Positions 1 to 64,000 of a stretch of DNA of 64,000 nucleotides are shown here, piece after piece. The stretch covers positions 1-64,000 of the forward strand of contig NZ_JACHJQ010000003.1 in the NCBI RefSeq assembly GCF_014203735.1, given 5' to 3'. The DNA is from Actinophytocola algeriensis (GTDB lineage Bacteria; Actinomycetota; Actinomycetes; Mycobacteriales; Pseudonocardiaceae). A program made the position numbers and the translations under genes. Numbering within the stretch: position 1 is the stretch's first letter; each line of letters starts with the position of its first letter. The notes below the pieces were generated by a model, which did not search any database, was not told the origin of the DNA, and saw only the letters and a list, made by a program, of their open reading frames with translations.

Positions 1-1
1 A

Positions 2-64
2 ACCGGCACCCACTACAACGAAACCACCGCCTGGTCACACCACACCAACAACATTGCGGCTTGA
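2..64 (+). CDS. possible C-terminal fragment of an unidentified protein
   Basis: An open frame enters from the left edge and stops at TGA 62-64. The 20 visible residues are rich in Thr, His and Asn and end in NNIAA. I cannot assign a family. The fragment would be convergent with the lasso cyclase gene that ends at 179. It may be the tail of a real gene or chance, because only 63 bases are visible. The stretch from 65 to 178 shows nothing recognisable. Confidence 0.25.
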   Translation, partial: TGTHYNETTAWSHHTNNIAA

Positions 65-178
65 CACACCAGCACCTGGGATGTCTTTCACGGCACACCA
101 GCCCCGTCCCGGCACGGGCGATCACCGTCGGCTGGCCGGACCCGCCGCAGGACCCGGCAAACGTTGGTGGACACAGCG

Positions 179-1297
179 CTAGCGGCGCTGGGCCAGCCAG
201 GCCTGTTGCAGTAGCGACATCGACGGCGCGTGCGGTGTGGGTGACAACCAGTTGTCGCGTAACGCTTCCGGGTTCACCAGGTCGGTGTCGACGCCGGTGC
301 CGTTCCACCTGCGGGCGAAGTCCCGGGTGTGGCGGGTGAAGACCGCGTTCGCGAACAGGGCCTTCGAGCGGCGTTCCAGTACTTCGCGGGGGAGGAGGTC
401 GCCGAACAGGGAGCGCATGGTCGCCGCTCTGCCGGTCCAGCCCAGGAATCCGCCTGCCGCGGCCACCGCAGCCACCATGGCGGGTTCCGCGAAGGCCTGT
501 ACGTACGTCACGTCCAGTTCCGCAGCCAGGGCCCGCACCGTCTCGTAGCCGATCCGCGCGCTGCGGCGAGTGGCGAACTGCCACGTGTTGCGGCCCGCGT
601 GCAGGGAGAACGCCGTCAGGTCTGCCGCGTCCTTGCGGGCCAGGTCGGCTTCCACGTCCGGGTGCAGCCACGGTCTCCGGTAGCGGTCCCGCAGCGCCGA
701 TCGTCTGCGCAGTGCCGCGGGGGCCAGTGCTTTCGGCACGTCCGCGTAGACCCGCGGGGAGGCTCGTCCCCTTGACTTCAGGATCTTTGTCAGTGGGGTC
801 ACGCGTTTCAGGCCGAACGCCTCGTCGCCGCCTTCGCCCGTGAGGAGGGTGCCACCCCGTGCCATCGACAGCATGCGGAGGGTCGGGGCGATGTTCGGGG
901 GCCAGATCAGGCCGTGGCGTCTCAGTATGGGGGTGGCCACCGGGCCCAGTGGGTCGTGCTCGTCGTGGACTGTCAGGACCACGCGGTGGGTCAGGCCGAG
1001 GTGGGTCAGTACCGCCTGTTGCCACTCCGACTCGTCGGTGTCGGCGGCGTCCGGGTAGGACAGTGTGATCGGGGTGGGCAGCGGGAGGCCTTCCCTGCGG
1101 GCCAGTGCCACCGCGGCTGCCAGCAGTACCGACGAGTCACGGCCGCCCGAGAACGCCACCAGGCACGGGGACTTCCGCAGGTGAGGTCGCAGCAGCTCGG
1201 CCAGGACCGTCCTCGGGGTGCCTGGCTCGGGCATGGGTAACGGCTCGTAGCCGTTCACCCAGCCTGCCGCCACCTCCAGCGGGTCCATTGTGTACAT
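179..1297 (-). CDS. lasso peptide macrolactam synthetase (C protein), asparagine-synthetase-like, short form
   Basis: This 372-residue protein is the synthetase half of an asparagine synthetase B. The ATP-pyrophosphatase loop SGGRDS lies at residues 50-55 and a GEGGDEAFG motif at about 154-162. In lasso pathways this enzyme adenylates an Asp/Glu side chain of the core and joins it to the free N-terminus. The ATG at 1297 follows AGGAG at a normal distance. It lies 55 nt downstream of the lasso precursor gene on the same strand, so the two are probably co-transcribed. Unlike the usual lasso cyclase of about 600 residues, there is no N-terminal glutaminase-like domain, and no room for one before the precursor. 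A primary-metabolism asparagine synthetase is unlikely given the neighbours. Confidence 0.88.
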   Translation of the reverse strand: MYTMDPLEVAAGWVNGYEPLPMPEPGTPRTVLAELLRPHLRKSPCLVAFSGGRDSSVLLAAAVALARREGLPLPTPITLSYPDAADTDESEWQQAVLTHLGLTHRVVLTVHDEHDPLGPVATPILRRHGLIWPPNIAPTLRMLSMARGGTLLTGEGGDEAFGLKRVTPLTKILKSRGRASPRVYADVPKALAPAALRRRSALRDRYRRPWLHPDVEADLARKDAADLTAFSLHAGRNTWQFATRRSARIGYETVRALAAELDVTYVQAFAEPAMVAAVAAAGGFLGWTGRAATMRSLFGDLLPREVLERRSKALFANAVFTRHTRDFARRWNGTGVDTDLVNPEALRDNWLSPTPHAPSMSLLQQAWLAQRR

Positions 1298-1352
1298 CGA
1301 GCTGCTCCTTCGAGTGGTGACGGGTCCGGCGCAGGACCCGTCACCAACCGGC

Positions 1353-1493
1353 TCACGAGTAGTCGTCGTTGTCGCCGAGGATCGGGAGGATCCACGTCAG
1401 GTTGTCGCTGGACTGTCCGAACAGGTTTGCCTGGGTCAGGTCCGACAACGTCCCCAGTGCGGTGATCTCCGGCGCTTCGTAAGGCTGGCGCAT
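1353..1493 (-). CDS. lasso peptide precursor (A peptide)
   Basis: This 46-residue ORF begins with ATG at 1493, preceded by AGGAGG. The leader (residues 1-21, from MRQPYEAPEI) carries the Y-x-x-P-x-(L/I)-x-x-x-G pattern as Tyr5, Pro8, Ile10 and Gly14. It has Thr20 at the -2 position that lasso proteases require. Cleavage after Gln21 gives a 25-residue core whose first nine residues are ANLFGQSSD. The only acid at positions 7-9 is Asp9, so the predicted ring joins Ala1 to Asp9. The tail continues through Trp13 and Pro16 and ends GDNDDYS. The acidic end with a final Ser resembles the kinase-modified lasso peptide paeninodin. The cyclase lies downstream, the exporter is divergent, and B1, B2 and a kinase lie a few kb away. 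Family assignment is strong; ring and phosphate are predictions. Confidence 0.9.
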   Translation of the reverse strand: MRQPYEAPEITALGTLSDLTQANLFGQSSDNLTWILPILGDNDDYS

Positions 1494-1597
1494 GCTTTCA
1501 CCTCCTCATGGTGTGACTGGTACGTCGTCGATCTCTGCGATTCATTACCTACCGGGACGGTCTGGTCGGTAACGAAAGCTGTACGTAATCGGACCTA
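1494..1597. promoter_or_regulatory. divergent promoter region between lasso precursor and exporter
   Basis: This 104-base gap separates the precursor (leftward) from the ABC exporter (rightward) and is visibly less GC-rich than its flanks. It must hold both promoters. The precursor has a strong AGGAGG ribosome site at its left end. The exporter has no clear ribosome site before ATG 1598, so it may be leaderless or start at ATG 1604. I could not fix -10/-35 boxes with confidence. Confidence 0.5.
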
Positions 1598-3349
1598 ATG
1601 AACATGCGCCGGTTGGTGAAGACCCCACGACTGATCGCCGCCGCCGCACGGGAGGTGCGGCGGGCCGACAGGGGTGGCACCCTGCTCGCGACCTTCTACC
1701 AGCTGCTGGGAGCCGTTGCGGCGCTTGGTGTTGTGGCGGCAGGGAAGTTGACCTTCGACGCTCTGCTCACGCCCGATCACGCGGCGGTCGGTCTCACCCC
1801 GGCTCTGTTGCTGCTGGCGCTCGCCACCGCCGTCTCCGGGTCCGTCGGTCCACTCCAGACACAGCAGCACCGCATCCTCGGCGAGCGGGTGTCACAGCGC
1901 GTGTGGGACCGGTTGCTCGACACCACCGCGCGTGCCGATCTCGTCACCTACGAGTCGACCGGTTTCGCCACGGCACTCGAACGGGTACGACAGCACGCAC
2001 TCACGCGACCCTTCGCCGTCACCGCCGCGTTGCTGGGGCTCACCGGGAGCCTTCTCGGGGTGACGGCCATGTCCGTCGTGCTACTGGCAGTTGAGCCGCT
2101 ACTCCTGCCGCTGCTGCTCGCCGCGGGGATTCCCGCTGTCCTGCTCGCACGGTGGGCCAGTCGTACCGAGTTCGCGTTCGCCCATCGGCTCACCGCCTTG
2201 TTCCGGCGGCGGCACTACCTCCAGGAGCTGCTCACCCAGCGGCCCTACGCGGCCGAGGTGCGCGCCTTCGACGCGACGGGCCCGCTGCGGGCCAGGCACG
2301 ACGCGCTCAACGCCGACGTGAACGCGGCCCTGAGCAAGCAGGTCCGGCGCAGGCAACTGATCGCCGCGCTCACGACGTTGGGGGTGGCGACCGCCCTGAC
2401 CGGCGCCCTGCTGGCGATTGTCCAACTGGTACAGACCGGGCGCATCGACCTCGCCGAGGCCGGGGCCGCCGCGATCGCCGTGCGCCTGCTCAGCGGGCAG
2501 CTTGGCACGTTGTTCGGAGCCATCGGCGGACTCCTCGAGTCGGCGCCGTTCCTCGCGGACCTGGAACGGTTCGTCGCGAGTGGACCCGAGGCCGGGCCTC
2601 GCGGACACAAGCACGACCTCGTCGACCGGGTGTCGTTGCGGGGTGCGCGGTTCAGCTACCCGGGACTGGAGCGGCCCGCGGTCGACGGTGTCGACCTGGA
2701 GATCCGCGCCGGTGAGGTCGTCGCGCTCGTCGGCGAGAACGGGTCCGGCAAGACGACCCTCGCCAAGATCGTCGCGGGACTGTACGAGCCCGACGACGGC
2801 GTGCGCCGCTGGGACGGGACCGCCATGCCAGCGCCCGACGTGCGTGCCTCCGTCACCGTGATCTTCCAGGACTTCGTGCGGTACCAGATGACCGTGCGCG
2901 ACAACATCGTCATCAGCGGCGACGGTGTCGACCCCGAGGCCGCCGCGCGGTCCGCCGGGCTGCTGCCGACCGTGCGCGGGTTGCCGGACGGCATGGACAC
3001 CATGCTCGGCCGCGATCTCGACGAGGGCGTCGACCTGTCCGGTGGGCAGTGGCAGCGGGTCGCGCTCGCCAGGGCGCTGCACCGGGACACGCCGCTGATC
3101 GTGCTGGACGAGCCCGCTGCCGCGCTGGACCCGCGTGCCGAGCACGAGCTGTTCACCAACGTGCGGGCCACGCTGGGCGGGCGAGCCGCTTTGTTGATCT
3201 CGCACCGGTTCTCGAGCACGCGGATGGCCGACCGGATCTACGTCATGGACGCGGGGCGGGTCGTGGAGTGCGGCACGCACGACGAGCTGATGGCCGCCGC
3301 CGGGCAGTATGCTGAGCTGTACCGGCTGCAGTCGGCGGCCTACCGCTGA
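1598..3349 (+). CDS. lasso peptide ABC exporter, fused permease/ATPase (D protein)
   Basis: This 583-residue half-transporter has an N-terminal membrane domain with about six hydrophobic segments (residues about 20-310). A C-terminal ABC ATPase follows, with Walker A GENGSGKTT near residue 380, signature LSGGQWQRVALARAL near 480 and Walker B LIVLDEP near 500. In lasso clusters the D protein exports the mature peptide and gives self-protection. It is transcribed divergently from the precursor, which supports that job. The start is ATG 1598 or 1604; neither has a good ribosome site. A general multidrug exporter would look the same, so the substrate is inferred from context. Confidence 0.85.
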   Translation: MNMRRLVKTPRLIAAAAREVRRADRGGTLLATFYQLLGAVAALGVVAAGKLTFDALLTPDHAAVGLTPALLLLALATAVSGSVGPLQTQQHRILGERVSQRVWDRLLDTTARADLVTYESTGFATALERVRQHALTRPFAVTAALLGLTGSLLGVTAMSVVLLAVEPLLLPLLLAAGIPAVLLARWASRTEFAFAHRLTALFRRRHYLQELLTQRPYAAEVRAFDATGPLRARHDALNADVNAALSKQVRRRQLIAALTTLGVATALTGALLAIVQLVQTGRIDLAEAGAAAIAVRLLSGQLGTLFGAIGGLLESAPFLADLERFVASGPEAGPRGHKHDLVDRVSLRGARFSYPGLERPAVDGVDLEIRAGEVVALVGENGSGKTTLAKIVAGLYEPDDGVRRWDGTAMPAPDVRASVTVIFQDFVRYQMTVRDNIVISGDGVDPEAAARSAGLLPTVRGLPDGMDTMLGRDLDEGVDLSGGQWQRVALARALHRDTPLIVLDEPAAALDPRAEHELFTNVRATLGGRAALLISHRFSSTRMADRIYVMDAGRVVECGTHDELMAAAGQYAELYRLQSAAYR

Positions 3350-3368
3350 TCGCCATGTGGGGGCACTG

Positions 3369-3743
3369 ATGCGCGTGACGATGGGGATCGCGGGGGGCCT
3401 CATCCTTTGTGTGATCGGCTACCTGGTGTATGCCGCCGTGGTGTTCTGGATCAAACAGCCGATGGGCGAGCCGGCCCCATCCGCGCCGTACACGGCGCGA
3501 ACGCTGGCAGGACGACTCGACTTCGCCATGACCGACCAGGAGATCACCGATGAGGCGGCCAAGCTGGAAGGGTCGATCGTCGAGCTCCACCGCAAGGCTG
3601 ACGAAACGGTCGTGCTCGTCCGGGTTCCCGCCGCAGAGCCCGGACCGACTTCGGACGCCTGCTATCGGTTCCGACTGCGAAACGGCGACGTCGGCCACCA
3701 TGTAACGGGATGCCCGGACACGCCACCGACCTCCTATCGCTGA
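3369..3743 (+). CDS. small single-pass membrane protein of unknown function
   Basis: This ORF of about 124 residues starts at ATG 3369, 19 nt after the exporter stop, and is probably co-transcribed with it. One hydrophobic segment near the N-terminus (residues about 5-27) is followed by a soluble, mostly extracytoplasmic domain with two Cys residues (DACYRF and VTGCPD). I do not recognise a family. Its position directly after the exporter suggests a role linked to export or immunity, but that is only a guess. Its 3' end overlaps the convergent small gene 3734-3907 by 10 nt. Confidence 0.65.
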   Translation: MRVTMGIAGGLILCVIGYLVYAAVVFWIKQPMGEPAPSAPYTARTLAGRLDFAMTDQEITDEAAKLEGSIVELHRKADETVVLVRVPAAEPGPTSDACYRFRLRNGDVGHHVTGCPDTPPTSYR

Positions 3744-3907
3744 CGTTCGATCGGTAGCCAGACCTCCAGGCACGGCCAGCCCACGCCGCACGCGAGGCAC
3801 AGGCCCGAGCGTTCGCCCGGGCGGTGTTCGCGGAGGGTGTGGACGAGGAGTTCGTACTGGGCGGTCGCTTCCAGGACGCCGGACTCACTCCGCCGATGCC
3901 TGCCCAC
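3734..3907 (-). CDS. small Cys-containing protein (57 aa)
   Basis: The frame from GTG 3907 to TAG 3734 encodes 57 residues and is too short for usual ORF cut-offs. It contains LCLACGVGWPCLEVW, a C-x2-C-x5-C cluster of the kind seen in many tiny actinobacterial proteins that accompany XRE/DUF397 regulators. The start overlaps the end of the 71-residue gene 3885-4100 by 23 nt, so the two look translationally coupled. The codon pattern and coupling support a real gene. Function is unknown; metal binding is possible. Confidence 0.6.
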   Translation of the reverse strand: MGRHRRSESGVLEATAQYELLVHTLREHRPGERSGLCLACGVGWPCLEVWLPIERQR

Positions 3908-4100
3908 GCTCGTCCATCTCCCCCAGGGCGGTCGCGCCGAAGCGCAGGAACTCGCGGAGCGCGGTGGCGTCGAAGACGAACTCGAACGGGTCGCGCAGGC
4001 CGCCGAAGGAGAACTCGACGGTGTCGCTGTCCACGACGTGGTAGCGCATGGGGCAGTGGTCTCGAATGGTGACGTAGGAATTCACGCTCAGGCCTGTCAT
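3885..4100 (-). CDS. conserved small protein next to XRE/DUF397 regulators (71 aa)
   Basis: This 71-residue protein starts with MTGLSVNSYV and contains an FSFGGLRDPFEFVFDATALREF segment split by no gaps. It has no membrane segment and looks like a small folded domain. It is divergent from the XRE regulator at 4160 and is followed by the coupled 57-residue Cys protein. Small proteins of this kind commonly flank XRE-DUF5753/DUF397 pairs in actinobacteria. I cannot assign a biochemical role. Confidence 0.65.
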   Translation of the reverse strand: MTGLSVNSYVTIRDHCPMRYHVVDSDTVEFSFGGLRDPFEFVFDATALREFLRFGATALGEMDERGQASAE

Positions 4101-4159
4101 GCGATCAGACGCTACGCTTCTTCGGGACCCAACAGATCGAATTGCCAGGGGTGACAGGA

Positions 4160-4984
4160 ATGAGTAGGAACGACCCGCGTGCGCGTGACCGCATCATCGG
4201 AGCAAAACTGCGGGCCATTCGCACGGACCGGGCGGATATTTCACTCGAACGTGCTGCCGAGATGGCCGGCTGGGCGCCCAGCCGGCTCAGCCGGACCGAG
4301 CGCGGACTGCGGCAGGTGACTATCGAGGAGGTGGCGACTCTCCTTACCGCATGGCGGATTCCTGTCAGAGAAAGGGAGGGGATGCTGGCAGACGTTCAGG
4401 CCGGATCCGGATCGGGGTGGTGGGATCGCTCGCTGCCGGGCGTTCCGAGCTACACGGGGGCGTTGGCGAGTTACGAGGCCGACGCGATTGAGTTGGTGAA
4501 CGTTGCCGTCGCGGTTACTCCGGGTCTGTTGCAAACCTATGAGACGGCGATCGCGGCAATGCGCGCCGACGGTGTTCCGGAGGAGGATATGGAGACGCGC
4601 TGGATGGTTCGCCTGCGGAGGCAGCAGATTCTCGGCACAGTCGAATATTCGGCCTACATCACCGAGTCGACGTTGCGGACGCCATTCGGCGGTCCGAAGG
4701 CGTCGCGGGACCAGTTGGAGCAACTTCTTGTCGCACAGGACAGGGGGATGGGGGTGCGGGTGATCCCCGCGCACCAGACGAAGGTCCTGCTTCTGCATTC
4801 GTGGATGTGGATGGCGTTCCCGAACACGAAGCCGGTAGTTCACGTCGAGCTGGCCTCGGGGGCGTTCTTCCTCCACGACGATGATGCGGCGCGCTACACG
4901 CAGATGTTGGATCGGCTGCGAAGGGTGGCCCTGTCGCGGGACGACAGCCGTATGCTGATCAGTGGTCTGATGAAGGAGTTGTGA
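4160..4984 (+). CDS. XRE-family regulator with DUF5753 domain
   Basis: This protein of about 274 residues has an N-terminal helix-turn-helix (residues about 8-70, containing SLERAAEMAGWAPSRLSRTE) followed by the DUF5753 domain typical of WhiJ-like actinobacterial regulators. ATG 4160 is chosen because an AGGGG site lies at good distance; TTG 4142 and GTG 4151 are longer options in frame. The stop is followed after 2 nt by a DUF397 gene, the usual partner. The pair sits between the two halves of the lasso cluster. It could control it, or it may be an unrelated regulator/toxin-antitoxin-like pair; published work on such pairs supports both kinds of role. Confidence 0.85.
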   Translation: MSRNDPRARDRIIGAKLRAIRTDRADISLERAAEMAGWAPSRLSRTERGLRQVTIEEVATLLTAWRIPVREREGMLADVQAGSGSGWWDRSLPGVPSYTGALASYEADAIELVNVAVAVTPGLLQTYETAIAAMRADGVPEEDMETRWMVRLRRQQILGTVEYSAYITESTLRTPFGGPKASRDQLEQLLVAQDRGMGVRVIPAHQTKVLLLHSWMWMAFPNTKPVVHVELASGAFFLHDDDAARYTQMLDRLRRVALSRDDSRMLISGLMKEL

Positions 4985-4986
4985 GC

Positions 4987-5142
4987 ATGTGGCGTAAGTC
5001 GAGCAAGAGCGACTCGGGTGGCCAGTGTGTTGAGGTTCGGTCGGATCTTGGGGCGTTGCGGGACAGCAAGCAGCCCGGCGGGCCTGCGCTGGTCACGCCG
5101 GAGTTAGGCGCTCTGATCAAGCGGTTGAAGAGCGGCCAGTAG
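4987..5142 (+). CDS. DUF397 domain protein
   Basis: This 51-residue ORF from ATG 4987 to TAG 5142 begins MWRKSSKSDSGGQCVEV, the DUF397 signature, and contains the typical LRDSKQPGGP segment. It follows the XRE regulator by 2 nt. DUF397 proteins act with their XRE partner, probably by direct binding. Its last 39 nt overlap the convergent end of the kinase gene (5104-6012), so the two transcripts are antisense to each other there. Confidence 0.85.
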   Translation: MWRKSSKSDSGGQCVEVRSDLGALRDSKQPGGPALVTPELGALIKRLKSGQ

Positions 5143-6012
5143 GTCCGCCAGCACGCCGTCCGCGAAGGGCGGGCCCCACGGGATCGCCGCTTCGAAGACC
5201 GGCACCCGCTCCACCAGGTCCCCCAGTCCCTGGAACGTCGTGGCCATCGACGCCGCGTCGCTCCAGCCCAGCACCCTCGGGTAGCGGCTCAGGCGCAGCA
5301 ACGCTTCCGCCGTGCCCAGGCGCCTCAACGCCACCTCCGTGACGTCTCGGCTTGGCCTTGGGACTACGCACGCTGCCAGCGGGAGCGGGGCGTCGACCAG
5401 CGCTGTCGGGCGTAGGGCCAGGCGGCCGTCGGCTGTCTCGTACGTGTCGCCGCTGGCGAGTTCGCGGGCGTTCTCGCGGAGGCGGTTCTCGGTGGCGCCC
5501 GGGTGGACCATTCCGCCGTCCACGCGCAGGAGGTCGTCGGAGACCAGGCTGCAGCCCAGGCCGCACAGGGCGGCGGCGAGGGTCGACTTGCCCATGCCCG
5601 ACGAGCCGACGAACGCCACCGCCGAGCCGCCGATGTCCACCGCGCTGGCGTGCAGGACCAGTGCGTGGTGGAGCATCAGGTGCACGGCCAGCACGGCACC
5701 GGAGATCAGGACCGGGAGCAGGCCTTCGTCGGCGCCCGGGTGCAGGTGCACCGTGACGTGTTCGAGCTTCGGGTCGCCCTCGAAGTCGCAGAGGCCCGGG
5801 TAGCGGAGGATCGTCCGGGGGCCTCTCGCGAGGGTGTAGAAGATCGTGCGGTCCGGGCGGGAGACCTCTGCCAGCCGCTCGCCTTGGGGACGCTCGTGCG
5901 GGACCTCCCGGTCCTCGCCTCGGCGCAGGACCAGGGTCGGGACGCCGCCGCCGGGTGGGAGCGGCAGGGGGATGTCGCTGGCGATGTGGAGGCCGTAGGC
6001 GTGGTAGTTCAT
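5104..6012 (-). CDS. HPr-kinase-like lasso peptide kinase
   Basis: This 302-residue protein resembles HPr kinase/phosphorylase. It has LHASAV at residues 120-125, a P-loop GSSGMGKS at 136-143 and an SDD metal-binding motif at 158-160. It lacks the N-terminal domain of true HPr kinases and the size fits lasso-associated kinases, which phosphorylate the C-terminal Ser of the precursor in paeninodin-type pathways. ATG 6012 overlaps the TGA of the B2 protease gene by 4 nt, which fixes the start and ties it to lasso maturation. The precursor here does end in Ser. Kinase family is clear; substrate is inferred. Confidence 0.85.
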   Translation of the reverse strand: MNYHAYGLHIASDIPLPLPPGGGVPTLVLRRGEDREVPHERPQGERLAEVSRPDRTIFYTLARGPRTILRYPGLCDFEGDPKLEHVTVHLHPGADEGLLPVLISGAVLAVHLMLHHALVLHASAVDIGGSAVAFVGSSGMGKSTLAAALCGLGCSLVSDDLLRVDGGMVHPGATENRLRENARELASGDTYETADGRLALRPTALVDAPLPLAACVVPRPSRDVTEVALRRLGTAEALLRLSRYPRVLGWSDAASMATTFQGLGDLVERVPVFEAAIPWGPPFADGVLADLLAALQPLDQSA

Positions 6013-6419
6013 GCCGTCCCCAGGGTCGCGTAGCGGGCCGACTCGGGGTCGAGGGTCCGGCCGTCGATCTCCAGCCAGGAGTGGGCCACGAACTCGCCGC
6101 TCTCGTCCCGGCGGACGCCGATGCGCAGCACCGGGCCCAGGTGGCGCAGGCGCCGGCCCAGGACCAGGCAGCGGCGCAGGCACGTGTTCCCCGGCGGCCA
6201 GTGGGCGACCGCGTACTGGCAGGCGTACACCGGGGTTCTGGTGGTGCGGGGCAGTACCGCGCGCTCGGTCGCCGGTGGGGCGGCGCTGCGGACGTCGCAG
6301 GCGATGCCGAGCAGGCGGCAGACCGCCGGGAGGTCGCTGCGGCGCAGACCCCGTTCGATGCGGGTCAGCCAGAACAACGCTCTCAGCAGCTCCAGTGCGA
6401 ACCGTGCCCGTCGCCTCAT
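6009..6419 (-). CDS. lasso peptide leader protease (B2, transglutaminase-like)
   Basis: This 136-residue protein has the lasso B2 fold motifs: Cys80 in PPGNTCLRRCLVL, His113 in AHSWLEIDG and Asp119 as the triad. It removes the leader after the -2 Thr site before ring closure. The ATG overlaps the B1 stop by 4 nt and the stop overlaps the kinase start by 4 nt, so the three genes are translationally coupled. Length matches the family. Confidence 0.9.
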   Translation of the reverse strand: MRRRARFALELLRALFWLTRIERGLRRSDLPAVCRLLGIACDVRSAAPPATERAVLPRTTRTPVYACQYAVAHWPPGNTCLRRCLVLGRRLRHLGPVLRIGVRRDESGEFVAHSWLEIDGRTLDPESARYATLGTA

Positions 6420-6667
6420 GCCAGCAGCCGCGCCTGGTGCAGCCGGTCGACGAACGCCAGCACGTCGCGGCGGGCGGTGGTCTCGTCGACCTCGTACTCG
6501 GCGACGACTGTCGTGACCAGGTCGTCGAGGGTGCGGTCCTCGCCCAGCAGCTCGAACACCCGGCTGCCGACGCCCGTGATGGCGAAATACTGGGAGTTGG
6601 GCAGGTCGAGGACGATCGTCTCGCCGCCGATGGTGCGTGCGGAGATGTCTGTGGTGCGCAGTCGCAT
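6416..6667 (-). CDS. lasso RiPP recognition element (B1, PqqD-like)
   Basis: This 83-residue winged-helix PqqD-like protein contains the segment VLDLPNSQYFAITGVGSRVF, typical of split lasso B1 proteins. It binds the precursor leader at the Y-x-x-P motif and delivers it to B2. It is the first gene of the leftward unit B1-B2-kinase. The promoter should lie in 6668-6818, shared with the divergent PAP2 gene. Confidence 0.9.
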   Translation of the reverse strand: MRLRTTDISARTIGGETIVLDLPNSQYFAITGVGSRVFELLGEDRTLDDLVTTVVAEYEVDETTARRDVLAFVDRLHQARLLA

Positions 6668-6818
6668 AGCGGTTTTCCCCTTCCGCGCTCCACTGTGGAT
6701 TCGGACCGGCGTGGCGGGTCGTTACCTGGTGCGAAACAATCGTGACCGCTTCGACGATTTCCCTTGCGTGCGGGTCGAATCAGGGGCGCGTGCGCGAGTC
6801 GGTCCGTCACTCGGCGTG

Positions 6819-7481
6819 ATGTCCGTGCTCGCGGCGATTGCCTTGGTGGTCATGGGTTTCGTGTTCGCCGGTCAGTCCGCGGGGGCGGCCGTCGACATCG
6901 GCGTGCGGGAGGAGTTGCGGCAGCTCGGGTCGACGTGGCGGCAGCTCGCGCTGGCCGTCGACTGGCTCGCCGAACCGGTGGGCGCCGTCGTCGTGCTCGG
7001 CACGTGCGTGCTCTTGTTCCTGCGTGCGCGCAACCGGTTCGCCGCGGTGCTGGTGGTGGTCGCGCCCGCCGCGGTCGTCGTGGTGACCACCGGCATGAAA
7101 CCGTTGACAGGACGGACGATCAACGACGGGTTCCTGGCGTTCCCCAGCGGGCACACGGCTTTCCTGGCCGCTGTCGCGCTGGTCGTGACACTGTCCGTGG
7201 CGCGGCGGCTCGTGGTGGTCATGGTGGTGACCCTGGCTGCCGGGCTGGCGATGGCGTGGGCGCAGGTGCTGCTCAACGCGCACTACCCGACCGACACGCT
7301 CGGCGGGTTCTGCGTCACGCTCGCCGTGGTGCCCGTCGTGGTGCTCGCCCTGGACAGGATTTGGACGGTCGCCAGCCGCGCTGCCCCTGCTGCGGCGGAC
7401 GACCGTCCTGACGGGAACCCTCTCCCTGCGCGCGGCGGCGCACCAGCCGTGCCGCCGTCACCGAGTGCTACCCACGACTGA
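6819..7481 (+). CDS. PAP2-family membrane phosphatase
   Basis: From ATG 6819 this is about 220 residues with five or six membrane segments and the PAP2 motifs: KPLTGR, PSGHTAF and HYPTDTLGG. Such enzymes dephosphorylate lipid phosphates, for example undecaprenyl pyrophosphate or phosphatidic acid derivatives. The start is uncertain, since in-frame GTG codons lie upstream to about 6730. It diverges from the lasso B1 gene. An envelope-lipid role is general for the family; a link to lasso immunity is speculative. Confidence 0.8.
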   Translation: MSVLAAIALVVMGFVFAGQSAGAAVDIGVREELRQLGSTWRQLALAVDWLAEPVGAVVVLGTCVLLFLRARNRFAAVLVVVAPAAVVVVTTGMKPLTGRTINDGFLAFPSGHTAFLAAVALVVTLSVARRLVVVMVVTLAAGLAMAWAQVLLNAHYPTDTLGGFCVTLAVVPVVVLALDRIWTVASRAAPAAADDRPDGNPLPARGGAPAVPPSPSATHD

Positions 7482-7599
7482 CCATGGGCGGTCTCGCCGT
7501 TGCCTGTGGAGCTGGGTGCTGACCCTCGGTGCCACGCTTGTTTCCCGCTGTGTCCACGGTAGGGCGAATCGTGCCTCGTGAATGAGACACGTTCGTACC

Positions 7600-8241
7600 T
7601 CATAGCTCGTCGATCGTCACCAGACCGTCCTGGAGGGCCCGCGCGACCAGCGCGGCCTTCGTCGGGGCGGCGCGGCCCGCGCTCGCGTACTTGGCCCGCA
7701 CCCTGGTCAGATAGGTGTTCACGGTGTTGACCGTGATGTTCAGCGCGTCCGCGACCGACTTCTTGGACTCACAGTGGAACCACTCGCGCAGGACGTTGAC
7801 CTCCTGCTCGGAGAGCCGCGGGCGGTTCGGGTTCGTGTCGGTGCCGAGCGCGCCGGCCAGGGCGGGCGGCGTGTAAGGCTCGTGGCGGGCGGCCGCGTGG
7901 ATCGCGGCGACCAGGTGCGACTCGCCCTCGGCCTTGGTGAGGTAGGTGAACGCGCCGATGTCGAGACAGGTCAGCGCGGTCTCCTGGTCGTCGCGCATGG
8001 TGCTGACCACGACCGTGCGGCCGGCGTCGACGAGGCGTTTCAGCTCGCCGTAGGCCGGACCGGTCATGTCGAGCTGCAGGTCCAGCACGACCACGTCCGC
8101 CTCGGCGCCCGGGCCGACCCACGCGGTCGCGACCGTCGGGCCCGACGCCACCACCTGGATCGGCGGGTCGGCGTCCGCGCACCACGCCCGCACACCCGCG
8201 ACCACCACCGGGTGGTCGTCCACCACCACTACGTTGATCAT
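7600..8241 (-). CDS. NarL/LuxR-family response regulator
   Basis: This 213-residue protein has a receiver domain with acidic pair DD at residues 8-9, phosphorylation site Asp54 (VVLDLQL) and Lys103. A C-terminal LuxR helix-turn-helix (LSEQEVNVLREW through NTVNTYLTRVR) follows. The ATG at 8241 overlaps the TGA of the sensor gene by 4 nt, which excludes the longer start at 8268. It is coupled to the doubled sensor kinase upstream. Targets are not visible. Confidence 0.9.
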   Translation of the reverse strand: MINVVVVDDHPVVVAGVRAWCADADPPIQVVASGPTVATAWVGPGAEADVVVLDLQLDMTGPAYGELKRLVDAGRTVVVSTMRDDQETALTCLDIGAFTYLTKAEGESHLVAAIHAAARHEPYTPPALAGALGTDTNPNRPRLSEQEVNVLREWFHCESKKSVADALNITVNTVNTYLTRVRAKYASAGRAAPTKAALVARALQDGLVTIDEL

Positions 8242-10475
8242 GTTCGCCGCCAGGTCGTCTTGATCCACAGCTTGCCCCCGTTGTCCGCGGCGGTCACCTT
8301 GATGGCCGGGTCACTGTTCATCGGCACCAGCTCCGCGGGCGCGTCCGCGACCACCGACACCGTGACCTCGTCGGCGGCGCCGACGACCGTCACCCTGGCG
8401 GTGCTGGCCGCCGTCGCCAGCGCGGCCACGGCCGGGTCGGTCAGGGCGCGGCGCACGGACTTCGGGACCTGCGGCCGTTCGCCGCGCTCGGCGAAGTGGA
8501 CAGTGATCCCGTTGCGCTCGGCCAGTTCCACGCACGCCCGCAGCTCGTGTGACAGCTGGTCTGGCACGCTCGTGTCCTCCGCGAGGAGCCGCCGCACCCG
8601 TCCCGCCTCCACCGCGCACGCCCGCCGGAACACCGGGTCGCCCGGGTCCGCCTCGCCGGACGCCAGCGCGGCGAGCAGCGGGGCGGTCGAGTCGGCCAGG
8701 GCGGCGTAGCGCTCGGTGCGGTCGCGGTGGACCTGTTCGGCCACCGCGCGTTCGGTGCGCAGGCGTTCCTCCCGGTACGTGACGGCGGCGGCGGTGATCG
8801 CGACCGGCCGCAGCACGACGGTGACCACGCCAACCGCCAGCTGGTAGCTGAACACGACGACCGTGGCGTTGACCGCTTCGGCGACGGTGATGGCCGCGTC
8901 GCCGCCGAGGGCGGTCTGCGTGAACGTCATGGCGTAGTGGGCGGCGAGGAGCACGGCCATCACCGCGACGCGGTAGTCCAGGACCAGCAGCAGGAGCGTC
9001 CAGGCCGCGTCGCCCTCCGACCAGTGGGCCAGGCCGAGACGCAGGCCGGGCGGCACGGCCTCGGTGCACAGCGCCGAGATCACGAACACGACGGCCACCA
9101 GCGGCCAGCGCAGGAGACCGAGCGGGCGTTTGCGCCACAGGTGCCACGCGACCACGAGCGTCACGGCGGTGAGCACCACGAGGGTCAGGACCTGTGTGGC
9201 CAGTGAGCTGTAGTGCTCCTGGTTGGCGACGAGGCGGGGCAGGTCGAGGCCGAACAGGATGATCAGGTTCATCACGACGACCGACCAGCGCAGCGCGGTG
9301 TCGACGCCGGACTTGATCGTCTCGACGTCGCCCGCGGTGTCGGTCGAGATCGCGAACGGGCGGGTCAGGCGGACGCGGGTGCCGTTGCCGGGGCGGCTGA
9401 TCACCTCGGCGGAACCACCCGCGCGGGTGAGGCGTTCGACGATGGAGCGGGTCACGCCGTAGCGGTGACCGTTGACGCGGGCCGGGTCGAAGCCGGTGCC
9501 CTCGTCGGCGACCTCCACGACGACGCTGTCGTCATCGCGCCGCACGTGGACCCTGGCCTCGCCGACTCCCGCGTGCCGCACGACGTTCGTCAGCGCTTCG
9601 CGGACGCCGCCCGCGAGCGCGACGGCGTCGGCGGCCGGGACGGTCACGAAGCCGGGGGCGTCCCAGTGGACGGTGAGCGGGAGGTGGCGGGCCACGTCCC
9701 GGAGGTGTGCGACCAGGTCCACCTCACCGGCCGGGGAGGCGTGGTCGCCGCTGATGGCGTCGAGGTCGCGGGCGGCCTGTGCGGACAGCCACTCGGTGCG
9801 CCTGCCCGTGACGCCGGAGCCGACCATGAGCAGCGTCGCGGACGCGGTGTCGTGGAGGGCGGCGAGGTACTCGCGTTCGTCGGCGCGGCGGGCCTCGGCG
9901 ACGGCGGCGTCCCGGCGGGCCTGCTCACTGCGGGCGACGGCCCGGTCGGCGTCCCGGGCACCCCGGCGGACGAGCAGGTACAGCGCCCGCGACAGCCCGC
10001 CCTCGACGACCGTCCACAGTTGCAGCGGCAGCACGTCGAGCCAGCCCGGCGAGTCGGCGATCATCGCGCCGACGAGGAAGGCGGCCATGACGGTCAGGGT
10101 CGCGGCCGCGTGCGCGACGAGCGACAGCTGCCACGCGTAGGCGATGACGGTGATGCCGATGACCGCGATGACCCAGGTGATGCCGTGGGCCGAACCGGTC
10201 GGCACCGTCCACAGCTGAGTCAGGCAGACCGCGCAGACGATGGTCACGTCCAACGGCACGAGCAGGCGGCCGCGGCGCGGGAATTGGTGGGCGTAGTAGA
10301 CGGTCCAGGCGACCAGGCCGATCACGACGAAGACCGTGAGGACGGGCGCCGCGGTCGTCTCGAGCGCGATGGACACCATGCCGGCGACCGCGGACATGAG
10401 CGCCCGCAGCCCGACCGCGTACCGGGCACCGGCGCGCAGCAGTTCCCGCTCGGTGCTGCCCAACTCCCCGCCCAC
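8238..10475 (-). CDS. double-length NarL-type sensor kinase with degenerate second half
   Basis: This 745-residue protein is about twice the usual length. Half one has membrane segments (about 25-170), a dimerisation box with His208 (AALHDTAS), and an ATPase domain with N box EALTNVVRH and G box DEGTGFD (about 292-330). Half two repeats the plan: membrane segments (about 395-565), then a box AALADST where Ala594 replaces the phosphoacceptor His, then a poorly conserved ATPase-like region without clear N or G boxes. It is coupled to the response regulator. The second half probably senses or regulates rather than phosphorylates; this is inference. Confidence 0.88.
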   Translation of the reverse strand: MGGELGSTERELLRAGARYAVGLRALMSAVAGMVSIALETTAAPVLTVFVVIGLVAWTVYYAHQFPRRGRLLVPLDVTIVCAVCLTQLWTVPTGSAHGITWVIAVIGITVIAYAWQLSLVAHAAATLTVMAAFLVGAMIADSPGWLDVLPLQLWTVVEGGLSRALYLLVRRGARDADRAVARSEQARRDAAVAEARRADEREYLAALHDTASATLLMVGSGVTGRRTEWLSAQAARDLDAISGDHASPAGEVDLVAHLRDVARHLPLTVHWDAPGFVTVPAADAVALAGGVREALTNVVRHAGVGEARVHVRRDDDSVVVEVADEGTGFDPARVNGHRYGVTRSIVERLTRAGGSAEVISRPGNGTRVRLTRPFAISTDTAGDVETIKSGVDTALRWSVVVMNLIILFGLDLPRLVANQEHYSSLATQVLTLVVLTAVTLVVAWHLWRKRPLGLLRWPLVAVVFVISALCTEAVPPGLRLGLAHWSEGDAAWTLLLLVLDYRVAVMAVLLAAHYAMTFTQTALGGDAAITVAEAVNATVVVFSYQLAVGVVTVVLRPVAITAAAVTYREERLRTERAVAEQVHRDRTERYAALADSTAPLLAALASGEADPGDPVFRRACAVEAGRVRRLLAEDTSVPDQLSHELRACVELAERNGITVHFAERGERPQVPKSVRRALTDPAVAALATAASTARVTVVGAADEVTVSVVADAPAELVPMNSDPAIKVTAADNGGKLWIKTTWRRT

Positions 10476-10566
10476 GCGCCACCGCCTTGCCGGAGGGATG
10501 CGTCACCGGCATGTTACCCAGCGCGGTGATCTTCCAGCCGCGCATCCGGGTGATGCTCAGCGCGAT

Positions 10567-10609
10567 GAAGGACCCCTCCGTCACGCTGAGCATAAGGAAG
10601 GGGTCCTTC
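10567..10609. terminator. hairpin between sensor kinase and polysaccharide operon
   Basis: GAAGGACCCCT at 10567-10577 pairs with AGGGGTCCTTC at 10599-10609, giving 11 perfect base pairs around a 21-nt loop. It sits just downstream of the aminotransferase stop (10626, leftward) and before the kinase gene, so it can end the long polysaccharide transcript. There is no T-run, as usual in GC-rich actinobacteria. Confidence 0.7.
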
Positions 10610-10625
10610 GTAACACCGGGTGCGA

Positions 10626-11921
10626 TCAGGCGAACGGGCGGAACACCGGCTTCACGGGACGGCCACCGAGCCACGGCGACGGGTCACCCGCGTCCAGCGC
10701 CTGGCGGTACACCGCGCAGGCGTCGGCCACGACCTCGACCGTGCGGTCCAGGTCGGCGTCCGTGAGGGCGCTGCTGACCACGAACGACGGGCCGACCACA
10801 CCACCCAGGATCAGCCTGCGCAGGAACAGCGTCCGGTACTCCTGAGACGGCCTGCCGTCAACGTCGAGGGTCGCGAAGACCAGGTTGCAGTCGCGGCCGC
10901 GGACCACCACGTGCTCGCCGACCCCGGCCGCCGCCGCCACCTCGCGCACCCCGGCGGCGAGGCGGGCACCGATGGCGTGGAGGCGGTCCGCGATGCCCTC
11001 CTCCACATAGGTGTCCATGACGGCCATCGCGGCGGCGAGCGAGTGGGTCTCGCCGCCGTGGGTGGTGGACAGGAGGAAGACGCGTTCGCGGGAGTCGCGC
11101 AGGCCGCCCAGTTCCATCAGGTCGCGCCTGCCTGCCAGCGCCGACACAGCGAACCCGTTGCCGAGCGCCTTGCCGAACGTCGACAGGTCCGGGGTCACGC
11201 CGTACAGACCCTGCGCGCCCGCCTCCGACCAGCGGAAGCCGGTGATCATCTCGTCGAAGACCAGCACGACACCGTGACGGGTGCACAGATCGCGCAGGCC
11301 CCGCAGGTATCCGGGTGGCGGGTCGGTCTGCGTGGCGGCCTCGAGCACCAGGCACGCGACCTCGTGCGAGGTGAACAGCTGCTCGACTGCGGCGAGATCG
11401 CCGTATGGGAACGAGACGACGTCCTGTGCCGGGATGCCGGCGGACATCGCGGTGGTGCCGATGAACCAGTCGTCCGTGGAGAAGAACGGCTGGTCCGCGC
11501 ACAGCGCGATCGTGGTGCGCCCGGTCGCGGCACGCGCGAGGCGGACCGCCGCGGTCGTGACGTCCGAGCCGTTCTTGGCGAACTTGACCATCTCCGCGGT
11601 AGGCACGGTCGCGAGGAACTTCGCGGCCGCCTCGACCTCCAGCGCGGCCGGCCGCACGAAGTTGCCGCCCAGTGCCAACTGCGCGCGCACAGCCGAGACA
11701 ACGCGAGGGTGTGCGTGCCCGAGGCTCACCGCACGCAGTCCGGAGCCGTACTCGATGAACTCGTTCCCGTCGACGTCCCACACGTGCGCGCCCTGACCGC
11801 GGACGAACACCGGGGCCATGCCCTCCGGGTACTGGTCCTCACCCTTGGCGTAGGTGTGGCTACCGCCGGGCACCATGTCGTGGAGGTTCTTGTTCGCCTC
11901 GCGGGAACGGGTGAAGTCCAT
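10626..11921 (-). CDS. class III aminotransferase, glutamate-1-semialdehyde mutase-like
   Basis: This 431-residue PLP enzyme has the class III features: FDEMITGFR (cofactor Asp) and STFGKALGNG with the Schiff-base Lys near residue 268. It resembles glutamate-1-semialdehyde aminomutases, but it is the last gene of a polysaccharide operon, where such paralogues are thought to aminate sugar or small-molecule precursors. Its gene follows the RfbC-like epimerase by 6 nt. It is not the haem-pathway HemL on context. The exact substrate cannot be read from the sequence. Confidence 0.8.
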   Translation of the reverse strand: MDFTRSREANKNLHDMVPGGSHTYAKGEDQYPEGMAPVFVRGQGAHVWDVDGNEFIEYGSGLRAVSLGHAHPRVVSAVRAQLALGGNFVRPAALEVEAAAKFLATVPTAEMVKFAKNGSDVTTAAVRLARAATGRTTIALCADQPFFSTDDWFIGTTAMSAGIPAQDVVSFPYGDLAAVEQLFTSHEVACLVLEAATQTDPPPGYLRGLRDLCTRHGVVLVFDEMITGFRWSEAGAQGLYGVTPDLSTFGKALGNGFAVSALAGRRDLMELGGLRDSRERVFLLSTTHGGETHSLAAAMAVMDTYVEEGIADRLHAIGARLAAGVREVAAAAGVGEHVVVRGRDCNLVFATLDVDGRPSQEYRTLFLRRLILGGVVGPSFVVSSALTDADLDRTVEVVADACAVYRQALDAGDPSPWLGGRPVKPVFRPFA

Positions 11922-11927
11922 CGGTCC

Positions 11928-12473
11928 TTACGTCCTTCCGAGTGCCGCCGCCAGTGTCGGCGCCTGCCGGTCCCGCTGCGACAACAGCGCGGGCGGCAAC
12001 GGCCACGGGATCGCCAGCTCGGGGTCGTCGAAGGCGATCGCCACGTCCTCCGCCGGGTCGTGCGGCCGATCGATGCGATAGGACACGTCGGCGGGGTCGG
12101 TGAGCGCCTGGAACCCGTGCGCGCAACCGGCGGGCACGTACAGCGTCACCTGTGTATCGCCGGAAAGCTCCAGATGTTTCTGGTTCCGGAAGGTGGGCGA
12201 GTCCGGTCGCAGGTCGACGATGACGTCGAACACGCGGCCGTACGAACAGCGGACCAGCTTCGCCTCCCCGCGCCCGGACCGCAGGTGCATCCCGCGCAGG
12301 ACACCGCGTGCCGAGCGCGACACGCTGTCCTGCGCGAAACCGTCCGGGTCGATGCCGGCGGACCGCACGACCTCCGCGTCGAACGTGCGGCAGAAGAAGC
12401 CGCGCTCGTCGGCGTGCGGCGACGGCTCGAACACGTACGCACCGGCGATCTCGGGCACGGGGATGGCTTTCAC
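11928..12473 (-). CDS. dTDP-4-dehydrorhamnose 3,5-epimerase-like protein
   Basis: This cupin of about 181 residues has RfbC-type motifs: DERGFF, RGMHL (catalytic His) and VPAGCAHGF. It would epimerise a 4-keto nucleotide sugar. GTG 12473 is preferred over 12494, because a GGGAG site lies 8 nt before it and it nearly abuts the methyltransferase stop. It lies between the methyltransferase and aminotransferase genes of the operon. The partner pathway starts from CDP-glucose, so the substrate may be a CDP rather than a dTDP sugar. Confidence 0.8.
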   Translation of the reverse strand: MKAIPVPEIAGAYVFEPSPHADERGFFCRTFDAEVVRSAGIDPDGFAQDSVSRSARGVLRGMHLRSGRGEAKLVRCSYGRVFDVIVDLRPDSPTFRNQKHLELSGDTQVTLYVPAGCAHGFQALTDPADVSYRIDRPHDPAEDVAIAFDDPELAIPWPLPPALLSQRDRQAPTLAAALGRT

Positions 12474-12474
12474 G

Positions 12475-13266
12475 TCATTCTCCCTTGGACGCAAGGAAAT
12501 AGGCGTAGCGGCGGTCCAGCTCGTTCTCCGGGACGAGAACGACGTTCTCCGGCCGCAGGCCGCACTTGGCGACCAACTGCCAGAACTCGGGGACGGAGTA
12601 GGTGGTCATGCCCGCCACGCTGGTGCGGTAGCCGCGGCGGCGTGGGCGCGTCCAGAAGTCACCTTCGTGGTACTTCACCTGGATCAGCGCCAGTCCGCCC
12701 GGCGCGAGCACGCGGGACGCGATCCGCAGCAGGCGTTCGCCGTACTCGGGGGTGGGGATCAGTTCGAACAGGTAGAAGCAGAGGAACAGGTCGCAGGTGC
12801 CGATCTCCTCGACGACCCGCTCGGGACGCGTGACCTCCGCGAGCACCGGTGTGAACGGGGTGTCGCAGTGCGCGGTCACCTGCCGTGCGCACTCCTCCAG
12901 TGTTTCCGGCACCACGTCGACGCCGACGAACTCGGCCGCCCTCGGTGCGAAGTGGACAGCGTTGGCGCCGCCGCCGCAGCCCCACTCCACCACGCGCCCC
13001 AGCGGGCGATCGAACCCGACCCCGCGTGCCCCGCGGTCGAACATCTCCAGGTGCCGCTTGCCGATCTCGTGCCACAGGTCGCCGTCGTCGAAGACGTGTG
13101 CGCCCCGCCAGTGCGAGTTCGCCTTCCACGACGCGCTTCCCGTCGACGCCCAGTAGTCCTGGGCGTCCGCGGCGATCCGGGACTCGGACTGGGACAGCCC
13201 GACCCGCGTGAGGACCCGCTGTACGAGGTCCTCGGCCCGGCTGCCCGCCTGCCGCACACATGCCAC
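12475..13266 (-). CDS. class I SAM-dependent methyltransferase
   Basis: This protein of about 263 residues has a SAM-binding glycine motif VVEWGCGGGANAV and an acidic second strand EFVGVDVV. The family is Methyltransf_11/25-like. The GTG start at 13266 is a choice between several: TTG 13320 and GTG 13257 are also possible, and none has a strong ribosome site. It follows the pyruvyltransferase gene in the polysaccharide operon. It probably methylates a sugar or lipid-linked intermediate. Confidence 0.78.
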   Translation of the reverse strand: MACVRQAGSRAEDLVQRVLTRVGLSQSESRIAADAQDYWASTGSASWKANSHWRGAHVFDDGDLWHEIGKRHLEMFDRGARGVGFDRPLGRVVEWGCGGGANAVHFAPRAAEFVGVDVVPETLEECARQVTAHCDTPFTPVLAEVTRPERVVEEIGTCDLFLCFYLFELIPTPEYGERLLRIASRVLAPGGLALIQVKYHEGDFWTRPRRRGYRTSVAGMTTYSVPEFWQLVAKCGLRPENVVLVPENELDRRYAYFLASKGE

Positions 13267-13316
13267 AACACTCGGGGGACGAACCGACCCGTGCCGCCGT
13301 CGTCCAGCCCTGAAGT

Positions 13317-14516
13317 TCAAGAACCCACCTCCTGTGTCACCTCCGCCGGCATTCCCAGTGATGCCGACAACACTTCGAACTGCCGCGCGAGACGCGCGGA
13401 CTTGCGTGCCGCATGCTCGCCAAGCATGGGCCCGATCCGGTCCGCGGCCGCCTCGACCGCGGTGAACTGTTCGACCAGCCGGTCCACGTCGACGGTCCTG
13501 GCGTCCTGCGTGTACTCCGCAAGGCCCATGTCCGCCATGATCCGGTCGTTCTTCGCCGAGTAGCTGACCGAGATGGTCGGCTTCGCGAGCTTCAACCCGC
13601 ACAACACGTTGTGGTAGCGGGTGCCGACCACCACCTCGGACTTCGCGATCTGTGCCATCACGTCGCCGAGGGTCCTGATGGTCTCGTACGTCACCGCGCC
13701 GGGGCGGTCCTTCGAGTCGGCCAGCACCTGCTCGACGATCGCCTCGTCCACCTCGTCGCCGATGAGCAGCCGCACGCGGTGGCCGCCGTCGACCAGCCAG
13801 CGGACGAACCGCCGCATTCCGTCCACATAGGTCCGGTGGATGGCCTCGGCGCTGGCGCGATCGTCGTTGCTGCCGTGGAAGTCCATCAGACCCACCGCGA
13901 CCGTGCCGCGCTCCACGGTGACCTCCGGGGCAGGCAGGGCGAACACGAGGTCCGGGAAGATCTCGTCGCGGGCGGTGTCCACCCCCATGGTGGCGAGCGC
14001 GTCGCGGGACAGGCTGTCGCGGAAGGATCGGTAGTGCGCGAGGCGGGTGGCCCAGCGGATGAAGAACCGCATCGCCCGCTGCCTGATCACGTTGGAGCCG
14101 ACGTTGACGAACGCGACCTTCGTGCCGGTGAGCCTGCCGAAGAAGCTGAGCAGGAACAGCGACAGCGGAAAACCCCACGCCCGCAACGGAAGCGTGTTCT
14201 CCAGCACGCCGGCGCCCGGCACGATCACCACGTCGTTGCGCCGCACCCAGCGCCACACCTGTGCCGCGTCGCGGAACTTGGCGACCGACTTCAGCACGAC
14301 CCGCGCGGGCAGGCCGGAGTCGCGGTCCCGGGTGTAGTACGAGTAGAGCGGGACGGCCGGGACGCCGTAGCGCGCCTCGACGACGTCCGGACCGGAGGCC
14401 AGGGCGCTCAGCTCGGCCGACGGGTGGTGCTCGCGCAGGTAGGCGAGCACGACCTCCAGTGAGCCGTCGTTGCCCATGTTCCCGGCGCCGAGCAACCCGA
14501 ACAGACCGACCTTCAC
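13317..14516 (-). CDS. polysaccharide pyruvyl transferase family protein
   Basis: This 399-residue protein belongs to the WcaK/CsaB family, which adds ketal pyruvate from phosphoenolpyruvate to surface sugars. It starts GLFGLLGAGNMGNDG and contains the family segments VGTRYHNVLCGL and ISVSYSAKNDRIM near the C-terminus. GTG 14516 overlaps the glycosyltransferase stop by 4 nt, fixing the start. Pyruvylation usually gives a negatively charged envelope glycan. Some family members have other activities, so the reaction is likely but not certain. Confidence 0.85.
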   Translation of the reverse strand: MKVGLFGLLGAGNMGNDGSLEVVLAYLREHHPSAELSALASGPDVVEARYGVPAVPLYSYYTRDRDSGLPARVVLKSVAKFRDAAQVWRWVRRNDVVIVPGAGVLENTLPLRAWGFPLSLFLLSFFGRLTGTKVAFVNVGSNVIRQRAMRFFIRWATRLAHYRSFRDSLSRDALATMGVDTARDEIFPDLVFALPAPEVTVERGTVAVGLMDFHGSNDDRASAEAIHRTYVDGMRRFVRWLVDGGHRVRLLIGDEVDEAIVEQVLADSKDRPGAVTYETIRTLGDVMAQIAKSEVVVGTRYHNVLCGLKLAKPTISVSYSAKNDRIMADMGLAEYTQDARTVDVDRLVEQFTAVEAAADRIGPMLGEHAARKSARLARQFEVLSASLGMPAEVTQEVGS

Positions 14517-15445
14517 CGGTGCGCTCCCCTCGGCACGATGCCGTCGATCGACAGGACCTGGTTCTTCGGCGCGACCGCGGGCCTGCTGTCGGCGCTCACG
14601 ACCTTGCGCGTCACCCTGCTGCTCAGGTACTCGGCCAGGTGCCGGTAGCACGTCCGCTTCTCGGCGGCGCTGATCGGCGCGCGGCGGATCAGGCCGACGT
14701 ACCCGAGCGCGTACTCGGCGAGCAGCCGGGGGGCCGGGTTGAAACCCGTGGCGCGCTTGGGGTCGAGGTTCGCGCAGCGGCTGCGGATGCTCGGGTTGGC
14801 GCGCTCCGCGCGGTTCTCGTGGTCGCGGCGGAAGTACAGCAGCTCCGCCACCTGGTGGAAACGGCCCTGCATGGCCATGTCCATCACGAACGTGCGGTCG
14901 GCGTGGTGGTAGCTGTCGTGCGGCTTGACGCGGCGCAGGTCCGCCGTGCGGATGACGCCGTAGAAGTCGTCGCCGCCGGGTGCGTGCAGCAGGCCGCGGA
15001 ACCGTTCCGCCGCGGACGGCGAGTCGGTGGGGATGCGGTAGTCGTACGGCTCGATGATCTTGCCGTGGCTGTCGATCGTCGCGTTGTAGGAGTGCGCGAG
15101 GACGAAGTCCGGGTTGTCGTCGAGGAACTCGACGCAGCGTTCGAGCAGCGTGCGGCCGTAGAGGTCGTCGTGCGATGCCCACTTGAACAGCTCGCCGCTG
15201 GCGAGGGTGAACACGTGGTTGTGGTTGCCCGCGGCACCGATGTTCCTCGGCAGGCGGTGGTAGCTGATGCGGGAGTCGGCCTTCAGGTACCGCTTGCAGA
15301 TGCCCGCGGTGCCGTCGGTGGACGCGTTGTCGGTGATGATCAGCTCGTAGTCCTCGAAGGACTGGCCGAGCAACGCGTCGAGCGACTCCGCGAGGTACTC
15401 CTCGCCGTTGTAGACCGGCAGGCCGATGGTGAGTCTCGGGGTCAT
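14513..15445 (-). CDS. family 2 glycosyltransferase
   Basis: This 310-residue enzyme has the GT-A start VYNGEEYLAESL, then IITDNASTDGT and an acidic WASHDDLY motif near residue 90 in the metal/nucleotide site. It should transfer a sugar from a nucleotide donor onto a lipid-linked glycan on the cytoplasmic side. The ATG at 15445 overlaps the flippase stop by 4 nt. It is the only plain glycosyltransferase in the operon, so further ones must lie elsewhere if the repeat unit has more than two sugars. Confidence 0.87.
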   Translation of the reverse strand: MTPRLTIGLPVYNGEEYLAESLDALLGQSFEDYELIITDNASTDGTAGICKRYLKADSRISYHRLPRNIGAAGNHNHVFTLASGELFKWASHDDLYGRTLLERCVEFLDDNPDFVLAHSYNATIDSHGKIIEPYDYRIPTDSPSAAERFRGLLHAPGGDDFYGVIRTADLRRVKPHDSYHHADRTFVMDMAMQGRFHQVAELLYFRRDHENRAERANPSIRSRCANLDPKRATGFNPAPRLLAEYALGYVGLIRRAPISAAEKRTCYRHLAEYLSSRVTRKVVSADSRPAVAPKNQVLSIDGIVPRGAHR

Positions 15446-16701
15446 GAGGTCCTCGATTCGGCAAGGTTCGGGAGTTCGGGTTCGGGAGTGTGCTCGCGCA
15501 GCGCCGCGCGCAGTTGCAGCCACCACAGGCCCGCGCCGAGCCACATGGCGGTGGTGGAGCCCCAGCTCATGCCGACCGCGCCACCCAGCCACGCGCCTGC
15601 CAGGCCGAAGCCGAGGTAGCCCGAGGACGCGACCAGCTGTGCCCGCAGGCTTCTGCGTGCCGCACCGAGTGCGCGGAGCCCGGCCGCCGCGCCCGCGACG
15701 ACACCGGCGCCGGTGACCGACAGGGACACCGGCAGGATCAGCGGCTGTGCGTGCGTCCAGACGTCGTCGAGCACGAGCCTGCCGAGCGCGTCCGGCACGA
15801 GGAACAGCAGGATCACGCCCCAGGTCGCGGCCGCGACGGCCTGCACGCCACCGAGGGTGAGGCAGAAACGGGCGAGTCTTCCTGGGGCTCTGCGCAGGAC
15901 GCGAGCCGCTTCCGGCACCGCGACCAGGTTCAACCCCATGAGCAGCGCGAGGAACGGGCCGAGCAGCAGCTCCGCGCCGCGGATCGCGCCGACGTCCGCG
16001 AGACCGGCGATCGCGCCGAGACCGTACATCCGCAGCTGGGACGCGCCGGAGTTGCTGACGTTCTCGACGAGGTAGCGGGAGCCGAGGTCGCGGTGCGCGT
16101 GCAGCCAGTCACGGATGCCGCTGAAGTGCGGCGTGATCCCGCTCTGCAGCCAGCCGCACCCGGCGGCGAGCAGCGACGCGCCACCCCAGGCGAGCACGAA
16201 ACCCCACACGGTGCCGTGCAGGGAAGCCAGCAGCAGCAACGGGATCATGGTGACGGCCCACACGACGTCGTTGACGAACGCCTTGTGCCCCGCACCGGCC
16301 GCGAAGAACGCGAACCGCCAGCTGTCCTGCAGCAGCATGCCGGGTGCGACGACCGCCAGCGCGACGAACGCGTCCCCCAGCGTGCCGCCCATGGCGAACC
16401 CGGCGAGCGCGGAGACCACGCCGAACGCGGCGCCCACGGCGATCGCGGTACCGGCGGCCCGTGACGTCGCGTGCCGCCAGTCCGCTGTGGACACCCCGCT
16501 GAACCGCACGACCAGCGGGTCGGTGGCGAGACCGCGGGAGACGTTGAGGACGACGCCGTAGGTGACCCAGGCGAGGCTGAAGATGCCGAACGCGGCGACG
16601 CCGAGTTCGCGGGCGACGAACACGCCGACCACGAAGTTCGTCATGCTCGACACGGCCTGGTCGCCGAGCCCCCACGTCAGACGCCGTGCGATGCCACCCA
16701 A
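15442..16701 (-). CDS. Wzx-like polysaccharide flippase
   Basis: This 419-residue protein is almost entirely hydrophobic with about 12 predicted membrane segments, in the MOP/polysaccharide biosynthesis exporter superfamily. The start is typical: an amphipathic helix, then SSMTNFVVGVFVARELG. It would flip lipid-linked glycan units to the outer face. The gene ends overlapping the glycosyltransferase start and begins 1 nt after the DUF4910 gene. Assignment rests on topology and context. Confidence 0.83.
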   Translation of the reverse strand: MGGIARRLTWGLGDQAVSSMTNFVVGVFVARELGVAAFGIFSLAWVTYGVVLNVSRGLATDPLVVRFSGVSTADWRHATSRAAGTAIAVGAAFGVVSALAGFAMGGTLGDAFVALAVVAPGMLLQDSWRFAFFAAGAGHKAFVNDVVWAVTMIPLLLLASLHGTVWGFVLAWGGASLLAAGCGWLQSGITPHFSGIRDWLHAHRDLGSRYLVENVSNSGASQLRMYGLGAIAGLADVGAIRGAELLLGPFLALLMGLNLVAVPEAARVLRRAPGRLARFCLTLGGVQAVAAATWGVILLFLVPDALGRLVLDDVWTHAQPLILPVSLSVTGAGVVAGAAAGLRALGAARRSLRAQLVASSGYLGFGLAGAWLGGAVGMSWGSTTAMWLGAGLWWLQLRAALREHTPEPELPNLAESRTS

Positions 16702-16702
16702 G

Positions 16703-17956
16703 TCACGCCTCTTTCAGGAGACCGGCCGCGTGCAGTGCGTCCGCCGCCGCGGCCACCGAGGGGAACGGGAGCCGGGCCCGGTCGGCGATCGCGAGCAGGT
16801 CGTGGTCACCGTCGGACAGGTTCAGCACCCACAGCATCGCGAGCTGTGCGTCCTTCGCGTCGCTGCGGCCACCGAGCGACTCGTACAGGCCACGCTTGCC
16901 GAGCTGCGGCTCCCCGTACGGGCTCAGGTTGACATAGCGCCGGTTCCGGTCGAGGACGTCGACCGCCTCCCGGCACACCGTGAGCGTGTCCACCATGGAC
17001 TCGGGCGTCACGAAGTCCGGGTTGTCGCCGGAGGTGTGGTACTCCGGGTAGCCCGCGTACGGGGTGCGGGTGAGCGAGCCGACGCCGAGGTTGTAGCCGG
17101 GTGAGCAGTACTGGCGCTCGTCGTAGCCGTACGGGGAGAACTCGCGGATCTCGTGTGGACGGTCGCGCAGCACGTGGGCGAGGACGCGGTCGATCTCGGC
17201 GTCACCACGGCGGGACTGCTTGTAGGTCAGTGAGCCGCGGTCACCGGCGCAGGCCAGCACGATGCCGTGCTTGACCTTGTCGGCGTCGTTGCGGGCGAGC
17301 CACGTGATCGCGCCGATCGTGCCGGGCGCGAAGATGAAACGATAGGTGTGGTACGGGTTCCGCAGCGACTTCGCCAGCTCCACCGCGACCGCCACGCCGG
17401 CGAGGTTGTCGTTGGCGAGCGACGGGTGGCACACGTGGCAGGACACGATGACCTCGTCCTCGACCTGCCCGGGCACCACGTGCTCGGCGTAGGTGAGCGA
17501 CCCGTCCTCGAGCGTCGAGTCGATGACGACCTCGTAGTCGCCGTCCGGCATCGCGTCCAACGTGGACTGTGCGAGGCAGAAACCCCACGTCGGCGCGTAG
17601 TAGGAGGTGCGGTACGGGACGAGCCACGGCTGTTCTGGCAGCGTGTGCAGGTGGCTGCGCAGCTCCGACAGCGGCATGGTCCGGTCGACGGGCACGCTGT
17701 AGCCGACGACGTGCAGGCTCAGCGCCTGGAAGTCCACGATCCGGCGGCCGTCGCGGGAGATGTGCGCGTCGCGGATGTTCCACTCCTGCGGCACGGTCCA
17801 GTCCAGCACCTGCGTCCCCGTCGGCACCTCGTGCACCGTCAGGTCCAGGTGCTCGCCGACGACGGCCAGTGTCTCGCGCAGGCCGTCGCCGGTGATGCTC
17901 CGGCACAGCGGGTACAACCGCCGCACCAGAGCGTGCATCCGGTCACCCTCAGCCAT
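16703..17956 (-). CDS. DUF4910 aminopeptidase-like protein
   Basis: This 417-residue protein matches the DUF4910/DUF2172 type, an M28-like fold often found in exopolysaccharide and sugar-modification clusters. Visible pieces are the N-terminal LYPLCRSITGDG, then CHVCHPSLANDNLAG with metal-ligand-type His and Asp, and a winged-helix-like C-terminus. It may be a hydrolase on an acylamino or peptide-linked sugar; that role is not established. ATG 17956 lies directly after three 31-bp repeats, the nearest of which supplies its GCGGAG ribosome site. Confidence 0.8.
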   Translation of the reverse strand: MAEGDRMHALVRRLYPLCRSITGDGLRETLAVVGEHLDLTVHEVPTGTQVLDWTVPQEWNIRDAHISRDGRRIVDFQALSLHVVGYSVPVDRTMPLSELRSHLHTLPEQPWLVPYRTSYYAPTWGFCLAQSTLDAMPDGDYEVVIDSTLEDGSLTYAEHVVPGQVEDEVIVSCHVCHPSLANDNLAGVAVAVELAKSLRNPYHTYRFIFAPGTIGAITWLARNDADKVKHGIVLACAGDRGSLTYKQSRRGDAEIDRVLAHVLRDRPHEIREFSPYGYDERQYCSPGYNLGVGSLTRTPYAGYPEYHTSGDNPDFVTPESMVDTLTVCREAVDVLDRNRRYVNLSPYGEPQLGKRGLYESLGGRSDAKDAQLAMLWVLNLSDGDHDLLAIADRARLPFPSVAAAADALHAAGLLKEA

Positions 17957-18047
17957 GATGTTCGCTCCGCAAGCTGCGCTCAGACATGATGTTCGCTCCG
18001 CAAGCTGCGCTCAGACATGATGTTCGCTCCGCAAGCTGCGCTCAGAC
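17955..18047. repeat. three tandem 31-bp repeats carrying ribosome site and start codon
   Basis: Three identical 31-bp units lie at 17955-17985, 17986-18016 and 18017-18047, each starting ATGATGTTCGCTCCGCAAGC. Read on the minus strand, each holds a GCGGAG ribosome-type site followed by an ATG and a short frame (MSERSLRSEHHV). The right-hand unit contains the stop of the epimerase gene. The left end gives the start of the DUF4910 gene. It looks like tandem duplication of a translation-initiation region. Confidence 0.9.
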
Positions 18048-19064
18048 ATGCCTGAGTGTTCCGTCCACCGCGCCCGCCGCGGAGCGGTCGTTCAGCCACG
18101 CCAGCCGCGTGAACCGGCGCTCGAAGGCCTCCTTGGTCAGGCCGTGCTTCTGGTACGCCTCGATCAGCTCGACCGCACCCGCCTTGACCGACCACTCGCA
18201 GTCGAACCCCGGGATCGCCGCGCGGAAGCGGGAGAAGTCGACGCGGTACGAACGCGGGTCGGCGCCCGCCTCACCCGTGATCCGCAGCGTCGAACCCGGC
18301 ACTGCCTCGACGACCTCGTTCGCGATCTCCGCGACCGTCACGTTGTTGCGCTCGGTGCCGATGTTGAACGCCTTGTCGTGCACGGCGTCGCGCGGCGCGG
18401 TCAGCGCGGCGGCGAACGCACGCGCGATGTCGGCGGCGTGCACGAGTGGCCGCCACGGCGTGCCGTCGGACAGCACCAGCACCTCACCCGACAGGAACGC
18501 GTGGCCGACCAGGTTGTTCAGCACGATGTCGGCACGCAGGCGCGGCGAGTAGCCGAACGCGGTGGCGTTGCGCAGGTACACCGGGGTGAAGTCGTCGTCG
18601 GCCAGGTCGTGCAGGTCGTCCTCCACCCGCACCTTCGACTCCGCGTACGGGGTCACCGGCCGCAGCGGCGCGTCCTCGCCGACCAGGCCGTCGCCGCCGG
18701 ACGCGCCGTACACCGAGCACGTCGACGCGTACAGGAACCGGCGGACCCCGGCGTCGCGGGCCAGCCGCGCGAGGCGGGTCGACGCGCGGTGGTTGATGTC
18801 GTAGGTGAGGTCCGGCGCGAGCGCGCCGAGCGGGTCGTTCGACAGCGCGGCCAGGTGGATCACCGCGTCGAACCCCTCCACGTGCGACAGCTGCACGTCC
18901 CGCAGGTCGACGGTGTGGCCGGGCGGGTCGAGCGGCGCGGGCCCGAGCAGGCACGGCGCGAACAGCCCCGAGTCGAGGCCGTGCACCTCGTGCCCCGCCG
19001 CCTTGAGCACCGGCGCCATGACCGTGCCGAGGTAACCCTTGTGTCCGGTGAGCAGCACTCGCAT
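18042..19064 (-). CDS. NAD-dependent sugar epimerase/dehydratase (SDR family)
   Basis: This 340-residue extended SDR has the NAD-binding TGHKGYLG, then YASTCSVYG and the catalytic TPYAESK pair. It acts on a nucleotide sugar, probably as 4-epimerase, reductase or dehydratase. The ATG at 19064 follows the PIG-L stop by 2 nt. It lies after the cytidylyltransferase and C-methyltransferase in transcription order, consistent with a CDP-branched-sugar route. Which step it performs cannot be told from the motifs. Confidence 0.85.
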   Translation of the reverse strand: MRVLLTGHKGYLGTVMAPVLKAAGHEVHGLDSGLFAPCLLGPAPLDPPGHTVDLRDVQLSHVEGFDAVIHLAALSNDPLGALAPDLTYDINHRASTRLARLARDAGVRRFLYASTCSVYGASGGDGLVGEDAPLRPVTPYAESKVRVEDDLHDLADDDFTPVYLRNATAFGYSPRLRADIVLNNLVGHAFLSGEVLVLSDGTPWRPLVHAADIARAFAAALTAPRDAVHDKAFNIGTERNNVTVAEIANEVVEAVPGSTLRITGEAGADPRSYRVDFSRFRAAIPGFDCEWSVKAGAVELIEAYQKHGLTKEAFERRFTRLAWLNDRSAAGAVDGTLRHV

Positions 19065-19066
19065 GG

Positions 19067-19711
19067 CTAGCCCTCCCAATCGAGTGTCAGCTTGTTCACC
19101 GAGAACGCCTCCGCGTAGCGCGCCTGGCATTCGATGCCGCGGATGCGCGCGAGCCCGAGGAAGGTCTCCCGGTCGTACCAAGGACGGTGTCGCTGCGAGG
19201 CGTAGTGCTGTTGCAGCAGTTCGACTTTTTTCTCGGCGGTTTCCACCGAAAGCGGCTGGTAGGCGGTGGGCCTGCCGAGGTCGGCGTCCCACTTGACGAT
19301 CTCGTAGCCCAGCGCCAGGTGGTCGCGGTAGACCGTCGGGACGAGCTGGGCCAGGCCGCGGTGGTCCTGGTGCGCGTCCTCGGTGCGGGGCGCGAGGATC
19401 AGGTCCGGGTCCGTGTGGCGGCGCAGCTCCTCCAGCGCGGACTTGGCCTCGTCCCAGTGCGCGGGCAGCCGGCCGTCGGGGAGCTTGTGCACGGTCACGT
19501 CCAGCGCGGCACCCGGGCAGAACGCCCGCAGCGCCTCCCGTTCCTCCTCCTCGCGTTCCGTGCCGCCGCCGGACAGCACGAGCGCGTCGACCCGCAGGCC
19601 CGGGTTGGCCCGGCACAGCGTGAGCAGCGTGCCGCCCGCGCCGATCGCGATGTCGTCGCAGTGCGCTCCCAGCGCGACCACCTTCGTGACGCGCGCCCCC
19701 AGACCGATCAC
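19067..19711 (-). CDS. PIG-L family deacetylase
   Basis: This 214-residue protein has the zinc-binding AHCDDIAIG near the N-terminus and the second metal motif HQDH in the middle. These mark the MshB/PIG-L de-N-acetylase family. GTG 19711 overlaps the cytidylyltransferase stop by 4 nt, so the longer frame to 19738 is rejected. In this operon it probably removes an acetyl from an amino sugar or its precursor. Confidence 0.87.
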   Translation of the reverse strand: MIGLGARVTKVVALGAHCDDIAIGAGGTLLTLCRANPGLRVDALVLSGGGTEREEEEREALRAFCPGAALDVTVHKLPDGRLPAHWDEAKSALEELRRHTDPDLILAPRTEDAHQDHRGLAQLVPTVYRDHLALGYEIVKWDADLGRPTAYQPLSVETAEKKVELLQQHYASQRHRPWYDRETFLGLARIRGIECQARYAEAFSVNKLTLDWEG

Positions 19712-20490
19712 GCCGGCACCTGGTCCCACAGCGCCCACGGCTTGACACCGTGCGCGTAGCCGTCGTCGAGCATGGTGCGTTCCTTGACGGTGTCCGTCGG
19801 CTGCCAGAAGCCGCGGTACGGGTACGCGCCGAGCCTGCCGCGCTTCGCCAGCTCACCGCAGCCGTCGGCGACGAGGTCGCCGCCCTCCGGGATGTGGTCG
19901 AAGACCTCCTGGCGCAGCACGAAGTAGCCGCCGTTCTCCCACAGCGGCATCTCGCTGACCGCCGTGATCGCACCGACCATGCCGTCGGTGCCCATCTCCA
20001 CGCAGTGGAACGACGACTGCGGCGGCACGACCATCATCTGCGCGCCCGCGCCGGACTTCTCGAACCGGTCGATCATGTCCGGCAGCGGGGCGTCGGTGAG
20101 CACGTCCGCGTAGTTGGCGAGGAACATCTCGTCACCGTCCAGGTACTCGCGCACCCGGCGCAGCCGCTCGCCGATGGCCGACTCGATGCCGGTCTGCACG
20201 AACGTGATCGTCCAGTCGGCGATGTCGGTGGAGAGCAGCTCCGGCTTGCCGTCCCGCAGGACGAAGTCGTTGGAGGCGGTCTCCTCGTACTCGAGGAAGA
20301 ACCGCTTGATGTGGTGGGCGCCGTAGCCGAGGCACAGGATGAACTCGGTGTGCCCGAAGTGGGCGTAGTAGCGCATCACGTGCCAGATCAGCGGCCGAGG
20401 GCCCACCATGGCCATCGGCTTGGGCACGTCGTCGGCGGCACCGTTGCGCATGCGCATGCCGTAGCCGCCGCAGAACAGCACGACCTTCAC
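19708..20490 (-). CDS. rfbF: glucose-1-phosphate cytidylyltransferase
   Basis: This 260-residue nucleotidyltransferase makes CDP-glucose from CTP and glucose-1-phosphate. Motifs seen are FCGGYGMRMR, PKPMAMVG with catalytic Lys, PLIWHVMRYY and FILCLGYGAHHIK, the last typical of RfbF. GTG 20490 is chosen because GGAGG lies just before it. It is followed by PIG-L with a 4-nt overlap. It defines the pathway as CDP-sugar based. No RfbG-type CDP-glucose 4,6-dehydratase is evident in the window. Confidence 0.87.
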   Translation of the reverse strand: MKVVLFCGGYGMRMRNGAADDVPKPMAMVGPRPLIWHVMRYYAHFGHTEFILCLGYGAHHIKRFFLEYEETASNDFVLRDGKPELLSTDIADWTITFVQTGIESAIGERLRRVREYLDGDEMFLANYADVLTDAPLPDMIDRFEKSGAGAQMMVVPPQSSFHCVEMGTDGMVGAITAVSEMPLWENGGYFVLRQEVFDHIPEGGDLVADGCGELAKRGRLGAYPYRGFWQPTDTVKERTMLDDGYAHGVKPWALWDQVPA

Positions 20491-20548
20491 GATGCCTCCT
20501 CGCAGGCTCCGAGGCATCTCGGCGACCTTGATCCGCTCGCAAGCTCGC

Positions 20549-21772
20549 TCATGGCTTGACCTCGACGATCTCCAGGTGCGGGATGGGGAAGACGAGCTTT
20601 CCGCCCCATTCGCCCACATAGGACAGTTGGGCGGTCAGCTCGGTGCGCAGGTTCCAGGGCAGCACGAGCACGTAGTCCGGCTTGTCCACCGCGATCTGCT
20701 CGGGCGGCAGGATCGGGATCCGCGTGCCGGGCGTGTACCGGCCGTGCTTGTACGGGTTGCGGTCCACCGTGTACTGCAGGAGGTCGGGGCGGATGCCGCA
20801 GTGGTTGAGCAGCGTGTTGCCCTTGCCTGGCGCGCCGTACCCGACGACGGTCCTGCCCTCGTCGACCGTGTCGACGAGGAAGCGCAGCAGGTCGCGGCGC
20901 ACCTTCGCCACCCGCTGGGCGAACTCGGCGTACCCGGTCAGCTCGTGCAGGCCCGCGGCCTTCTCGCGGCTCAGCACGTCCAGGACACGCCGCGTCGGTT
21001 CGGGAGCACTCTCCGCCGGCTGGGCCAGCAGGCGGATCGACCCGCCGTGCGTCGGCACCAGCTCGACGTCCACAAGGGACAGGCCGCCGCTCGCGAGCGC
21101 GCGCTGCGCGGACGCGACCGTGTAGTACTGGAAGTGCTCGTGGTAGATCGTGTCGTACTGGTTCAGCTCGATCAGCGTCAGCAGGTGCTGCACCTCGATC
21201 GACACCCAGCCGTCGTCGGCGACCAGCGCGCGCAGCCCCTGGGTGAACCCGACCACGTCCGGGATGTGGGCGTACACGTTGTTGGCGACCACCAAGTCGG
21301 CCGGGCCGTGCTCGTCGCGGACCGCCTGGCCCGTCTCCGGCGACAGGAACGCGGTCAGCGTCGGCACGCCCTTGTCGCGCGCCGCTTCCCCCACGTTCAC
21401 CGACGGCTCGATGCCCAGGCAGCGGATGCCCCCGGCGACCACGTGCTGCAGGAGGTAACCGTCGTTGGACGCGACCTCGACGACGAACTTCGGGTCGATC
21501 CGCGCGACCTGCGCGTCGACGAAGTCCTTCGCGTGCCGCACCCAGGAGTCGGAGTACGACGAGAAGTACGCGTACTCGGTGAACGTCTCCTCCGGCGTGA
21601 TCAGCGGCGGCAGCTGCGCCAGCAGGCACTCCGTGCACAGCTTCAGGTGCAGCGGGTACGTCATCTCGGGTTCGTCGACCGCCTCGGCCGACAGGAACAG
21701 CTCGCAGGGTGGAGTGGCGCCGAGGTCGACAACGCTGGCGAGGTTCGTCGAGCCACAGAGTCGGCAGTTCAT
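20549..21772 (-). CDS. sugar C-methyltransferase
   Basis: This 407-residue protein has the three-part build of NDP-hexose C-methyltransferases such as TylCIII/EryBIII. The parts are an N-terminal zinc domain (CRLCG at 3-7, LCTECLLAQL near 45-54), a SAM domain with VVEVASNDGYLL, and a C-terminal domain with VGYGAPGKGNTLLN. It adds a branch methyl to a 4-keto sugar. The ATG at 21772 follows the sugar transferase stop by 2 nt. The stop lies inside a GAGCGAGCTTGCGAGCG element related to the 31-bp repeats. Confidence 0.87.
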   Translation of the reverse strand: MNCRLCGSTNLASVVDLGATPPCELFLSAEAVDEPEMTYPLHLKLCTECLLAQLPPLITPEETFTEYAYFSSYSDSWVRHAKDFVDAQVARIDPKFVVEVASNDGYLLQHVVAGGIRCLGIEPSVNVGEAARDKGVPTLTAFLSPETGQAVRDEHGPADLVVANNVYAHIPDVVGFTQGLRALVADDGWVSIEVQHLLTLIELNQYDTIYHEHFQYYTVASAQRALASGGLSLVDVELVPTHGGSIRLLAQPAESAPEPTRRVLDVLSREKAAGLHELTGYAEFAQRVAKVRRDLLRFLVDTVDEGRTVVGYGAPGKGNTLLNHCGIRPDLLQYTVDRNPYKHGRYTPGTRIPILPPEQIAVDKPDYVLVLPWNLRTELTAQLSYVGEWGGKLVFPIPHLEIVEVKP

Positions 21773-21774
21773 CG

Positions 21775-23289
21775 TCAGTAAGCTCCCTGACCACCGAGCA
21801 CAGCCCGGAAGGTCTTCCACAGGATCATCGCGTCGAGCGCGAGGGACCAGTCCTCCACGTACCGCAGGTCCAACCGGACCGCTTCTTCCCACGGCAGGTC
21901 GCTACGCCCGCTGACCTGCCACAACCCGGTCAACCCCGGCTTCACGAGCAGCCGCCGCCGCACGTCCGCCTCGTAGCGGGCGCTCTCCTCCGGCAGCGGT
22001 GGCCGTGGCCCCACCAGCGACATGGCGCCGGTCAGGACGTTGAACAGCTGCGGCAGCTCGTCGATCGAGTAGCGCCGCAGGAACGCGCCGACCCTGGTCA
22101 CCCTGGGGTCGCGGCGCATCTTGAACAGGACACCGGCGCCCTCGTTGGCGTCGGTGAGGTGCTCCTTCAGCCGGTCGGCGTCACGCACCATCGTGCGGAA
22201 CTTCAGGATCGTGAACTCCTTGCCGTCCTTGCCGACCCTGCGCTGCTTGTAGAACACACCGCCCCGGCTGGTGGCGAGGATCGCGACGCCCGCGCCCACC
22301 ATGATCGGCACGCCCACCGTCAGCAGCAGGAACGCGCCGATCCGGTCGACCACGCCCTTCACGACGCGGCGGACACCGTTGAACGCGGGCGCGCTGACCC
22401 GCAGCAACGGCATGCCGAGGACACCGGACACGTGCAGCCGCGGCCCGGCGACCTCCATCAGCGTCGGCGCCACCACCATCTCCGCGCCGCTGCCCTCGAG
22501 CTTCCAGGCGAGCTGCTGCAGCCTGCGGGGCGTCCAGTACGGGTCGGCGGTGATCGCGACGATGCGGTACCCGCCGCGGCGGACGTGGTCGGCCAGCTCG
22601 TCGAGCGTGCCGATGACGGACACACCGTCGATCTCCATGCCGCTGTGGCCTCCCGCGCCGCTGTCGCCCGCGCCATCGACGGTGCAGACCGCGTCGACGC
22701 GCCACCCGACGTGCGGTGCGGCCTTGGTGCGGGTGATGAGGTCGCGCACGGTGTCGATGCCACCCGCGGCCATCACCGGCAGCAGGCACTCGCCTTCGTA
22801 CCGGGCCCGGTGCAGGACCTGTCGCAGCAGGTAGCGGGCCAGCAACGCGAACATGGCGGTGGCCGGTATGACGATGAACACCCAGGGCCGGGTCGACACG
22901 ACCCCGGTCGCGAGCCCGGCGAGCCCGAGCGCGACGGCCCCGGCGAACATGCCACGCCCGAGGCGGACGTACTCGTCGGCGCCCTGCCCGAGGACGGTCG
23001 GGTGCCAGGCCCGGTTCATGGCGAGCGAACAGATGACGGAGATCACCGACAGGAAGCCGAGGGTGAGGTCCTTGAACAGCGCGGCCCCACCGACGCTCAG
23101 CAGCCCGCCGACGGCCAGCGCTGCCGATATCGTGACCAGGACGTCACTGGTGATTACGTAACGGCGGTACCGGGGTTCCCAGCCTCCGACGGGCGGACGG
23201 CTGGGCTCCTGCGGGAGTCGGCGGTTGGCAGACAGGCCCCGCAGGATCACCGGTCTCCGCCGTGGGGCGCCGAGTTGTTGCTCACGCAT
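21775..23289 (-). CDS. initiating polyprenyl glycosylphosphotransferase
   Basis: This 504-residue membrane protein has about four N-terminal membrane segments, a CoA-binding-like middle part and a C-terminal bacterial sugar transferase domain. That domain begins with a fifth hydrophobic segment and shows FKMRRDPRVTRVG, SIDELPQLFNVL and KPGLTGLWQVSGR. It loads the first sugar-1-phosphate onto undecaprenyl phosphate. ATG 23289 follows a GGGGGG stretch; ATG 23325 is a longer option. It is the first gene of the leftward operon that runs to 10626, with the promoter likely in 23290-23530. Confidence 0.9.
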   Translation of the reverse strand: MREQQLGAPRRRPVILRGLSANRRLPQEPSRPPVGGWEPRYRRYVITSDVLVTISAALAVGGLLSVGGAALFKDLTLGFLSVISVICSLAMNRAWHPTVLGQGADEYVRLGRGMFAGAVALGLAGLATGVVSTRPWVFIVIPATAMFALLARYLLRQVLHRARYEGECLLPVMAAGGIDTVRDLITRTKAAPHVGWRVDAVCTVDGAGDSGAGGHSGMEIDGVSVIGTLDELADHVRRGGYRIVAITADPYWTPRRLQQLAWKLEGSGAEMVVAPTLMEVAGPRLHVSGVLGMPLLRVSAPAFNGVRRVVKGVVDRIGAFLLLTVGVPIMVGAGVAILATSRGGVFYKQRRVGKDGKEFTILKFRTMVRDADRLKEHLTDANEGAGVLFKMRRDPRVTRVGAFLRRYSIDELPQLFNVLTGAMSLVGPRPPLPEESARYEADVRRRLLVKPGLTGLWQVSGRSDLPWEEAVRLDLRYVEDWSLALDAMILWKTFRAVLGGQGAY

Positions 23290-23533
23290 CGTGGTCCCCC
23301 CAGCCTTGTGCGCGCATGCGCGCATGGCGGGTTGATTGGGCGTCCCCGCTTGCCCATGAATGGACTAATGTCGTTGCGATCCAACGATTCGGTTTGCCCC
23401 TGCCGTCCCGTGGCCGCGTTCACTGATTCGCTCGGGACACGGGAGCCGTTACACGGACAGTGAGTCGTTCCACCACGAGGAACGGTGCTTACAGGTGGTC
23501 AACGGTCAGGTAACCCGCGTGACCAGCCCAGTT

Positions 23534-23956
23534 TCACAATTGACGGTGGCCTGAATGGTCCGTTCGTGACGTGGCGTACCACTCGTCCGCCGCGGGCTGC
23601 CCGTGCAGGTTCCAGCTCCACGACGTGGTCGCCGTGATCCGCACGTAGGTACCCGGGCCGACGAGCCCGGTCCGCTCCTGCGGGGCGCCGGCGGTCCCGT
23701 ACACCCGAATGCCGCGCGCGACGAAGGGGTCGAGTGAGATGAGGTCGTCGACCACCAGCGCGACCTTGCTGCGGCCCGCGGCGATGTTGCGGATCTTGCG
23801 GGTGGTGACGACGGTGGCCCCACCGCCGACCCAGAACCCGGTCTCGTCTGCCTCGAAGGCGACGGGGACCACGTCGGGCTGGGCGTGGGGGTTGAGGGTG
23901 GCGAGGCGGGCGAGGGGCTGGCTACGCAGGTAGGCGAGTTCGTCGGGGCTGAACAT
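23534..23956 (-). CDS. PPOX-class F420-dependent oxidoreductase-like protein
   Basis: This 140-residue split-barrel protein begins MFSPDELAYLRSQPLARLATL and has the TRKIRNI segment typical of the family. It has no membrane or extra domains. Relatives reduce small molecules with F420H2 or bind FMN. It stands alone between the polysaccharide operon and a membrane protein gene, so the substrate is unknown. Confidence 0.85.
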   Translation of the reverse strand: MFSPDELAYLRSQPLARLATLNPHAQPDVVPVAFEADETGFWVGGGATVVTTRKIRNIAAGRSKVALVVDDLISLDPFVARGIRVYGTAGAPQERTGLVGPGTYVRITATTSWSWNLHGQPAADEWYATSRTDHSGHRQL

Positions 23957-24010
23957 GGGTGTCTCCTCTCGTCGACACGTACACGAACCGAGCCCGGCGA
24001 GATCGACCGA

Positions 24011-24880
24011 TCAGTGCGAGAAATGTGCCCGCCGCCGCGGCGGGGGAGGCGGGGCCTGCCGCTTCGAGGAGGCGGCCGCCGCGATGCCGCCCACGATCAC
24101 CGCCACGCCACCGACCGCGCACACGATCCACGCGATCGTCAAGACCTGGCTCGTGAGCGCGTCGTAGAAGGACCCGGCCAGCTCCGGCCGCGGACTCCGG
24201 GCGGTCACCTGGCTGCGCGCGAGGAACGCGGCCAACACGAGCAGCAACATCATGACCACGAGCCCGATCCCGCCGACGATCAGCACCCGCCCCTTCCGCG
24301 CGGCGATCAGCACGCCGCCGAGCAGCAGGGCCAGCGCCACGATCGGCAGGATGACGCTGAGCGTCTCGAGCAGGTCGAACGCGGGCACCAGCTGCCGCAC
24401 CGCGGGGCGGGAGATCAGCTCCACGTTCGCGTTGATCTGGGGAATCTGCGCCGCGAACGGCACCCCCTCGGTGGTCATGCGGTCGCGGAGCTGGGTGGTG
24501 ACGTCCCCGAGGTCCAGGACGATCGCGTCACCCTGGACGCTCAGGCTGCCGCTCTCCTCGCCGCGCAGCATGGCGAGCACCTCCGGGTGGGCCTCCTTGT
24601 TCACGGAGAGCCACAGCTGCCGGAACTCGGCACTCTTGACGAACGTGTCCACGCTCTGGTCGACCAGCGGCTTCGCCGACGCCGGCACCTTGTCCCCGAG
24701 GGCCGCGTCGATCTGCGACGCCACGGACTGCTGGATGGCGGGGTCGTCGGCGAGCGGTTCGACGGCGTCGAGGTACCGCTGCTGGTCGGTCACCTCCCCG
24801 ACGAGCGCGTAGGCCGCCACCGCGGGCGCGGCGAGCAGACACCCGAGCAGGACGAGGATGGTGCCGAAGGTGGTGCGCAC
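24011..24880 (-). CDS. integral membrane protein of unknown function (289 aa)
   Basis: One N-terminal hydrophobic segment (residues 5-25) acts as anchor or uncleaved signal. It is followed by an outside domain of about 135 residues and three further membrane segments near 170-190, 200-222 and 240-262, ending in a Pro/Arg-rich cytoplasmic tail. Such proteins are common in actinobacteria but I cannot name the family. It is the last protein gene before the tRNA cluster on this strand. Confidence 0.75.
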   Translation of the reverse strand: MRTTFGTILVLLGCLLAAPAVAAYALVGEVTDQQRYLDAVEPLADDPAIQQSVASQIDAALGDKVPASAKPLVDQSVDTFVKSAEFRQLWLSVNKEAHPEVLAMLRGEESGSLSVQGDAIVLDLGDVTTQLRDRMTTEGVPFAAQIPQINANVELISRPAVRQLVPAFDLLETLSVILPIVALALLLGGVLIAARKGRVLIVGGIGLVVMMLLLVLAAFLARSQVTARSPRPELAGSFYDALTSQVLTIAWIVCAVGGVAVIVGGIAAAASSKRQAPPPPPRRRAHFSH

Positions 24881-24979
24881 GCGCGCACCCTAGCGGCTCT
24901 CACCCGGCCAAGTCGCTGACCGAAGGAGCCGCACAGCAATACGGGCTCCGGAGAGACCCGGAGCCCGTACGAGAGAGTG

Positions 24980-25053
24980 TGGCCAGGGGCGGGATCGAAC
25001 CGCCGACCTACCGCTTTTCAGGCGGTCGCTCATACCAACTGAGCTACCTGGCC
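24980..25053 (-). tRNA. tRNA-Phe (GAA)
   Basis: The reverse strand folds as a complete cloverleaf. The acceptor arm GGCCAGG pairs with CCTGGCC, the anticodon stem ACCGC/GCGGT encloses loop CTGAAAA with anticodon GAA, and the T arm has GGTTCGATCCC. CCA is not encoded. It is last in the order Glu-Asp-Phe. Confidence 0.96.
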
Positions 25054-25129
25054 GGAAAACCAAAAGTGGCCCACCACCCCAACCGAGGTATGGACCACGC
25101 TTGGCCAGAAGTTCCGTGAGGAACTTCCG

Positions 25130-25203
25130 CGACCCTGACGGGACTCGAACCCGCGACCTTCGCCGTGACAGGGCGACGCGCTAACCAACTGCGCCACAGG
25201 GCC
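25130..25203 (-). tRNA. tRNA-Asp (GTC)
   Basis: The reverse strand shows acceptor GGCCCTG with CAGGGTC, the anticodon stem TCGCC/GGCGA around CTGTCAC (anticodon GTC), a T arm with GGTTCGAGTCC and discriminator G as expected for Asp. CCA is not encoded. Confidence 0.96.
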
Positions 25204-25225
25204 TTGCTTGTACAACGGTACTGCG

Positions 25226-25298
25226 TGCTCCCAACGGGATTCGAACCCGCGCTGCCGCCTTGAAAGGGCGGAGTCCTAGGCCGCTAGACGATGGGAGC
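25226..25298 (-). tRNA. tRNA-Glu (TTC)
   Basis: The reverse strand shows acceptor GCTCCCA with TGGGAGC, the anticodon stem CCGCC/GGCGG around CTTTCAA (anticodon TTC) and a T arm with GGTTCGAATCC. It is first in the Glu-Asp-Phe unit, only 22 nt from tRNA-Asp, so one transcript is likely. Confidence 0.96.
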
Positions 25299-25422
25299 CC
25301 GGTCCCGCTTGGAGCATCGAAAGCATATGACATGCCCCCGGGCCCCTACAAAGCGGGTATCCGAACACCCTTTCACCTGCGACAACCGGCCGGCGGAACC
25401 GCGTGCCGGCCGGTCGACGTCG

Positions 25423-25671
25423 TCAGCGGCGGACCGGTGGGATGCCATCCTCTCCGGGCGCGAGGCCCAGCATGTCCAGCAGTTCTCGGCAGTCCTCGAC
25501 GCTCTGTGCGCTGCGAGCCACGGCGAGCTGTGCACGGCGCACCTGCTCGTCGGACACGCGTGAGGTCTCGCCGCTCCGCTGGGCCGGCACACCGCCGTTG
25601 CCGAAATTGAGGGCGGTGTCCCTTGACTCGTGCTGCAACAGGAAGTCACGGACTTCGACTGGGCCGCTCAT
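25423..25671 (-). CDS. small conserved hypothetical protein (82 aa)
   Basis: This soluble 82-residue ORF begins MSGPVEVRDFLLQHESRD, has a helical region (RVSDEQVRRAQLAVARSAQ) and ends GIPPVRR. It has no membrane segment or known motif. It lies 125 nt upstream of the tRNA-Glu gene on the same strand. Codon use looks genuine with strong third-position GC. Function unknown. Confidence 0.65.
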   Translation of the reverse strand: MSGPVEVRDFLLQHESRDTALNFGNGGVPAQRSGETSRVSDEQVRRAQLAVARSAQSVEDCRELLDMLGLAPGEDGIPPVRR

Positions 25672-26046
25672 GTCGCCTCCCCGACCATCAGGTTTCGGGG
25701 AAGGCTATGAGACTCGGGGCCATTACCACAGCCCCCCGAGGAGTGAATCCGCCCCCCACGGATAGTAGTCGTGGCCGATCAGCCTCCCGGTCACACCCGT
25801 CGGGACCTACAGAACCGCTTGACTCAGATCACCCGAATGGCCGCAGTCGATCATCGACCACCCCATGGTGACGTCGCCTGAGTAGAGAGGCTGATCGAGC
25901 TACCCCCGATCGATCCGCCTGCGACCAGCGGTGACGGCATTTCGAGCAAGGCGACCCATGTGGGGGACGCCTGCTCCCTCAAGCGCGGCGCGCCGCGGGT
26001 CGAAGCCATAGATGGGAGGCCGTACGAGAAAGGACACCTGAGACCA
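25672..26046. other. intergenic region without recognised gene
   Basis: These 375 bases separate the 82-residue gene (leftward) from the metal-binding gene (rightward). The middle is less GC-rich than coding DNA and must hold both promoters. Frames across it have poor codon bias and I see no RNA gene, repeat or clear hairpin. Confidence 0.5.
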
Positions 26047-26052
26047 GTGCCC

Positions 26053-26265
26053 ATGCACACGATCTACAACGTGTACCGGGTCGCCGGCATGACCTGCGAC
26101 CACTGCGCCAACTCGGTCACCGAGGAGCTGTCAGGGCTCGCCAACGTCACGGACGTGGACGTGAACCTGTCCACCGGCTCGGTGACGATCACGAGCGCCG
26201 ACGAGCTGAGCCGCCCGCGCGTGGCGGCGGCCGTGGCCTCGGCAGGCCACCGGCTTGCCGACTGA
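26053..26265 (+). CDS. heavy-metal-associated (CopZ-like) metallochaperone
   Basis: This 70-residue protein is a single HMA domain with the copper-binding motif GMTCDHC at about residues 13-19. It probably binds Cu(I) or another soft metal and passes it to an ATPase; no such ATPase or CsoR gene is in the window. The start is ATG 26053 or GTG 26047; the AGGA upstream is rather distant from both. Confidence 0.88.
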   Translation: MHTIYNVYRVAGMTCDHCANSVTEELSGLANVTDVDVNLSTGSVTITSADELSRPRVAAAVASAGHRLAD

Positions 26266-26674
26266 AACGTTGTGACTCCACCTTCGGGATCGGTCCACAA
26301 GAAACCGGCACGTCCGGCCGAACCTGGCCCTTGGTGGAACTTCCGTCCGGCAGACCCGGCATAGCCGCTGGTCACCGGGCCGCAGGGTGGAGATTTGAGC
26401 GCCGCGGCGAACACCAGGTGAATAGTTCTCTAGATTTTTCACCTTTGCCCTCTCCCCCCGGGCGCGTGCGCGTGCAACAATCGACTCGCTGACACACCCC
26501 CGGTCAGCGCCTGTGGAGATCCCCTCCGGCCCCCGCGTTCCTCCCCCTGGCGCGGGGGCCTCTCCATGTCCGCACCCGGTTTGCGCAGCACAAATACCCA
26601 CAGTGACGCAACCCTTACGCGTGATTTGGGTTGCTTTGCTGGTGAGACCGCAATCCGTTCGTTATTCTTCCCAG
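26266..26674. other. intergenic region with an inverted repeat, no gene recognised
   Basis: These 409 bases contain locally AT-richer DNA near 26420-26440. A perfect inverted repeat, GCAACCC at 26608-26614 with GGGTTGC at 26628-26634, lies about 40 nt before the next gene. That repeat could be an operator of the following gene. No convincing ORF lies here. Confidence 0.45.
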
Positions 26675-27010
26675 GTGCTTTTCACCGGACGTAGTCGACC
26701 AAGCGCCAAGGCGGCGGCAGATCGTGCCGACGCCGGGCGTCATCGCACCGAGGTGGAGCAGGGTGAGGCCCTGCCGGACCACGAACTCGAGTCGTACCTG
26801 GCCGCTCTTTCCCCCGAGGGCGACCCCGAGACGACGGGCTCAGGCCGCCGCTTCGGTGGGTCGCAGGTCTACCAGCTGCGCATGTCGCTGATGGCGAACG
26901 AGCAGCTGCGTGAGATCGCGGCACACAACCAGACCTCGCCACTCGCGCTCGCCCAGGAGTGGGTGATGCAGCGCCTCGAGTGGGAGGCACAGCAGCTTCC
27001 CCGCCGCTGA
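26675..27010 (+). CDS. conserved actinobacterial protein with ribbon-helix-helix-like end
   Basis: From GTG 26675 the protein has about 111 residues. An N-terminal basic, Ala-rich part leads to an acidic middle (EVEQGEALPDHELESYLAAL). The conserved C-terminal segment VYQLRMSLMANEQLREIAAH has one strand followed by helices, like a CopG/Arc DNA-binding fold. The start is uncertain, since frames stay open to 26513 but the upstream part has poor codon bias. A regulator is plausible but unproven. Confidence 0.72.
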   Translation: MLFTGRSRPSAKAAADRADAGRHRTEVEQGEALPDHELESYLAALSPEGDPETTGSGRRFGGSQVYQLRMSLMANEQLREIAAHNQTSPLALAQEWVMQRLEWEAQQLPRR

Positions 27011-27080
27011 ACCGACCGCAAGCCCCGACAACCCACGCAAGACAACGCTGAGCCCGAGCAACGCTGAGCCCGAGCAACAC

Positions 27081-27114
27081 GAAGGGCCCCGGTCGCACCC
27101 GACCGGGGCCCTTC
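27081..27114. terminator. bidirectional hairpin terminator
   Basis: GAAGGGCCCCGGTC at 27081-27094 pairs perfectly (14 bp) with GACCGGGGCCCTTC at 27101-27114 around a 6-nt loop. It lies between the convergent ends of the 111-residue protein gene and the cold-shock gene. Confidence 0.88.
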
Positions 27115-27127
27115 GGCGCTGAGCTAC

Positions 27128-27331
27128 CTACAGTGCGCGCACGTTCGTCGCCTGGGGACCCTTCGTGCCCTGCCCAACCTCGAACTCGACACGCTGGTTC
27201 TCCTCCAGGGTGCGGAAACCCTTGCCCTGGATCTCCGAGTAGTGCACGAAGACGTCGTCGCCGCCCTCGTCAACGGCGATGAAGCCGAAGCCCTTCTCGG
27301 AGTTGAACCACTTCACTGTGCCCTGTGCCAT
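27128..27331 (-). CDS. cold-shock protein, CspA family
   Basis: This 67-residue single-domain protein has both RNA-binding motifs, KGFGFI and VFVHYSEI, and the start [10 protein letters not shown]. It binds single-stranded nucleic acid and acts as an RNA chaperone. ATG 27331 is fixed by family length. It is monocistronic with a terminator on its 3' side. Confidence 0.96.
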
Positions 27332-27688
27332 CCGCCTGCCTCCGTCGCAGGATAAGCATGGGGTTGCACCATGCAACCCCGGCAGCCCCTCGGGCGTTCC
27401 TCCGTCAACTCCGACGGACAAGCGGCACGCCCGCGTTTGTACGTTCCGCGAGCGTGTAAAGCACGAACACAGAAACTACTAACGGCCTGCGCGGCAGAGC
27501 GTAGCGCGACGACCACTCGCGGCACTACTACTTGCACACGGCTGATTACACCCCCGATTCGATAGCCGCTGGCTGCGGCCGGGCGAACCTGCGTGATCTG
27601 CATCACATACGAACGAGCCAACGTATATCCACCCAAAGGCGTCGAAACAGATGTGAGCTTGACGCAGTGGCGTGAACAGGGGGAATCG
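27332..27688. other. divergent intergenic region (cold-shock leader and L,D-transpeptidase promoter)
   Basis: These 357 bases separate two divergent genes. GC content drops around 27420-27660, fitting promoters. The cold-shock gene may have a long 5' leader, common in the family, but I cannot identify a defined RNA switch. No convincing ORF is present. An AGGGGG ribosome site for the transpeptidase lies at the right end. Confidence 0.5.
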
Positions 27689-28894
27689 ATGGGTGGACGG
27701 TGGTCTCGGTGGGTGCCGAGAGCAGTTCTGGCAGCGGGGGTCGTGGCTGTCCTGGGGTTGACGGCCTGCAGTTCCGGCGACGACGCCGCGAGCCCGTTCG
27801 GCGACAAGCAGACGTCCTCGGACACTCCCGCGGGGCAGGCGGCGCCCAAACCGCCCGCGAAGATCACGCTCACGCCGACGTCCGGCGCGGTGGACGTCTC
27901 GCCAGTGGCGCCGGTGAACGTGACGGTCGCCGACGGCACCATCGAAGCGCTGACGCTGACCAACCCGACCGGCAAGCAGGTCGTCGGGCAGCTGTCGGCG
28001 GACAAGACGTCCTGGGCGGTCGGTGAGCCGCTCGGCTACGGCAAGACCTACACGTGGGCGGGCACCGCGAAGGGCACGGACGGCAAGACCGCGCCGATCT
28101 CGGGGTCCTTCACCACGGTCACCCCCGCCGGGCAGGTCGACGCGTCGCTGAACGTCGGCGACGGCAAGACCTACGGCGTCGCGATGCCGATCGCCGTGAA
28201 GTTCGAGCGCGACGTCACCGACAAGGCCACGGTGCAGAAGGCCATGACGGTCACGACGTCCGTGCCGACCGAGGGCGCGTGGGCGTGGCTGGACGACCGC
28301 ACCGCGCACTGGCGGCCCAAGACGTACTGGGCGCCGGGCACGCAGGTCAACCTGGTGGCGAAGCTGTACGGCACCCCGTTCGGCGACGGCAAGTACGGCG
28401 CCGAGGACCGGACCGCGCACTTCACCATCGGCCGCTCGCAGATCGTGCAGGCCAACACGCAGACGCACCGCCTCGTGGTCATCCGCGACGGCGTGCAGGT
28501 GGCGGACTTCCCGGCGAGCTACGGGCTGGAGTCCGACCCCGGCCGCGTCACCCACAGCGGCACGCACGTGGTGATGTCGAAGCACGAGACGTACTCGATG
28601 ACCAACCCGAAGTACAACTACGAGAACGTGGTCGTGCCGTGGGCGGTCCGGATCTCTAACAACGGCGAGTTCATCCACGGGTACGCGCCGTCGATCTGGG
28701 CGCAGGGCAAGCAGAACGTGTCGCACGGCTGCGCGAACCTGGCGCCGGAGAACGCGAAGATCTACTTCGACAGCGCGATGACCGGTGACCCGGTCGAGAT
28801 CGTCGGCAGCACCGAACAGCTCGGCGCCGAGGACGGCGACTACTACGACTGGGCCCTGACCTGGGACCAGTGGCTGGCCAAGTCCGCCGTGTGA
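27689..28894 (+). CDS. L,D-transpeptidase lipoprotein (YkuD domain)
   Basis: This 401-residue exported protein has a signal peptide ending in lipobox LTAC (Cys near residue 24). Two Ig-like domains (about 50-250) and a YkuD catalytic domain follow, with a conserved His region and the active-site motif SHGCANL near residue 345. It makes 3-3 cross-links in peptidoglycan outside the membrane, as mycobacterial Ldt proteins do. ATG 27689 follows AGGGGG; a longer frame from 27593 lacks support. Downstream is a hairpin and then an AraC regulator. Confidence 0.93.
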   Translation: MGGRWSRWVPRAVLAAGVVAVLGLTACSSGDDAASPFGDKQTSSDTPAGQAAPKPPAKITLTPTSGAVDVSPVAPVNVTVADGTIEALTLTNPTGKQVVGQLSADKTSWAVGEPLGYGKTYTWAGTAKGTDGKTAPISGSFTTVTPAGQVDASLNVGDGKTYGVAMPIAVKFERDVTDKATVQKAMTVTTSVPTEGAWAWLDDRTAHWRPKTYWAPGTQVNLVAKLYGTPFGDGKYGAEDRTAHFTIGRSQIVQANTQTHRLVVIRDGVQVADFPASYGLESDPGRVTHSGTHVVMSKHETYSMTNPKYNYENVVVPWAVRISNNGEFIHGYAPSIWAQGKQNVSHGCANLAPENAKIYFDSAMTGDPVEIVGSTEQLGAEDGDYYDWALTWDQWLAKSAV

Positions 28895-28923
28895 CCACCG
28901 AAGCCGCGTCAATCATCTATGGT

Positions 28924-28957
28924 GTCGCCCCAGTGCTGGACGAAGCATTGGGGCGAC
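28924..28957. terminator. hairpin directly before the AraC gene
   Basis: GTCGCCCCAGTGCT at 28924-28937 pairs with AGCATTGGGGCGAC at 28944-28957, 14 positions with one G-T pair, around a 6-nt loop. It can end the L,D-transpeptidase transcript. It ends only 4 nt before the AraC start codon, filling the place of a ribosome site. Confidence 0.75.
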
Positions 28958-28961
28958 ATCC

Positions 28962-29858
28962 ATGTCTGGGCCATCCACGTCACGGGCGTTCGCGGCTCTT
29001 TCGTCTGCGCTGCCGGCCGCGGCGGCCGGTAACGGTGACAGTGCCGGTGACGACGTGGCCGTCGGCTATCTCGTCGTGCGTGCCTCCGGCGCCAGCGCCG
29101 CACGGATGGCGATCGACGCGCCGACCGTCGCGGCCCGTGAACCGGCGCAGATCCAGCTGGTGATGCGGGCGTCGCTGCCGAAGTACGTGCCGGCGCGCGG
29201 CGTCAGCCTGTCTTTTCCGGAATGCGCGCTGCGGGCACGGCCTGCCGGTCGCAGCGGCACGGTCATGCTGACCGTTTCGACCGCGAAACTGTCGATCAGC
29301 TTCGCGGAGCTGCGGCCGCTGATGTTCCGGCCCGTCCCGCTGGACCGGTCACTGCAGACGTTGTTCGCGGCGGCCGTGTCGCACCTGCTGGTGGTGTCGG
29401 GTTCCCTTGACCCGCACGGGATCAAGCCGTACCTGACCGGGCTCGCGGAACTGGTGCTGCGCAGCGCGCTGCGCACCGAGCTGAGCCGGGCGGACGCGAT
29501 CGCCACCCGCCGCCGCGATGCCGTCGCCCACATCAAGGAGCACCTGTCCGACCCGGCGCTGACCGCGGAGCGGATCGCGGAGGCGCTGTTCATCTCGCGG
29601 CGGCGGCTGTACCAGTTGTTCGACGACGGGGACGGGGTTTCCGGCCGCATCCGGCAACTGCGGATCGACCGCGCGAAAGAGCTCCTCGGCGATCCGGCAC
29701 ACGCGAACCGCGGCATCGGGGAAATCTCCAAACAATGCGGATTCGCGAACGCCGCGCACTTTTCCAGGACATTCCGGAAAGTGGTCGGGGAAACACCCCG
29801 GGACTACCGGGACAAACTGCTGACCGACTCCGCGAAATCCACCGACGACACCAGCTGA
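28962..29858 (+). CDS. AraC-family transcriptional regulator
   Basis: This 298-residue protein has an N-terminal ligand-binding-like domain (about 1-180) and a C-terminal double helix-turn-helix (about 190-285, with LTAERIAEALFISRRRLYQLF and ISKQCGFANAAHFSRTFRK). It has no close target genes: downstream genes are convergent. Its last 55 nt overlap the end of the leftward gene 29804-30367. Confidence 0.9.
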   Translation: MSGPSTSRAFAALSSALPAAAAGNGDSAGDDVAVGYLVVRASGASAARMAIDAPTVAAREPAQIQLVMRASLPKYVPARGVSLSFPECALRARPAGRSGTVMLTVSTAKLSISFAELRPLMFRPVPLDRSLQTLFAAAVSHLLVVSGSLDPHGIKPYLTGLAELVLRSALRTELSRADAIATRRRDAVAHIKEHLSDPALTAERIAEALFISRRRLYQLFDDGDGVSGRIRQLRIDRAKELLGDPAHANRGIGEISKQCGFANAAHFSRTFRKVVGETPRDYRDKLLTDSAKSTDDTS

Positions 29859-30367
29859 CCCAGCACGGTCGCCAGTTCGAGCCAGCCGCGGCCGGTCGTG
29901 GAATGCAGGGTGAACACGGCCATCCGCCTGCCGTCGGGCTCGATCACCACGGCCTGTAGCTGGGCGCCCGCGGTGGGCGCGGCGGACAGCAGGATCCGTT
30001 CCGCGATCACCACCGGGTAGCCGCGGGTGGTGGTCGACGACGTGACCTCGCGGATGTCCTGCCCGTCGCCGTCGGACAGGTGGTGCGCCAGCTCCGCCGC
30101 CGCGTCCGGACCGAGCGGGGTGTCGGCCGTGACGACCATGCCGACGAGGATCGCCGGGTCGGCCTGCGCGTGCGACGCCACGGCGACCAGGCCCGCGCCG
30201 TTCTCGTGCGCCAGCTCCGCCGCGTCGCGCGCGGCGAGCGCGACGCCGGGGTCGTGTGCCGACTCCGGGCCGCGGACGGACACGAGCAGCTCGGTCAGCG
30301 CCGTGGCCGTCGCGTCGACCGAGTGCATCGACACCGGGGTGATCCCCGGGATGGCGGCCAGCTTCAC
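29804..30367 (-). CDS. unknown protein, last gene of ESX-like operon (187 aa)
   Basis: This 187-residue protein has no signal or clear membrane segment; the fold looks mixed alpha/beta. GTG 30367 overlaps the stop of the preceding gene by 4 nt, placing it in the ESX-like operon. It may be an EspG-like chaperone or a regulator of that operon, but I see no defining motif. Its 3' end is antisense to the AraC gene for 55 nt. Confidence 0.75.
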   Translation of the reverse strand: MKLAAIPGITPVSMHSVDATATALTELLVSVRGPESAHDPGVALAARDAAELAHENGAGLVAVASHAQADPAILVGMVVTADTPLGPDAAAELAHHLSDGDGQDIREVTSSTTTRGYPVVIAERILLSAAPTAGAQLQAVVIEPDGRRMAVFTLHSTTGRGWLELATVLGQLVSSVDFAESVSSLSR

Positions 30368-31101
30368 GACTCGCTCAGCGGGGTCTCGCCGAGCACCATC
30401 AGCTCACCCGTGCCGCGCAACGGCTGCGCGGCGGCGACCGCCATGACCCCGGCCGGTGGGGTGGCGAACGTGCCGGGGGCCACCAGCGCGGCCAGCGACG
30501 CGGACACGCGGGACGACCGGTTCAGCACCCCGGCCAGCGCGCGGATCGCCTGCCGGTCGTCCGCGGGCTCCGCACCGGTGTCGAGGGCCGCGGCCACGTC
30601 GTCGGCCGCTCGCTGGTGCGCGCGCTCCAGGTCCCGTGCCTCCGCCAGCACCTCCCGGAGCGCCGACTCGGCGGTGGCGACCCGGTCGGTCGCCGCGGCG
30701 ACGTCGACGCTCGCACTCGCCGCGGCCGCCGGGGTGGCGGCGAGGTCCAGGGTGTTCTGCCGGTCCTGCAGGGCGTCGCGGGCGTCGTCGAGCGCGCGGC
30801 GGGCACGCAGGGCACGCGCGTCCAGGTCCTCGGTGCGCCGCTTGTTCGCGGCGAGGGTCTCCGCCCACTGCTCCAGCACGGGGAGCGCGTCACGCAGCCT
30901 GCTTACATCCTCGGCCGGCACCTGCGCGCGGAACGCGTCCGCGGCGGCCCCTTCCCAGGCCGCGGTGTGCCGGGCCGCGGTGCGCACGGCTGGCCCGACC
31001 GACGCGAGCGCGTCCGCCGCCGCCCGCAGCTGCGTGATCGTCTGCGCGACCGCGTCGACGCTGCCGGGCGCCGGGTCGAAGCCGAGTCCCCGGTAGGTCA
31101 C
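30364..31101 (-). CDS. WXG100-superfamily-like coiled-coil protein (245 aa)
   Basis: The N-terminal part resembles a WXG100 helical hairpin with TAAWEGAAADAFR (W-x-G near residue 48). A long coiled coil (about 70-170) and an Ala/Pro-rich end follow. Such proteins are candidate substrates of type VII secretion. GTG 31101 gives a 4-nt overlap with the preceding stop; GTG 31104 is equally possible. Confidence 0.78.
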   Translation of the reverse strand: MTYRGLGFDPAPGSVDAVAQTITQLRAAADALASVGPAVRTAARHTAAWEGAAADAFRAQVPAEDVSRLRDALPVLEQWAETLAANKRRTEDLDARALRARRALDDARDALQDRQNTLDLAATPAAAASASVDVAAATDRVATAESALREVLAEARDLERAHQRAADDVAAALDTGAEPADDRQAIRALAGVLNRSSRVSASLAALVAPGTFATPPAGVMAVAAAQPLRGTGELMVLGETPLSES

Positions 31102-31376
31102 CACGGGCCCTGATCGAACCGGCTCGCCGCGTCGCTGTCCAGCTCGGTGTAGGTGTCACCGACCTGGCGCACCGACTCGGACAGCCCGGTGACGGTGGCA
31201 CGGGCGCGGGCCACGTCCGACGCCGCGCCCGCGAGCAGCGCACCGACGACCGCGCCCAGCCTGCCCGGGCCGACGTCACCGGCGGGGGTGAAGTCGATCT
31301 CCAGGTCGTCGGCCGCGGCCCGCAGCACCGCCTCGGCCGCGGCGATACCGGGCAGGTCGGCGGCGAAGCCGGTCAC
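31098..31376 (-). CDS. small ESX-associated protein (EspC/DUF2580-like, 92 aa)
   Basis: This 92-residue all-helical protein starts MTGFAADLPGIAAAEAVLRA and ends DAASRFDQGPW. Size and helix pattern fit EspC/DUF2580 proteins secreted with ESX systems. GTG 31376 overlaps the previous stop by 4 nt and its own stop overlaps the next gene. No signal peptide. Confidence 0.75.
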   Translation of the reverse strand: MTGFAADLPGIAAAEAVLRAAADDLEIDFTPAGDVGPGRLGAVVGALLAGAASDVARARATVTGLSESVRQVGDTYTELDSDAASRFDQGPW

Positions 31377-32578
31377 GCGCCGAACACCGACGGGTAGGCG
31401 GGTGGCAGGTCGTCGAGGAAGTCCACGCCCTGGTCGTACTTGTTGCGGTGCTCCTTGTCCTCGTCGCCCTGCGCGCCGTGGCCGAACGGCATGCCGCCGA
31501 AGGCACCCGGCCCGCCGGCACCGCGCGCGCCGTTCGCCATCCCGGCCGCGCCCGCCGCGCCGCGGCCCGGCACTCCGCCGGCACCCGCGAGTCCGCCGGG
31601 GCCGCCGTAGCCGGGTGAGTTGCGGACGATGTCGGAGCCGCCGGAGCCGAGGCTGCCGAGCCCACCGCCGTACCCGGAGCCACCGCCGTACCCGGGCCCA
31701 CCGCCGGGGCCCACGGAGGTGGACCCGCCGCCGGTCAGGGATGGGACGTAGCTCGAGGCGGTCGTGGTCGAGTTCCCGCCGGCGCCGACCGGCGGCGGCG
31801 TGGTGGTGTGCTCCGGCGGTGTCGGTGTCCCGTCCGGCGTCGGGTCCGGTGCCGGGTGGGGCGTCGGTGTCCAGGTGTCGACGCCCTGGTTGGTCGTCGC
31901 GGCCGCGTCGGAGAAGTGCGGCATCGTGTCGTGGACGTCCTTCGACTGGCCCTCGTAGGCCTCCATGACGGCCACGGCCTCGGCCTTGCGGGCGCGGGCC
32001 TCCTCGTGGCTGACCATGCCGTCGGACAGGAGCTGCTTCAGCAGGATCGCGGTGCTCGGGCCGCCCGTGCTGGTGACCGTGTAGCCGTCGCGGAAGTTGC
32101 GTTCGGCGGTCGCGAACGCCGGGTCCGGCATGTGCGACTGCGCGCGGCCGACCGCGTCGGTGTAGGACGACATGCCCTCGGCGATCTTGCTCGCGGTCTG
32201 GCTCGCGGTGCCCGCCCACTGCATGAGCCGCGAGTTCGACGCGGCCGAGTTGACCGCGGCCTGGCCGTGCCACGCGCCCATCAGGCGTTCCATCACCCGC
32301 TGCACGTCGCTGGTGGTCGCCTCGATCTTGCCGGCGAGCGTGCTCCACTGCGCGGCGCGGGACGACATGTCGCCGACGTTCGCCCGGTGGATCATGTCGA
32401 ACAGCTGGTCGTGCTGGTAGGCGTCCCAGTTGACCTTGCCGAAGCGGCCGGGCCGCCGATTGCGCTTGCGCTTCTCGCGCAGGTCGTCGCGCCGCTTCTT
32501 GGCGCGCTCGGACCAGCCGTGCACCTCCCGCCAGGTCTCGTGGCGGCGGTCGCGGTCGTAGTCGTCGGGGACGTTCAT
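31373..32578 (-). CDS. WXG/PPE-like secreted protein with Gly-rich tail
   Basis: This 401-residue protein has a charged N-terminus and a helical domain (about 45-250) containing GAWHGQAAV, a W-x-G turn near residue 106. It then has a Pro/Thr-rich linker and a Gly-Tyr-rich low-complexity tail, ending DLPPAYPSVFGA. This build matches large substrates of type VII secretion. ATG 32578 overlaps the preceding stop by one base. It is the central gene of the operon. Confidence 0.82.
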   Translation of the reverse strand: MNVPDDYDRDRRHETWREVHGWSERAKKRRDDLREKRKRNRRPGRFGKVNWDAYQHDQLFDMIHRANVGDMSSRAAQWSTLAGKIEATTSDVQRVMERLMGAWHGQAAVNSAASNSRLMQWAGTASQTASKIAEGMSSYTDAVGRAQSHMPDPAFATAERNFRDGYTVTSTGGPSTAILLKQLLSDGMVSHEEARARKAEAVAVMEAYEGQSKDVHDTMPHFSDAAATTNQGVDTWTPTPHPAPDPTPDGTPTPPEHTTTPPPVGAGGNSTTTASSYVPSLTGGGSTSVGPGGGPGYGGGSGYGGGLGSLGSGGSDIVRNSPGYGGPGGLAGAGGVPGRGAAGAAGMANGARGAGGPGAFGGMPFGHGAQGDEDKEHRNKYDQGVDFLDDLPPAYPSVFGA

Positions 32579-33048
32579 CAGGAAAGCTCCTCCAGCTGGC
32601 CCGCGTGCGTCCGCAGTTGGTCGACCGTGTCGTTCTCCACACCCTCGTAGGTGGCGAGTGTCTGCAGGATCGCGGTGCGGACCGAGATCAGCTCCTCCAT
32701 GTAGTCGAGCAGCGCGGTCTGCACGCCGCCCTCCAGGTCCGCGCGGTCGAGGAACGCCTTGCGCATGGGACCGGTGACCGGGCTGGTCCCGTCGCCGAGC
32801 GGGCCGGTCAGGTCCGCGGCGTCCCGCAGGTGGGCCAGCAGGTCGTCGTGCAGGCGCGCGAGGTCGCCCTCGGCCTGGCGCAACGTGGCGAAGTCGGCCT
32901 CGATGCCGTCCAGGCCGACGCCGGTGACCCCGTGCCGCACGTTCCCGAAGGAGGCCACACTCGGCAGGAACTGGATGACGTCCTGCTCCCGGTGCTCCTT
33001 CTGCAGCCTTTTGGCCTCGGTGAGATTGTCGATCCGATCGCCCGCCAT
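32578..33048 (-). CDS. helical protein heading the ESX-like operon (156 aa)
   Basis: This all-helical 156-residue protein, MAGDRIDNLTEAKRLQKEHR onward, has no signal or W-x-G motif. Length and helix content fit a secretion partner or chaperone of the next, W-x-G protein. It is the first clear gene of the operon; the small frame 33156-33326 lies 107 nt upstream. Confidence 0.76.
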   Translation of the reverse strand: MAGDRIDNLTEAKRLQKEHREQDVIQFLPSVASFGNVRHGVTGVGLDGIEADFATLRQAEGDLARLHDDLLAHLRDAADLTGPLGDGTSPVTGPMRKAFLDRADLEGGVQTALLDYMEELISVRTAILQTLATYEGVENDTVDQLRTHAGQLEELS

Positions 33049-33155
33049 GGGCTACCTCCACCCCGATCCTGCCGTCCCGGGCACCAGCCTGGTCATCGCG
33101 ACCGGCCGTGAACAGCAATTCCAGCACAGAGTGCACGGCTGGACACAACAGTCGC

Positions 33156-33326
33156 TCAACTGAACAAGCCATCCGGCAGGAGGAGCTGCGCGAGCCGGTC
33201 GGCCAGCGCGGAGCATCGCTCCAGCTCGGGGCCCACGATGTCCAGCACAGTGACGTCATCTTCGTCCACCCGGCCATTGCAGCCGGTCGACGGTGCCGTG
33301 TGGACAACTGTTGCACCGGTGGTCAC
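33156..33326 (-). CDS. candidate small protein upstream of ESX-like operon (56 aa)
   Basis: A frame from GTG 33326 (or GTG 33269, 37 codons) to TGA 33156 encodes an acidic then helical peptide: VDEDDVTVLDIVG, then ELERCSALADRLAQLL. The amphipathic pattern and third-position GC look coding. It is on the same strand as the operon. No family is recognised and no ribosome site is strong, so this is a tentative call. Confidence 0.4.
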   Translation of the reverse strand: MTTGATVVHTAPSTGCNGRVDEDDVTVLDIVGPELERCSALADRLAQLLLPDGLFS

Positions 33327-33361
33327 GGGGGCGACTCATCCGGACAACACGGTGCCCGATC

Positions 33362-33367
33362 TAGGCT
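33362..33367 (+). promoter_or_regulatory. -10 box for a leaderless thioesterase gene
   Basis: TAGGCT ends 6 nt before GTG 33374, so transcription would start at or next to the start codon. No ribosome site is present. No good -35 box is visible. Confidence 0.5.
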
Positions 33368-33373
33368 GAACGA

Positions 33374-33928
33374 GTGAGTCGCGTACCCCCGAAGTGGCCG
33401 CCGGTCGAGGTAGAGCACCCGGCGCCGCACCCGGACGCCCCTGAACAGGGCACCAAGCTCGGCCCCCACTACGCCCACTGCTTCGGCTGCGGCGACGAGA
33501 CCGAGGGCGGCCTGCACCTCCAGACCGAATGCGGCCACGACGCGACGATCATCGCCCAGTTCCACGTCACCGACGCCCACCAGGGCGCGCCCGGCCTGGC
33601 CCACGGCGGCCTGCTGGCCTGCGCGTTCGACGAGGCTCTTGGGTCGACGGTCGGCCAGCTCCTGAGGAAGCCCGCGGTCACCGGTAAGCTGGAAACGGAC
33701 TTCCTGCGCCCGGTCCCGGTCGGCTCGACACTGCACATAGCGGGCAAACTGGACGGCGTGGCAGGCCGCAAGGTGTACGCGAGCGCCGACGGCAGGCTCG
33801 ACGCCCCCGACGGCCCGATCGCCCTGCGCGCCAGGGCCCTGTTCGTCATCGTCGACTTCAGCCACTTCACCGAGCACGGCACCGCGGACCCACGCGACGT
33901 GCATCCCGACCGCGACATCAACCCGTAG
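33374..33928 (+). CDS. PaaI-like hotdog thioesterase
   Basis: This 184-residue protein is a single hotdog domain with the PaaI-type motif GLAHGGLLACAFDEALG (catalytic Asp/Glu region). Ahead of it is a short Pro-rich N-terminus with HCFGCGDE, common in actinobacterial relatives. It hydrolyses an acyl-CoA of unknown identity. The metallophosphoesterase gene follows after 9 nt, so the two are likely one operon. Confidence 0.88.
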   Translation: MSRVPPKWPPVEVEHPAPHPDAPEQGTKLGPHYAHCFGCGDETEGGLHLQTECGHDATIIAQFHVTDAHQGAPGLAHGGLLACAFDEALGSTVGQLLRKPAVTGKLETDFLRPVPVGSTLHIAGKLDGVAGRKVYASADGRLDAPDGPIALRARALFVIVDFSHFTEHGTADPRDVHPDRDINP

Positions 33929-33937
33929 AGGATCCGC

Positions 33938-35239
33938 ATGTTCGGCGTGATGCTCAGCGCGCTGGTCGCGCTGATGCACTGGTACATCTGGAAACGGCTG
34001 GTCAAGGACACCTTCAGACCCGGCCGCGCCCGCCGGGTGCTGACGGTCGTGACGATCCTCATGGCCCTGCTCGTCTTCGCCACGCTCACACTGCCGCGCC
34101 AGATCGGCGTGGACGCGTCGCAGTGGTTCGCGTGGCCGGGCTACATCTGGTTCGGGCTGATCGTGTACCTGTTCCTGATCCTGCTCGTACTGGAGGTCCC
34201 GAGGCTGGCACTGCGGGGCTGGGTCCGACGGAAGCCGTTGGAAGCGACGGCGACCACCCCGACGCCACCCGCGCCGTCGGCGGACCGTCCCGCGGAGTCC
34301 GCCGCCACCGCTGACGTCAACGCGTCCGGCGATCCGGTTCCCGCGCCGTCCGGCCCCTCTTCCACGGATCCCGCCCCCGTCGTCGAGTCCTCTCCTTCTT
34401 CCCCTCCCGTCAGCAGCAGGCGGCTCTTCCTGGCGCGCGGCGCGGCCGTGGTGGCGGGCGCGGCGTCGGTGAGCCTCGTCGGCGTCGGCATGGCGAACGC
34501 GCTCGGCCCGCCCGACCTGCTGCGCGTCCCCGTGCGGCTGCCGAAGCTCGATCCCGCGTTCAACGGTTTCCGCATCGCGGTCGTGTCCGACATCCACCTG
34601 GGCCCGATCTCCGGCCGCGCGCACACCGAGCGGATCGTCCGGATGATCAACGAGACGTCCCCGGACATGGTCGCGATCGTCGGCGACCTGGCCGACGGCA
34701 CCGTCGACGAACTGGGCCGGGCCGCCGAACCGCTGCGGGACCTGTCCTCCCGCGAGGGCACGTTCTTCGTGACCGGCAACCACGAGTACTTCGAGGAGCC
34801 GTTCGTGTGGCTGCGCGAGCTCGACCGGCTCGGCCTCCACTCCCTGCGCAACGAGAACACGGTGATCCGCCGCGGCGGGGCCGCCTTCGACCTCGCCGGT
34901 GTCAACGACATCTCGGGCCGCATGGTCGACGACGGCCCGGACTTCGACAAGGCCCTCGCGGGCCGCGACTCGTCCCGCCCGACCGTGCTGCTCGCGCACC
35001 AGCCGGTGCAGGTGTCGGAGGCCGCCGACCGCGACGTCGCGTTGCAGCTGTCCGGCCACACCCACGGCGGTCAGCTGTGGCCGTTCCACTACATCGTCGG
35101 CATGCAGCAGGGCGCCGTCGCCGGTTTGTCCACTGTGGACAACACGCAGCTGTACGTAACCCGGGGCGCCGGCTTCTGGGGCCCACCGATCAGGATCGGC
35201 GCACCCCCGGACATCACGGTCATCTCACTGCAGGCCTAG
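33938..35239 (+). CDS. membrane-anchored metallophosphoesterase
   Basis: This 433-residue protein has three N-terminal membrane segments (about 1-20, 33-52, 67-90), a Pro/Ser-rich linker, and a further hydrophobic segment after SRRLFLARG that resembles a twin-arginine motif. A calcineurin-like domain then shows DIHLG, GDLADG, GNHEY and HTHGGQLW metal motifs. The catalytic domain is probably outside. Substrate unknown; relatives act on phospholipid or nucleotide phosphoesters. Confidence 0.9.
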   Translation: MFGVMLSALVALMHWYIWKRLVKDTFRPGRARRVLTVVTILMALLVFATLTLPRQIGVDASQWFAWPGYIWFGLIVYLFLILLVLEVPRLALRGWVRRKPLEATATTPTPPAPSADRPAESAATADVNASGDPVPAPSGPSSTDPAPVVESSPSSPPVSSRRLFLARGAAVVAGAASVSLVGVGMANALGPPDLLRVPVRLPKLDPAFNGFRIAVVSDIHLGPISGRAHTERIVRMINETSPDMVAIVGDLADGTVDELGRAAEPLRDLSSREGTFFVTGNHEYFEEPFVWLRELDRLGLHSLRNENTVIRRGGAAFDLAGVNDISGRMVDDGPDFDKALAGRDSSRPTVLLAHQPVQVSEAADRDVALQLSGHTHGGQLWPFHYIVGMQQGAVAGLSTVDNTQLYVTRGAGFWGPPIRIGAPPDITVISLQA

Positions 35240-35262
35240 GACGCGCCCAGCCGCTCGCGGAG

Positions 35263-38200
35263 CTACGTCAACGTCCGCGGGCGGATCGAGTTCGCCTTGT
35301 CCACCAGCTCGTAGCGGTGCTCCGGGTCGCTCGTCAGGCGGGCCAGGGTGCGGTAGCAGCGTTCCAGGCCGAAACGCAGGTCGCGTTCCGTCAGTTTGCA
35401 GCCCAGCACCACACGGTTCGCCGACTCGCCCGGCGCTCCAGGACGTCCCGCGCGCACCCACGCGTGCGCGGCCTCCAGCACCTCAGCGGACAGCGTGGTA
35501 CCGCGTTCCGCGTCCAGGGACAGGCGTTCCAGCCTGCGGGCCGCGTCGTGCAGGTCCTGTTCGGTCAGGCGGGACGCGTCGTCCGCGCGGGTCTTGATCT
35601 TGATGGCCGCCACCTGCGCCGCCACATGGTGGCTCGACGTGTCGGGAACCGCTTCCAGCACCTCGATCGCGCCCGCGCGGGCGCCCTGCGCGAGGTACAC
35701 GCGGGCCAGGCCGAACGCCGCGCTCACCCACGCGCGGTCGGTGCGCCACACCAGTTCGTAGTACCGCGCGGCCAGGAAGTAGTTGCGCGCGTACTCGGCG
35801 CTGACCGCCAGCGCGAGCTTCGGCGGCACCTCGCCCGGGACGGCGTCGTAGACACGGTCGAAGGACGCCGACGCGTCCGCCGGCCTGCGGGTCGCGATCG
35901 CGATCAGGCCCTGGTACCAGTCCGGTCGCCAGTCCGCCGGGTCGGTCGCCAGGCGCCGTGCGGCCTCCAGCTCACCCTGCGCGGCACGCAGGTCACCCAG
36001 TTCGAGGCGGGCCCGCACCATCCGCAGCCGGACCTCGATCGAGTCCTGCGGCGCGGACTGCAGCGCGGCCACCATCTCCGCGGGCTCGGTCGCCGTGATG
36101 CTCGCGAGGGTGCTCGCCGCGTGGTCGTGCGTGTCGACCATGGGCAGCGGCAGGATCGACGCGACTTCGAGCGGGTCGGGCGACGGCAGCGTCCCGCGCT
36201 CGCCGACGACCATCCCGGAGCCGAACGTCCGCGTCTCCAGCGCGTACACGTTCGACACACCCGGCCGCGGCCTGCCGGTGCCGAGCGCCATCACCTCGCG
36301 CAGCACACCGGTCAGCTGGTCGGCCATCTCCTCGGCGGACGCGAACCGCTGCTGCGGGTCGGTGTGCGTGGCGCGCTTCAGAACCCGGTGGTACGAACCG
36401 AAAAGCGCGAACAGCGGCTCTTCGTCGGGCCCGGGCAGCGTGTACTTGTGGCGGGTCGTGTAACCGGCGAACTCGATCGACAGGACGGCGAGCGTGCGGC
36501 CGACCGTGTAGATGTCGCTCGCGATCGACGCGCCTTCCGTCGCCAGCTCGGGTGCCGAGTAGCCGAGGGTGAAGAACAGCGGCGACTCGTAGTCGTCGGT
36601 CTGGCGGACCGCGCCGAGGTCGATCAGCTTGAGCTGCTCACCGGCCTGGATCACGTTGTCCGGCTTGAGGTCGCAGTACAGCATGTCGATGCTGTGCAGG
36701 TACCCGATCGCGGGCAGGATCTCGAGCCCGTACGCGATGACCTGCCCGATCGGCAGCGGTTCGGCCTTGCCGGTCTCGCGGTGGTGTTCGAGGGCGAGCT
36801 GCCGCAGCGACTGCCCGCCGACGTACTCCATCACGATGTAGCCGACCTGGTTGCCGGTCTTCGGGTCCGGGTGCTGGACGAAGTTGTAGATCCGGACGAC
36901 GTTCGGGTGCTCCACCTCGGCGAGGAACCGCCGCTCTGCCACCGCCGACGCCATCGACGTCGCGTCCCCGGTGTCGATCATGCCCTTGAGCACGACCCAC
37001 CGGTCGCTGACGTTGTGGTCCTTCGCGAGGTAGATCCAGCCAAGGCCACCGTAGGCAAGACAGCCGAGGACCTCGTACTGCCCGGCGACGAGGTCACCGC
37101 GGAACAGGCGCGGCCGGAAGTTGAAGTAGGTGCCGCAGGTCGCGCACTCGCCTTCGGTCTCACCGGGCTTGCCGTCCCTGGCGCGACCGACCTCCGCACC
37201 GCAGTTGCTGCAGAACCGCTTGTTCTCGGACACCGCGGGATCGGTGAGCACGGCCGACGCCGGGTCCTTGACGGGAACGACCGGCACCTCGACCAGCCCG
37301 GCCCCGAGCCGGCCACGCCCGGACGTGCGCGACGACGTGCGCCGCCCCGTGCTGGGGAACGACTGCGACCCGGTGTTGAGCGGACTGTCGCCGCGCGTGG
37401 GCGGCGGCGAGTCGGGGTGCTTGGGCGGCGGCTCGACGCTGTGCGTGACCGGCGACTCGTCGAGAACGCTGGTGGGCAACGGCTCGTCGGGCCCGAGCGC
37501 GGTGGCGGGCCGCACCCCGGGCTGGCGGGGCACCACGTTCGGCACCGGTACGCCCTGCGCCCACTGCATTCCGGGCTGAGGGGACGGCCGGGCACCGGTG
37601 CCCGGCCGCGCATAGCCGACGGAAGCCTGGCTGACCGACTGCTGCGCCCACCCACCAGGTGGCGTCTGCGTCCCGGGTCGTTGCCCCGGCTGAGCCCAGC
37701 CGGACTGCCCGGTCCCGGGCTGCGAGCTACTCGGCTGCCCGAAGCCGGACTGCCCGATCGGCTGCTGCCCCGTCGGCTGCTGCCCGATCGGCTGCTGTCC
37801 CGTCGGCTGTGGCCCTGTCGACTGTGGCCCCGTGTGCTGTGGTCCCGTCGCCTGTGGTCCCGCCTGCCCGCGTCCCGGACCCGGCTGTCCCCAGCCGGGC
37901 TGGCCAGGGACCGGCTGGGCCGGCCCACGACCTGGCGCTGACGTGCTCGGTTGACCGAAGTTCGCCTGGCCGGGCGCCGAGGGGCCCGGCGGTTGCGGTC
38001 CATGCGGTCGCCCCGGTTGCGACGTACTCGGCTGCCCGAAGCCCGGCTGGCCGGTGCTCCCCTGCTGCGGACCGACGGCCTGCCCCCTGTCTCCGTGACC
38101 CGGGTGCGCATCGCCTGGCTGCCCCGGCCCCTGCGGACTGCGGGGCAACGGTGACGGTGACGGTGACGCGTCTTCCGGTTTGCGATGTGCGCCGCGGCCG

Positions 38201-38415
38201 CGGGAGGAGTCGCCGTCGAGGACGTCCGGGGACGCGAACCAGCCTGTGCCGTCCTCGCCTGCCAGATGTGGGAGGCGGGCCGCACGTTCCTCTGCTTCAC
38301 GGCGTAACCGGGCCGCCGCCTGTTCCGGGGTCTCGGCCACCGCGATGCCGCACACCTGGCAGTTGCCGTTCACCACCTCGCCCGGGCAGCCGGGGCGGGG
38401 ACACGAAAGCGCCAT
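35263..38415 (-). CDS. pknG: serine/threonine protein kinase PknG-like, with long disordered N-terminus
   Basis: This 1050-residue kinase begins with a zinc-ribbon-like CPRPGCPGEVVNGNCQVCG. A Gly/Pro/Gln-rich disordered stretch (about 60-390) with repeated QPTGQQPIGQ units follows. Next come a rubredoxin-like CSNCGAEVG ... CATCG (about 402-432), a kinase domain (about 445-710, with GGLGWIY, VVLKG and YCDLKPDN) and a TPR region to the end. In mycobacteria PknG phosphorylates GarA to set glutamate metabolism. The GlnH-GlnX genes just upstream match the mycobacterial order. ATG 38415 follows AGGGGG; TTG 38421 is the longer option. Confidence 0.93.
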   Translation of the reverse strand: MALSCPRPGCPGEVVNGNCQVCGIAVAETPEQAAARLRREAEERAARLPHLAGEDGTGWFASPDVLDGDSSRGRGAHRKPEDASPSPSPLPRSPQGPGQPGDAHPGHGDRGQAVGPQQGSTGQPGFGQPSTSQPGRPHGPQPPGPSAPGQANFGQPSTSAPGRGPAQPVPGQPGWGQPGPGRGQAGPQATGPQHTGPQSTGPQPTGQQPIGQQPTGQQPIGQSGFGQPSSSQPGTGQSGWAQPGQRPGTQTPPGGWAQQSVSQASVGYARPGTGARPSPQPGMQWAQGVPVPNVVPRQPGVRPATALGPDEPLPTSVLDESPVTHSVEPPPKHPDSPPPTRGDSPLNTGSQSFPSTGRRTSSRTSGRGRLGAGLVEVPVVPVKDPASAVLTDPAVSENKRFCSNCGAEVGRARDGKPGETEGECATCGTYFNFRPRLFRGDLVAGQYEVLGCLAYGGLGWIYLAKDHNVSDRWVVLKGMIDTGDATSMASAVAERRFLAEVEHPNVVRIYNFVQHPDPKTGNQVGYIVMEYVGGQSLRQLALEHHRETGKAEPLPIGQVIAYGLEILPAIGYLHSIDMLYCDLKPDNVIQAGEQLKLIDLGAVRQTDDYESPLFFTLGYSAPELATEGASIASDIYTVGRTLAVLSIEFAGYTTRHKYTLPGPDEEPLFALFGSYHRVLKRATHTDPQQRFASAEEMADQLTGVLREVMALGTGRPRPGVSNVYALETRTFGSGMVVGERGTLPSPDPLEVASILPLPMVDTHDHAASTLASITATEPAEMVAALQSAPQDSIEVRLRMVRARLELGDLRAAQGELEAARRLATDPADWRPDWYQGLIAIATRRPADASASFDRVYDAVPGEVPPKLALAVSAEYARNYFLAARYYELVWRTDRAWVSAAFGLARVYLAQGARAGAIEVLEAVPDTSSHHVAAQVAAIKIKTRADDASRLTEQDLHDAARRLERLSLDAERGTTLSAEVLEAAHAWVRAGRPGAPGESANRVVLGCKLTERDLRFGLERCYRTLARLTSDPEHRYELVDKANSIRPRTLT

Positions 38416-38425
38416 CACCAACCCC

Positions 38426-39412
38426 CTAGTCCTGGTACACCGGTGCCGGCGGCTCCGGACGCGGCTCGCCTGTCTGACCGAGCCACTTGTCGTAGGACCG
38501 CGCCCACGTGTCTTCCGCGATGACCTTGGCGAGCACGCCGTTGACGAACTTCACCATGTCCACGTTGGCCTTCGGGATGCCGATGCCGTACGGCTCCTCG
38601 GTGAACCTCGGGCCCGTCATCTTCACGTTTGGGTCCTGCGCGACCATGCCCGCGAGGATCGTGTCGTCCGTGGACACCGCCTCGACCTGGCCCTGCTGCA
38701 GCATGATCAGGCAGTCCGACCAGTTGTCGACCTGCACCGGGATCAGTTTGGCCGGGTTGGCGGCGATGGTCTTGATGGACGTGGACCCCTTGGCCGCGCA
38801 CACCTTCTGCCCGCCGAGCTGGTCGAGGGTCGTGACCTTCGACGCGCGGTCGACGAGCAGGCGCTGACCCGCCATGTAGTAGATGGCGGAGAAGTTGATG
38901 TCCTTCCACCGTTCGCAGGTGGCGGTCATGGTGCGGACGACCACGTCCACGTCGCCGTTCTGCAGTGCCTTGATGCGCCCCGCGGACGTGACGACCTTGA
39001 ACTGCACCTTGTTCGGGTCGCCGAAGATCGCCTTCGCGATCTCGCGGACGATGTCGATGTCGAAGCCCTCGAGCGCGTTGGTCGTCGGGTTGCGGAAACC
39101 GAAGAGGAAGGTGTTCTGGTCGACACCGGCGATCAGCTGGCCGCGGTCCTGGATGGCTTTCATCGTGGAGCGGTCCGGCATCTGGCCCGCTGCCGGCAAC
39201 GACGGCTCCGGGCGGAAGCTGGCCTTCGGATCGCAGTTGGGGGTCGGCGCGGTCGCCCCGGACGACGCGGGCGGGTTCTCCTCGGCGCCGACCGGAGTCG
39301 GCCGGTTCACCGAGGTGACCTTGGCGAGGTCGACCGGCCGCCCGCCGCCCGCGCACGCGCTCACGGCGAGCAGCAGCGTCACGAAGACCACGCTCGCTCG
39401 TACTGCCCTCAC
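38426..39412 (-). CDS. glnH: glutamate/aspartate-binding lipoprotein GlnH
   Basis: This 328-residue solute-binding protein (SBP family 3) has signal peptide and lipobox AVSAC near residue 20 and the domain start QDRGQLIAGVDQNTFLFGF. In mycobacteria GlnH senses extracellular amino acids and, via GlnX, activates PknG. Its start overlaps the GlnX stop by 4 nt and PknG follows after 10 nt, so the operon is GlnX-GlnH-PknG. No ABC permease is nearby, supporting a sensing rather than uptake role. Confidence 0.92.
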   Translation of the reverse strand: MRAVRASVVFVTLLLAVSACAGGGRPVDLAKVTSVNRPTPVGAEENPPASSGATAPTPNCDPKASFRPEPSLPAAGQMPDRSTMKAIQDRGQLIAGVDQNTFLFGFRNPTTNALEGFDIDIVREIAKAIFGDPNKVQFKVVTSAGRIKALQNGDVDVVVRTMTATCERWKDINFSAIYYMAGQRLLVDRASKVTTLDQLGGQKVCAAKGSTSIKTIAANPAKLIPVQVDNWSDCLIMLQQGQVEAVSTDDTILAGMVAQDPNVKMTGPRFTEEPYGIGIPKANVDMVKFVNGVLAKVIAEDTWARSYDKWLGQTGEPRPEPPAPVYQD

Positions 39413-40770
39413 CGGTACTCCTGCAGTCGGTCCCTGATCCCCATTGTCACCCCTGCTGCCGCGACCAGGGCCAGCACCGCGACCCCCGGCGCGAGCCCGG
39501 TCATCACGTTGCTCGCCGCGCTGGTCTCCTCGGCGAAGTGCTGTCTGCCGTTGCGCAGCGCCTTCATCAGGTTGTCGTCGAGCTGGCTGAACATGGTGGC
39601 GGCGCTGGTCTTGGCCGCCGTGCTGATCGCGAGCGACACCGCCTCCTGGTAGGAGCCGCCGTCGTCGAGCTCGCGGACCCGTTTGTGGGCGGCGAGCCAG
39701 TCGTCGGCGTTCTTCTGCGCCGCGTCGATCAGGTTCTGCGTCTCCGGGTCCTCGGCCAGGCCGCGGGCCTGGTTCAGCAGGTTGCGGTCACCGTTGCCGC
39801 TGATCTCCTCGGCCAGCTTCCTGAACTCGTCCTCGTAGTCGCCGCCGTCGCCGCGCGCGACGAGCGTCAGGGTCTCGTTCGCGCGCATCTTCAGCGCCAC
39901 GATCCTGGCCTGGACGATCACCTCGACCTGCTCGCTGCCGTGGTCGTGCCCAGCGGACACCCGCGAGGACTCGATCAGGAGCGCGACCGTGCCCCAGATG
40001 AGCGCGACGACCACCGCCCCCGTCGCGACCACCAGGCCGACGTTGAGCAGCCGGTTGGTCCGCCGCGTCAGGTACCGCTGCGCGGCGAGCAGCGCACCGA
40101 GCAGCACCAGCACCAGTGCGAGGGAGAACCACGGCACCGAGCTCGCGGCGTCCTGTTCCGCGGAGAGCCGGTCGAAGTCGATCTCGTACAGGCGCTGCGC
40201 GGCGGGCAGCAGCTCGGCACGCATGAGACCGGAGGCCTCCCGCAGGTACGCCGCACCGGCGGGGAAGCCCTGCCGGTTGTAGGCGCGCGCGGTCTCGACC
40301 AGTCCGGTGTAGATCGGCAGCTGCTGGGACAGGACGTTGACCTGTTCCTCCGCGTCCGGCACGCCGCTGACGTCCGCGGACGCCTTCGCGAGGTTCGCAC
40401 CCGCGGTCGCGATGTCCAGGTCGTACCGCTCCCGCAGCTCGGTGGGCATGGTGCCGCCAGAGAGGAAGGCGCTGGCGGCGGTCGCGTCGGCGTCGGAGAG
40501 GGACCGGTAGATCTGCTGTGACGCGGCGGCGACCGGTTCACGGTGGGAGAGCAGGTTGTCGATCGTGTTCTGCTTCTGCTGCATCGCGATCGCGCCGAAC
40601 GCGCCGGTCAGCACCGCCAGCAGCACGAGGCTCACGCCGATCAGGAACAGCCTGCCCGGCGTGCTGGCCGCGGACTTGCGGACGCTGCGGACGGCCGTCG
40701 CGGGCAGGCTGAGAACCCTGCGGGCGCCCGGCGCCGTCGGCCCCTCGCCGACCGGGGTGGTGGTCACCAT
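39409..40770 (-). CDS. glnX: GlnX-like membrane sensor protein
   Basis: This 453-residue membrane protein has one segment near 41-63, a periplasmic helical domain, segments near 213-232 and 243-265, a second outside helical domain and a final segment near 428-448. This is the four-pass plan of mycobacterial GlnX, which links GlnH to PknG. It is first in the operon. ATG 40770 is the start; the 229 nt upstream hold no gene. Confidence 0.88.
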   Translation of the reverse strand: MVTTTPVGEGPTAPGARRVLSLPATAVRSVRKSAASTPGRLFLIGVSLVLLAVLTGAFGAIAMQQKQNTIDNLLSHREPVAAASQQIYRSLSDADATAASAFLSGGTMPTELRERYDLDIATAGANLAKASADVSGVPDAEEQVNVLSQQLPIYTGLVETARAYNRQGFPAGAAYLREASGLMRAELLPAAQRLYEIDFDRLSAEQDAASSVPWFSLALVLVLLGALLAAQRYLTRRTNRLLNVGLVVATGAVVVALIWGTVALLIESSRVSAGHDHGSEQVEVIVQARIVALKMRANETLTLVARGDGGDYEDEFRKLAEEISGNGDRNLLNQARGLAEDPETQNLIDAAQKNADDWLAAHKRVRELDDGGSYQEAVSLAISTAAKTSAATMFSQLDDNLMKALRNGRQHFAEETSAASNVMTGLAPGVAVLALVAAAGVTMGIRDRLQEYR

Positions 40771-40999
40771 CGGTGATCCACGGGAACACTCATGATGTCC
40801 GTGCCCCCCTCGCGCTACCCGAACCCTGACTCGCAGACGAACTTAGTGCAGCGACGACCTGCGTTGCCACCGAAACGATGACGTCGGTGACCGTCGTGTG
40901 GTCACAGCAAGTAAACGGGCACCGAGCGTGACGAAACGTCGCCCGGATGTGTGCTAGCCGCGCGCCGAAGACGTCTGCGAACCTCGAAGCGAGGTGGTC

Positions 41000-41615
41000 A
41001 TGGACTGGCTCCGGGACTCGTTCAGCTGGCTCGGCACCGCGGCGTTCGTCGCGGTGGCGGGTTACTGCGTCGCCCGGCTGGTCGCCGCGGCACGGGCCCC
41101 GGAGGCGTATCCCCGCCGCCACCGCGCGGTCGACGTGGCGCACGTGCTGATGGCCGTGGGGATGGCCGCCATGTCGTCGCCGGTCGGCGGGCCGCTGCCG
41201 ATGGCCGCGTGGCAGACCGTGTTCCTGCTGATGACCGCCTGGTTCACCGGCTCGTGGTGGCGATCCAGGGGCACGACCGGGAACGGGTGGCACGGCGGCT
41301 GGCACGGCAACGGCCTCCACCACGCGCTCGCCTCGGCCGCGATGCTCTACATGCTGACCGCGATGCCGCACAGCGGGCACGCGGGCGCGCCATGGCTGGC
41401 CGGCGGGCCATGGCCCGCCGACGGGGTGGCCGACATGGCGCTGCCGGTGGTCGGGTGGGCGCTGGCCGCCTACTTCCTCGCGTCGGCCGTGGTGGCGGTC
41501 GCCTGCGGGCCCGGCCGGCCTGCCCACGGTGCTCACCGCGCCCGTGGCCATGACCGCGTGCCAGACCACCATGGCGGCGGGCACCGGCGCCATGCTGGTC
41601 GCGATGTTGGCATGA
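41000..41615 (+). pseudogene. DUF5134 membrane protein gene with frameshift near 41520
   Basis: From ATG 41000 (ribosome site GAGGTG) the frame gives a His-rich membrane protein of DUF5134 type, with segments at about 10-30, 50-68 and 100-120. Near 41516-41520 the membrane-type coding signal moves to the next frame. There it continues LPTVLTAPVAMTACQTTMAA and stops at TGA 41615, the typical DUF5134 last helix. The original frame runs on as His/Arg-rich nonsense past 41615 into the PadR region. One extra C in GGCCGGCC would explain it. Either a true frameshift or a sequencing error. Confidence 0.7.
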
Positions 41616-41620
41616 ACAGG

Positions 41621-42223
41621 TCAGGCGAACTTCTCCGCCACGGTCTTGATCCACTCCTCCGACCAGGTCAGCTCGCCGGAACGCAGCGCCTCCAGCACTC
41701 CGTCGACCCAGCGCAGCTCGGCCTCGCGCACGGTGATCGAGTACTCCTCGTCCAGGAGGAACAGCCGGGGCAGGTCCGGCACGGCAGCCATGGCCTTCCG
41801 GTCCTCGGCCAGCACCGCACGCAGGTCGGCGGACCGCCGCTCCAGGTGGGTCGTGGCGTCCTCGGGGCTGAGGACCATCAGTGAGGCGAGCGCGGCCGGG
41901 AACTCCGGGTAGTCCCGGGACGGGCTCGCCAGCATGTCGGCGGTCCAGTCGCGCAGGGTGTACCACCCGTCGGGGGTGATCGCGTAGACCGTGCGCTCCG
42001 GCCTGCGCTCGTCGCGCGTGGTCTCCAGCACAGTGATGAGTCCGGCGCGCTGCAGCCGGTCGATCGACTGGTAGACGCTGTTGCGCTGCGCCACGTTCGC
42101 CACCCGGTCCTTGCCGCGCTCCTTGATCACCTCGTGCATCCGGTACGGGTGCATCGGGGCCTCCGCCAGCAACGACAGCAGCACGAGCGCCAGCGGTGAC
42201 CGTCGATGAGTACTCCTCGCCAC
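41621..42223 (-). CDS. PadR-family transcriptional repressor
   Basis: This 200-residue protein has the PadR winged helix (MARSTHRRSPLALVLLSLL, RMHEVIKERG, NSVYQSIDRLQRAGLI) and a C-terminal helical dimerisation domain (about 100-195). It is divergent from an FAD monooxygenase. A 15-bp perfect palindrome covers the monooxygenase start. PadR repressors usually control such a divergent neighbour and respond to aromatic compounds. Confidence 0.92.
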   Translation of the reverse strand: MARSTHRRSPLALVLLSLLAEAPMHPYRMHEVIKERGKDRVANVAQRNSVYQSIDRLQRAGLITVLETTRDERRPERTVYAITPDGWYTLRDWTADMLASPSRDYPEFPAALASLMVLSPEDATTHLERRSADLRAVLAEDRKAMAAVPDLPRLFLLDEEYSITVREAELRWVDGVLEALRSGELTWSEEWIKTVAEKFA

Positions 42224-42259
42224 CCGTGAACCGTACTGCCCGTACCGCCCATACCGTGC

Positions 42260-42299
42260 TTGCTCGCATAGTCATTTTATGTATAGTCATGGCATGACT
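42260..42299 (+). promoter_or_regulatory. leaderless promoter and palindromic operator of the monooxygenase gene
   Basis: TTGCTC at 42260-42265 and TATAGT at 42282-42287 are spaced by 16 bp. The -10 box ends 6 nt before ATG 42294, so the mRNA should begin at the start codon. The perfect dyad AGTCATG-G-CATGACT at 42285-42299 overlaps the -10 box and start codon. ATAGTCAT is repeated at 42268 and 42283. Likely a PadR operator. Confidence 0.65.
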
Positions 42300-43511
42300 G
42301 TAGCACTCATCGCGGGCGGCGGCATCGCGGGACCGGTCACCGCCATGGCGTTGCGGAAGGCTGGCATCGAGGCGACCGTGTACGAGGCGTACGACCGGAC
42401 CGCGGACGGCGTCGGCGCGTTCCTCACGCTCGCCATCAACGGCCTTGCCGCGTTGCGCACGCTCGACCTGCACACACTCGTGCGAGAGCACGGCTTCGAC
42501 ACCCCGTCGATGTCCATCGGGCTGGGCGGCAGACCGTTCGCGAGCTTCGACTTCGGCGAACCGCTGCCCGACGGCACGGTCACGCAGACGATCACCAGAG
42601 CGGCGATCCACACCGCGTTACGCGACGAGGCCGTGCGGCGTGGCGTGCGGATCGAGTACGGCAAACGACTCACGTCCGCCTCGTCCACTCCGGACGGCGT
42701 CACGGCCACGTTCGCGGACGGCGGCACCGCGCACGGTGACCTCCTGGTCGGCGCGGACGGGCTGCGGTCGACCACGCGCGCGATCATCGACCCGTCCGCA
42801 CCGCCGCCCCGGTACGTGCCGCTGCTCAACGCGGGCGGGTACGCGCGCGGGGTCGGCCTGGACGCCGAGCCTGGCCGGATGCACATGGCGTTCGGGCGGA
42901 ACTGCTTCTACGCGTACGTGGTGCATCCGTCCGGCGACGTGTGGTGGTTCGCCAACCCGCGGCAGCCGCGTGAGCTGTCGCGGGAAGAGTTGGCGCAGGT
43001 GCCGTGGCGGGAGAAGCTGCTGGGGCTGTTCAGCCGGGAGGACGGACCGGCCACCGACCTGATCGACGCGACGGAGGAGATCTTCGCGGGCTGGAACACC
43101 TACGACTTTCCGCGAGTGCCGGTGTGGCACCGGGACCGGACGGTGATCGTCGGGGACGCGGCCCATGCGACCTCGCCTGCGTCCGGGCAGGGCGCGTCGA
43201 TGGCGATCGAGGACGCGGTGACGCTGGGGAAGTGTCTACGGGACATCGGCGAGTTGCCTGCCGCCTTCGCGCGGTACGAGGGGTTGCGCCGGGAGCGTGT
43301 CGAACGCGTGGTGAAGCAGGGGAAGCGCAACGGGGACGGCAAGTCGCTGGGTCCTGTGATGCGACATGTGTTGCCGTTGATGCTCAAGCTGGCCAAGCCG
43401 AGCGCCGCCGGAACGCGGTGGTTGTACGGGCATCGCATCGAGTGGGAGGAGTCGGTGGTGGCCCGTGGCTCTGGTTCGGCAGGTCGGGGTGCACGTCCAC
43501 GAACGATTTGA
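42294..43511 (+). CDS. FAD-dependent aromatic-type monooxygenase
   Basis: This 405-residue flavoprotein of the PHBH/UbiH type has the dinucleotide motif LIAGGGIAGPVTAMAL at residues 4-19, a DG motif in LLVGADGLRS and the second FAD motif IVGDAAHATSPASGQGA. It uses NAD(P)H and O2 to hydroxylate or epoxidise a small molecule, often in tailoring or resistance (TetX-like). ATG 42294 is chosen over 42279 because of the promoter geometry. Substrate unknown. Confidence 0.92.
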   Translation: MTVALIAGGGIAGPVTAMALRKAGIEATVYEAYDRTADGVGAFLTLAINGLAALRTLDLHTLVREHGFDTPSMSIGLGGRPFASFDFGEPLPDGTVTQTITRAAIHTALRDEAVRRGVRIEYGKRLTSASSTPDGVTATFADGGTAHGDLLVGADGLRSTTRAIIDPSAPPPRYVPLLNAGGYARGVGLDAEPGRMHMAFGRNCFYAYVVHPSGDVWWFANPRQPRELSREELAQVPWREKLLGLFSREDGPATDLIDATEEIFAGWNTYDFPRVPVWHRDRTVIVGDAAHATSPASGQGASMAIEDAVTLGKCLRDIGELPAAFARYEGLRRERVERVVKQGKRNGDGKSLGPVMRHVLPLMLKLAKPSAAGTRWLYGHRIEWEESVVARGSGSAGRGARPRTI

Positions 43512-43548
43512 CTGCCTGAGCGGCACTTTGCCCTGTCGGGCCGTCCGG

Positions 43549-43683
43549 TCAGCGGTGGACGCAGCGGGCGGGTTGGGGCCAGCCGTCCGGACGGCTGGCC
43601 CACAGCGGCCAGGCGACACCGGCGAGCGTGCGTACCAGACACTGGCCGCACATTCGCTTGCGGCGGTTGGGCATTCTGGCCAT
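43549..43683 (-). CDS. candidate small Cys-containing basic protein (44 aa)
   Basis: ATG 43683 to TGA 43549 encodes 44 residues starting MARMPNRRKRMCGQCLVRTL and ending QPARCVHR. It has a C-x2-C pair and a further Cys near the end, several Trp, and a basic N-terminus. It lies convergent to the monooxygenase. The composition looks selected rather than random, but no family is recognised and there is no strong ribosome site. Confidence 0.45.
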   Translation of the reverse strand: MARMPNRRKRMCGQCLVRTLAGVAWPLWASRPDGWPQPARCVHR

Positions 43684-43847
43684 CGCTCACGCTCCCCGGT
43701 GTCCCCTGACTTCGTGCTTCACGGAGAGTCGCGTGGATCGCTCAAGGATTGCTCCAGGATGGGCAGAGACGACTGACGGGATCCCGCACCGAGGCCGATC
43801 TGACCGGGGTGGTCGTGTGAGAGCCCGACTTTGTCGGTGGCGCGCGT

Positions 43848-43853
43848 TAGGTT
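43848..43853 (+). promoter_or_regulatory. -10 box for a leaderless oxidase gene
   Basis: TAGGTT ends 6 nt before GTG 43860. No ribosome site precedes the GTG, so the transcript probably starts at the start codon. The -35 box is not clear. Confidence 0.45.
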
Positions 43854-43859
43854 CGCGCC

Positions 43860-45164
43860 GTGAACGTTGCCACGCCTGGGGAGCCGGGCTACGAAGTCAC
43901 CAGATTCAACACGGTCGTGCAGGAGAAGCCCGCCGCCGTCGTCAGGCCGCGGTCGGCCGAGGAGGTCGCCGACGCGGTGCGGTACGCCGCTAACAAGGGC
44001 TGGCCGGTCGCCGTGCAGGCCACCGGTCACGCGAGCACGACGCCCGCGGACGGTGCGCTGCTCGTCAACACCCGCTCGCTGACCGGGGTCGAGGTGGACC
44101 CGGCGGCGCGGACCGCGCGGGTCGTGGCGGGGACGCGCGCCGGGGAGGTGGTCGCCGCCGCTCACGCGCACGGCCTCGCGCCGATCAACGGGGCGTCGTC
44201 GAACGTCGGACTCGTCGGGTACACGCTCGGCGGTGGACTCGGGCCGCTGGGCAGGCAGTACGGGTTCGCGGTCGACCACGTGCGGTCGCTCGAGATCGTG
44301 ACGGCGGACGGCAGGCAGGTCACGGCGTCGCCTGACGAGAACGCCGACCTGTTCTGGGCGGCGCGGGGCAGCCGGGGGAACTTCGGGGTCGTCACCGCGC
44401 TGACCACGGACCTGGTGCCGGTGGCGCGGCTGTACGGCGGCGCGCTGTTCTTCGACGCCGACCCGGCGTTGCTGGCGCTGTACCGCGAGTGGGTCGCGAC
44501 GGTGCCTGAGGAGATGACGTCGTCGATCGCGCTGCTGCGGCTGCCGCCGATCGACGCGATTCCGGCGCCGCTGCGGGGGAAGTTCCTCGTCAACGTGCGG
44601 ATCGCGTACACCGGCAGCGCCGCCGACGGGGAACAGCTGGTGAAGCCGCTGCGGGAGGCGGCGCCCGCGATCATCGACGCGGTGCGGGAGATGCCGTACA
44701 GCGAGGTCGCGACCATTCACAACGACCCGACCGAGCCCGCGCCCGGGGTGGAGCGGTCGGGGTTGCTGGGGGCGCTCACGCCGGAGACGCTGGACGCGCT
44801 CTACGCGGAGGCGGGGCCGGAGTTGACAGTGGTGGAGCTGCGCCACCTCGGTGGGGCGCTCGGCCGTGCGCCGGCACGTCCGAGCCCGGTGGGCTTCCGC
44901 GACCGGTCGGCGTTCTCGGTGTTCACGGCCACGGCCGGGCCGCCGGAGGCGTTGGCCGCCGCGCGGGCGCAGGGTGCACGGCTGATGTCGGCGTTGTCGC
45001 CGTGGCGGGTCGGCGGACCGTTCGTGAGCTTCCTCGGCGGCGCCGACCTGGCGGACGTGGCGTCAGCGTACGAACCGGCGGACTACGAGCGGCTTCGCGC
45101 CGTGAAGAGTGAGTGGGATCCGGGGAACGTGTTCCGCATCAACCACAACATCCCGCCCGCCTGA
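43860..45164 (+). CDS. FAD-linked oxidase, berberine-bridge family
   Basis: This 434-residue oxidoreductase has the PCMH-type FAD domain (VRPRSAEEVADAVRYAA, then ATGHASTTP with the flavin-linking His) and the C-terminal BBE segment ending DPGNVFRINHNIPP. The second flavin-linking Cys usual in this family is absent: the region reads GASSNVGLVGYTLGGG. The flavin is therefore probably singly linked. It oxidises a small molecule with O2; substrate unknown. Confidence 0.9.
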   Translation: MNVATPGEPGYEVTRFNTVVQEKPAAVVRPRSAEEVADAVRYAANKGWPVAVQATGHASTTPADGALLVNTRSLTGVEVDPAARTARVVAGTRAGEVVAAAHAHGLAPINGASSNVGLVGYTLGGGLGPLGRQYGFAVDHVRSLEIVTADGRQVTASPDENADLFWAARGSRGNFGVVTALTTDLVPVARLYGGALFFDADPALLALYREWVATVPEEMTSSIALLRLPPIDAIPAPLRGKFLVNVRIAYTGSAADGEQLVKPLREAAPAIIDAVREMPYSEVATIHNDPTEPAPGVERSGLLGALTPETLDALYAEAGPELTVVELRHLGGALGRAPARPSPVGFRDRSAFSVFTATAGPPEALAAARAQGARLMSALSPWRVGGPFVSFLGGADLADVASAYEPADYERLRAVKSEWDPGNVFRINHNIPPA

Positions 45165-45173
45165 CCGGCGAAA

Positions 45174-45208
45174 GGCGCGTTCAGGGCATCGTGCGCCCTG
45201 AACGCGCC
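45174..45208. terminator. hairpin terminator after oxidase gene
   Basis: GGCGCGTTCAGGGC at 45174-45187 pairs perfectly (14 bp) with GCCCTGAACGCGCC at 45195-45208 around 7 nt. It lies 9 nt after the oxidase stop and faces the convergent regulator gene. Confidence 0.88.
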
Positions 45209-45323
45209 CCGAGCGAGCGGCCCGGTCACGGGAAGTGGATCAACCGCCTGCGTGGAGCACCCAGTTGTTCGGCCGGTTGTCCGGATACCGGGTCAGTCGG
45301 CTGGGCTGTGCAGACGGGTCTGG

Positions 45324-45992
45324 CTACTCCGCCCAGCCGGGCCGGACCAGCCCCGACTCGTACGCCAGCACCACCAGCTGGGCGCGGTCGCGTGCGGCGA
45401 GCTTGATCATCGCGCGGGATACGTGCGTCTTCGACGTCGCGGGGCTGACCACCAGGCGGGCGGCGATCTCGTCGTTCGTCAGGCCTTCGCCCACCAGCGC
45501 GACGACCTCGCGTTCGCGTTCGGTCAGCACGTCGAGGGTCGCCGGGGACTGGACCTTCTTCGCCTTGCTCGCGAACTCGCCGATCAACCTGCGGGTGACG
45601 CTCGGCGACAGCAGCGCGTCTCCCGCTGCGACCACCCGCACCGCGTGCACCAGCTCGGCCGGCTCGGTGTCCTTGACAAGGAAACCGCTCGCGCCGACAC
45701 GAATCGCCTCGAAGACGTACTCGTCCTCCTCGAACGTCGTGAGGATGAGGATGTGGACGTCGGAAAGCCGCGCGTCCGCCGAGATGGCGCGGGTGGCCTC
45801 CAGGCCGTCCGTGCCGGGCATGCGGATGTCCATCAGGATCACGTCCGGCCGGTGTTCGCGGGCGAGTTTCACCGCCTCGTCACCGTCCGCGGCTTCCGCC
45901 ACGACCGTGAGGTCCTCCTGTGCGTTCAGCAGCGCACGGAAACCCGCGCGCACCAGTGCCTGGTCGTCGGCCAGCCCTACCCGGATCGTCAT
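45324..45992 (-). CDS. NarL/LuxR-family response regulator
   Basis: This 222-residue regulator has receiver residues DD 9-10, Asp55 (LMDIRMPG) and Lys in FLVKDTEP. A LuxR helix-turn-helix follows (LTEREREVVALVGEGLTNDEIAARL). ATG 45992 overlaps the kinase stop by 4 nt. The likely target is the adjacent DUF1707/ABC operon at 47305, as in many such gene groups. Confidence 0.94.
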   Translation of the reverse strand: MTIRVGLADDQALVRAGFRALLNAQEDLTVVAEAADGDEAVKLAREHRPDVILMDIRMPGTDGLEATRAISADARLSDVHILILTTFEEDEYVFEAIRVGASGFLVKDTEPAELVHAVRVVAAGDALLSPSVTRRLIGEFASKAKKVQSPATLDVLTEREREVVALVGEGLTNDEIAARLVVSPATSKTHVSRAMIKLAARDRAQLVVLAYESGLVRPGWAE

Positions 45993-47143
45993 GTTTCGCC
46001 CCCACCAGTCGGAAATCTCGCCGTCACCCGGAAACCGCCGCCGGGTTTCGGGCCGGCCGCGAACGTGCCGGACAGTGCCTCGACCCGTTGCCGCATGCCC
46101 GTCAGGCCGCTGCCGGTGCCGACGCTGGACTCGGCGGAACCCCGGCCCTCGTCGTCGACCTGGACGGTCAGTTCGGCAGGCCGGTAGCCGAGTGTGACAG
46201 TGGCGGAGGTCGGGCCCGCGTGGCGGTAGGTGTTGGTGAGCGACTCCTGCACGATCCGCAGCGCGGCCGCGTCCACACCCTTCGGCACCGGCCGCTTCTC
46301 GCCATCGACCTCGACCGTCACCGGCAGGCCCGCCGTGTCCATGCGCTCGACCAGCCGGTCCAACTGGTCGAGGCTCGCCACCGGGTGCCTTGGCTGCTTG
46401 CTGTCCCGACCGTCGACGTCCCGCAGGACGCCCAGGATGTTCCGCAGCTCGACCAGCACCTCCTTCGACGACTGCTTGATCGCCGTCAGCGCCTCTTTGA
46501 CCTGTTCGGGCTGCGAGTCGATCAGGTGCAGCGCCACCCCGGACTGCACGTTGATCAGCGAAACGTGGTGCGCGAGCACGTCGTGCACCTCGCGGGCGAT
46601 CTTCAGCCGCTCCTCGCTGGCCTGCCGCTTGTCCTGCTCCGCACGGGCCTCCTCGGCCTGCGCGGCCCGGTCGCGACGGGCCTTCGCCAGCTCGCCGATA
46701 CCCATGACGAGCGAGATCCAGGCGAGCACCGCGCCCGCACCGACCCAGTTGACCACCCAGTCGTTGCGGCTGAGCATCGCGACGAACAACACGACCGCGC
46801 CGACGTAGCCGGTGGTCCACGCGGGCGCCCTGGTGCCGTGGGCGGTCGCGTTGAACAACGCGACCACGAGGCTGATGAAGATCGGCCCGAACGGGTTCTT
46901 CAGCGCGAAGTACACCGCTTCCAGCACGTACACGGCGGCCAGGACCCAGATCGGGTGGCTGCGCCGCCACGTCAGCGCGACCGCCGACGCGAGCACGAGC
47001 GCGATCGTCAACGCGTTGACCCGGTCGGCGACGCCCTGCCCGTACGCGGCCCCGAACGTGAACACGACCTGTACGAACGAGATGGGCACGACGATGGCGA
47101 GCGGGTGCAGCGTGCCGAACGAGAACGTGCGGTACGTGGTCAT
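45989..47143 (-). CDS. NarL-type sensor histidine kinase
   Basis: This 384-residue kinase has four to six membrane segments (about 15-150), a coiled linker, the HisKA_3 box with His187 (AREVHDVLAHHVSLINVQ) and an ATPase domain with N box ESLTNTYRHAG and G box DEGRGSAE. It has no extracellular sensor domain of note. It pairs with the coupled regulator and is divergent from the ABC exporter operon, so it probably senses envelope stress or the exported compound. Confidence 0.93.
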   Translation of the reverse strand: MTTYRTFSFGTLHPLAIVVPISFVQVVFTFGAAYGQGVADRVNALTIALVLASAVALTWRRSHPIWVLAAVYVLEAVYFALKNPFGPIFISLVVALFNATAHGTRAPAWTTGYVGAVVLFVAMLSRNDWVVNWVGAGAVLAWISLVMGIGELAKARRDRAAQAEEARAEQDKRQASEERLKIAREVHDVLAHHVSLINVQSGVALHLIDSQPEQVKEALTAIKQSSKEVLVELRNILGVLRDVDGRDSKQPRHPVASLDQLDRLVERMDTAGLPVTVEVDGEKRPVPKGVDAAALRIVQESLTNTYRHAGPTSATVTLGYRPAELTVQVDDEGRGSAESSVGTGSGLTGMRQRVEALSGTFAAGPKPGGGFRVTARFPTGGGET

Positions 47144-47304
47144 GCCAACCCCCTCTCACCTGTGCCGAAGCGTACGGGGCGCCGGTCCCACGCGCGTACT
47201 ACACGGGGCGTAGATCGCCGGGCCCCGGAGCCGCCACGTGCGGTACCCGAAGTGCCGTCGCGGGCCCGACGACTTCCCGCACCGGAAGGGCGAGATTGGT
47301 AACC

Positions 47305-47787
47305 ATGAACGAGCGACAGGACATCCAGATCCACGCCGAGACGGCGGTGCGGGCCTCGGACACCGAGCGCGAGCGCATCGCGAAGCTGGTCAGCGAGGCC
47401 GCCGGGGAAGGCCGCCTCAGCATCGAGGAAGCGGATGACCGCCTCGAACGCATCTACACGACGCGGTTCCGGCACGAGCTCGCCGAGTTCGTCGCCGACC
47501 TGCCCGCGAGCCACCCGCAGGCGCCGCGACCCGCCCGGGGGCTCGACCGGTTCCCGGCCCGGCTGCGAGTGCACGCGGCCGTCGCCGTGGTTCTGTCGGT
47601 GGTGCTGGTCCTCCGGTGGGTGGCGATGGACGTGCCGTTCTTCTGGCCCGCCGGGCCGATGTTCGTGCTGTGGGGCAGTTTCCTGCTGCACGCCCGGTTC
47701 GTGCGTGCCGGCGGCGTTCCGCCATGGGGTCACGTGCGGCGGCGCCGCGCACCCGCCCGCACCCCGGCACTCCAGGAGACCTCATGA
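47305..47787 (+). CDS. DUF1707 domain membrane protein
   Basis: This 160-residue protein has an N-terminal DUF1707 domain (RASDTERERIAKLVSEAAGEG, then LSIEEADDRLERIY) followed by two membrane segments (about 92-110 and 114-132) of 2TM type. ATG 47305 is preferred to TTG 47296. Its stop overlaps the ABC ATPase start by 4 nt, so it is the first gene of the exporter operon. Role unknown. Confidence 0.88.
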   Translation: MNERQDIQIHAETAVRASDTERERIAKLVSEAAGEGRLSIEEADDRLERIYTTRFRHELAEFVADLPASHPQAPRPARGLDRFPARLRVHAAVAVVLSVVLVLRWVAMDVPFFWPAGPMFVLWGSFLLHARFVRAGGVPPWGHVRRRRAPARTPALQETS

Positions 47788-48554
47788 CCACCACCGCTGT
47801 GGAGAACACAGACACGCTCACCGGTCTCGCGGCGCGCGCGGTCGGCGTCGCCAAGGCGTACGGCACCGGCGCTACCGCGGTGGTCGCGCTCGACGACATC
47901 TCCGTGGACATCCGCCGCGGCCGGTTCACCGCCATCATGGGCCCGTCCGGGTCCGGCAAGTCCACGCTCATGCACGCGCTCGCCGGACTGGACACAGTGG
48001 ACTCCGGTGAGGTGTGGATCGGTGAGACGCGGCTGACCACGTTGTCCGACAAGGGCCTCGCGGACCTGCGACGCAACCGCGTCGGGTTCGTGTTCCAGCA
48101 GTTCAACCTGCTGCCCACGCTGTCGGCGGAGGAGAACATCACGCTGCCGCTCGCGATCGCCAAGCGCACCGCGGACCAGGCGTGGTTCGACCTGGTCGTC
48201 GACGCCGTCGGGCTCGCCGACCGGCTGACGCACCGGCCGAGCGAACTGTCCGGCGGGCAGCAGCAGCGGGTCGCGTGCGCGCGAGCGCTGCTGCCGAAGC
48301 CGGACGTGATCTTCGCCGACGAGCCGACCGGCAACCTGGACTCCCGCTCCGGCGCGGAGATCCTGCGGTTCCTGCGCCGCTCGGTGGACGAGTTCAACCA
48401 GACCATCGTCATGGTCACGCACGACGCGACCGCCGCCGCGTACGCGGACCGGGTGGTGTTCCTGCAGGACGGGAAGCTCGTGCACGACCTCGTCGAGCCG
48501 GACGCCGACGAGGTGCTGGACACCATGAAGACGCTCTCCGAGGGTGATTCCTGA
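47784..48554 (+). CDS. ABC transporter ATPase, LolD/MacB-like
   Basis: This 256-residue ATPase has Walker A GPSGSGKST, Q-loop FVFQQFNLLPTL, signature LSGGQQQRVACARAL and Walker B VIFADEPTGNLD, all typical of the MacB/LolD subfamily. It works with the FtsX-type permease encoded next, with which it overlaps by one base. Such pairs export peptides or antibiotics or move lipoproteins. Confidence 0.94.
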   Translation: MTTTAVENTDTLTGLAARAVGVAKAYGTGATAVVALDDISVDIRRGRFTAIMGPSGSGKSTLMHALAGLDTVDSGEVWIGETRLTTLSDKGLADLRRNRVGFVFQQFNLLPTLSAEENITLPLAIAKRTADQAWFDLVVDAVGLADRLTHRPSELSGGQQQRVACARALLPKPDVIFADEPTGNLDSRSGAEILRFLRRSVDEFNQTIVMVTHDATAAAYADRVVFLQDGKLVHDLVEPDADEVLDTMKTLSEGDS

Positions 48555-51121
48555 TGCTGAAGGCGGCGCTCAAGGGCTTGCTCGCCCGCAAGCTGCGCCT
48601 CACGCTGGCGGGCTTCGCGGTGGTGCTCGGCGTGATGGCCGTGTCCGCCGCCATGATCACGACCACGACCATCGGCAGCGGGTTCGACTCGATCTTCGCG
48701 TCCACAGGCGCGAACACCGACGTCTCGGTGTCCGGGAAGTCCGATGTGGACTCCGGGATGGGCGGCAGGGCGTTCGCGCCGCCGGTGCCCGCGTCGGTGG
48801 TGGCCGACCTCGAGGACGTGCCGGGTGCGAAGTCCGTGCGGGGCGAGGTGTCGGTCGACGGCGCCCGGCCGGTCGGGCCCGACGGCAAGGTGATCAGCGT
48901 GCAGGGGCCGCCCCGCAGCGGGGTGGCGTGGCACGGTGAGACCGGGCTGGTGCGGCTGTGGTCCGGGCGCGGGCCGACCGCGCCGGACGAGGTCGCCATC
49001 AACGGCGGGCTCGCGGACCGCGGGCAGTTCACGGTGGGCGAGAAGATCGACGTGCTGACACTCGCGCCGCGGCAGTCGTTCACGATCGTCGGGATCTACG
49101 GCTACAGCAACGGCCGCGGCTCCATGGGTGGCGACACGCAGGTGGCGTTCACCGAGCCGGTAGCACAGAAGCTGATGCTCGGCGCGTCCGATGTGTACAG
49201 CTCGGTCACCGTGACCGCCGAGCGGGGAGTGTCGCGTTCGGCGTTGCGGGACCGGGTCGCCGCCGCCCTCGGTGACGGGTACACCGTGCGGACCGGCGAC
49301 GAGCTGGCCGCGTCGACCGCCGAGGACGGCAAGGCGTTCCTGGACATCGTGCGGATGGTGCTGCTCGGGTTCTCCGGGCTGTCGCTGCTGGTCGGGATCT
49401 TCCTGATCCTCAACACGTTCTCGATCCTCGTCGCGCAGCGGACCGGTGAACTGGCGCTGATGGCCGCGCTGGGCGCGCGACGGAAGCAGATCGTCGGGTC
49501 GGTGCTGGTCGAGGCCGCGATCGTCGGCGCGGCCGCGTCGGTGGTCGGGATCGGGCTGGGTCTCGGGGTGTCGGTGCTGCTGACGATGGTCATGGAGGCC
49601 AACAGCGGCGCGTCGCTGCCGGTCGGGCTGACCGTGCCGGTGCCGGAGCTGGTGCTGGCGTTCGTGCTGGGTGTGGTGGTGACGCTGGTGGCGGCGCTCG
49701 TGCCCGCCGTGCGGGCGTCGCGAGTGCCACCGGTGCGGGCGATGCGCGCGTCGGCGGCGGAACAGCGGTCGCTGACCAGGATCACGTGGCTCGGTGCGGT
49801 GCCCGCGGCGCTGGGCGTCGCCGCGGTGGTCGTGTCGCTGGCGGACATCGGGTCGCTGCGGTGGGTCGCACTGGCGGGCGGGGTCGTGCTGGGCCTGTTC
49901 GGGCTGGCGCTGTTGACCCCGGTGCTGAGCCGGTCGCTGCTGCCCGCGCTGGGGCGGGTCGTCGGCTGGTCGATGCCGTCGAAGCTGGGCAACCGCAACG
50001 CGGCCCGCAACCCGCGGCGCACGGCGATCACCGTGTCCACACTGGTGATCACGCTGGGGCTCGTGGGCGGCGTGAGCGTGATCGCGGAGTCGATGCGGGC
50101 CGACCTGTCGGCGTCCGCGACCCGCGACCTGGGCGCCGACCTGGTGATCAGCGGCGACGGTGTCGCGGGCCGCGCCGGCGGCCAGGGTGGCGGCCCACCG
50201 ACCGCGGCGGACGGCCGGATCATGCCGACGTTCGACGCGTCGGTCGTCGACCAGGCCCGCGCCGTGCCCGGGGTGTCGCGGGCGGTGGCGCAGTACGTGG
50301 ACACGGTGCGGTTCGAGTGGGGTGCGTCCCCGGCCGCGGCGGCGGACCTGTCACAGCTGTCGGCGGTGCTGAACCTGTCGGCGCGCACCCCTGCGCCAGG
50401 TTCGGTCGCGCTCGACTCGGCCACACTGTCCGACCACGGCCTGAAGGTCGGCGACATGGTGCGGCTGGCGACGCAGCGGGCGGGGTGGCAGGAGTTCCGG
50501 ATCGCGGGCGGCTACGAGGCGAACTACCTGCTGCGCGGCCCGGTGTTCAACCCGTCGGACGTGGCTTCGCTGTTCGTGTCGGCCGCGCCCGCGATCGGGT
50601 ACGTGCAGCTGGCGGACGGCGCGGACGCCGCGACGGTGACACGGGCGGTGTCTCGTCTGGTGGCGGACAACCCGGAGGTGTCGGTCCAGGACCGGACACA
50701 GCTCGCGGACGACGCGGCCGGCCAGATCTCGATCGCGGAGACCATGCTGTACGTGCTGCTGGGACTGTCCGTGGTGATCGGGATCCTGGGGATCATCAAC
50801 ACGATGGCACTGTCCATTGTGGAGCGAACGCGGGAGCTGGGGCTGCTGCGGGCGGTCGGGATGCGGCGCTCGCACATGGTGCGGATGGTGGTCACCGAGT
50901 CGGTGGTGATGTCGCTGTTCGGCGCTGTGCTCGGGCTGGCCGCGGGCGGGGCCGCCGGGGTGGCGGTGGTGCGGGTGCTGGGCCTGTCGGCGACGGAGAT
51001 CCCGTGGGTGTCGCTCGCGGTGTTCCTCGGGCTGGCGGTGGTGGCGGGGCTGCTCGCCGCCCTGGCCCCGTCGACCAGGGCGGCCCGGGTGAACGTCCTG
51101 TCCGCCATCGCGTACGAGTAG
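48554..51121 (+). CDS. ABC transporter permease with two FtsX domains
   Basis: This 855-residue protein has an N-terminal membrane segment, an outside MacB-like domain, an FtsX block of segments (about 270-400), further segments near 420-470, a second outside domain and a last FtsX block (about 725-850). This full-length fused layout is usual in actinobacteria. The two-component genes beside it suggest inducible export or detoxification of a peptide or lipid. Substrate unknown. Confidence 0.92.
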   Translation: MLKAALKGLLARKLRLTLAGFAVVLGVMAVSAAMITTTTIGSGFDSIFASTGANTDVSVSGKSDVDSGMGGRAFAPPVPASVVADLEDVPGAKSVRGEVSVDGARPVGPDGKVISVQGPPRSGVAWHGETGLVRLWSGRGPTAPDEVAINGGLADRGQFTVGEKIDVLTLAPRQSFTIVGIYGYSNGRGSMGGDTQVAFTEPVAQKLMLGASDVYSSVTVTAERGVSRSALRDRVAAALGDGYTVRTGDELAASTAEDGKAFLDIVRMVLLGFSGLSLLVGIFLILNTFSILVAQRTGELALMAALGARRKQIVGSVLVEAAIVGAAASVVGIGLGLGVSVLLTMVMEANSGASLPVGLTVPVPELVLAFVLGVVVTLVAALVPAVRASRVPPVRAMRASAAEQRSLTRITWLGAVPAALGVAAVVVSLADIGSLRWVALAGGVVLGLFGLALLTPVLSRSLLPALGRVVGWSMPSKLGNRNAARNPRRTAITVSTLVITLGLVGGVSVIAESMRADLSASATRDLGADLVISGDGVAGRAGGQGGGPPTAADGRIMPTFDASVVDQARAVPGVSRAVAQYVDTVRFEWGASPAAAADLSQLSAVLNLSARTPAPGSVALDSATLSDHGLKVGDMVRLATQRAGWQEFRIAGGYEANYLLRGPVFNPSDVASLFVSAAPAIGYVQLADGADAATVTRAVSRLVADNPEVSVQDRTQLADDAAGQISIAETMLYVLLGLSVVIGILGIINTMALSIVERTRELGLLRAVGMRRSHMVRMVVTESVVMSLFGAVLGLAAGGAAGVAVVRVLGLSATEIPWVSLAVFLGLAVVAGLLAALAPSTRAARVNVLSAIAYE

Positions 51122-51132
51122 GACCGGGTGAA

Positions 51133-51166
51133 AAGGTGCGTTCGGGGTGAATCCCGAACGCACCTT
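51133..51166. terminator. hairpin terminator after ABC operon
   Basis: AAGGTGCGTTCGGG at 51133-51146 pairs perfectly (14 bp) with CCCGAACGCACCTT at 51153-51166 around 6 nt. It lies between the convergent permease and esterase genes. Confidence 0.88.
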
Positions 51167-51190
51167 CATCCCGCCCCCGGCTGTTGGTTG

Positions 51191-52090
51191 TCACGCGTCG
51201 GTGAACCGGTACCGCTCACCGGCCAGCGCACTGACGATCGAGCCCGCGCCGTACCAGACGCATTCCAGGTCGCCGGCCTGCCAGCGGCTCCGCGCCAGGT
51301 GCAGGTGTGCGGTCGCGGCATGGACGAACGTGGCGCCGCGGCCGGACTCGGCCAGCCGGATGTCGAGCAGGTTCTCGGCCATCAGCACGTCACGCACGCC
51401 CGACAGGCGGGACACCCGCGTGCTCTCGTCGACGCGTTCCGCTGACTGCTTGTGGTAGCGCAGCAGCCCGAGGCCCGCGGTGAGGTGGGTCTTCGCGCGG
51501 AACCAGTCGGCGCGGGACGTCGCCGCGATCAGTTCCGGGGCGCGGGCGTGGAGCGCGACGAGCAGGTCGTCGCCGAGCACGCGGAGGCGGTCGGCCTCGG
51601 GTGTCGCGCCAGGTGACTTCGTCGCGTCCAGCACCGCCTCCGTGCGGCTCCACGTCTCGTCGTCGCAGGCGAGGTCGACATCCAGTCCCAGGTAGTCGCG
51701 CGCGTGTTCGAGGTAGCGGCGCGGGCTGGGGACGCTCATCGTCTCCATGGCCGCGTCGAAACCGTGGAACGACAGCCGCTCCTCGGGTGGCCTGCGCGCG
51801 TTGTACTCCCGCAGCCAGGCGACCAGCTGCCGGTTGTGGTCGAGGTCGCCGAAGCCGTGCGAGAAGCCCGCGCGCATCACCGTGTCGAGCGTGCCGCTGC
51901 CCTCCTGGACGAAGTCGTTCACGGTGAGCGCGGCCACGCGGTCGGTCTCCAGGGCGATCGAGCGGAAGCCGTGTTCGGCGAGCTGGGCGAACAGTTCGTT
52001 GCGGGCCAGGCCGATCACCGGTCCGGCGTGGGTCGGGTCGCCGTACGCCAGCAGGTCACATGACGGGGTCACCAGTTCGCTCATGTCCAT
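51191..52090 (-). CDS. erythromycin-esterase-like protein
   Basis: This protein of about 299 residues has the EreA/EreB-like fold: DPTHAGP near the N-terminus, SIALETDR, SFHGFDAAME and the C-terminal FVHAATAHLHLAR. Some family members open macrolide lactones; many are of unknown function. The usual GE/SH motif is weakly kept here (GDPTHAG). The start is ATG 52090 or 52084; TTG 52099 is also in frame. It stands alone. Confidence 0.78.
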   Translation of the reverse strand: MDMSELVTPSCDLLAYGDPTHAGPVIGLARNELFAQLAEHGFRSIALETDRVAALTVNDFVQEGSGTLDTVMRAGFSHGFGDLDHNRQLVAWLREYNARRPPEERLSFHGFDAAMETMSVPSPRRYLEHARDYLGLDVDLACDDETWSRTEAVLDATKSPGATPEADRLRVLGDDLLVALHARAPELIAATSRADWFRAKTHLTAGLGLLRYHKQSAERVDESTRVSRLSGVRDVLMAENLLDIRLAESGRGATFVHAATAHLHLARSRWQAGDLECVWYGAGSIVSALAGERYRFTDA

Positions 52091-52212
52091 GTGTGTCAAC
52101 CGTATCGTTGAAGAAACGACTTGAGGGTTCTCCTCCGGCCGACCTGGGGATATCGCCGCAAAGCCTCAACTCGTCGCGGCTGGCCGCAGGAGCTGCGCGA
52201 ATGCCTCGCGAG

Positions 52213-52218
52213 TAGGCT
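52213..52218 (+). promoter_or_regulatory. -10 box for leaderless trpF
   Basis: TAGGCT ends 7 nt before ATG 52226 and there is no ribosome site, so the transcript probably begins at the start codon. The -35 box is unclear. Confidence 0.5.
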
Positions 52219-52225
52219 GGTCGGC

Positions 52226-52810
52226 ATGTTCGTGAAGGTCTGTGGGCTCCGCACGTCGGCCGACGTCGACGTCGCGGTGTCCTCGGGTGCCGACGCCGTC
52301 GGGTTCCTGTTCGCGGCGAGCCCGCGCCAGGTCGACCCGGCCACTGCCCGTTCGCTCGTGGCGGTGGCCGGCACCACGCTGACCGTCGGGGTGTTCCACC
52401 GCCAGCCGGTCGAGGAGGTCCGTGCGATCGCCGAGGCCACCGGCATCGGGGCCGTCCAGCTGCACGGCGACTACCCGAAGGACGCCTTCACCGCCCTGGC
52501 CGACCCGCGCTGGCAGCTGATCCGGGCGGTCCCGTTCTCCGCGCCTGACCTGCGGGTGGGCGCGTACGGCGACCAGTTCCTGCTCGTGGACGCGCCGCGT
52601 GGCGGTTCGGGCGAGTCGTGGGACTACGCGTCGGTCGCGGGCCTCGACGGGCAGTGGCTGCTCGCCGGGGGCCTCACGCCGGTGTCGGTCGCCGCCGCCA
52701 CCGCCGCGGCCGGGGCCTGGGGGGTCGACGTCTCCAGCGGTGTCGAGTCCAGCCGGGGCGTCAAGGACCACGGCCTCATCCGGGACTTCGTCGCGGCGGC
52801 CCGGGCTTAG
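52226..52810 (+). CDS. trpF: phosphoribosylanthranilate isomerase
   Basis: This 194-residue TIM-barrel enzyme has the family motifs KVCGLRT (Lys, catalytic Cys6), VQLHGD, LLVDAP and the phosphate site LAGGLTP plus GVDVSSGVES. It performs the third step of tryptophan synthesis. No other trp gene is in the window. Many actinobacteria lack trpF and use the bifunctional PriA, so a separate trpF is notable. ATG 52226 follows a TAGGCT box directly. Confidence 0.92.
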   Translation: MFVKVCGLRTSADVDVAVSSGADAVGFLFAASPRQVDPATARSLVAVAGTTLTVGVFHRQPVEEVRAIAEATGIGAVQLHGDYPKDAFTALADPRWQLIRAVPFSAPDLRVGAYGDQFLLVDAPRGGSGESWDYASVAGLDGQWLLAGGLTPVSVAAATAAAGAWGVDVSSGVESSRGVKDHGLIRDFVAAARA

Positions 52811-53000
52811 CCCCACCACCAACGCACCAGCGATGTCGGCCGTTCACGAGCGTTGGGGTGGTGCGCGGGCGGGTCAGCCGACCACGGGACCGCCCGACGG
52901 GAGTGGGGCCCGTCATGCCGTCCTGTCAAGGGGTCGTCAGCAGCCGGGAACGGCTCGGGGCTCGACGTAGGCTCGACCGTGGCTGGGTGGCCATGGCGAC

Positions 53001-53024
53001 GTTCGCTCCGCAAGCTCCGCTCAG
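53001..53024. repeat. dispersed copy of the GCTCCGCAAGCTsCGCTCAG element
   Basis: GTTCGCTCCGCAAGCTCCGC followed by TCAG matches the 31-bp tandem repeats at 17955-18047 with a single change. A shorter relative lies at 20530-20553. Here it sits just before the AGGAGGAGG ribosome site of the next gene, in the opposite orientation to its coding strand. Confidence 0.7.
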
Positions 53025-53044
53025 CCCCTAGGAGGAGGTCTTTC

Positions 53045-54184
53045 ATGCGTTTCGACACTCTCGCGGTCCACGGGGGCGAGCGGGTGCCGGGTCCCGAGGG
53101 CTCGGTCGTGTTCCCCATCTTCCAGGGCACGGTGTTCACCAGCGAGCCGGGCGAGTCCTACCACGACATCAAGTACCACCGTCTGAACTCGACGCCGTCG
53201 CAGACCTACCTGCACGACAAGCTGGCGGCGCTGGAAGGCGCGGAGGCGGCGGTGGCCACGTCGTCGGGCATGGCCGCGATCACGACGATCCTGCACACCC
53301 TGCTCGGCGCCGGTGACCACCTGCTGATCAACGACGTGCTCTACGGCGGCACCCACGACTTCATCACCGGTCACGCCGAGCGGCTGGGCTGGGAGTACAC
53401 GGTGATCGACCCGCACGACCCGTCGTCGTGGGAGGTGCGCGAGAACACGAAGGCCGTGCTGGTCGAGACCATCACGAACCCGCTGATGCGGGTCGGGCGG
53501 CTGCGGGAGATCGTCGAGTTCGCACGCGAGCACGGCCTGACCAGCGTGGTCGACAACACGTTCGCGTCGCCGGTGAACTTCCGCCCGGTCGTCGCGGGCT
53601 TCGACCTGGTGTTCAACAGCGCCACGAAGTACCTGAACGGCCACTCCGACCTGGTGGCGGGCTCGGTCGCGGGTTCGGCGGAGCTGGTGGAGAGGGTCCG
53701 CCACACGCAGAACCTGTACGGCGGCAGCCTCGACCCGCACGCGGGCTACCTGCTCGCCCGCAGCCTGAAGACGCTCGGCATCCGGGTGCGGCAGCAGAAC
53801 GCGAACGCACTGGCGCTGGCGACGTTCCTGTCGCAGTCACCGAAGGTCGCGGCGGTGAACTACCCCGGCCTGCCTGCGCACCCGGACCACGGACACGCGC
53901 GTGACCTGCTGACGGGCTTCGGCGGGATGCTGAGCTTCCGCCTGGCAGGCGGGGTCGCGGCGACGGAGACCTTCCTGGCGGCGCTGACCGTGCCCGCGGT
54001 GGCCCCGAGCCTCGGCGGGGTGGAGACGCTGATCACCCGCCCGGCGGTGACCTCGCACGCGGGCATGTCGCAGGCGGACCGCGCGGCGGCGGGCATCACG
54101 GACGACCTGGTCCGCCTGTCGGTGGGCATCGAGGACGCCGAGGACCTGCAGGCCGACTTCGCGAACGCACTGGACAAGATCTAG
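53045..54184 (+). CDS. cystathionine gamma-synthase/lyase family PLP enzyme
   Basis: This 379-residue enzyme has SSGMAAITT (cofactor phosphate), VVDNTFASP and NSATKYLNGHSDL with PLP Lys195. It belongs to the trans-sulfuration group (cystathionine synthase or lyase, methionine gamma-lyase). The usual YSR-x-NPT segment reads YHRLNSTPSQ, a mild departure. ATG 53045 follows AGGAGGAGG. Monocistronic by spacing. Motifs do not separate lyase from synthase. Confidence 0.88.
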   Translation: MRFDTLAVHGGERVPGPEGSVVFPIFQGTVFTSEPGESYHDIKYHRLNSTPSQTYLHDKLAALEGAEAAVATSSGMAAITTILHTLLGAGDHLLINDVLYGGTHDFITGHAERLGWEYTVIDPHDPSSWEVRENTKAVLVETITNPLMRVGRLREIVEFAREHGLTSVVDNTFASPVNFRPVVAGFDLVFNSATKYLNGHSDLVAGSVAGSAELVERVRHTQNLYGGSLDPHAGYLLARSLKTLGIRVRQQNANALALATFLSQSPKVAAVNYPGLPAHPDHGHARDLLTGFGGMLSFRLAGGVAATETFLAALTVPAVAPSLGGVETLITRPAVTSHAGMSQADRAAAGITDDLVRLSVGIEDAEDLQADFANALDKI

Positions 54185-54213
54185 GCACACCGGCCTGGTC
54201 GTGGCGGAGCGGT

Positions 54214-54273
54214 GCACTAGAGCGCCCTAGTGCTGGCACTGTGTATGGCATACGCAATGAGGAGGTATGCCAT
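54214..54273. promoter_or_regulatory. cluster of nested palindromes upstream of the P450 gene
   Basis: Four dyads lie in 60 bases. GCACTAG/CTAGTGC is at 54214-54220 and 54227-54233. AGTGC-TG-GCACT is at 54229-54240. GTATG-G-CATAC is at 54243-54253. The wide ATGGCATAC/GTATGCCAT is at 54245-54253 and 54265-54273. The last encloses the GAGGAGG ribosome site and includes the first two bases of ATG 54272. It can act as operator DNA or as an RNA hairpin. Confidence 0.65.
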
Positions 54274-55405
54274 GACAGGGCCCACCACGCGCGAGAACCC
54301 GTTCGACCCGCCCGCCGAGCTGTCCGCGACACCGCCGCTGTCCAGGTTGCGGTTCGCGGACGGCTCGCTGGGCTGGCTGGTCACCGACCACGCGACGGCC
54401 CGGTTCGTGCTGAGCGACGACCGGTTCAGCGCGCGGATGGATCTGATCCGGTCGCCGATCCGCACAACCGAGCCCGCGCAGGTCCCCGGCGCGTTCCTGT
54501 TCATGGACCCGCCTGAGCACACCGGCTATCGCAGGCTGCTGACCGCACAGTTCACGCTGCGCAGGATGCGTGCGCTGGAGCCGAGGATCGCCGAGCTCGC
54601 GACACGGCTCCTCGACGAGCTGACCCGTCCCGCCGACCTGGTGCGCGGGTTCGCGCTGCCGCTGCCGTCGCTGGTGATCTGCGAGCTGCTGGGTGTGCCG
54701 TACGCGGCGCACGAACGGTTCGAGCGGGCGTCCCACGCGCTGGTCGACCCGGCGCTGCCGGAACCGGAACGCGACGCGGCGGGCGAGGACCTGTTCGGTC
54801 TGCTGGCGGAGGTGGTGGCGGAGAAACGCCGCTCCCCGGGCGACGACCTGCTGAGCGGCCTGCTCGAACTGTCCGACGATGAGGTCATGGGCGTCGGCGT
54901 GATGCTGCTGTTCGCGGGCCACGAGACGACGGCCAACATGCTGGGGCTGGGCACGTTCGCGCTGCTGCGGCACCCCGCTCAGCTGGCCCTGCTGCGCGCG
55001 AACCCCGACCTGATCGACGGCGCGGTCGAGGAGCTGCTGCGCCACCTCAGCATCGTGCAGTACGAGGTCAACCGCGCGGCACTGGTGGACGTCGAGGTCG
55101 CGGGCCAGGTGATCGCGAAGGGCGACCCGGTACTGGTCTCGATCCCGCTCGCCAACCGCGACCCGTCCCGGTTCCCCGACCCGGCGGCGCTGGACATCAC
55201 GCGGAACACGTCCGGCCACCTGGCGTTCGGGCACGGCGTACACCAGTGCCTCGGGCAGCAGCTGGCCCGGATCGAGCTGCGGATCGGGTTCTCGGCCCTG
55301 TTGAGCCGCTTCCCCGGGCTGCGGCTGGCGGTCCCGCCGGAGGACGTGCCCCTGCGCACCGGCCGCGGCATCTACGGCGTGGACGCGCTCCCCGTCACGT
55401 GGTGA
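54272..55405 (+). CDS. cytochrome P450
   Basis: This 377-residue class I bacterial P450 has I-helix AGHETT (215-220), K-helix EELLR (253-257) and haem loop FGHGVHQCLGQQ with Cys326. It needs an external ferredoxin and reductase; none is nearby. ATG 54272 has GAGGAGG at the right distance; longer frames from 54230 are rejected. It hydroxylates an unknown hydrophobic compound. The palindrome cluster upstream suggests tight, inducible control. Confidence 0.95.
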   Translation: MTGPTTRENPFDPPAELSATPPLSRLRFADGSLGWLVTDHATARFVLSDDRFSARMDLIRSPIRTTEPAQVPGAFLFMDPPEHTGYRRLLTAQFTLRRMRALEPRIAELATRLLDELTRPADLVRGFALPLPSLVICELLGVPYAAHERFERASHALVDPALPEPERDAAGEDLFGLLAEVVAEKRRSPGDDLLSGLLELSDDEVMGVGVMLLFAGHETTANMLGLGTFALLRHPAQLALLRANPDLIDGAVEELLRHLSIVQYEVNRAALVDVEVAGQVIAKGDPVLVSIPLANRDPSRFPDPAALDITRNTSGHLAFGHGVHQCLGQQLARIELRIGFSALLSRFPGLRLAVPPEDVPLRTGRGIYGVDALPVTW

Positions 55406-55406
55406 G

Positions 55407-55461
55407 TGCCATGAAAGACGCTTTCAGGGCACTCGACGTCCTGAAAGCGTCTTTCATGGCA
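55407..55461. terminator. 22-bp perfect hairpin terminator after P450
   Basis: A 22-base arm at 55407-55428 pairs without mismatch with 55440-55461 around an 11-nt loop. The inner stem is ATGAAAGACGCTTTCAGG. It lies 1 nt after the P450 stop and 8 nt before the convergent ATPase stop, so it can serve both. Confidence 0.92.
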
Positions 55462-55469
55462 TTGGGGGG

Positions 55470-58400
55470 CTACCGGTCGCGGAGGGCGGTCTCCACCCCT
55501 GCCACCTTGTCCGCGAGCAGGCCGAGTGCGCCCACCGCGCGGACCATCGGGTCGTCTTCCGCGCCGCCGAGGGCCTTGTCGCGCAGGAACGCGGCTTTCA
55601 CGTCCGACCAGCGCCGGGCCTGCTCGGGGGTCAGCCTGCCGCGCAGCTCGGCCAGCTTCAGCAGGTTGGCCTCCGCGCCCGAGGTGAGGGTCTGCGCCTC
55701 GCCGAGGTAGTGGTCGTCGATCAGTGTCTCGAGTTCCGCGTCGTTCATCACCGGGACGATGCGTTCCGCGAGCTTGTTCATGTTGCGGTACGAGCCCTGC
55801 AGCTGGAACGGCGGCTCGACCCGTGACGACTCCGCCTGTGCCGCGGACGCGATGTAGGCCTGGTTGTTCGCGAGCACGACCTCCTGCACCCGCGACACCT
55901 TCCGCAGCACGGACGTGATCTGGTCCAGCTCCACCGCGGAGTACGGGTGCGACAACTGGTCGGACCGCACCTCCTCGCCGCGGGCCAGCCGGACCAGCAG
56001 CTCGATGTCCCCACGCTCCCGTGTGGACAGCGGGGCCAGCACCTGGTTGGACGTCAGCGAGTTCTCGATGTAGCTGAGCGCGAACAGGTCCTCGCGACCG
56101 GACAGCACGTCACCGAGGTTCCACACGTCGGCGCGGTTCGCCAGCATGTCGGGAATCCGGAACCGCTTGCCCTGCTCGGTGTACGGGTTGCCCGCCATGC
56201 AGACCGCGAACCGCTTGCCGCGCAGGTCGTAGGTCCTGGTCCGGCCGTCCCACACGCCTTCCATCCGCCGCTGCGCGTCGCACAGGGAGATGAACTTCTG
56301 CAGCAGCTCCGGGTTGGTGTGCTGGATGTCGTCCAGGTACAGCAACGCGTTGTTGCCCAGCTCCAGCGCGAAGGAGATCTTCTCGACCTCCTGCCGCGCG
56401 GTGGCGTTGGGTGCGTCCTCCGGGTCGAGCGACGTCACGTCGTGGCCGAGCGACGGGCCGTTGACCTTCACGAACACCAGGCCCAGCCGGTTCGCGACGT
56501 ACTCCATGAGCGTCGTCTTGCCGTAACCCGGCGGGGAGATGAGCAGCAGCAGGCCCATCTGGTCGGTGCGCTTCGCGTCGCCGGACGCGCCGAGCTGCTT
56601 CGCGAGGTTGTCGCCGATCAGCGGCAGGTACACCTCGTCGAGCAGCCGGTTGCGCACGAACGCGCTCATGACCTTCGGCTTGAACTCGTCCAGCCGCAGC
56701 CGCACGCGTTCCCGGTCGAGCAGTTCGTTGCGCTTCTTCTGGTACGCGCGGAACGCGGGCACCCGCTCCAGCCGGAACTTCCGCGTCCTCGCGAGGGCCT
56801 CGTCCAGCCGCAGCGTCAACGTGCGGCCGGTCACGCGCGGGTGCGCGCCGAGCAGGCCCTCGACCGGGGCCGAGACCGCCGCCGACGAGTCGTGCCTCGG
56901 CAGGTCGCACAGCAGCAGCGCCACCGCCTCCGGCAGCTCCTCGACCGGCAGTTCGTCCGATGTGGACACGAACGCGGTCAGCCAGGCGGTCGCGAGCTGG
57001 TGGCGGGCCACCACGTCCTCGCCGAGCGCGCGCAGGTCGTCGTCGAACTCGCGGCGGCCGCCCAGCTCGCGGCGGAACCGCTCCACGATCGTCCTGGCCC
57101 CCGCACTGGTCACGAACCCGGTCGGGGTCGCGCCCAGCTCCTCGAACAGGTACTCCGCGGCGAGCGAGGTGTCGCCGTCGGCCAGCGGGAACTCGGCCAC
57201 GGCCGCCGCCAGCTCCTCGCACAGGGCCGCGATGGCCGCGACCGGGCCGAACGCCGCACGTGCGCGCGCCAGCGACGCGGCACGGGTCGTCCAGGCCTTC
57301 TTCGTGTCGTCGACGACGCCGAACGCCCAGAACAACTGGGCCAGCGCGCGTGCCGCCGGCGGGTACCGGAGCAGCCCGGCACCGGCCCGCAGGCGCAGCA
57401 GCACCTCGAGGATCGCGGCCGCGTCGTGGTCGTGCACGCCGCGTTCGTAGCCCTCGTCGTACCGGGACTCGGCCGCCGTCCGCACCAGCGCGAGGAGATC
57501 GGCGTCCTCCGGCACCCCGGCGTCGAGCACGGTCGTCGCGAGGTACTCGGCGCGGTAGACGTCCGCCGACTCCGACACCAGCAGCTGGTCCCAGAACGGC
57601 TTCGTCTCGAGGAACGCGGCGTCGCGGACCGGCGTGCGGAAGTCGGTGCCGGTGACGGCCAGCGACATGCCGCCGTCCCTCGGCACCAGCGTCAGGTCGA
57701 TGGCCTGCGTGTTCACCGCGAACCGGTGGCGGCCGAGCCGGATGATCTCGCCGCCCGGGCCACCGTCCGTGTCGAACAGGTCGGCGCGGTCCCGCAGCGA
57801 CCGGCCAGCCTCCTGACGGGCCGCCTTCAGCTTGCCCGCCAGCTCCTCGGCCCGCACCGAGTCGTCGAGCGAGCGCAGTTCCCCGGCGACCGAGCGGACC
57901 TTCGCGACCATCGGGTCGGACGCGAAGTAGGTGTTGACCTCGTCCAGTGTGGACAGCGTGGCGACGCGGCGGTTGATGCTGGTCAGCACGCGTTCCGCCG
58001 AGTCCACCAGGCGGTCCGCGCGACGGGACTGCTCGTCGACGAGCGCCTGCTTGCGGGACGAGAACGCCTCGTAGACGTCGGTGCGCTTGGCGGTCAGCTC
58101 ACCGAGGAAGTCGTCGAACTCGCTGAACCGCGACTCGAGGTTCTCCAGCTGCAGCAGCAGCCGCCCGAGCTGTTCGTCGCAGCGCTGCGGGGTGTCGGCG
58201 ACCGCGAGCGCACCCGTGATCGACTGCCCGAGCAGCGCGAACTCGGCGGCGAACGCGGCCCGGCCTTCCGTCGCCAGGAGCTCCCGGCGCCTGCCGTCCA
58301 CAGTGGCGCGGGCGCGGTTGACGCCACCCAGCACCTCGCCGATCCGCTCCAGGATCTGCGTGCGCACGGTCGCGTCCGCGATGTCGAGCGACCCGACGAC

Positions 58401-60383
58401 CTCGGTGACGATCTCCAGCCCCGCCGACTGCTCGGACAGCCGCTCGACCACCGGACCGGCCTCGGCCACGGTCGTGATCGCGGCCGCGTCGGCGACCAGC
58501 GCCTCGACCTTCTCGTGGTAGCCGGTGAACGCGTCCTCGCCGCGCAGGAACTCGACGGCCCGCTTCGCCGCACTGTCCAGTTCGGACTCCAGCAGCGTGG
58601 CCAGCTCGTCGATCCGCGCGGTGTCCACGTACCGCAGCTCGCGCAGCGTCACGAGCCTGCCCTGCGCGCGGCGCAGCGACGCGAGCTGCCCCACCCACTC
58701 GTCGGCGGACTTCGGCGCCTCGCCCCGGACCCGGCGCACCAGCGACGCGATCTCGTCGCCGGCCTTGGTCAGCTCCGCCGCGGCGGTGTCGGTCAGCGAC
58801 TGGACGTTCTCGAACTCGGCCAGCACCTGCTCGGCCGTGGCCCGCACGTCGGTGATCGCACCGCGCAGGTCGCCAAGCTCCTGGTCACCGAGCCAGTGGT
58901 AGCTGTCGAACGCCCGCGCGCACGCCGCGATCAGGCCCTCGAACACCGCGGTCGACGGCGCCATCTCGCCGATCATCCTGGTCACCGAGAGGCAGTCGGA
59001 GATGCCGCGCACGAGGTCGGCGTTGCCGACCCGCTCCAGCGGCCCGGTGCCGACGGGCTGCCCGGCGGCGTAGGAGTCCGACACGTACGGCGTCTGCCAC
59101 ACCTGCATCGGGTGCACCCGCGTCGGTTCCTCCGACGTGGCGCGGAACGCGACCAGCGTGCCGTCCTCGAACAGCGAGTAGCCGTGGCACGGCAGCGGGT
59201 TCGCGACCTCCTTGCGGATCACGTTGTACGGCAGCAGGAGCGTGCGGCCCTCGCGGCGGGCGTGGAAGACGTACAGCACGTCCTCGCCGTTGGGCGACCG
59301 GATGACCCTCTCGAACTCCAGGTCGTCGGTCTTGGTGTTCTCGAACGTGCGGGACACACCGGTGGCCAGGTAGTAGCCGCCGGGGAAGATGATGCCCTGG
59401 TCCTCGGGCAGCCGCTGGCACGCCTGACCGATCCCGTCGAGCCGCACGACCGACTTGGTGCGCGTGTTGAACACCAGGTGGCGGACGGTCTTCTCGTTGT
59501 AGGGCAGCACCCGCAGCAGGATCAGCGGGCCGATCCGCGCGTACCGGATGTCGGCGTCCGCGAGGCTCTGCAGTGGCTCGTCGACCGGCTCTACGTAGAT
59601 GCCCTCGCCGGCCTCGGTGTTGTTCTCGACCTTGATGGTCAGGTTGCCGTTGACCGTCTCGATGAACACGTCGTTCTCGATCGAGACGTGCGGGTGGCGG
59701 CCGAGGACGTGGTCGTCGCGGGTGGTCTCGATCCACTCGAAGTCGTGCGAGGCGGGGAACACGTGGTCCCGCTCGCCCGCGTTGTCCACGTACGACAATG
59801 AACCGTCCGCGCCGACTGCCCACCGCAGCACCTTGATGTCCTCGGTGCGCGGCCCGGTCTGGAACACCGCGAGCAGCTTGCCCTCCACCGGCCGCAGCTG
59901 CAGCAGCCGCGTCTCCCGGTAGTACCGGTACAGCTCGGTGAAGTCGCGGCGGAACCGCTCGTCACCCAGCAGCTCCGGCCGTTCACCCGGCGCGTCCTCG
60001 AACCGGAACGCCTCACCCTCGCGGGTGAAGCGGTGCAGCGAGAACACGTCATCGATGGTGGTCTCGGGCTTGAGCCCGATAAACACGTTGTAGCCGAACA
60101 ACATCAGCCCGCTCGCGTCACCATCCCCGTCCGGGATGGACACGATGTCGCGTGGCACGCAGTTGTTCTCGGTGCGGATCCGTTCGGAGCCGACGAGCCG
60201 CAGCTCAGTGCTGCCGAACACCTCGAGGCGCCGGTCGTTGAGGGCCTCGGCCCGCCGGGCGAGCTCACCTGCCTGCTCGGCGAGCCGCTGCCGCAGCACC
60301 TCGTAGGTGCGGGCGTCGAGTCCGTCATGAGCGGTACCGCCCGCCCCGGCCTCCTCGGCCGGGGCGGACACAGTCGACGTCAC
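55470..60383 (-). CDS. giant DUF3686-type AAA+ ATPase (annotated in relatives as DNA repair ATPase)
   Basis: This 1637-residue protein has a large N-terminal beta-rich region (about 60-480), long coiled-coil segments (about 500-860) and a C-terminal AAA+ domain (about 1270-1500). That domain shows Walker A PPGYGKTT, Walker B LLYLDDIQ and sensor-like CMAGNPY. Relatives are called DNA repair ATPases, but that name rests on weak grounds. Its start overlaps the flotillin stop by 4 nt, so it belongs to a membrane-associated operon. A membrane-linked remodelling role is my inference. Confidence 0.85.
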   Translation of the reverse strand: MTSTVSAPAEEAGAGGTAHDGLDARTYEVLRQRLAEQAGELARRAEALNDRRLEVFGSTELRLVGSERIRTENNCVPRDIVSIPDGDGDASGLMLFGYNVFIGLKPETTIDDVFSLHRFTREGEAFRFEDAPGERPELLGDERFRRDFTELYRYYRETRLLQLRPVEGKLLAVFQTGPRTEDIKVLRWAVGADGSLSYVDNAGERDHVFPASHDFEWIETTRDDHVLGRHPHVSIENDVFIETVNGNLTIKVENNTEAGEGIYVEPVDEPLQSLADADIRYARIGPLILLRVLPYNEKTVRHLVFNTRTKSVVRLDGIGQACQRLPEDQGIIFPGGYYLATGVSRTFENTKTDDLEFERVIRSPNGEDVLYVFHARREGRTLLLPYNVIRKEVANPLPCHGYSLFEDGTLVAFRATSEEPTRVHPMQVWQTPYVSDSYAAGQPVGTGPLERVGNADLVRGISDCLSVTRMIGEMAPSTAVFEGLIAACARAFDSYHWLGDQELGDLRGAITDVRATAEQVLAEFENVQSLTDTAAAELTKAGDEIASLVRRVRGEAPKSADEWVGQLASLRRAQGRLVTLRELRYVDTARIDELATLLESELDSAAKRAVEFLRGEDAFTGYHEKVEALVADAAAITTVAEAGPVVERLSEQSAGLEIVTEVVGSLDIADATVRTQILERIGEVLGGVNRARATVDGRRRELLATEGRAAFAAEFALLGQSITGALAVADTPQRCDEQLGRLLLQLENLESRFSEFDDFLGELTAKRTDVYEAFSSRKQALVDEQSRRADRLVDSAERVLTSINRRVATLSTLDEVNTYFASDPMVAKVRSVAGELRSLDDSVRAEELAGKLKAARQEAGRSLRDRADLFDTDGGPGGEIIRLGRHRFAVNTQAIDLTLVPRDGGMSLAVTGTDFRTPVRDAAFLETKPFWDQLLVSESADVYRAEYLATTVLDAGVPEDADLLALVRTAAESRYDEGYERGVHDHDAAAILEVLLRLRAGAGLLRYPPAARALAQLFWAFGVVDDTKKAWTTRAASLARARAAFGPVAAIAALCEELAAAVAEFPLADGDTSLAAEYLFEELGATPTGFVTSAGARTIVERFRRELGGRREFDDDLRALGEDVVARHQLATAWLTAFVSTSDELPVEELPEAVALLLCDLPRHDSSAAVSAPVEGLLGAHPRVTGRTLTLRLDEALARTRKFRLERVPAFRAYQKKRNELLDRERVRLRLDEFKPKVMSAFVRNRLLDEVYLPLIGDNLAKQLGASGDAKRTDQMGLLLLISPPGYGKTTLMEYVANRLGLVFVKVNGPSLGHDVTSLDPEDAPNATARQEVEKISFALELGNNALLYLDDIQHTNPELLQKFISLCDAQRRMEGVWDGRTRTYDLRGKRFAVCMAGNPYTEQGKRFRIPDMLANRADVWNLGDVLSGREDLFALSYIENSLTSNQVLAPLSTRERGDIELLVRLARGEEVRSDQLSHPYSAVELDQITSVLRKVSRVQEVVLANNQAYIASAAQAESSRVEPPFQLQGSYRNMNKLAERIVPVMNDAELETLIDDHYLGEAQTLTSGAEANLLKLAELRGRLTPEQARRWSDVKAAFLRDKALGGAEDDPMVRAVGALGLLADKVAGVETALRDR

Positions 60384-62377
60384 GGCTGCGGTGCGATCTC
60401 AGGCACCCGCTCGACCGGCGCCGGTGTCACGACAGGGACGCCGGACAGCATCTCCTGGATGCGTGACGCGTTCGGGCCGCCCTCGTTCATCATCTTCATC
60501 AGCGCGGCCGAGATCGACAGGTTCTTGACGTCGTCACTGCCGAACGAGGAGAGGATCTCCTTGATGTCGTCGGCGAAGTTCGCGTCGCCGCTCAGCCACG
60601 GACCGGCCAGCTTGCTCGCCACGTCCGAGCCGTTCATGAACCCGTCGACGCTCTTGCCGAGCGTGATCGAGCCCATGAGCCTGTCGAGGAACATGCTTTC
60701 GCCGCCGATGATGTCGATGTCGGCCTTCTCCAGCCCGGTCGCGAGGACCTTGGCCTGCGACTCGGCGACCTCGCGCTGCGCCTGGATGCCCGCCAGCCGC
60801 ACCTCCTTCTCCGACTCGATGCGCAGGCGGAACTCCTCGTGCCCGCGGGACGCGTCGTCGAGCGCGGCCATCGCGGCGGCCTTCTCGGTGAGGCCCTCGG
60901 CCTCGCCCTTCAGCTTCTCGCGCATCGAGTCCGCGTCAGCCAGCGCCTTCTCCCGGATCACGATCGCCTCGGCGCGGCCCTCCTTCTCGATGACGTCCGC
61001 GTTGCGCTCGCGCACCTGCACGTCGGCGAGACCCGCCGCGGCGGCCTCGGCCTGGATGCCTTCCGCGAGGCGGATCTTGGCGCGGGCGTCGAGGTCGGCG
61101 GCCTGCTGCCGGGCCTCGGCGAGCGTGAGCTCCTCGCGGGCCTTGTGCTTGGCCGCGGCCTCCGCGGCCTCGGCCGCCTTGATGTCCTTGACCAGGTGCT
61201 CCTGCGCCTCGGCCTCAGCCGCGATGATCGTGGCCTGCCGCGTCCGCTCGGCCTCCTCGACCGTGCGCAGGCGCTTGATGTTCTCCTCCTGCTCGGCGAC
61301 GGTCTTGTCGACGGCGATCCGCTCGCGCACCACCTCGGCGACCGAGCGGCGCTCGACCTCGACCTCCTTCTCCTTGGCCGCGTTGGCGAGCGCGATCTCC
61401 CGCTCGCGCGCCACGACCTCGAGCTGGCGGTCCTTCTCGATGCGCTCGGTCTCGATGGCGATGACCCGCTCGCGGTTCTTCTCGGCGACCGCGACCTCAC
61501 GGGCCCGGTTCTGGTCCTGGATGCCGAGCTGCTCGTCGGTGCGCAGGTTCGCCTGCTGGGCCTTGAGTCGCTCCTCGGCCTGGACCTTCTGGGTCTCGGC
61601 CTCCTCGCGCGCCTTCATGGTCTCGATCTCGCGGCGCTGGCGGTTCTCCGCGTCGGCCTGGCGGCGCTCCAGCTCGAGGATCGCCTCGCGGGCGTCCACG
61701 TTCTGCTTGGTGATCTCCTTCTCCTCGGTGCGCGTGAACTCGTTGGTCCGCACGTGCTCGATCGCCGTCAGCTCGGTGATCTTGCGGATGCCCTGCGCGT
61801 CGAGGATGTTGTTCGAGTCCAACTGGGACATCGGCGTCTGCTCGAGGTAGTCGATCGCCGCGTCCTCGAGGCTGTAGCCGTTGAGGTCGGTGCCGATGAC
61901 CGCGAGGATGCGGTCCCGGAACTCGTTGCGCTTGGTGTAGAGGTCGACGAAGTCGAGGTGCTTGCCGACGGTCTTGAGCGCCTCGGAGAACTTGGCGTTG
62001 AACAGCTCCTGCAGCGTGCCCTGGTCGCTGGCGCGCTGGGTGCCGATCGCCTGCGCCACCTTGATCACGTCCTCGCTGGTCTTGTTGACCCGCACGAAGA
62101 ACGTGATCCGGATGTCGGCGCGGATGTTGTCCTGGCAGATGAGGCCTTCCTGGCCCGTGCGCGTGATCTCGATCGTCTTCACGGAGATGTCCATGGTCTC
62201 CGCCTTGTGCAGCACGGGGAGGACCACGGCGCCGGTGAACGTGACGTGCACGTTGCGGACCTTGGAGACGATCAGCGCCTTGCCCTGTTCCACCTTGTGG
62301 AACAGGCGGCTGATCGCGATCAGCACGATCAGCAGAACGACGAGGGCCACACCGCCCGCGATGAGAATGGTCTCCAC
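60380..62377 (-). CDS. flotillin-like SPFH protein (YqiK type)
   Basis: This 665-residue protein has an N-terminal membrane segment (residues 3-25), an SPFH/band-7 domain (about 28-200) and a very long charged Glu/Ala-rich coiled coil (about 210-490). A hydrophobic/globular end with a Gly/Met-rich part follows. This matches bacterial flotillins of the YqiK group, which assemble on membrane microdomains. GTG 62377 follows AAAGGA. It lies between the OB-fold membrane protein and the AAA+ ATPase genes. Confidence 0.92.
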   Translation of the reverse strand: METILIAGGVALVVLLIVLIAISRLFHKVEQGKALIVSKVRNVHVTFTGAVVLPVLHKAETMDISVKTIEITRTGQEGLICQDNIRADIRITFFVRVNKTSEDVIKVAQAIGTQRASDQGTLQELFNAKFSEALKTVGKHLDFVDLYTKRNEFRDRILAVIGTDLNGYSLEDAAIDYLEQTPMSQLDSNNILDAQGIRKITELTAIEHVRTNEFTRTEEKEITKQNVDAREAILELERRQADAENRQRREIETMKAREEAETQKVQAEERLKAQQANLRTDEQLGIQDQNRAREVAVAEKNRERVIAIETERIEKDRQLEVVAREREIALANAAKEKEVEVERRSVAEVVRERIAVDKTVAEQEENIKRLRTVEEAERTRQATIIAAEAEAQEHLVKDIKAAEAAEAAAKHKAREELTLAEARQQAADLDARAKIRLAEGIQAEAAAAGLADVQVRERNADVIEKEGRAEAIVIREKALADADSMREKLKGEAEGLTEKAAAMAALDDASRGHEEFRLRIESEKEVRLAGIQAQREVAESQAKVLATGLEKADIDIIGGESMFLDRLMGSITLGKSVDGFMNGSDVASKLAGPWLSGDANFADDIKEILSSFGSDDVKNLSISAALMKMMNEGGPNASRIQEMLSGVPVVTPAPVERVPEIAPQP

Positions 62378-62389
62378 TCAGATTTCCTT

Positions 62390-62968
62390 TCAGGCGGGGG
62401 CGACCCAGAAGAACTCGCCGTCCATGTCGTAATCGAAGATCAGTGCGCGGTTGCCGTACGCCAGCTGGTGCTCGCCCGACTGTCGCACCTGGACGATCGC
62501 GGTCGACCCGTCCAGTGCGCTGACCTCGGCCTGCCCGAACTCGCCGGTGACGCGGCCGGTGCGGATGACGCACTCGCGGCCGACGAAGTCGCTGCGGGAC
62601 GCCTCACCACCGGGTGCGTACAGCTTGCGCAGCGGCACGGCGACGAGCCGGGCGGCGAACAGGCCCGCGAGGACCGCGACCACCAGCACGCCGATGCCCA
62701 GCAGGATCGAGACCAACGAACCGAGGTCCAGCGCGGCCGTGACGACCCCGCCCGCGAGGGTGACGAACCAGGAGACGACCACCAGCACGGAGGCGGTCAC
62801 GGTGACCGGCACGCCACCGAGCCCGAGACCGTCGCCCACGTCCAGGTCGCCGATCTCGATGTCGAGGGTGCCGAGGAGAACGAGCAGCCAGTAGATCAGT
62901 ACGGCCGCGAGCAGGAAGCTGAAAACGGCGGCGGGAAAGGACAACGCGGCATCGACGAAGTCGTCCAT
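62390..62968 (-). CDS. OB-fold membrane protein (YqiJ/NfeD-like)
   Basis: This protein of about 192 residues has three membrane segments (about 12-35, 55-78, 82-107) and a C-terminal OB-fold domain (about 120-190, SDFVGRECVIRTGRV onward). It is the standard partner of YqiK-type flotillins, comparable to NfeD. ATG 62968 follows GGAGG; GTG 62986 would include the ribosome site and is rejected. First gene of the OB-fold/flotillin/ATPase operon. Confidence 0.87.
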   Translation of the reverse strand: MDDFVDAALSFPAAVFSFLLAAVLIYWLLVLLGTLDIEIGDLDVGDGLGLGGVPVTVTASVLVVVSWFVTLAGGVVTAALDLGSLVSILLGIGVLVVAVLAGLFAARLVAVPLRKLYAPGGEASRSDFVGRECVIRTGRVTGEFGQAEVSALDGSTAIVQVRQSGEHQLAYGNRALIFDYDMDGEFFWVAPA

Positions 62969-63070
62969 GTGCCAGTGCCTCCCCACCCGGACGGTCTCCC
63001 ACCGAACCGTCGGCAGGACTATAACCAGGTGAGGAGGCGAGTGTGGACCGGAATGGCCGAAGTTGCGTGC

Positions 63071-63343
63071 TTAGTTCGCGTTCGTGTGCTGTCGGGAACG
63101 GGCCAGTAGCGTTACGCCACCACCCGCGAAGATCACCTGCAGCGCGAGCTCGGTCCAGTCGATGCCCGCCGTCTCCGCCACCCCGATGAGCGACGCGACC
63201 CCGGTACCGGCCACGGCGGCGACGATGCCGACCAGAATGGTGACGACCATCGACAGCTGGTGCCTGCCCGGCACCACCGCCCGCCCGAGCCCCCCGATGA
63301 CGGCGCCGAAGATGATGGCCGAGATGAGTCCCGTGATTTCCAC
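63071..63343 (-). CDS. GlsB/YeaQ/YmgE-type stress membrane protein
   Basis: This 90-residue protein has three membrane segments and the Gly-rich pattern GAVIGGLGRAVVPG typical of the family. GTG 63343 follows AGGGG. Relatives are induced in stress; their biochemical role is not settled. It lies upstream of the OB-fold gene on the same strand but over 100 nt away, so co-transcription is uncertain. Confidence 0.88.
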   Translation of the reverse strand: MEITGLISAIIFGAVIGGLGRAVVPGRHQLSMVVTILVGIVAAVAGTGVASLIGVAETAGIDWTELALQVIFAGGGVTLLARSRQHTNAN

Positions 63344-63508
63344 AGCGTTCCCCTTTCTCCCTGCCACCAGCATCGCCACCCGGGCGCGTGCCGGGATCGG
63401 GTGAATTCCCTGAGCTTTCTCAGGGTGCTCGCGTGCGGGGAGGTTCGTCGTCGACGTGGCAACAGGGAGGCTCGACGAGGTGGCCCCGAGTACGCGACGA
63501 TCGGCCCC

Positions 63509-63913
63509 ATGCTGAACCGGTTCGAGACCGCCACCCGCCTGCCCGCCCAGGACCTGGACCGCGCACGGCGGTTCTACTCCGAGAAGCTCGGCCTCGACCC
63601 GGTGGAGGAACGCCAGGGTGGCCTGCTGTACCGCTGCGGCGATTCGAAGTTCGCCCTGTTCGCGTCCTCGGGCCGCGCGACGGGCGACCACACCCAGATG
63701 GCGTGGACGGTCGACGACATCGAGGCCGTGGTCGCCGCCCTGCGCGACCGGGGCGTGGAGTTCGAGCGCGTGGAGATCCCCGGCCTGCCGACGGTCAACG
63801 GCATCACCGAGGTGCCGGGCAACTACCCGTCCGCCGGGACCGGCGAGCGGGCGGTGTGGTTCCGCGACAGCGAGGGCAACCTGCTGGGCATCGGCCAGCC
63901 GACCCGCGACTGA
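63509..63913 (+). CDS. VOC (glyoxalase-like) family protein
   Basis: This 134-residue protein has the paired beta-alpha-beta-beta-beta units: TRLPAQDLDRARRFYSEKLGL at the start and VWFRDSEGNLLGIGQ at the end. Such proteins bind a metal and act in glyoxalase, dioxygenase or antibiotic-binding roles; which one is unknown. ATG 63509 has no strong ribosome site. Confidence 0.87.
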   Translation: MLNRFETATRLPAQDLDRARRFYSEKLGLDPVEERQGGLLYRCGDSKFALFASSGRATGDHTQMAWTVDDIEAVVAALRDRGVEFERVEIPGLPTVNGITEVPGNYPSAGTGERAVWFRDSEGNLLGIGQPTRD

Positions 63914-63919
63914 CCCGGC

Positions 63920-64000
63920 CTAGAACGACTCGCGGTTGTACGTCGCCAGCTTCTCCGCCAGCACCTTGTCGTCGCGGTCGGCGGCCGGGACCAGCACCTC
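63920..64000 (-). CDS. C-terminal end of a cut-off gene
   Basis: Twenty-six codons run from the right edge to TAG 63920-63922 on the minus strand, reading EVLVPAADRDD and ending YNRESF. Third positions are GC-rich, so it looks coding. It converges with the VOC gene. Too little is visible to name it. Confidence 0.6.
   Translation of the reverse strand, partial: EVLVPAADRDDKVLAEKLATYNRESF

Follow-up and report, generated by a model that had tools for sequence, protein, structure and literature searches.

A kinase-type lasso peptide cluster with a short cyclase and a predicted C-terminal phosphoserine in Actinophytocola algeriensis

Gene content and layout of the cluster

The window, a 64,000-nucleotide stretch of the Actinophytocola algeriensis genome (Actinomycetota), has its first position at a contig edge, and the genes of a lasso peptide cluster lie directly beside it. 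Every part of the cluster named in the original prediction, namely A, C, B1, B2, D and K, was found in place:

179-1297, minus strand: C, short lasso cyclase of 372 aa, asparagine-synthetase-type domain alone
1353-1493, minus strand: A, lasso precursor of 46 aa, from its translation and an NF033521 leader match
1356-1430, minus strand: predicted core ANLFGQSSDNLTWILPILGDNDDYS, placed by the Thr(-2) rule
1404-1406, minus strand: Asp9 codon of A
1356-1358, minus strand: C-terminal Ser codon of A
1501-1506, minus strand: ribosome-binding site AGGAGG of A, seven bases 5' of the ATG
1598-3349, plus strand: D, MsbA-like ABC exporter, from an ABC_tran match
5104-6012, minus strand: K, HprK-like peptide kinase of 302 aa, from its motif and predicted fold
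6009-6419, minus strand: B2, leader peptidase, NF033537 above cut-off
6416-6667, minus strand: B1, leader-binding RRE, PqqD-like, from a PF05402 match

The B1/B2 and B2/K junctions both overlap as ATGA. Translational coupling of B1, B2 and K, described earlier for K and B2, is thus plausible. The leader peptidase pair expected of a lasso cluster is recognized by NF033537 (NCBIfam) and Pfam Transglut_core3 for B2 and by the Pfam PqqD model (PF05402), whose cut-off is passed, for B1. B1 stays below both lasso-specific PqqD models of NCBIfam (51.8 bits where 80 are required, 48.3 where 70 are), and for D the top NCBIfam model, TIGR02203, scores under its cut-off. An Rfam search of window positions 1-8000 gave no match, and the predicted folding of a dispersed repeat at 85-181 is no better than that of shuffled sequences.

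The 46-residue precursor consists of the leader MRQPYEAPEITALGTLSDLTQ and the core ANLFGQSSDNLTWILPILGDNDDYS. Its translation agrees with the earlier description in having a YxxPxI...G leader (YEAP in the window), Thr at -2, Ala1 and Asp9, and Ser at the end. As in other lasso precursors, an acidic residue falls within core positions 7-9, and the leader scores above the cut-off of NF033521 (NCBIfam). The hydroxyl residues of the core include Ser7 and Ser8 in the ring, and the C-terminal Ser is Ser25. Across the precursor codons of five close pairs dN/dS ranges from 0.18 to 0.42; values below 1 speak against a silent relic. These ratios, together with the same gene set and similar precursors in related genomes, indicate at the sequence level that the cluster is more than a chance assembly.

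Kinase, final serine and short cyclase

K scores under the cut-off of the Pfam HPr-kinase model (27.4 of 33.3 bits) and far under that of the HPr kinase model TIGR00679 (28.3 of 240 bits). Its predicted fold is HprK/PEPCK-like, and H121, G136, G139, G141, K142, S143, D159 and D160, with the His-Lys-Asp-Asp catalytic residues of an HprK-like kinase, are invariant in 27/27 aligned kinases. This H-G-G-G-K-S-D-D motif has the same spacing as that reported for the tested kinase BsfK. According to reviews, homologous kinases act on the linear precursor and phosphorylate its C-terminal Ser, and the Bsf- and LPP-type kinases (BsfK, LppK) are reported to modify core Ser3; thus, the kinase family alone does not fix the site. 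A plasmid collection queried with two K proteins gave no match.

Precursor candidates were counted solely by a rule blind to the last residue. Under this rule, Ser is last in 66/67 candidates adjoining K loci, as expected of kinase-type lasso precursors, and in 2/20 adjoining lasso loci without K. In the set analysed once the prediction was fixed, 27/28 candidates end in Ser; for cores less than 50% identical the figures are 20/21 at K loci versus 2/15 in K-less controls. The lone non-Ser candidate (L174, set B, 6811-6957, minus strand), kept in the count, is an ORF on the antisense strand that has no lasso leader. The rule returned nothing in 4/33 loci of set A (L037, L054, L113 and L117), 3/19 of set B and 20/40 control loci. 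A separate search demanding a final Ser, outside the counts, added one precursor each for L117 and L119 (the second of the latter locus), and manual reading under a looser rule added 11 control precursors, 0 with a Ser end. The earliest precursor patterns also matched spurious ORFs within genes. The 40 control loci were hand-picked among the matches listed as top scorers plus a spread of lower ones and are non-random; the sequences share ancestry, and p values overstate their independence.

The Tessaracoccus core (L121) has no Ser or Thr besides its last residue, and among hydroxyl residues the K-locus cores listed have just the final Ser in common. At locus L113 a full-length cyclase accompanies K, a nucleotidyltransferase gene (N, described below) and a precursor ending in Ser; hence the Ser goes with K, not with the cyclase type. 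Two K-less control precursors, L074 and L080, also end in Ser, so a final Ser is no proof of phosphorylation. Taken together, the sequence patterns suggest that K very probably phosphorylates the last Ser of the window peptide. The original prediction had proposed exactly this residue, and here it gains support, since a Ser end tracks the kinase across unrelated cores and the motif is invariant; it was incomplete in overlooking the nucleotidyltransferase on another contig, the shortness of the cyclase and the neighbouring glycan genes.

C is an asparagine-synthetase-like cyclase (Asn_synthase, PF00733, 58.6 bits, cut-off 21) whose domain begins at residue 42; the glutaminase-like region that usually forms the N-terminal third is absent. 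The cyclases of K-type relatives are likewise without it, L113 being the one K locus with a full-length enzyme. In 29/29 aligned cyclases the PPi-loop SGGRDS is invariant and the GEGGD-type residues are conserved. K-type cyclases span 372-655 aa (median 407), upper bounds set by use of the earliest start codon, and the motif lies at positions 49-151 versus 145-290 in controls, the extremes touching. The short type forms one whole clade in a tree of 26 K-type rows and, as controls, just the 9 cyclases from 40 loci that passed the motif filter; the L113 cyclase failed this filter and is outside the tree. The structure model of C has a pLDDT of 93.7. A fold search with it returned two weak matches (TM < 0.5), beta-lactam synthetase and asparagine synthetase, which are at most consistent with the assignment, and a profile of the short cyclase against PDB sequences (E up to 0.01) retrieved E. 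coli asparagine synthetase B only. A separate gene supplying the N-terminal domain was not found in the subset of conserved neighbours scanned; neighbour genes were called by coding score, and some shadow ORFs are still among the calls.

Nucleotidyltransferase and glycan neighbours

Further genes belong to the setting of the cluster, one of them on a second contig (C11) from this genome:

C11:628-1740, outside the window: N, PF14907 nucleotidyltransferase gene near the contig start
6819-7481 (start approximate), plus strand: PAP2-type phosphatase gene, from a profile match
10626-19064, minus strand: neighbouring glycan genes, comprising the six below
10626-11921, minus strand: class-III aminotransferase
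11928-12458, minus strand: dTDP-sugar isomerase
13317-15182, minus strand: pyruvyl transferase
15442-16644, minus strand: flippase-like
16703-17956, minus strand: DUF4910/M28
18042-19064, minus strand: epimerase

At the edge of C11, N stands in the gene order of the relatives. K clusters occur in 21/249 Pseudonocardiaceae genomes and in several further actinobacterial families. All 21 K genomes of the family carry N, and 2 have N alone (n = 249; p 1.5e-28 for related sequences). The conserved glycan gene set adjoins 20/23 Pseudonocardiaceae K loci, and the PAP2-type phosphatase gene 18/23. With N on C11, plain phosphate is just one possible end product, and gene content suggests that the Ser-phosphate of the window peptide may be modified further. 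That N acts on the peptide is close to an even call, leaning slightly against. In L190, N is kept by glycan genes with no lasso gene within the 19.5 kb read, so N may serve the glycan. The plasmid collection queried with N gave no match.

Known systems, proposed route and alternatives

By analogy, the window cluster would work like paeninodin, with a different leader motif and phylum. The paeninodin type (PadeK, ThcoK; Bacillota) is reported to share with it an HprK-like kinase, split B1/B2, an MsbA-like exporter, an NTP transferase, the C-terminal Ser and frequent polysaccharide-gene surroundings (PMC13381572, PMC8498205, PMC9266682). According to a May 2026 paper, paeninodins are restricted to Bacillota, where they often co-localise with capsule loci. 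A strict definition (PMC13381572) asks for Bacillota and a WxxP leader, whereas the host here is an actinomycete and the leader is of the YxxP type, also seen in the K-locus precursors listed under a search rule that required Y or F. The cyclase without N-terminal region, judged by lengths from actinobacterial loci, may be a further difference.

Pseudomycoidin from Bacillus pseudomycoides is similar in pairing a kinase with a nucleotidyltransferase (PsmK/PsmN), N on C11 being a putative counterpart of PsmN; reviews report a hexose on the phospho-Ser of pseudomycoidin. The Bsf (Bradymonas) and LPP (Paenibacillus) systems are reported to have the same kinase motif and an RRE with the kinase, but carry the phosphate on core Ser3; in addition, BsfA has Asp as its last residue, and LPP has no cyclase and a different peptidase. 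The 40 control loci, which are ordinary lasso clusters of actinobacteria, share the YxxP leader, Thr at -2 and B1/B2/C, but are without a K or N match (40/40), and their cyclases have the N-terminal region and their last residue is mostly not Ser. Among the matches listed from the full-text literature searched, which includes few subscription papers, none describes kinase-bearing lasso clusters in Actinomycetota or lasso cyclases that lack the N-terminal domain, and four core strings were absent from this literature.

We are confident in reading the locus as a kinase-type lasso cluster, presumably split by a contig gap, in which K would phosphorylate Ser25, C would close the Asp9-Ala1 ring and N may extend the product. 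The gene set, the motifs, the co-conservation and the association of the kinase both with a C-terminal Ser and with N are observed; we infer the chemical steps, their order, the threaded fold and the action of N on the peptide. B1 would bind the YxxPxI leader and hand the linear precursor to K, which would place phosphate on the hydroxyl of core Ser25. B1/B2 would then cleave after LTQ, C would activate Asp9 with ATP and join it to Ala1, and D would export the peptide. N may add a sugar or nucleotide to the Ser-phosphate, as proposed for PsmN. Calculated monoisotopic masses are 2749.287 for the lasso form, 2829.253 for its monophosphate ([M+2H]2+ 1415.634) and 2991.306 once a hexose is added to the latter. 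The final-Ser counts, the invariant motif, L121, L113, the K/B2 overlap, the co-occurrence of K and N and the homologous kinases support this scheme. It is weakened by the Ser3 kinases, the Ser-ending controls L074 and L080, L190, and L037, a K locus where cyclase, precursor and exporter are all absent within the 17 kb read.

Phosphorylation elsewhere, for instance on Ser7 or Ser8 of the ring, is improbable: both residues are present and the tested relatives BsfK and LppK are reported to modify Ser3, but the final Ser alone among hydroxyl residues is common to the listed K-locus cores, and the L121 core offers K no other Ser or Thr. We consider it somewhat less probable still that the short cyclase has no activity, which would leave a linear phosphopeptide like those of the Bacillota LPP family as the product. 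The missing N-terminal region would fit this, as would the published LPP clusters with K and N without cyclase and, weakly, K/B1/N loci without cyclase in other actinobacteria. The retained PPi-loop and GEGGD-type residues and the persistence of short cyclases as a whole clade argue against it; the acidic residue at core 7-9 is no independent evidence, since it was built into the search rule. The least credible reading makes K a common regulatory kinase of the HPr type that sits here by coincidence. Its fold would permit this, but K overlaps B2, stays with lasso genes across families, follows the final Ser and scores poorly against TIGR00679.

For the kinase-type cluster favoured here, an unlikely extension can be drawn for Pseudonocardiaceae: the Ser-phosphate would be a handle by which N links a lasso peptide, its ring closed by a minimal cyclase free of the N-terminal domain, to a sugar made by the conserved neighbouring genes, giving a glycan-linked or surface-anchored product. 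The pairing of lasso peptide and kinase, best known from Bacillus relatives, now extends to many actinobacteria, with an unusually short cyclase. This cyclase of about 370 aa would represent a minimal lasso cyclase for probing the role of the N-terminal domain of ordinary ones. An actinobacterial clade with kinase, nucleotidyltransferase and C-terminal Ser, often beside conserved glycan genes, brings in a second phylum, in which it becomes testable whether phospho-lasso peptides are linked to surface polysaccharides, as is suspected.

Gene set of the cluster and its contig edge

The window starts at base 1 of contig C3 in a 9.7-Mb genome and holds a genuine lasso peptide cluster. All the genes named by the original prediction were found where it had placed them:

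179-1297, minus strand: cyclase (C)
1353-1493, minus strand: precursor (A)
1598-3349, plus strand: ABC exporter (D)
5104-6012, minus strand: HprK-like kinase (K)
6009-6419, minus strand: leader peptidase (B2)
6416-6667, minus strand: leader-binding protein (B1)

The precursor translation is identical to that read originally, and the ATGA overlap at the B2/K junction, matched by another at B1/B2, agrees with the claimed coupling of the kinase gene to B2. AGGAGG lies seven bases 5' of the precursor ATG, the precursor leader and B2 both score above curated NCBIfam cut-offs, and dN/dS of the precursor codons is 0.18-0.42 in five close pairs. The interval between D and K contains two ORFs without a family match and, at 4142-5142, an HTH-DUF5753 regulator with a DUF397 gene, the latter overlapping the end of K by 39 bases on the opposite strand; in most Pseudonocardiaceae relatives D adjoins K. 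Next to a PAP2 gene, the ORF translations, taken alone, indicate a large sensor protein and a LuxR-type response regulator (7600-10475). A dispersed repeat of about 97 bases (85-181) ends at the cyclase stop codon. It has at least 40 matches in the genome, mostly 85-98% identical among the matches listed; in two copies the match reaches back to window base 1, and the repeat may be the cause of the contig ending here.

Kinase, C-terminal serine and short cyclase

All 27 aligned kinases keep H121, G136, G139, G141, K142, S143, D159, and D160, and the motif spacing equals that reported for BsfK (H148 to D187). PEPCK is the best match of the structural model of K (pLDDT 94.1), which also matches HprK structures with E values of 1e-5 to 3e-4; together with the invariant motif, the HprK matches uphold the earlier HPr-kinase-like label. 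Reviews describe Pade/Thco-type lasso kinases as acting on the linear precursor, where they phosphorylate the C-terminal Ser. The Bsf and LPP kinases are reported to modify Ser3.

A single precursor rule that took no account of the last residue was applied alike to lasso loci with a kinase gene (set A, 33 loci; set B, 19 other loci, for which the final-Ser prediction was written down before the sequences were read) and to 40 kinase-less control loci of the same family chosen from a B2 search. The final residue was Ser in all 39 candidates from set A (29 loci) and in 27 of 28 from set B (16 loci), the exception being an antisense ORF that lacks a lasso leader, versus two of 20 control candidates (20 loci; L074 and L080). 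The Fisher p values (all kinase loci, 1.8e-15; set B on its own, 4.6e-10; cores with less than 50% identity, 20/21 against 2/15, 5.8e-7) overstate the case because the sequences are related. In the core of locus L121, the last residue is the sole Ser or Thr. Locus L113 encodes a 566-aa cyclase with a weak, below-cut-off GATase_7 match, yet it has K, a PF14907 nucleotidyltransferase gene (N), and a Ser-ending precursor, which was left out of the counts because the counting rule missed it; the final Ser therefore goes with the kinase, not with the cyclase type. Judged from these sequence comparisons, the peptide of the window is very probably phosphorylated at its C-terminal Ser, as originally proposed. 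The control cluster L080, from a genome of the same genus, has a precursor (7275-7385) still ending in YS.

The Asn_synthase match of the window cyclase begins at residue 42, and the family profile of cyclases from kinase loci aligns with E. coli AsnB only from residue 201 on; thus, the glutaminase domain has no counterpart in this type. The match starts at residues 42-67 in five other such cyclases versus 123-216 in five control cyclases, and the median position of the ATP motif, counted from the earliest possible start, is 72 (43 ORFs, kinase loci) versus 234 (25 ORFs, control loci). In the tree, 26 kinase-type cyclases split from nine sampled controls with support 100/100. The short cyclase is taken as active because the PPi-loop does not vary among the 29 kinase-type cyclases aligned. 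To our knowledge, known lasso cyclases such as McjC retain the N-terminal domain, and the control cyclases agree with this.

Spread of kinase clusters and their genomic setting

Of 249 family genomes, 21 have a close kinase homologue (E < 1e-50), that of the window included. The genome-collection scan with K yielded 29 loci, in Actinophytocola, Amycolatopsis, Prauserella, Qaidamihabitans, Haloechinothrix, Pseudonocardia, Tessaracoccus, Nocardioides, Georgenia, Cellulosimicrobium, Smaragdicoccus, and several MAGs. At class level, a profile search covering 394 genomes added 19 genomes in which K scores above 250 bits; judged by length, genome G281 shares its contig with L113 and one locus of genome G322 shares its contig with L120, neither being counted twice. 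Loci L040-L048 and L110 have two precursors each, one ANLFG-like and one GQSSGSRLDADF-like, and L040-L049 have two short cyclases each, about 40% identical to each other's family. Each peptide possibly has its own cyclase, with the kinase common to both. Small ORFs with a YxxP leader and a GIGS end lie beside more distant K, B1, and N in L186 (9132-9245) and L189 (10263-10370), where the B2 match is weak and the motif scan found no cyclase; these are perhaps cyclase-free relatives in Actinomycetota. In L037, an Actinophytocola MAG, K, B1, B2, and N are present, and precursor, cyclase, and exporter were not found in the 17 kb read.

Genes for a pyruvyl transferase, a class-III aminotransferase, and a dTDP-sugar isomerase stand together beside the cluster in 20 of 23 Pseudonocardiaceae kinase loci, and each occurs in none of the 40 controls. 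This set is absent from the 10 kinase loci outside the family, which show single weak or partial matches (pyruvyl transferase, 1; isomerase, 1; epimerase, 3; glycosyltransferase, 2). The surroundings of K include glycosyltransferase or sugar-nucleotide genes in L116, L117, and L119 and, on the evidence of protein starts alone, in L171 and L179; none was seen in L114, and L167 has only a 42-bit pyruvyl-transferase match. The glycan setting could reflect common ancestry of a single genome region.

Next to the cluster, relatives have a conserved gene (about 375 aa) of PF14907, an uncharacterised nucleotidyltransferase family. It scores at least 200 bits in 21 of 23 Pseudonocardiaceae kinase loci, the two exceptions being the window itself and L055, a short contig, and is found (E up to 1e-4) in nine of the 10 other kinase loci versus none of 40 controls. 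The window's genome has it on another contig:

Contig C11, 628-1740: N, followed by a GT4 and a Wzy-type gene, in the order seen in several relatives

The lasso locus of the window presumably extends across the gap between C3 and C11. Among the 249 genomes, N (E < 1e-30) is present in all 21 with K and occurs alone in two (p = 1.5e-28); at class level, PF14907 was found in 18 of 18 kinase genomes searched, not always near K, the count covering kinase genomes only. In L190, N adjoins intact glycan genes, and the 19.5 kb read there hold no lasso gene, so the glycan genes are independent of the lasso cluster. L191 is a reduced cluster of N, B1, and a partial cyclase, without K, B2, and D. The gene content of both loci counts against a peptide role of N; a further step by N on the peptide is suggested tentatively, at slightly below an even chance.

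Relation to known systems

According to PMC13381572 (2026), paeninodin-like clusters typically carry HprK kinases and NTP transferases, often lie within capsule loci of Bacilli, and have unknown roles; the paper calls paeninodins restricted to Bacillota. In PMC7533575, lasso clusters of Butyrivibrio have a nucleotidyltransferase, an HPr kinase, GT2, and EpsH as neighbours, and PMC5067487 mentions a proteobacterial kinase cluster. No report of an actinobacterial kinase-lasso clade was found in the literature searched. The cluster of the window works like that of paeninodin; strictly defined, the paeninodins do not include it, because its leader is not of the WxxP type and its phylum differs. 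New are the spread of kinase-type lasso clusters through Actinomycetota, a lasso cyclase free of the N-terminal domain, and the repeated glycan-gene setting of these loci in Pseudonocardiaceae.
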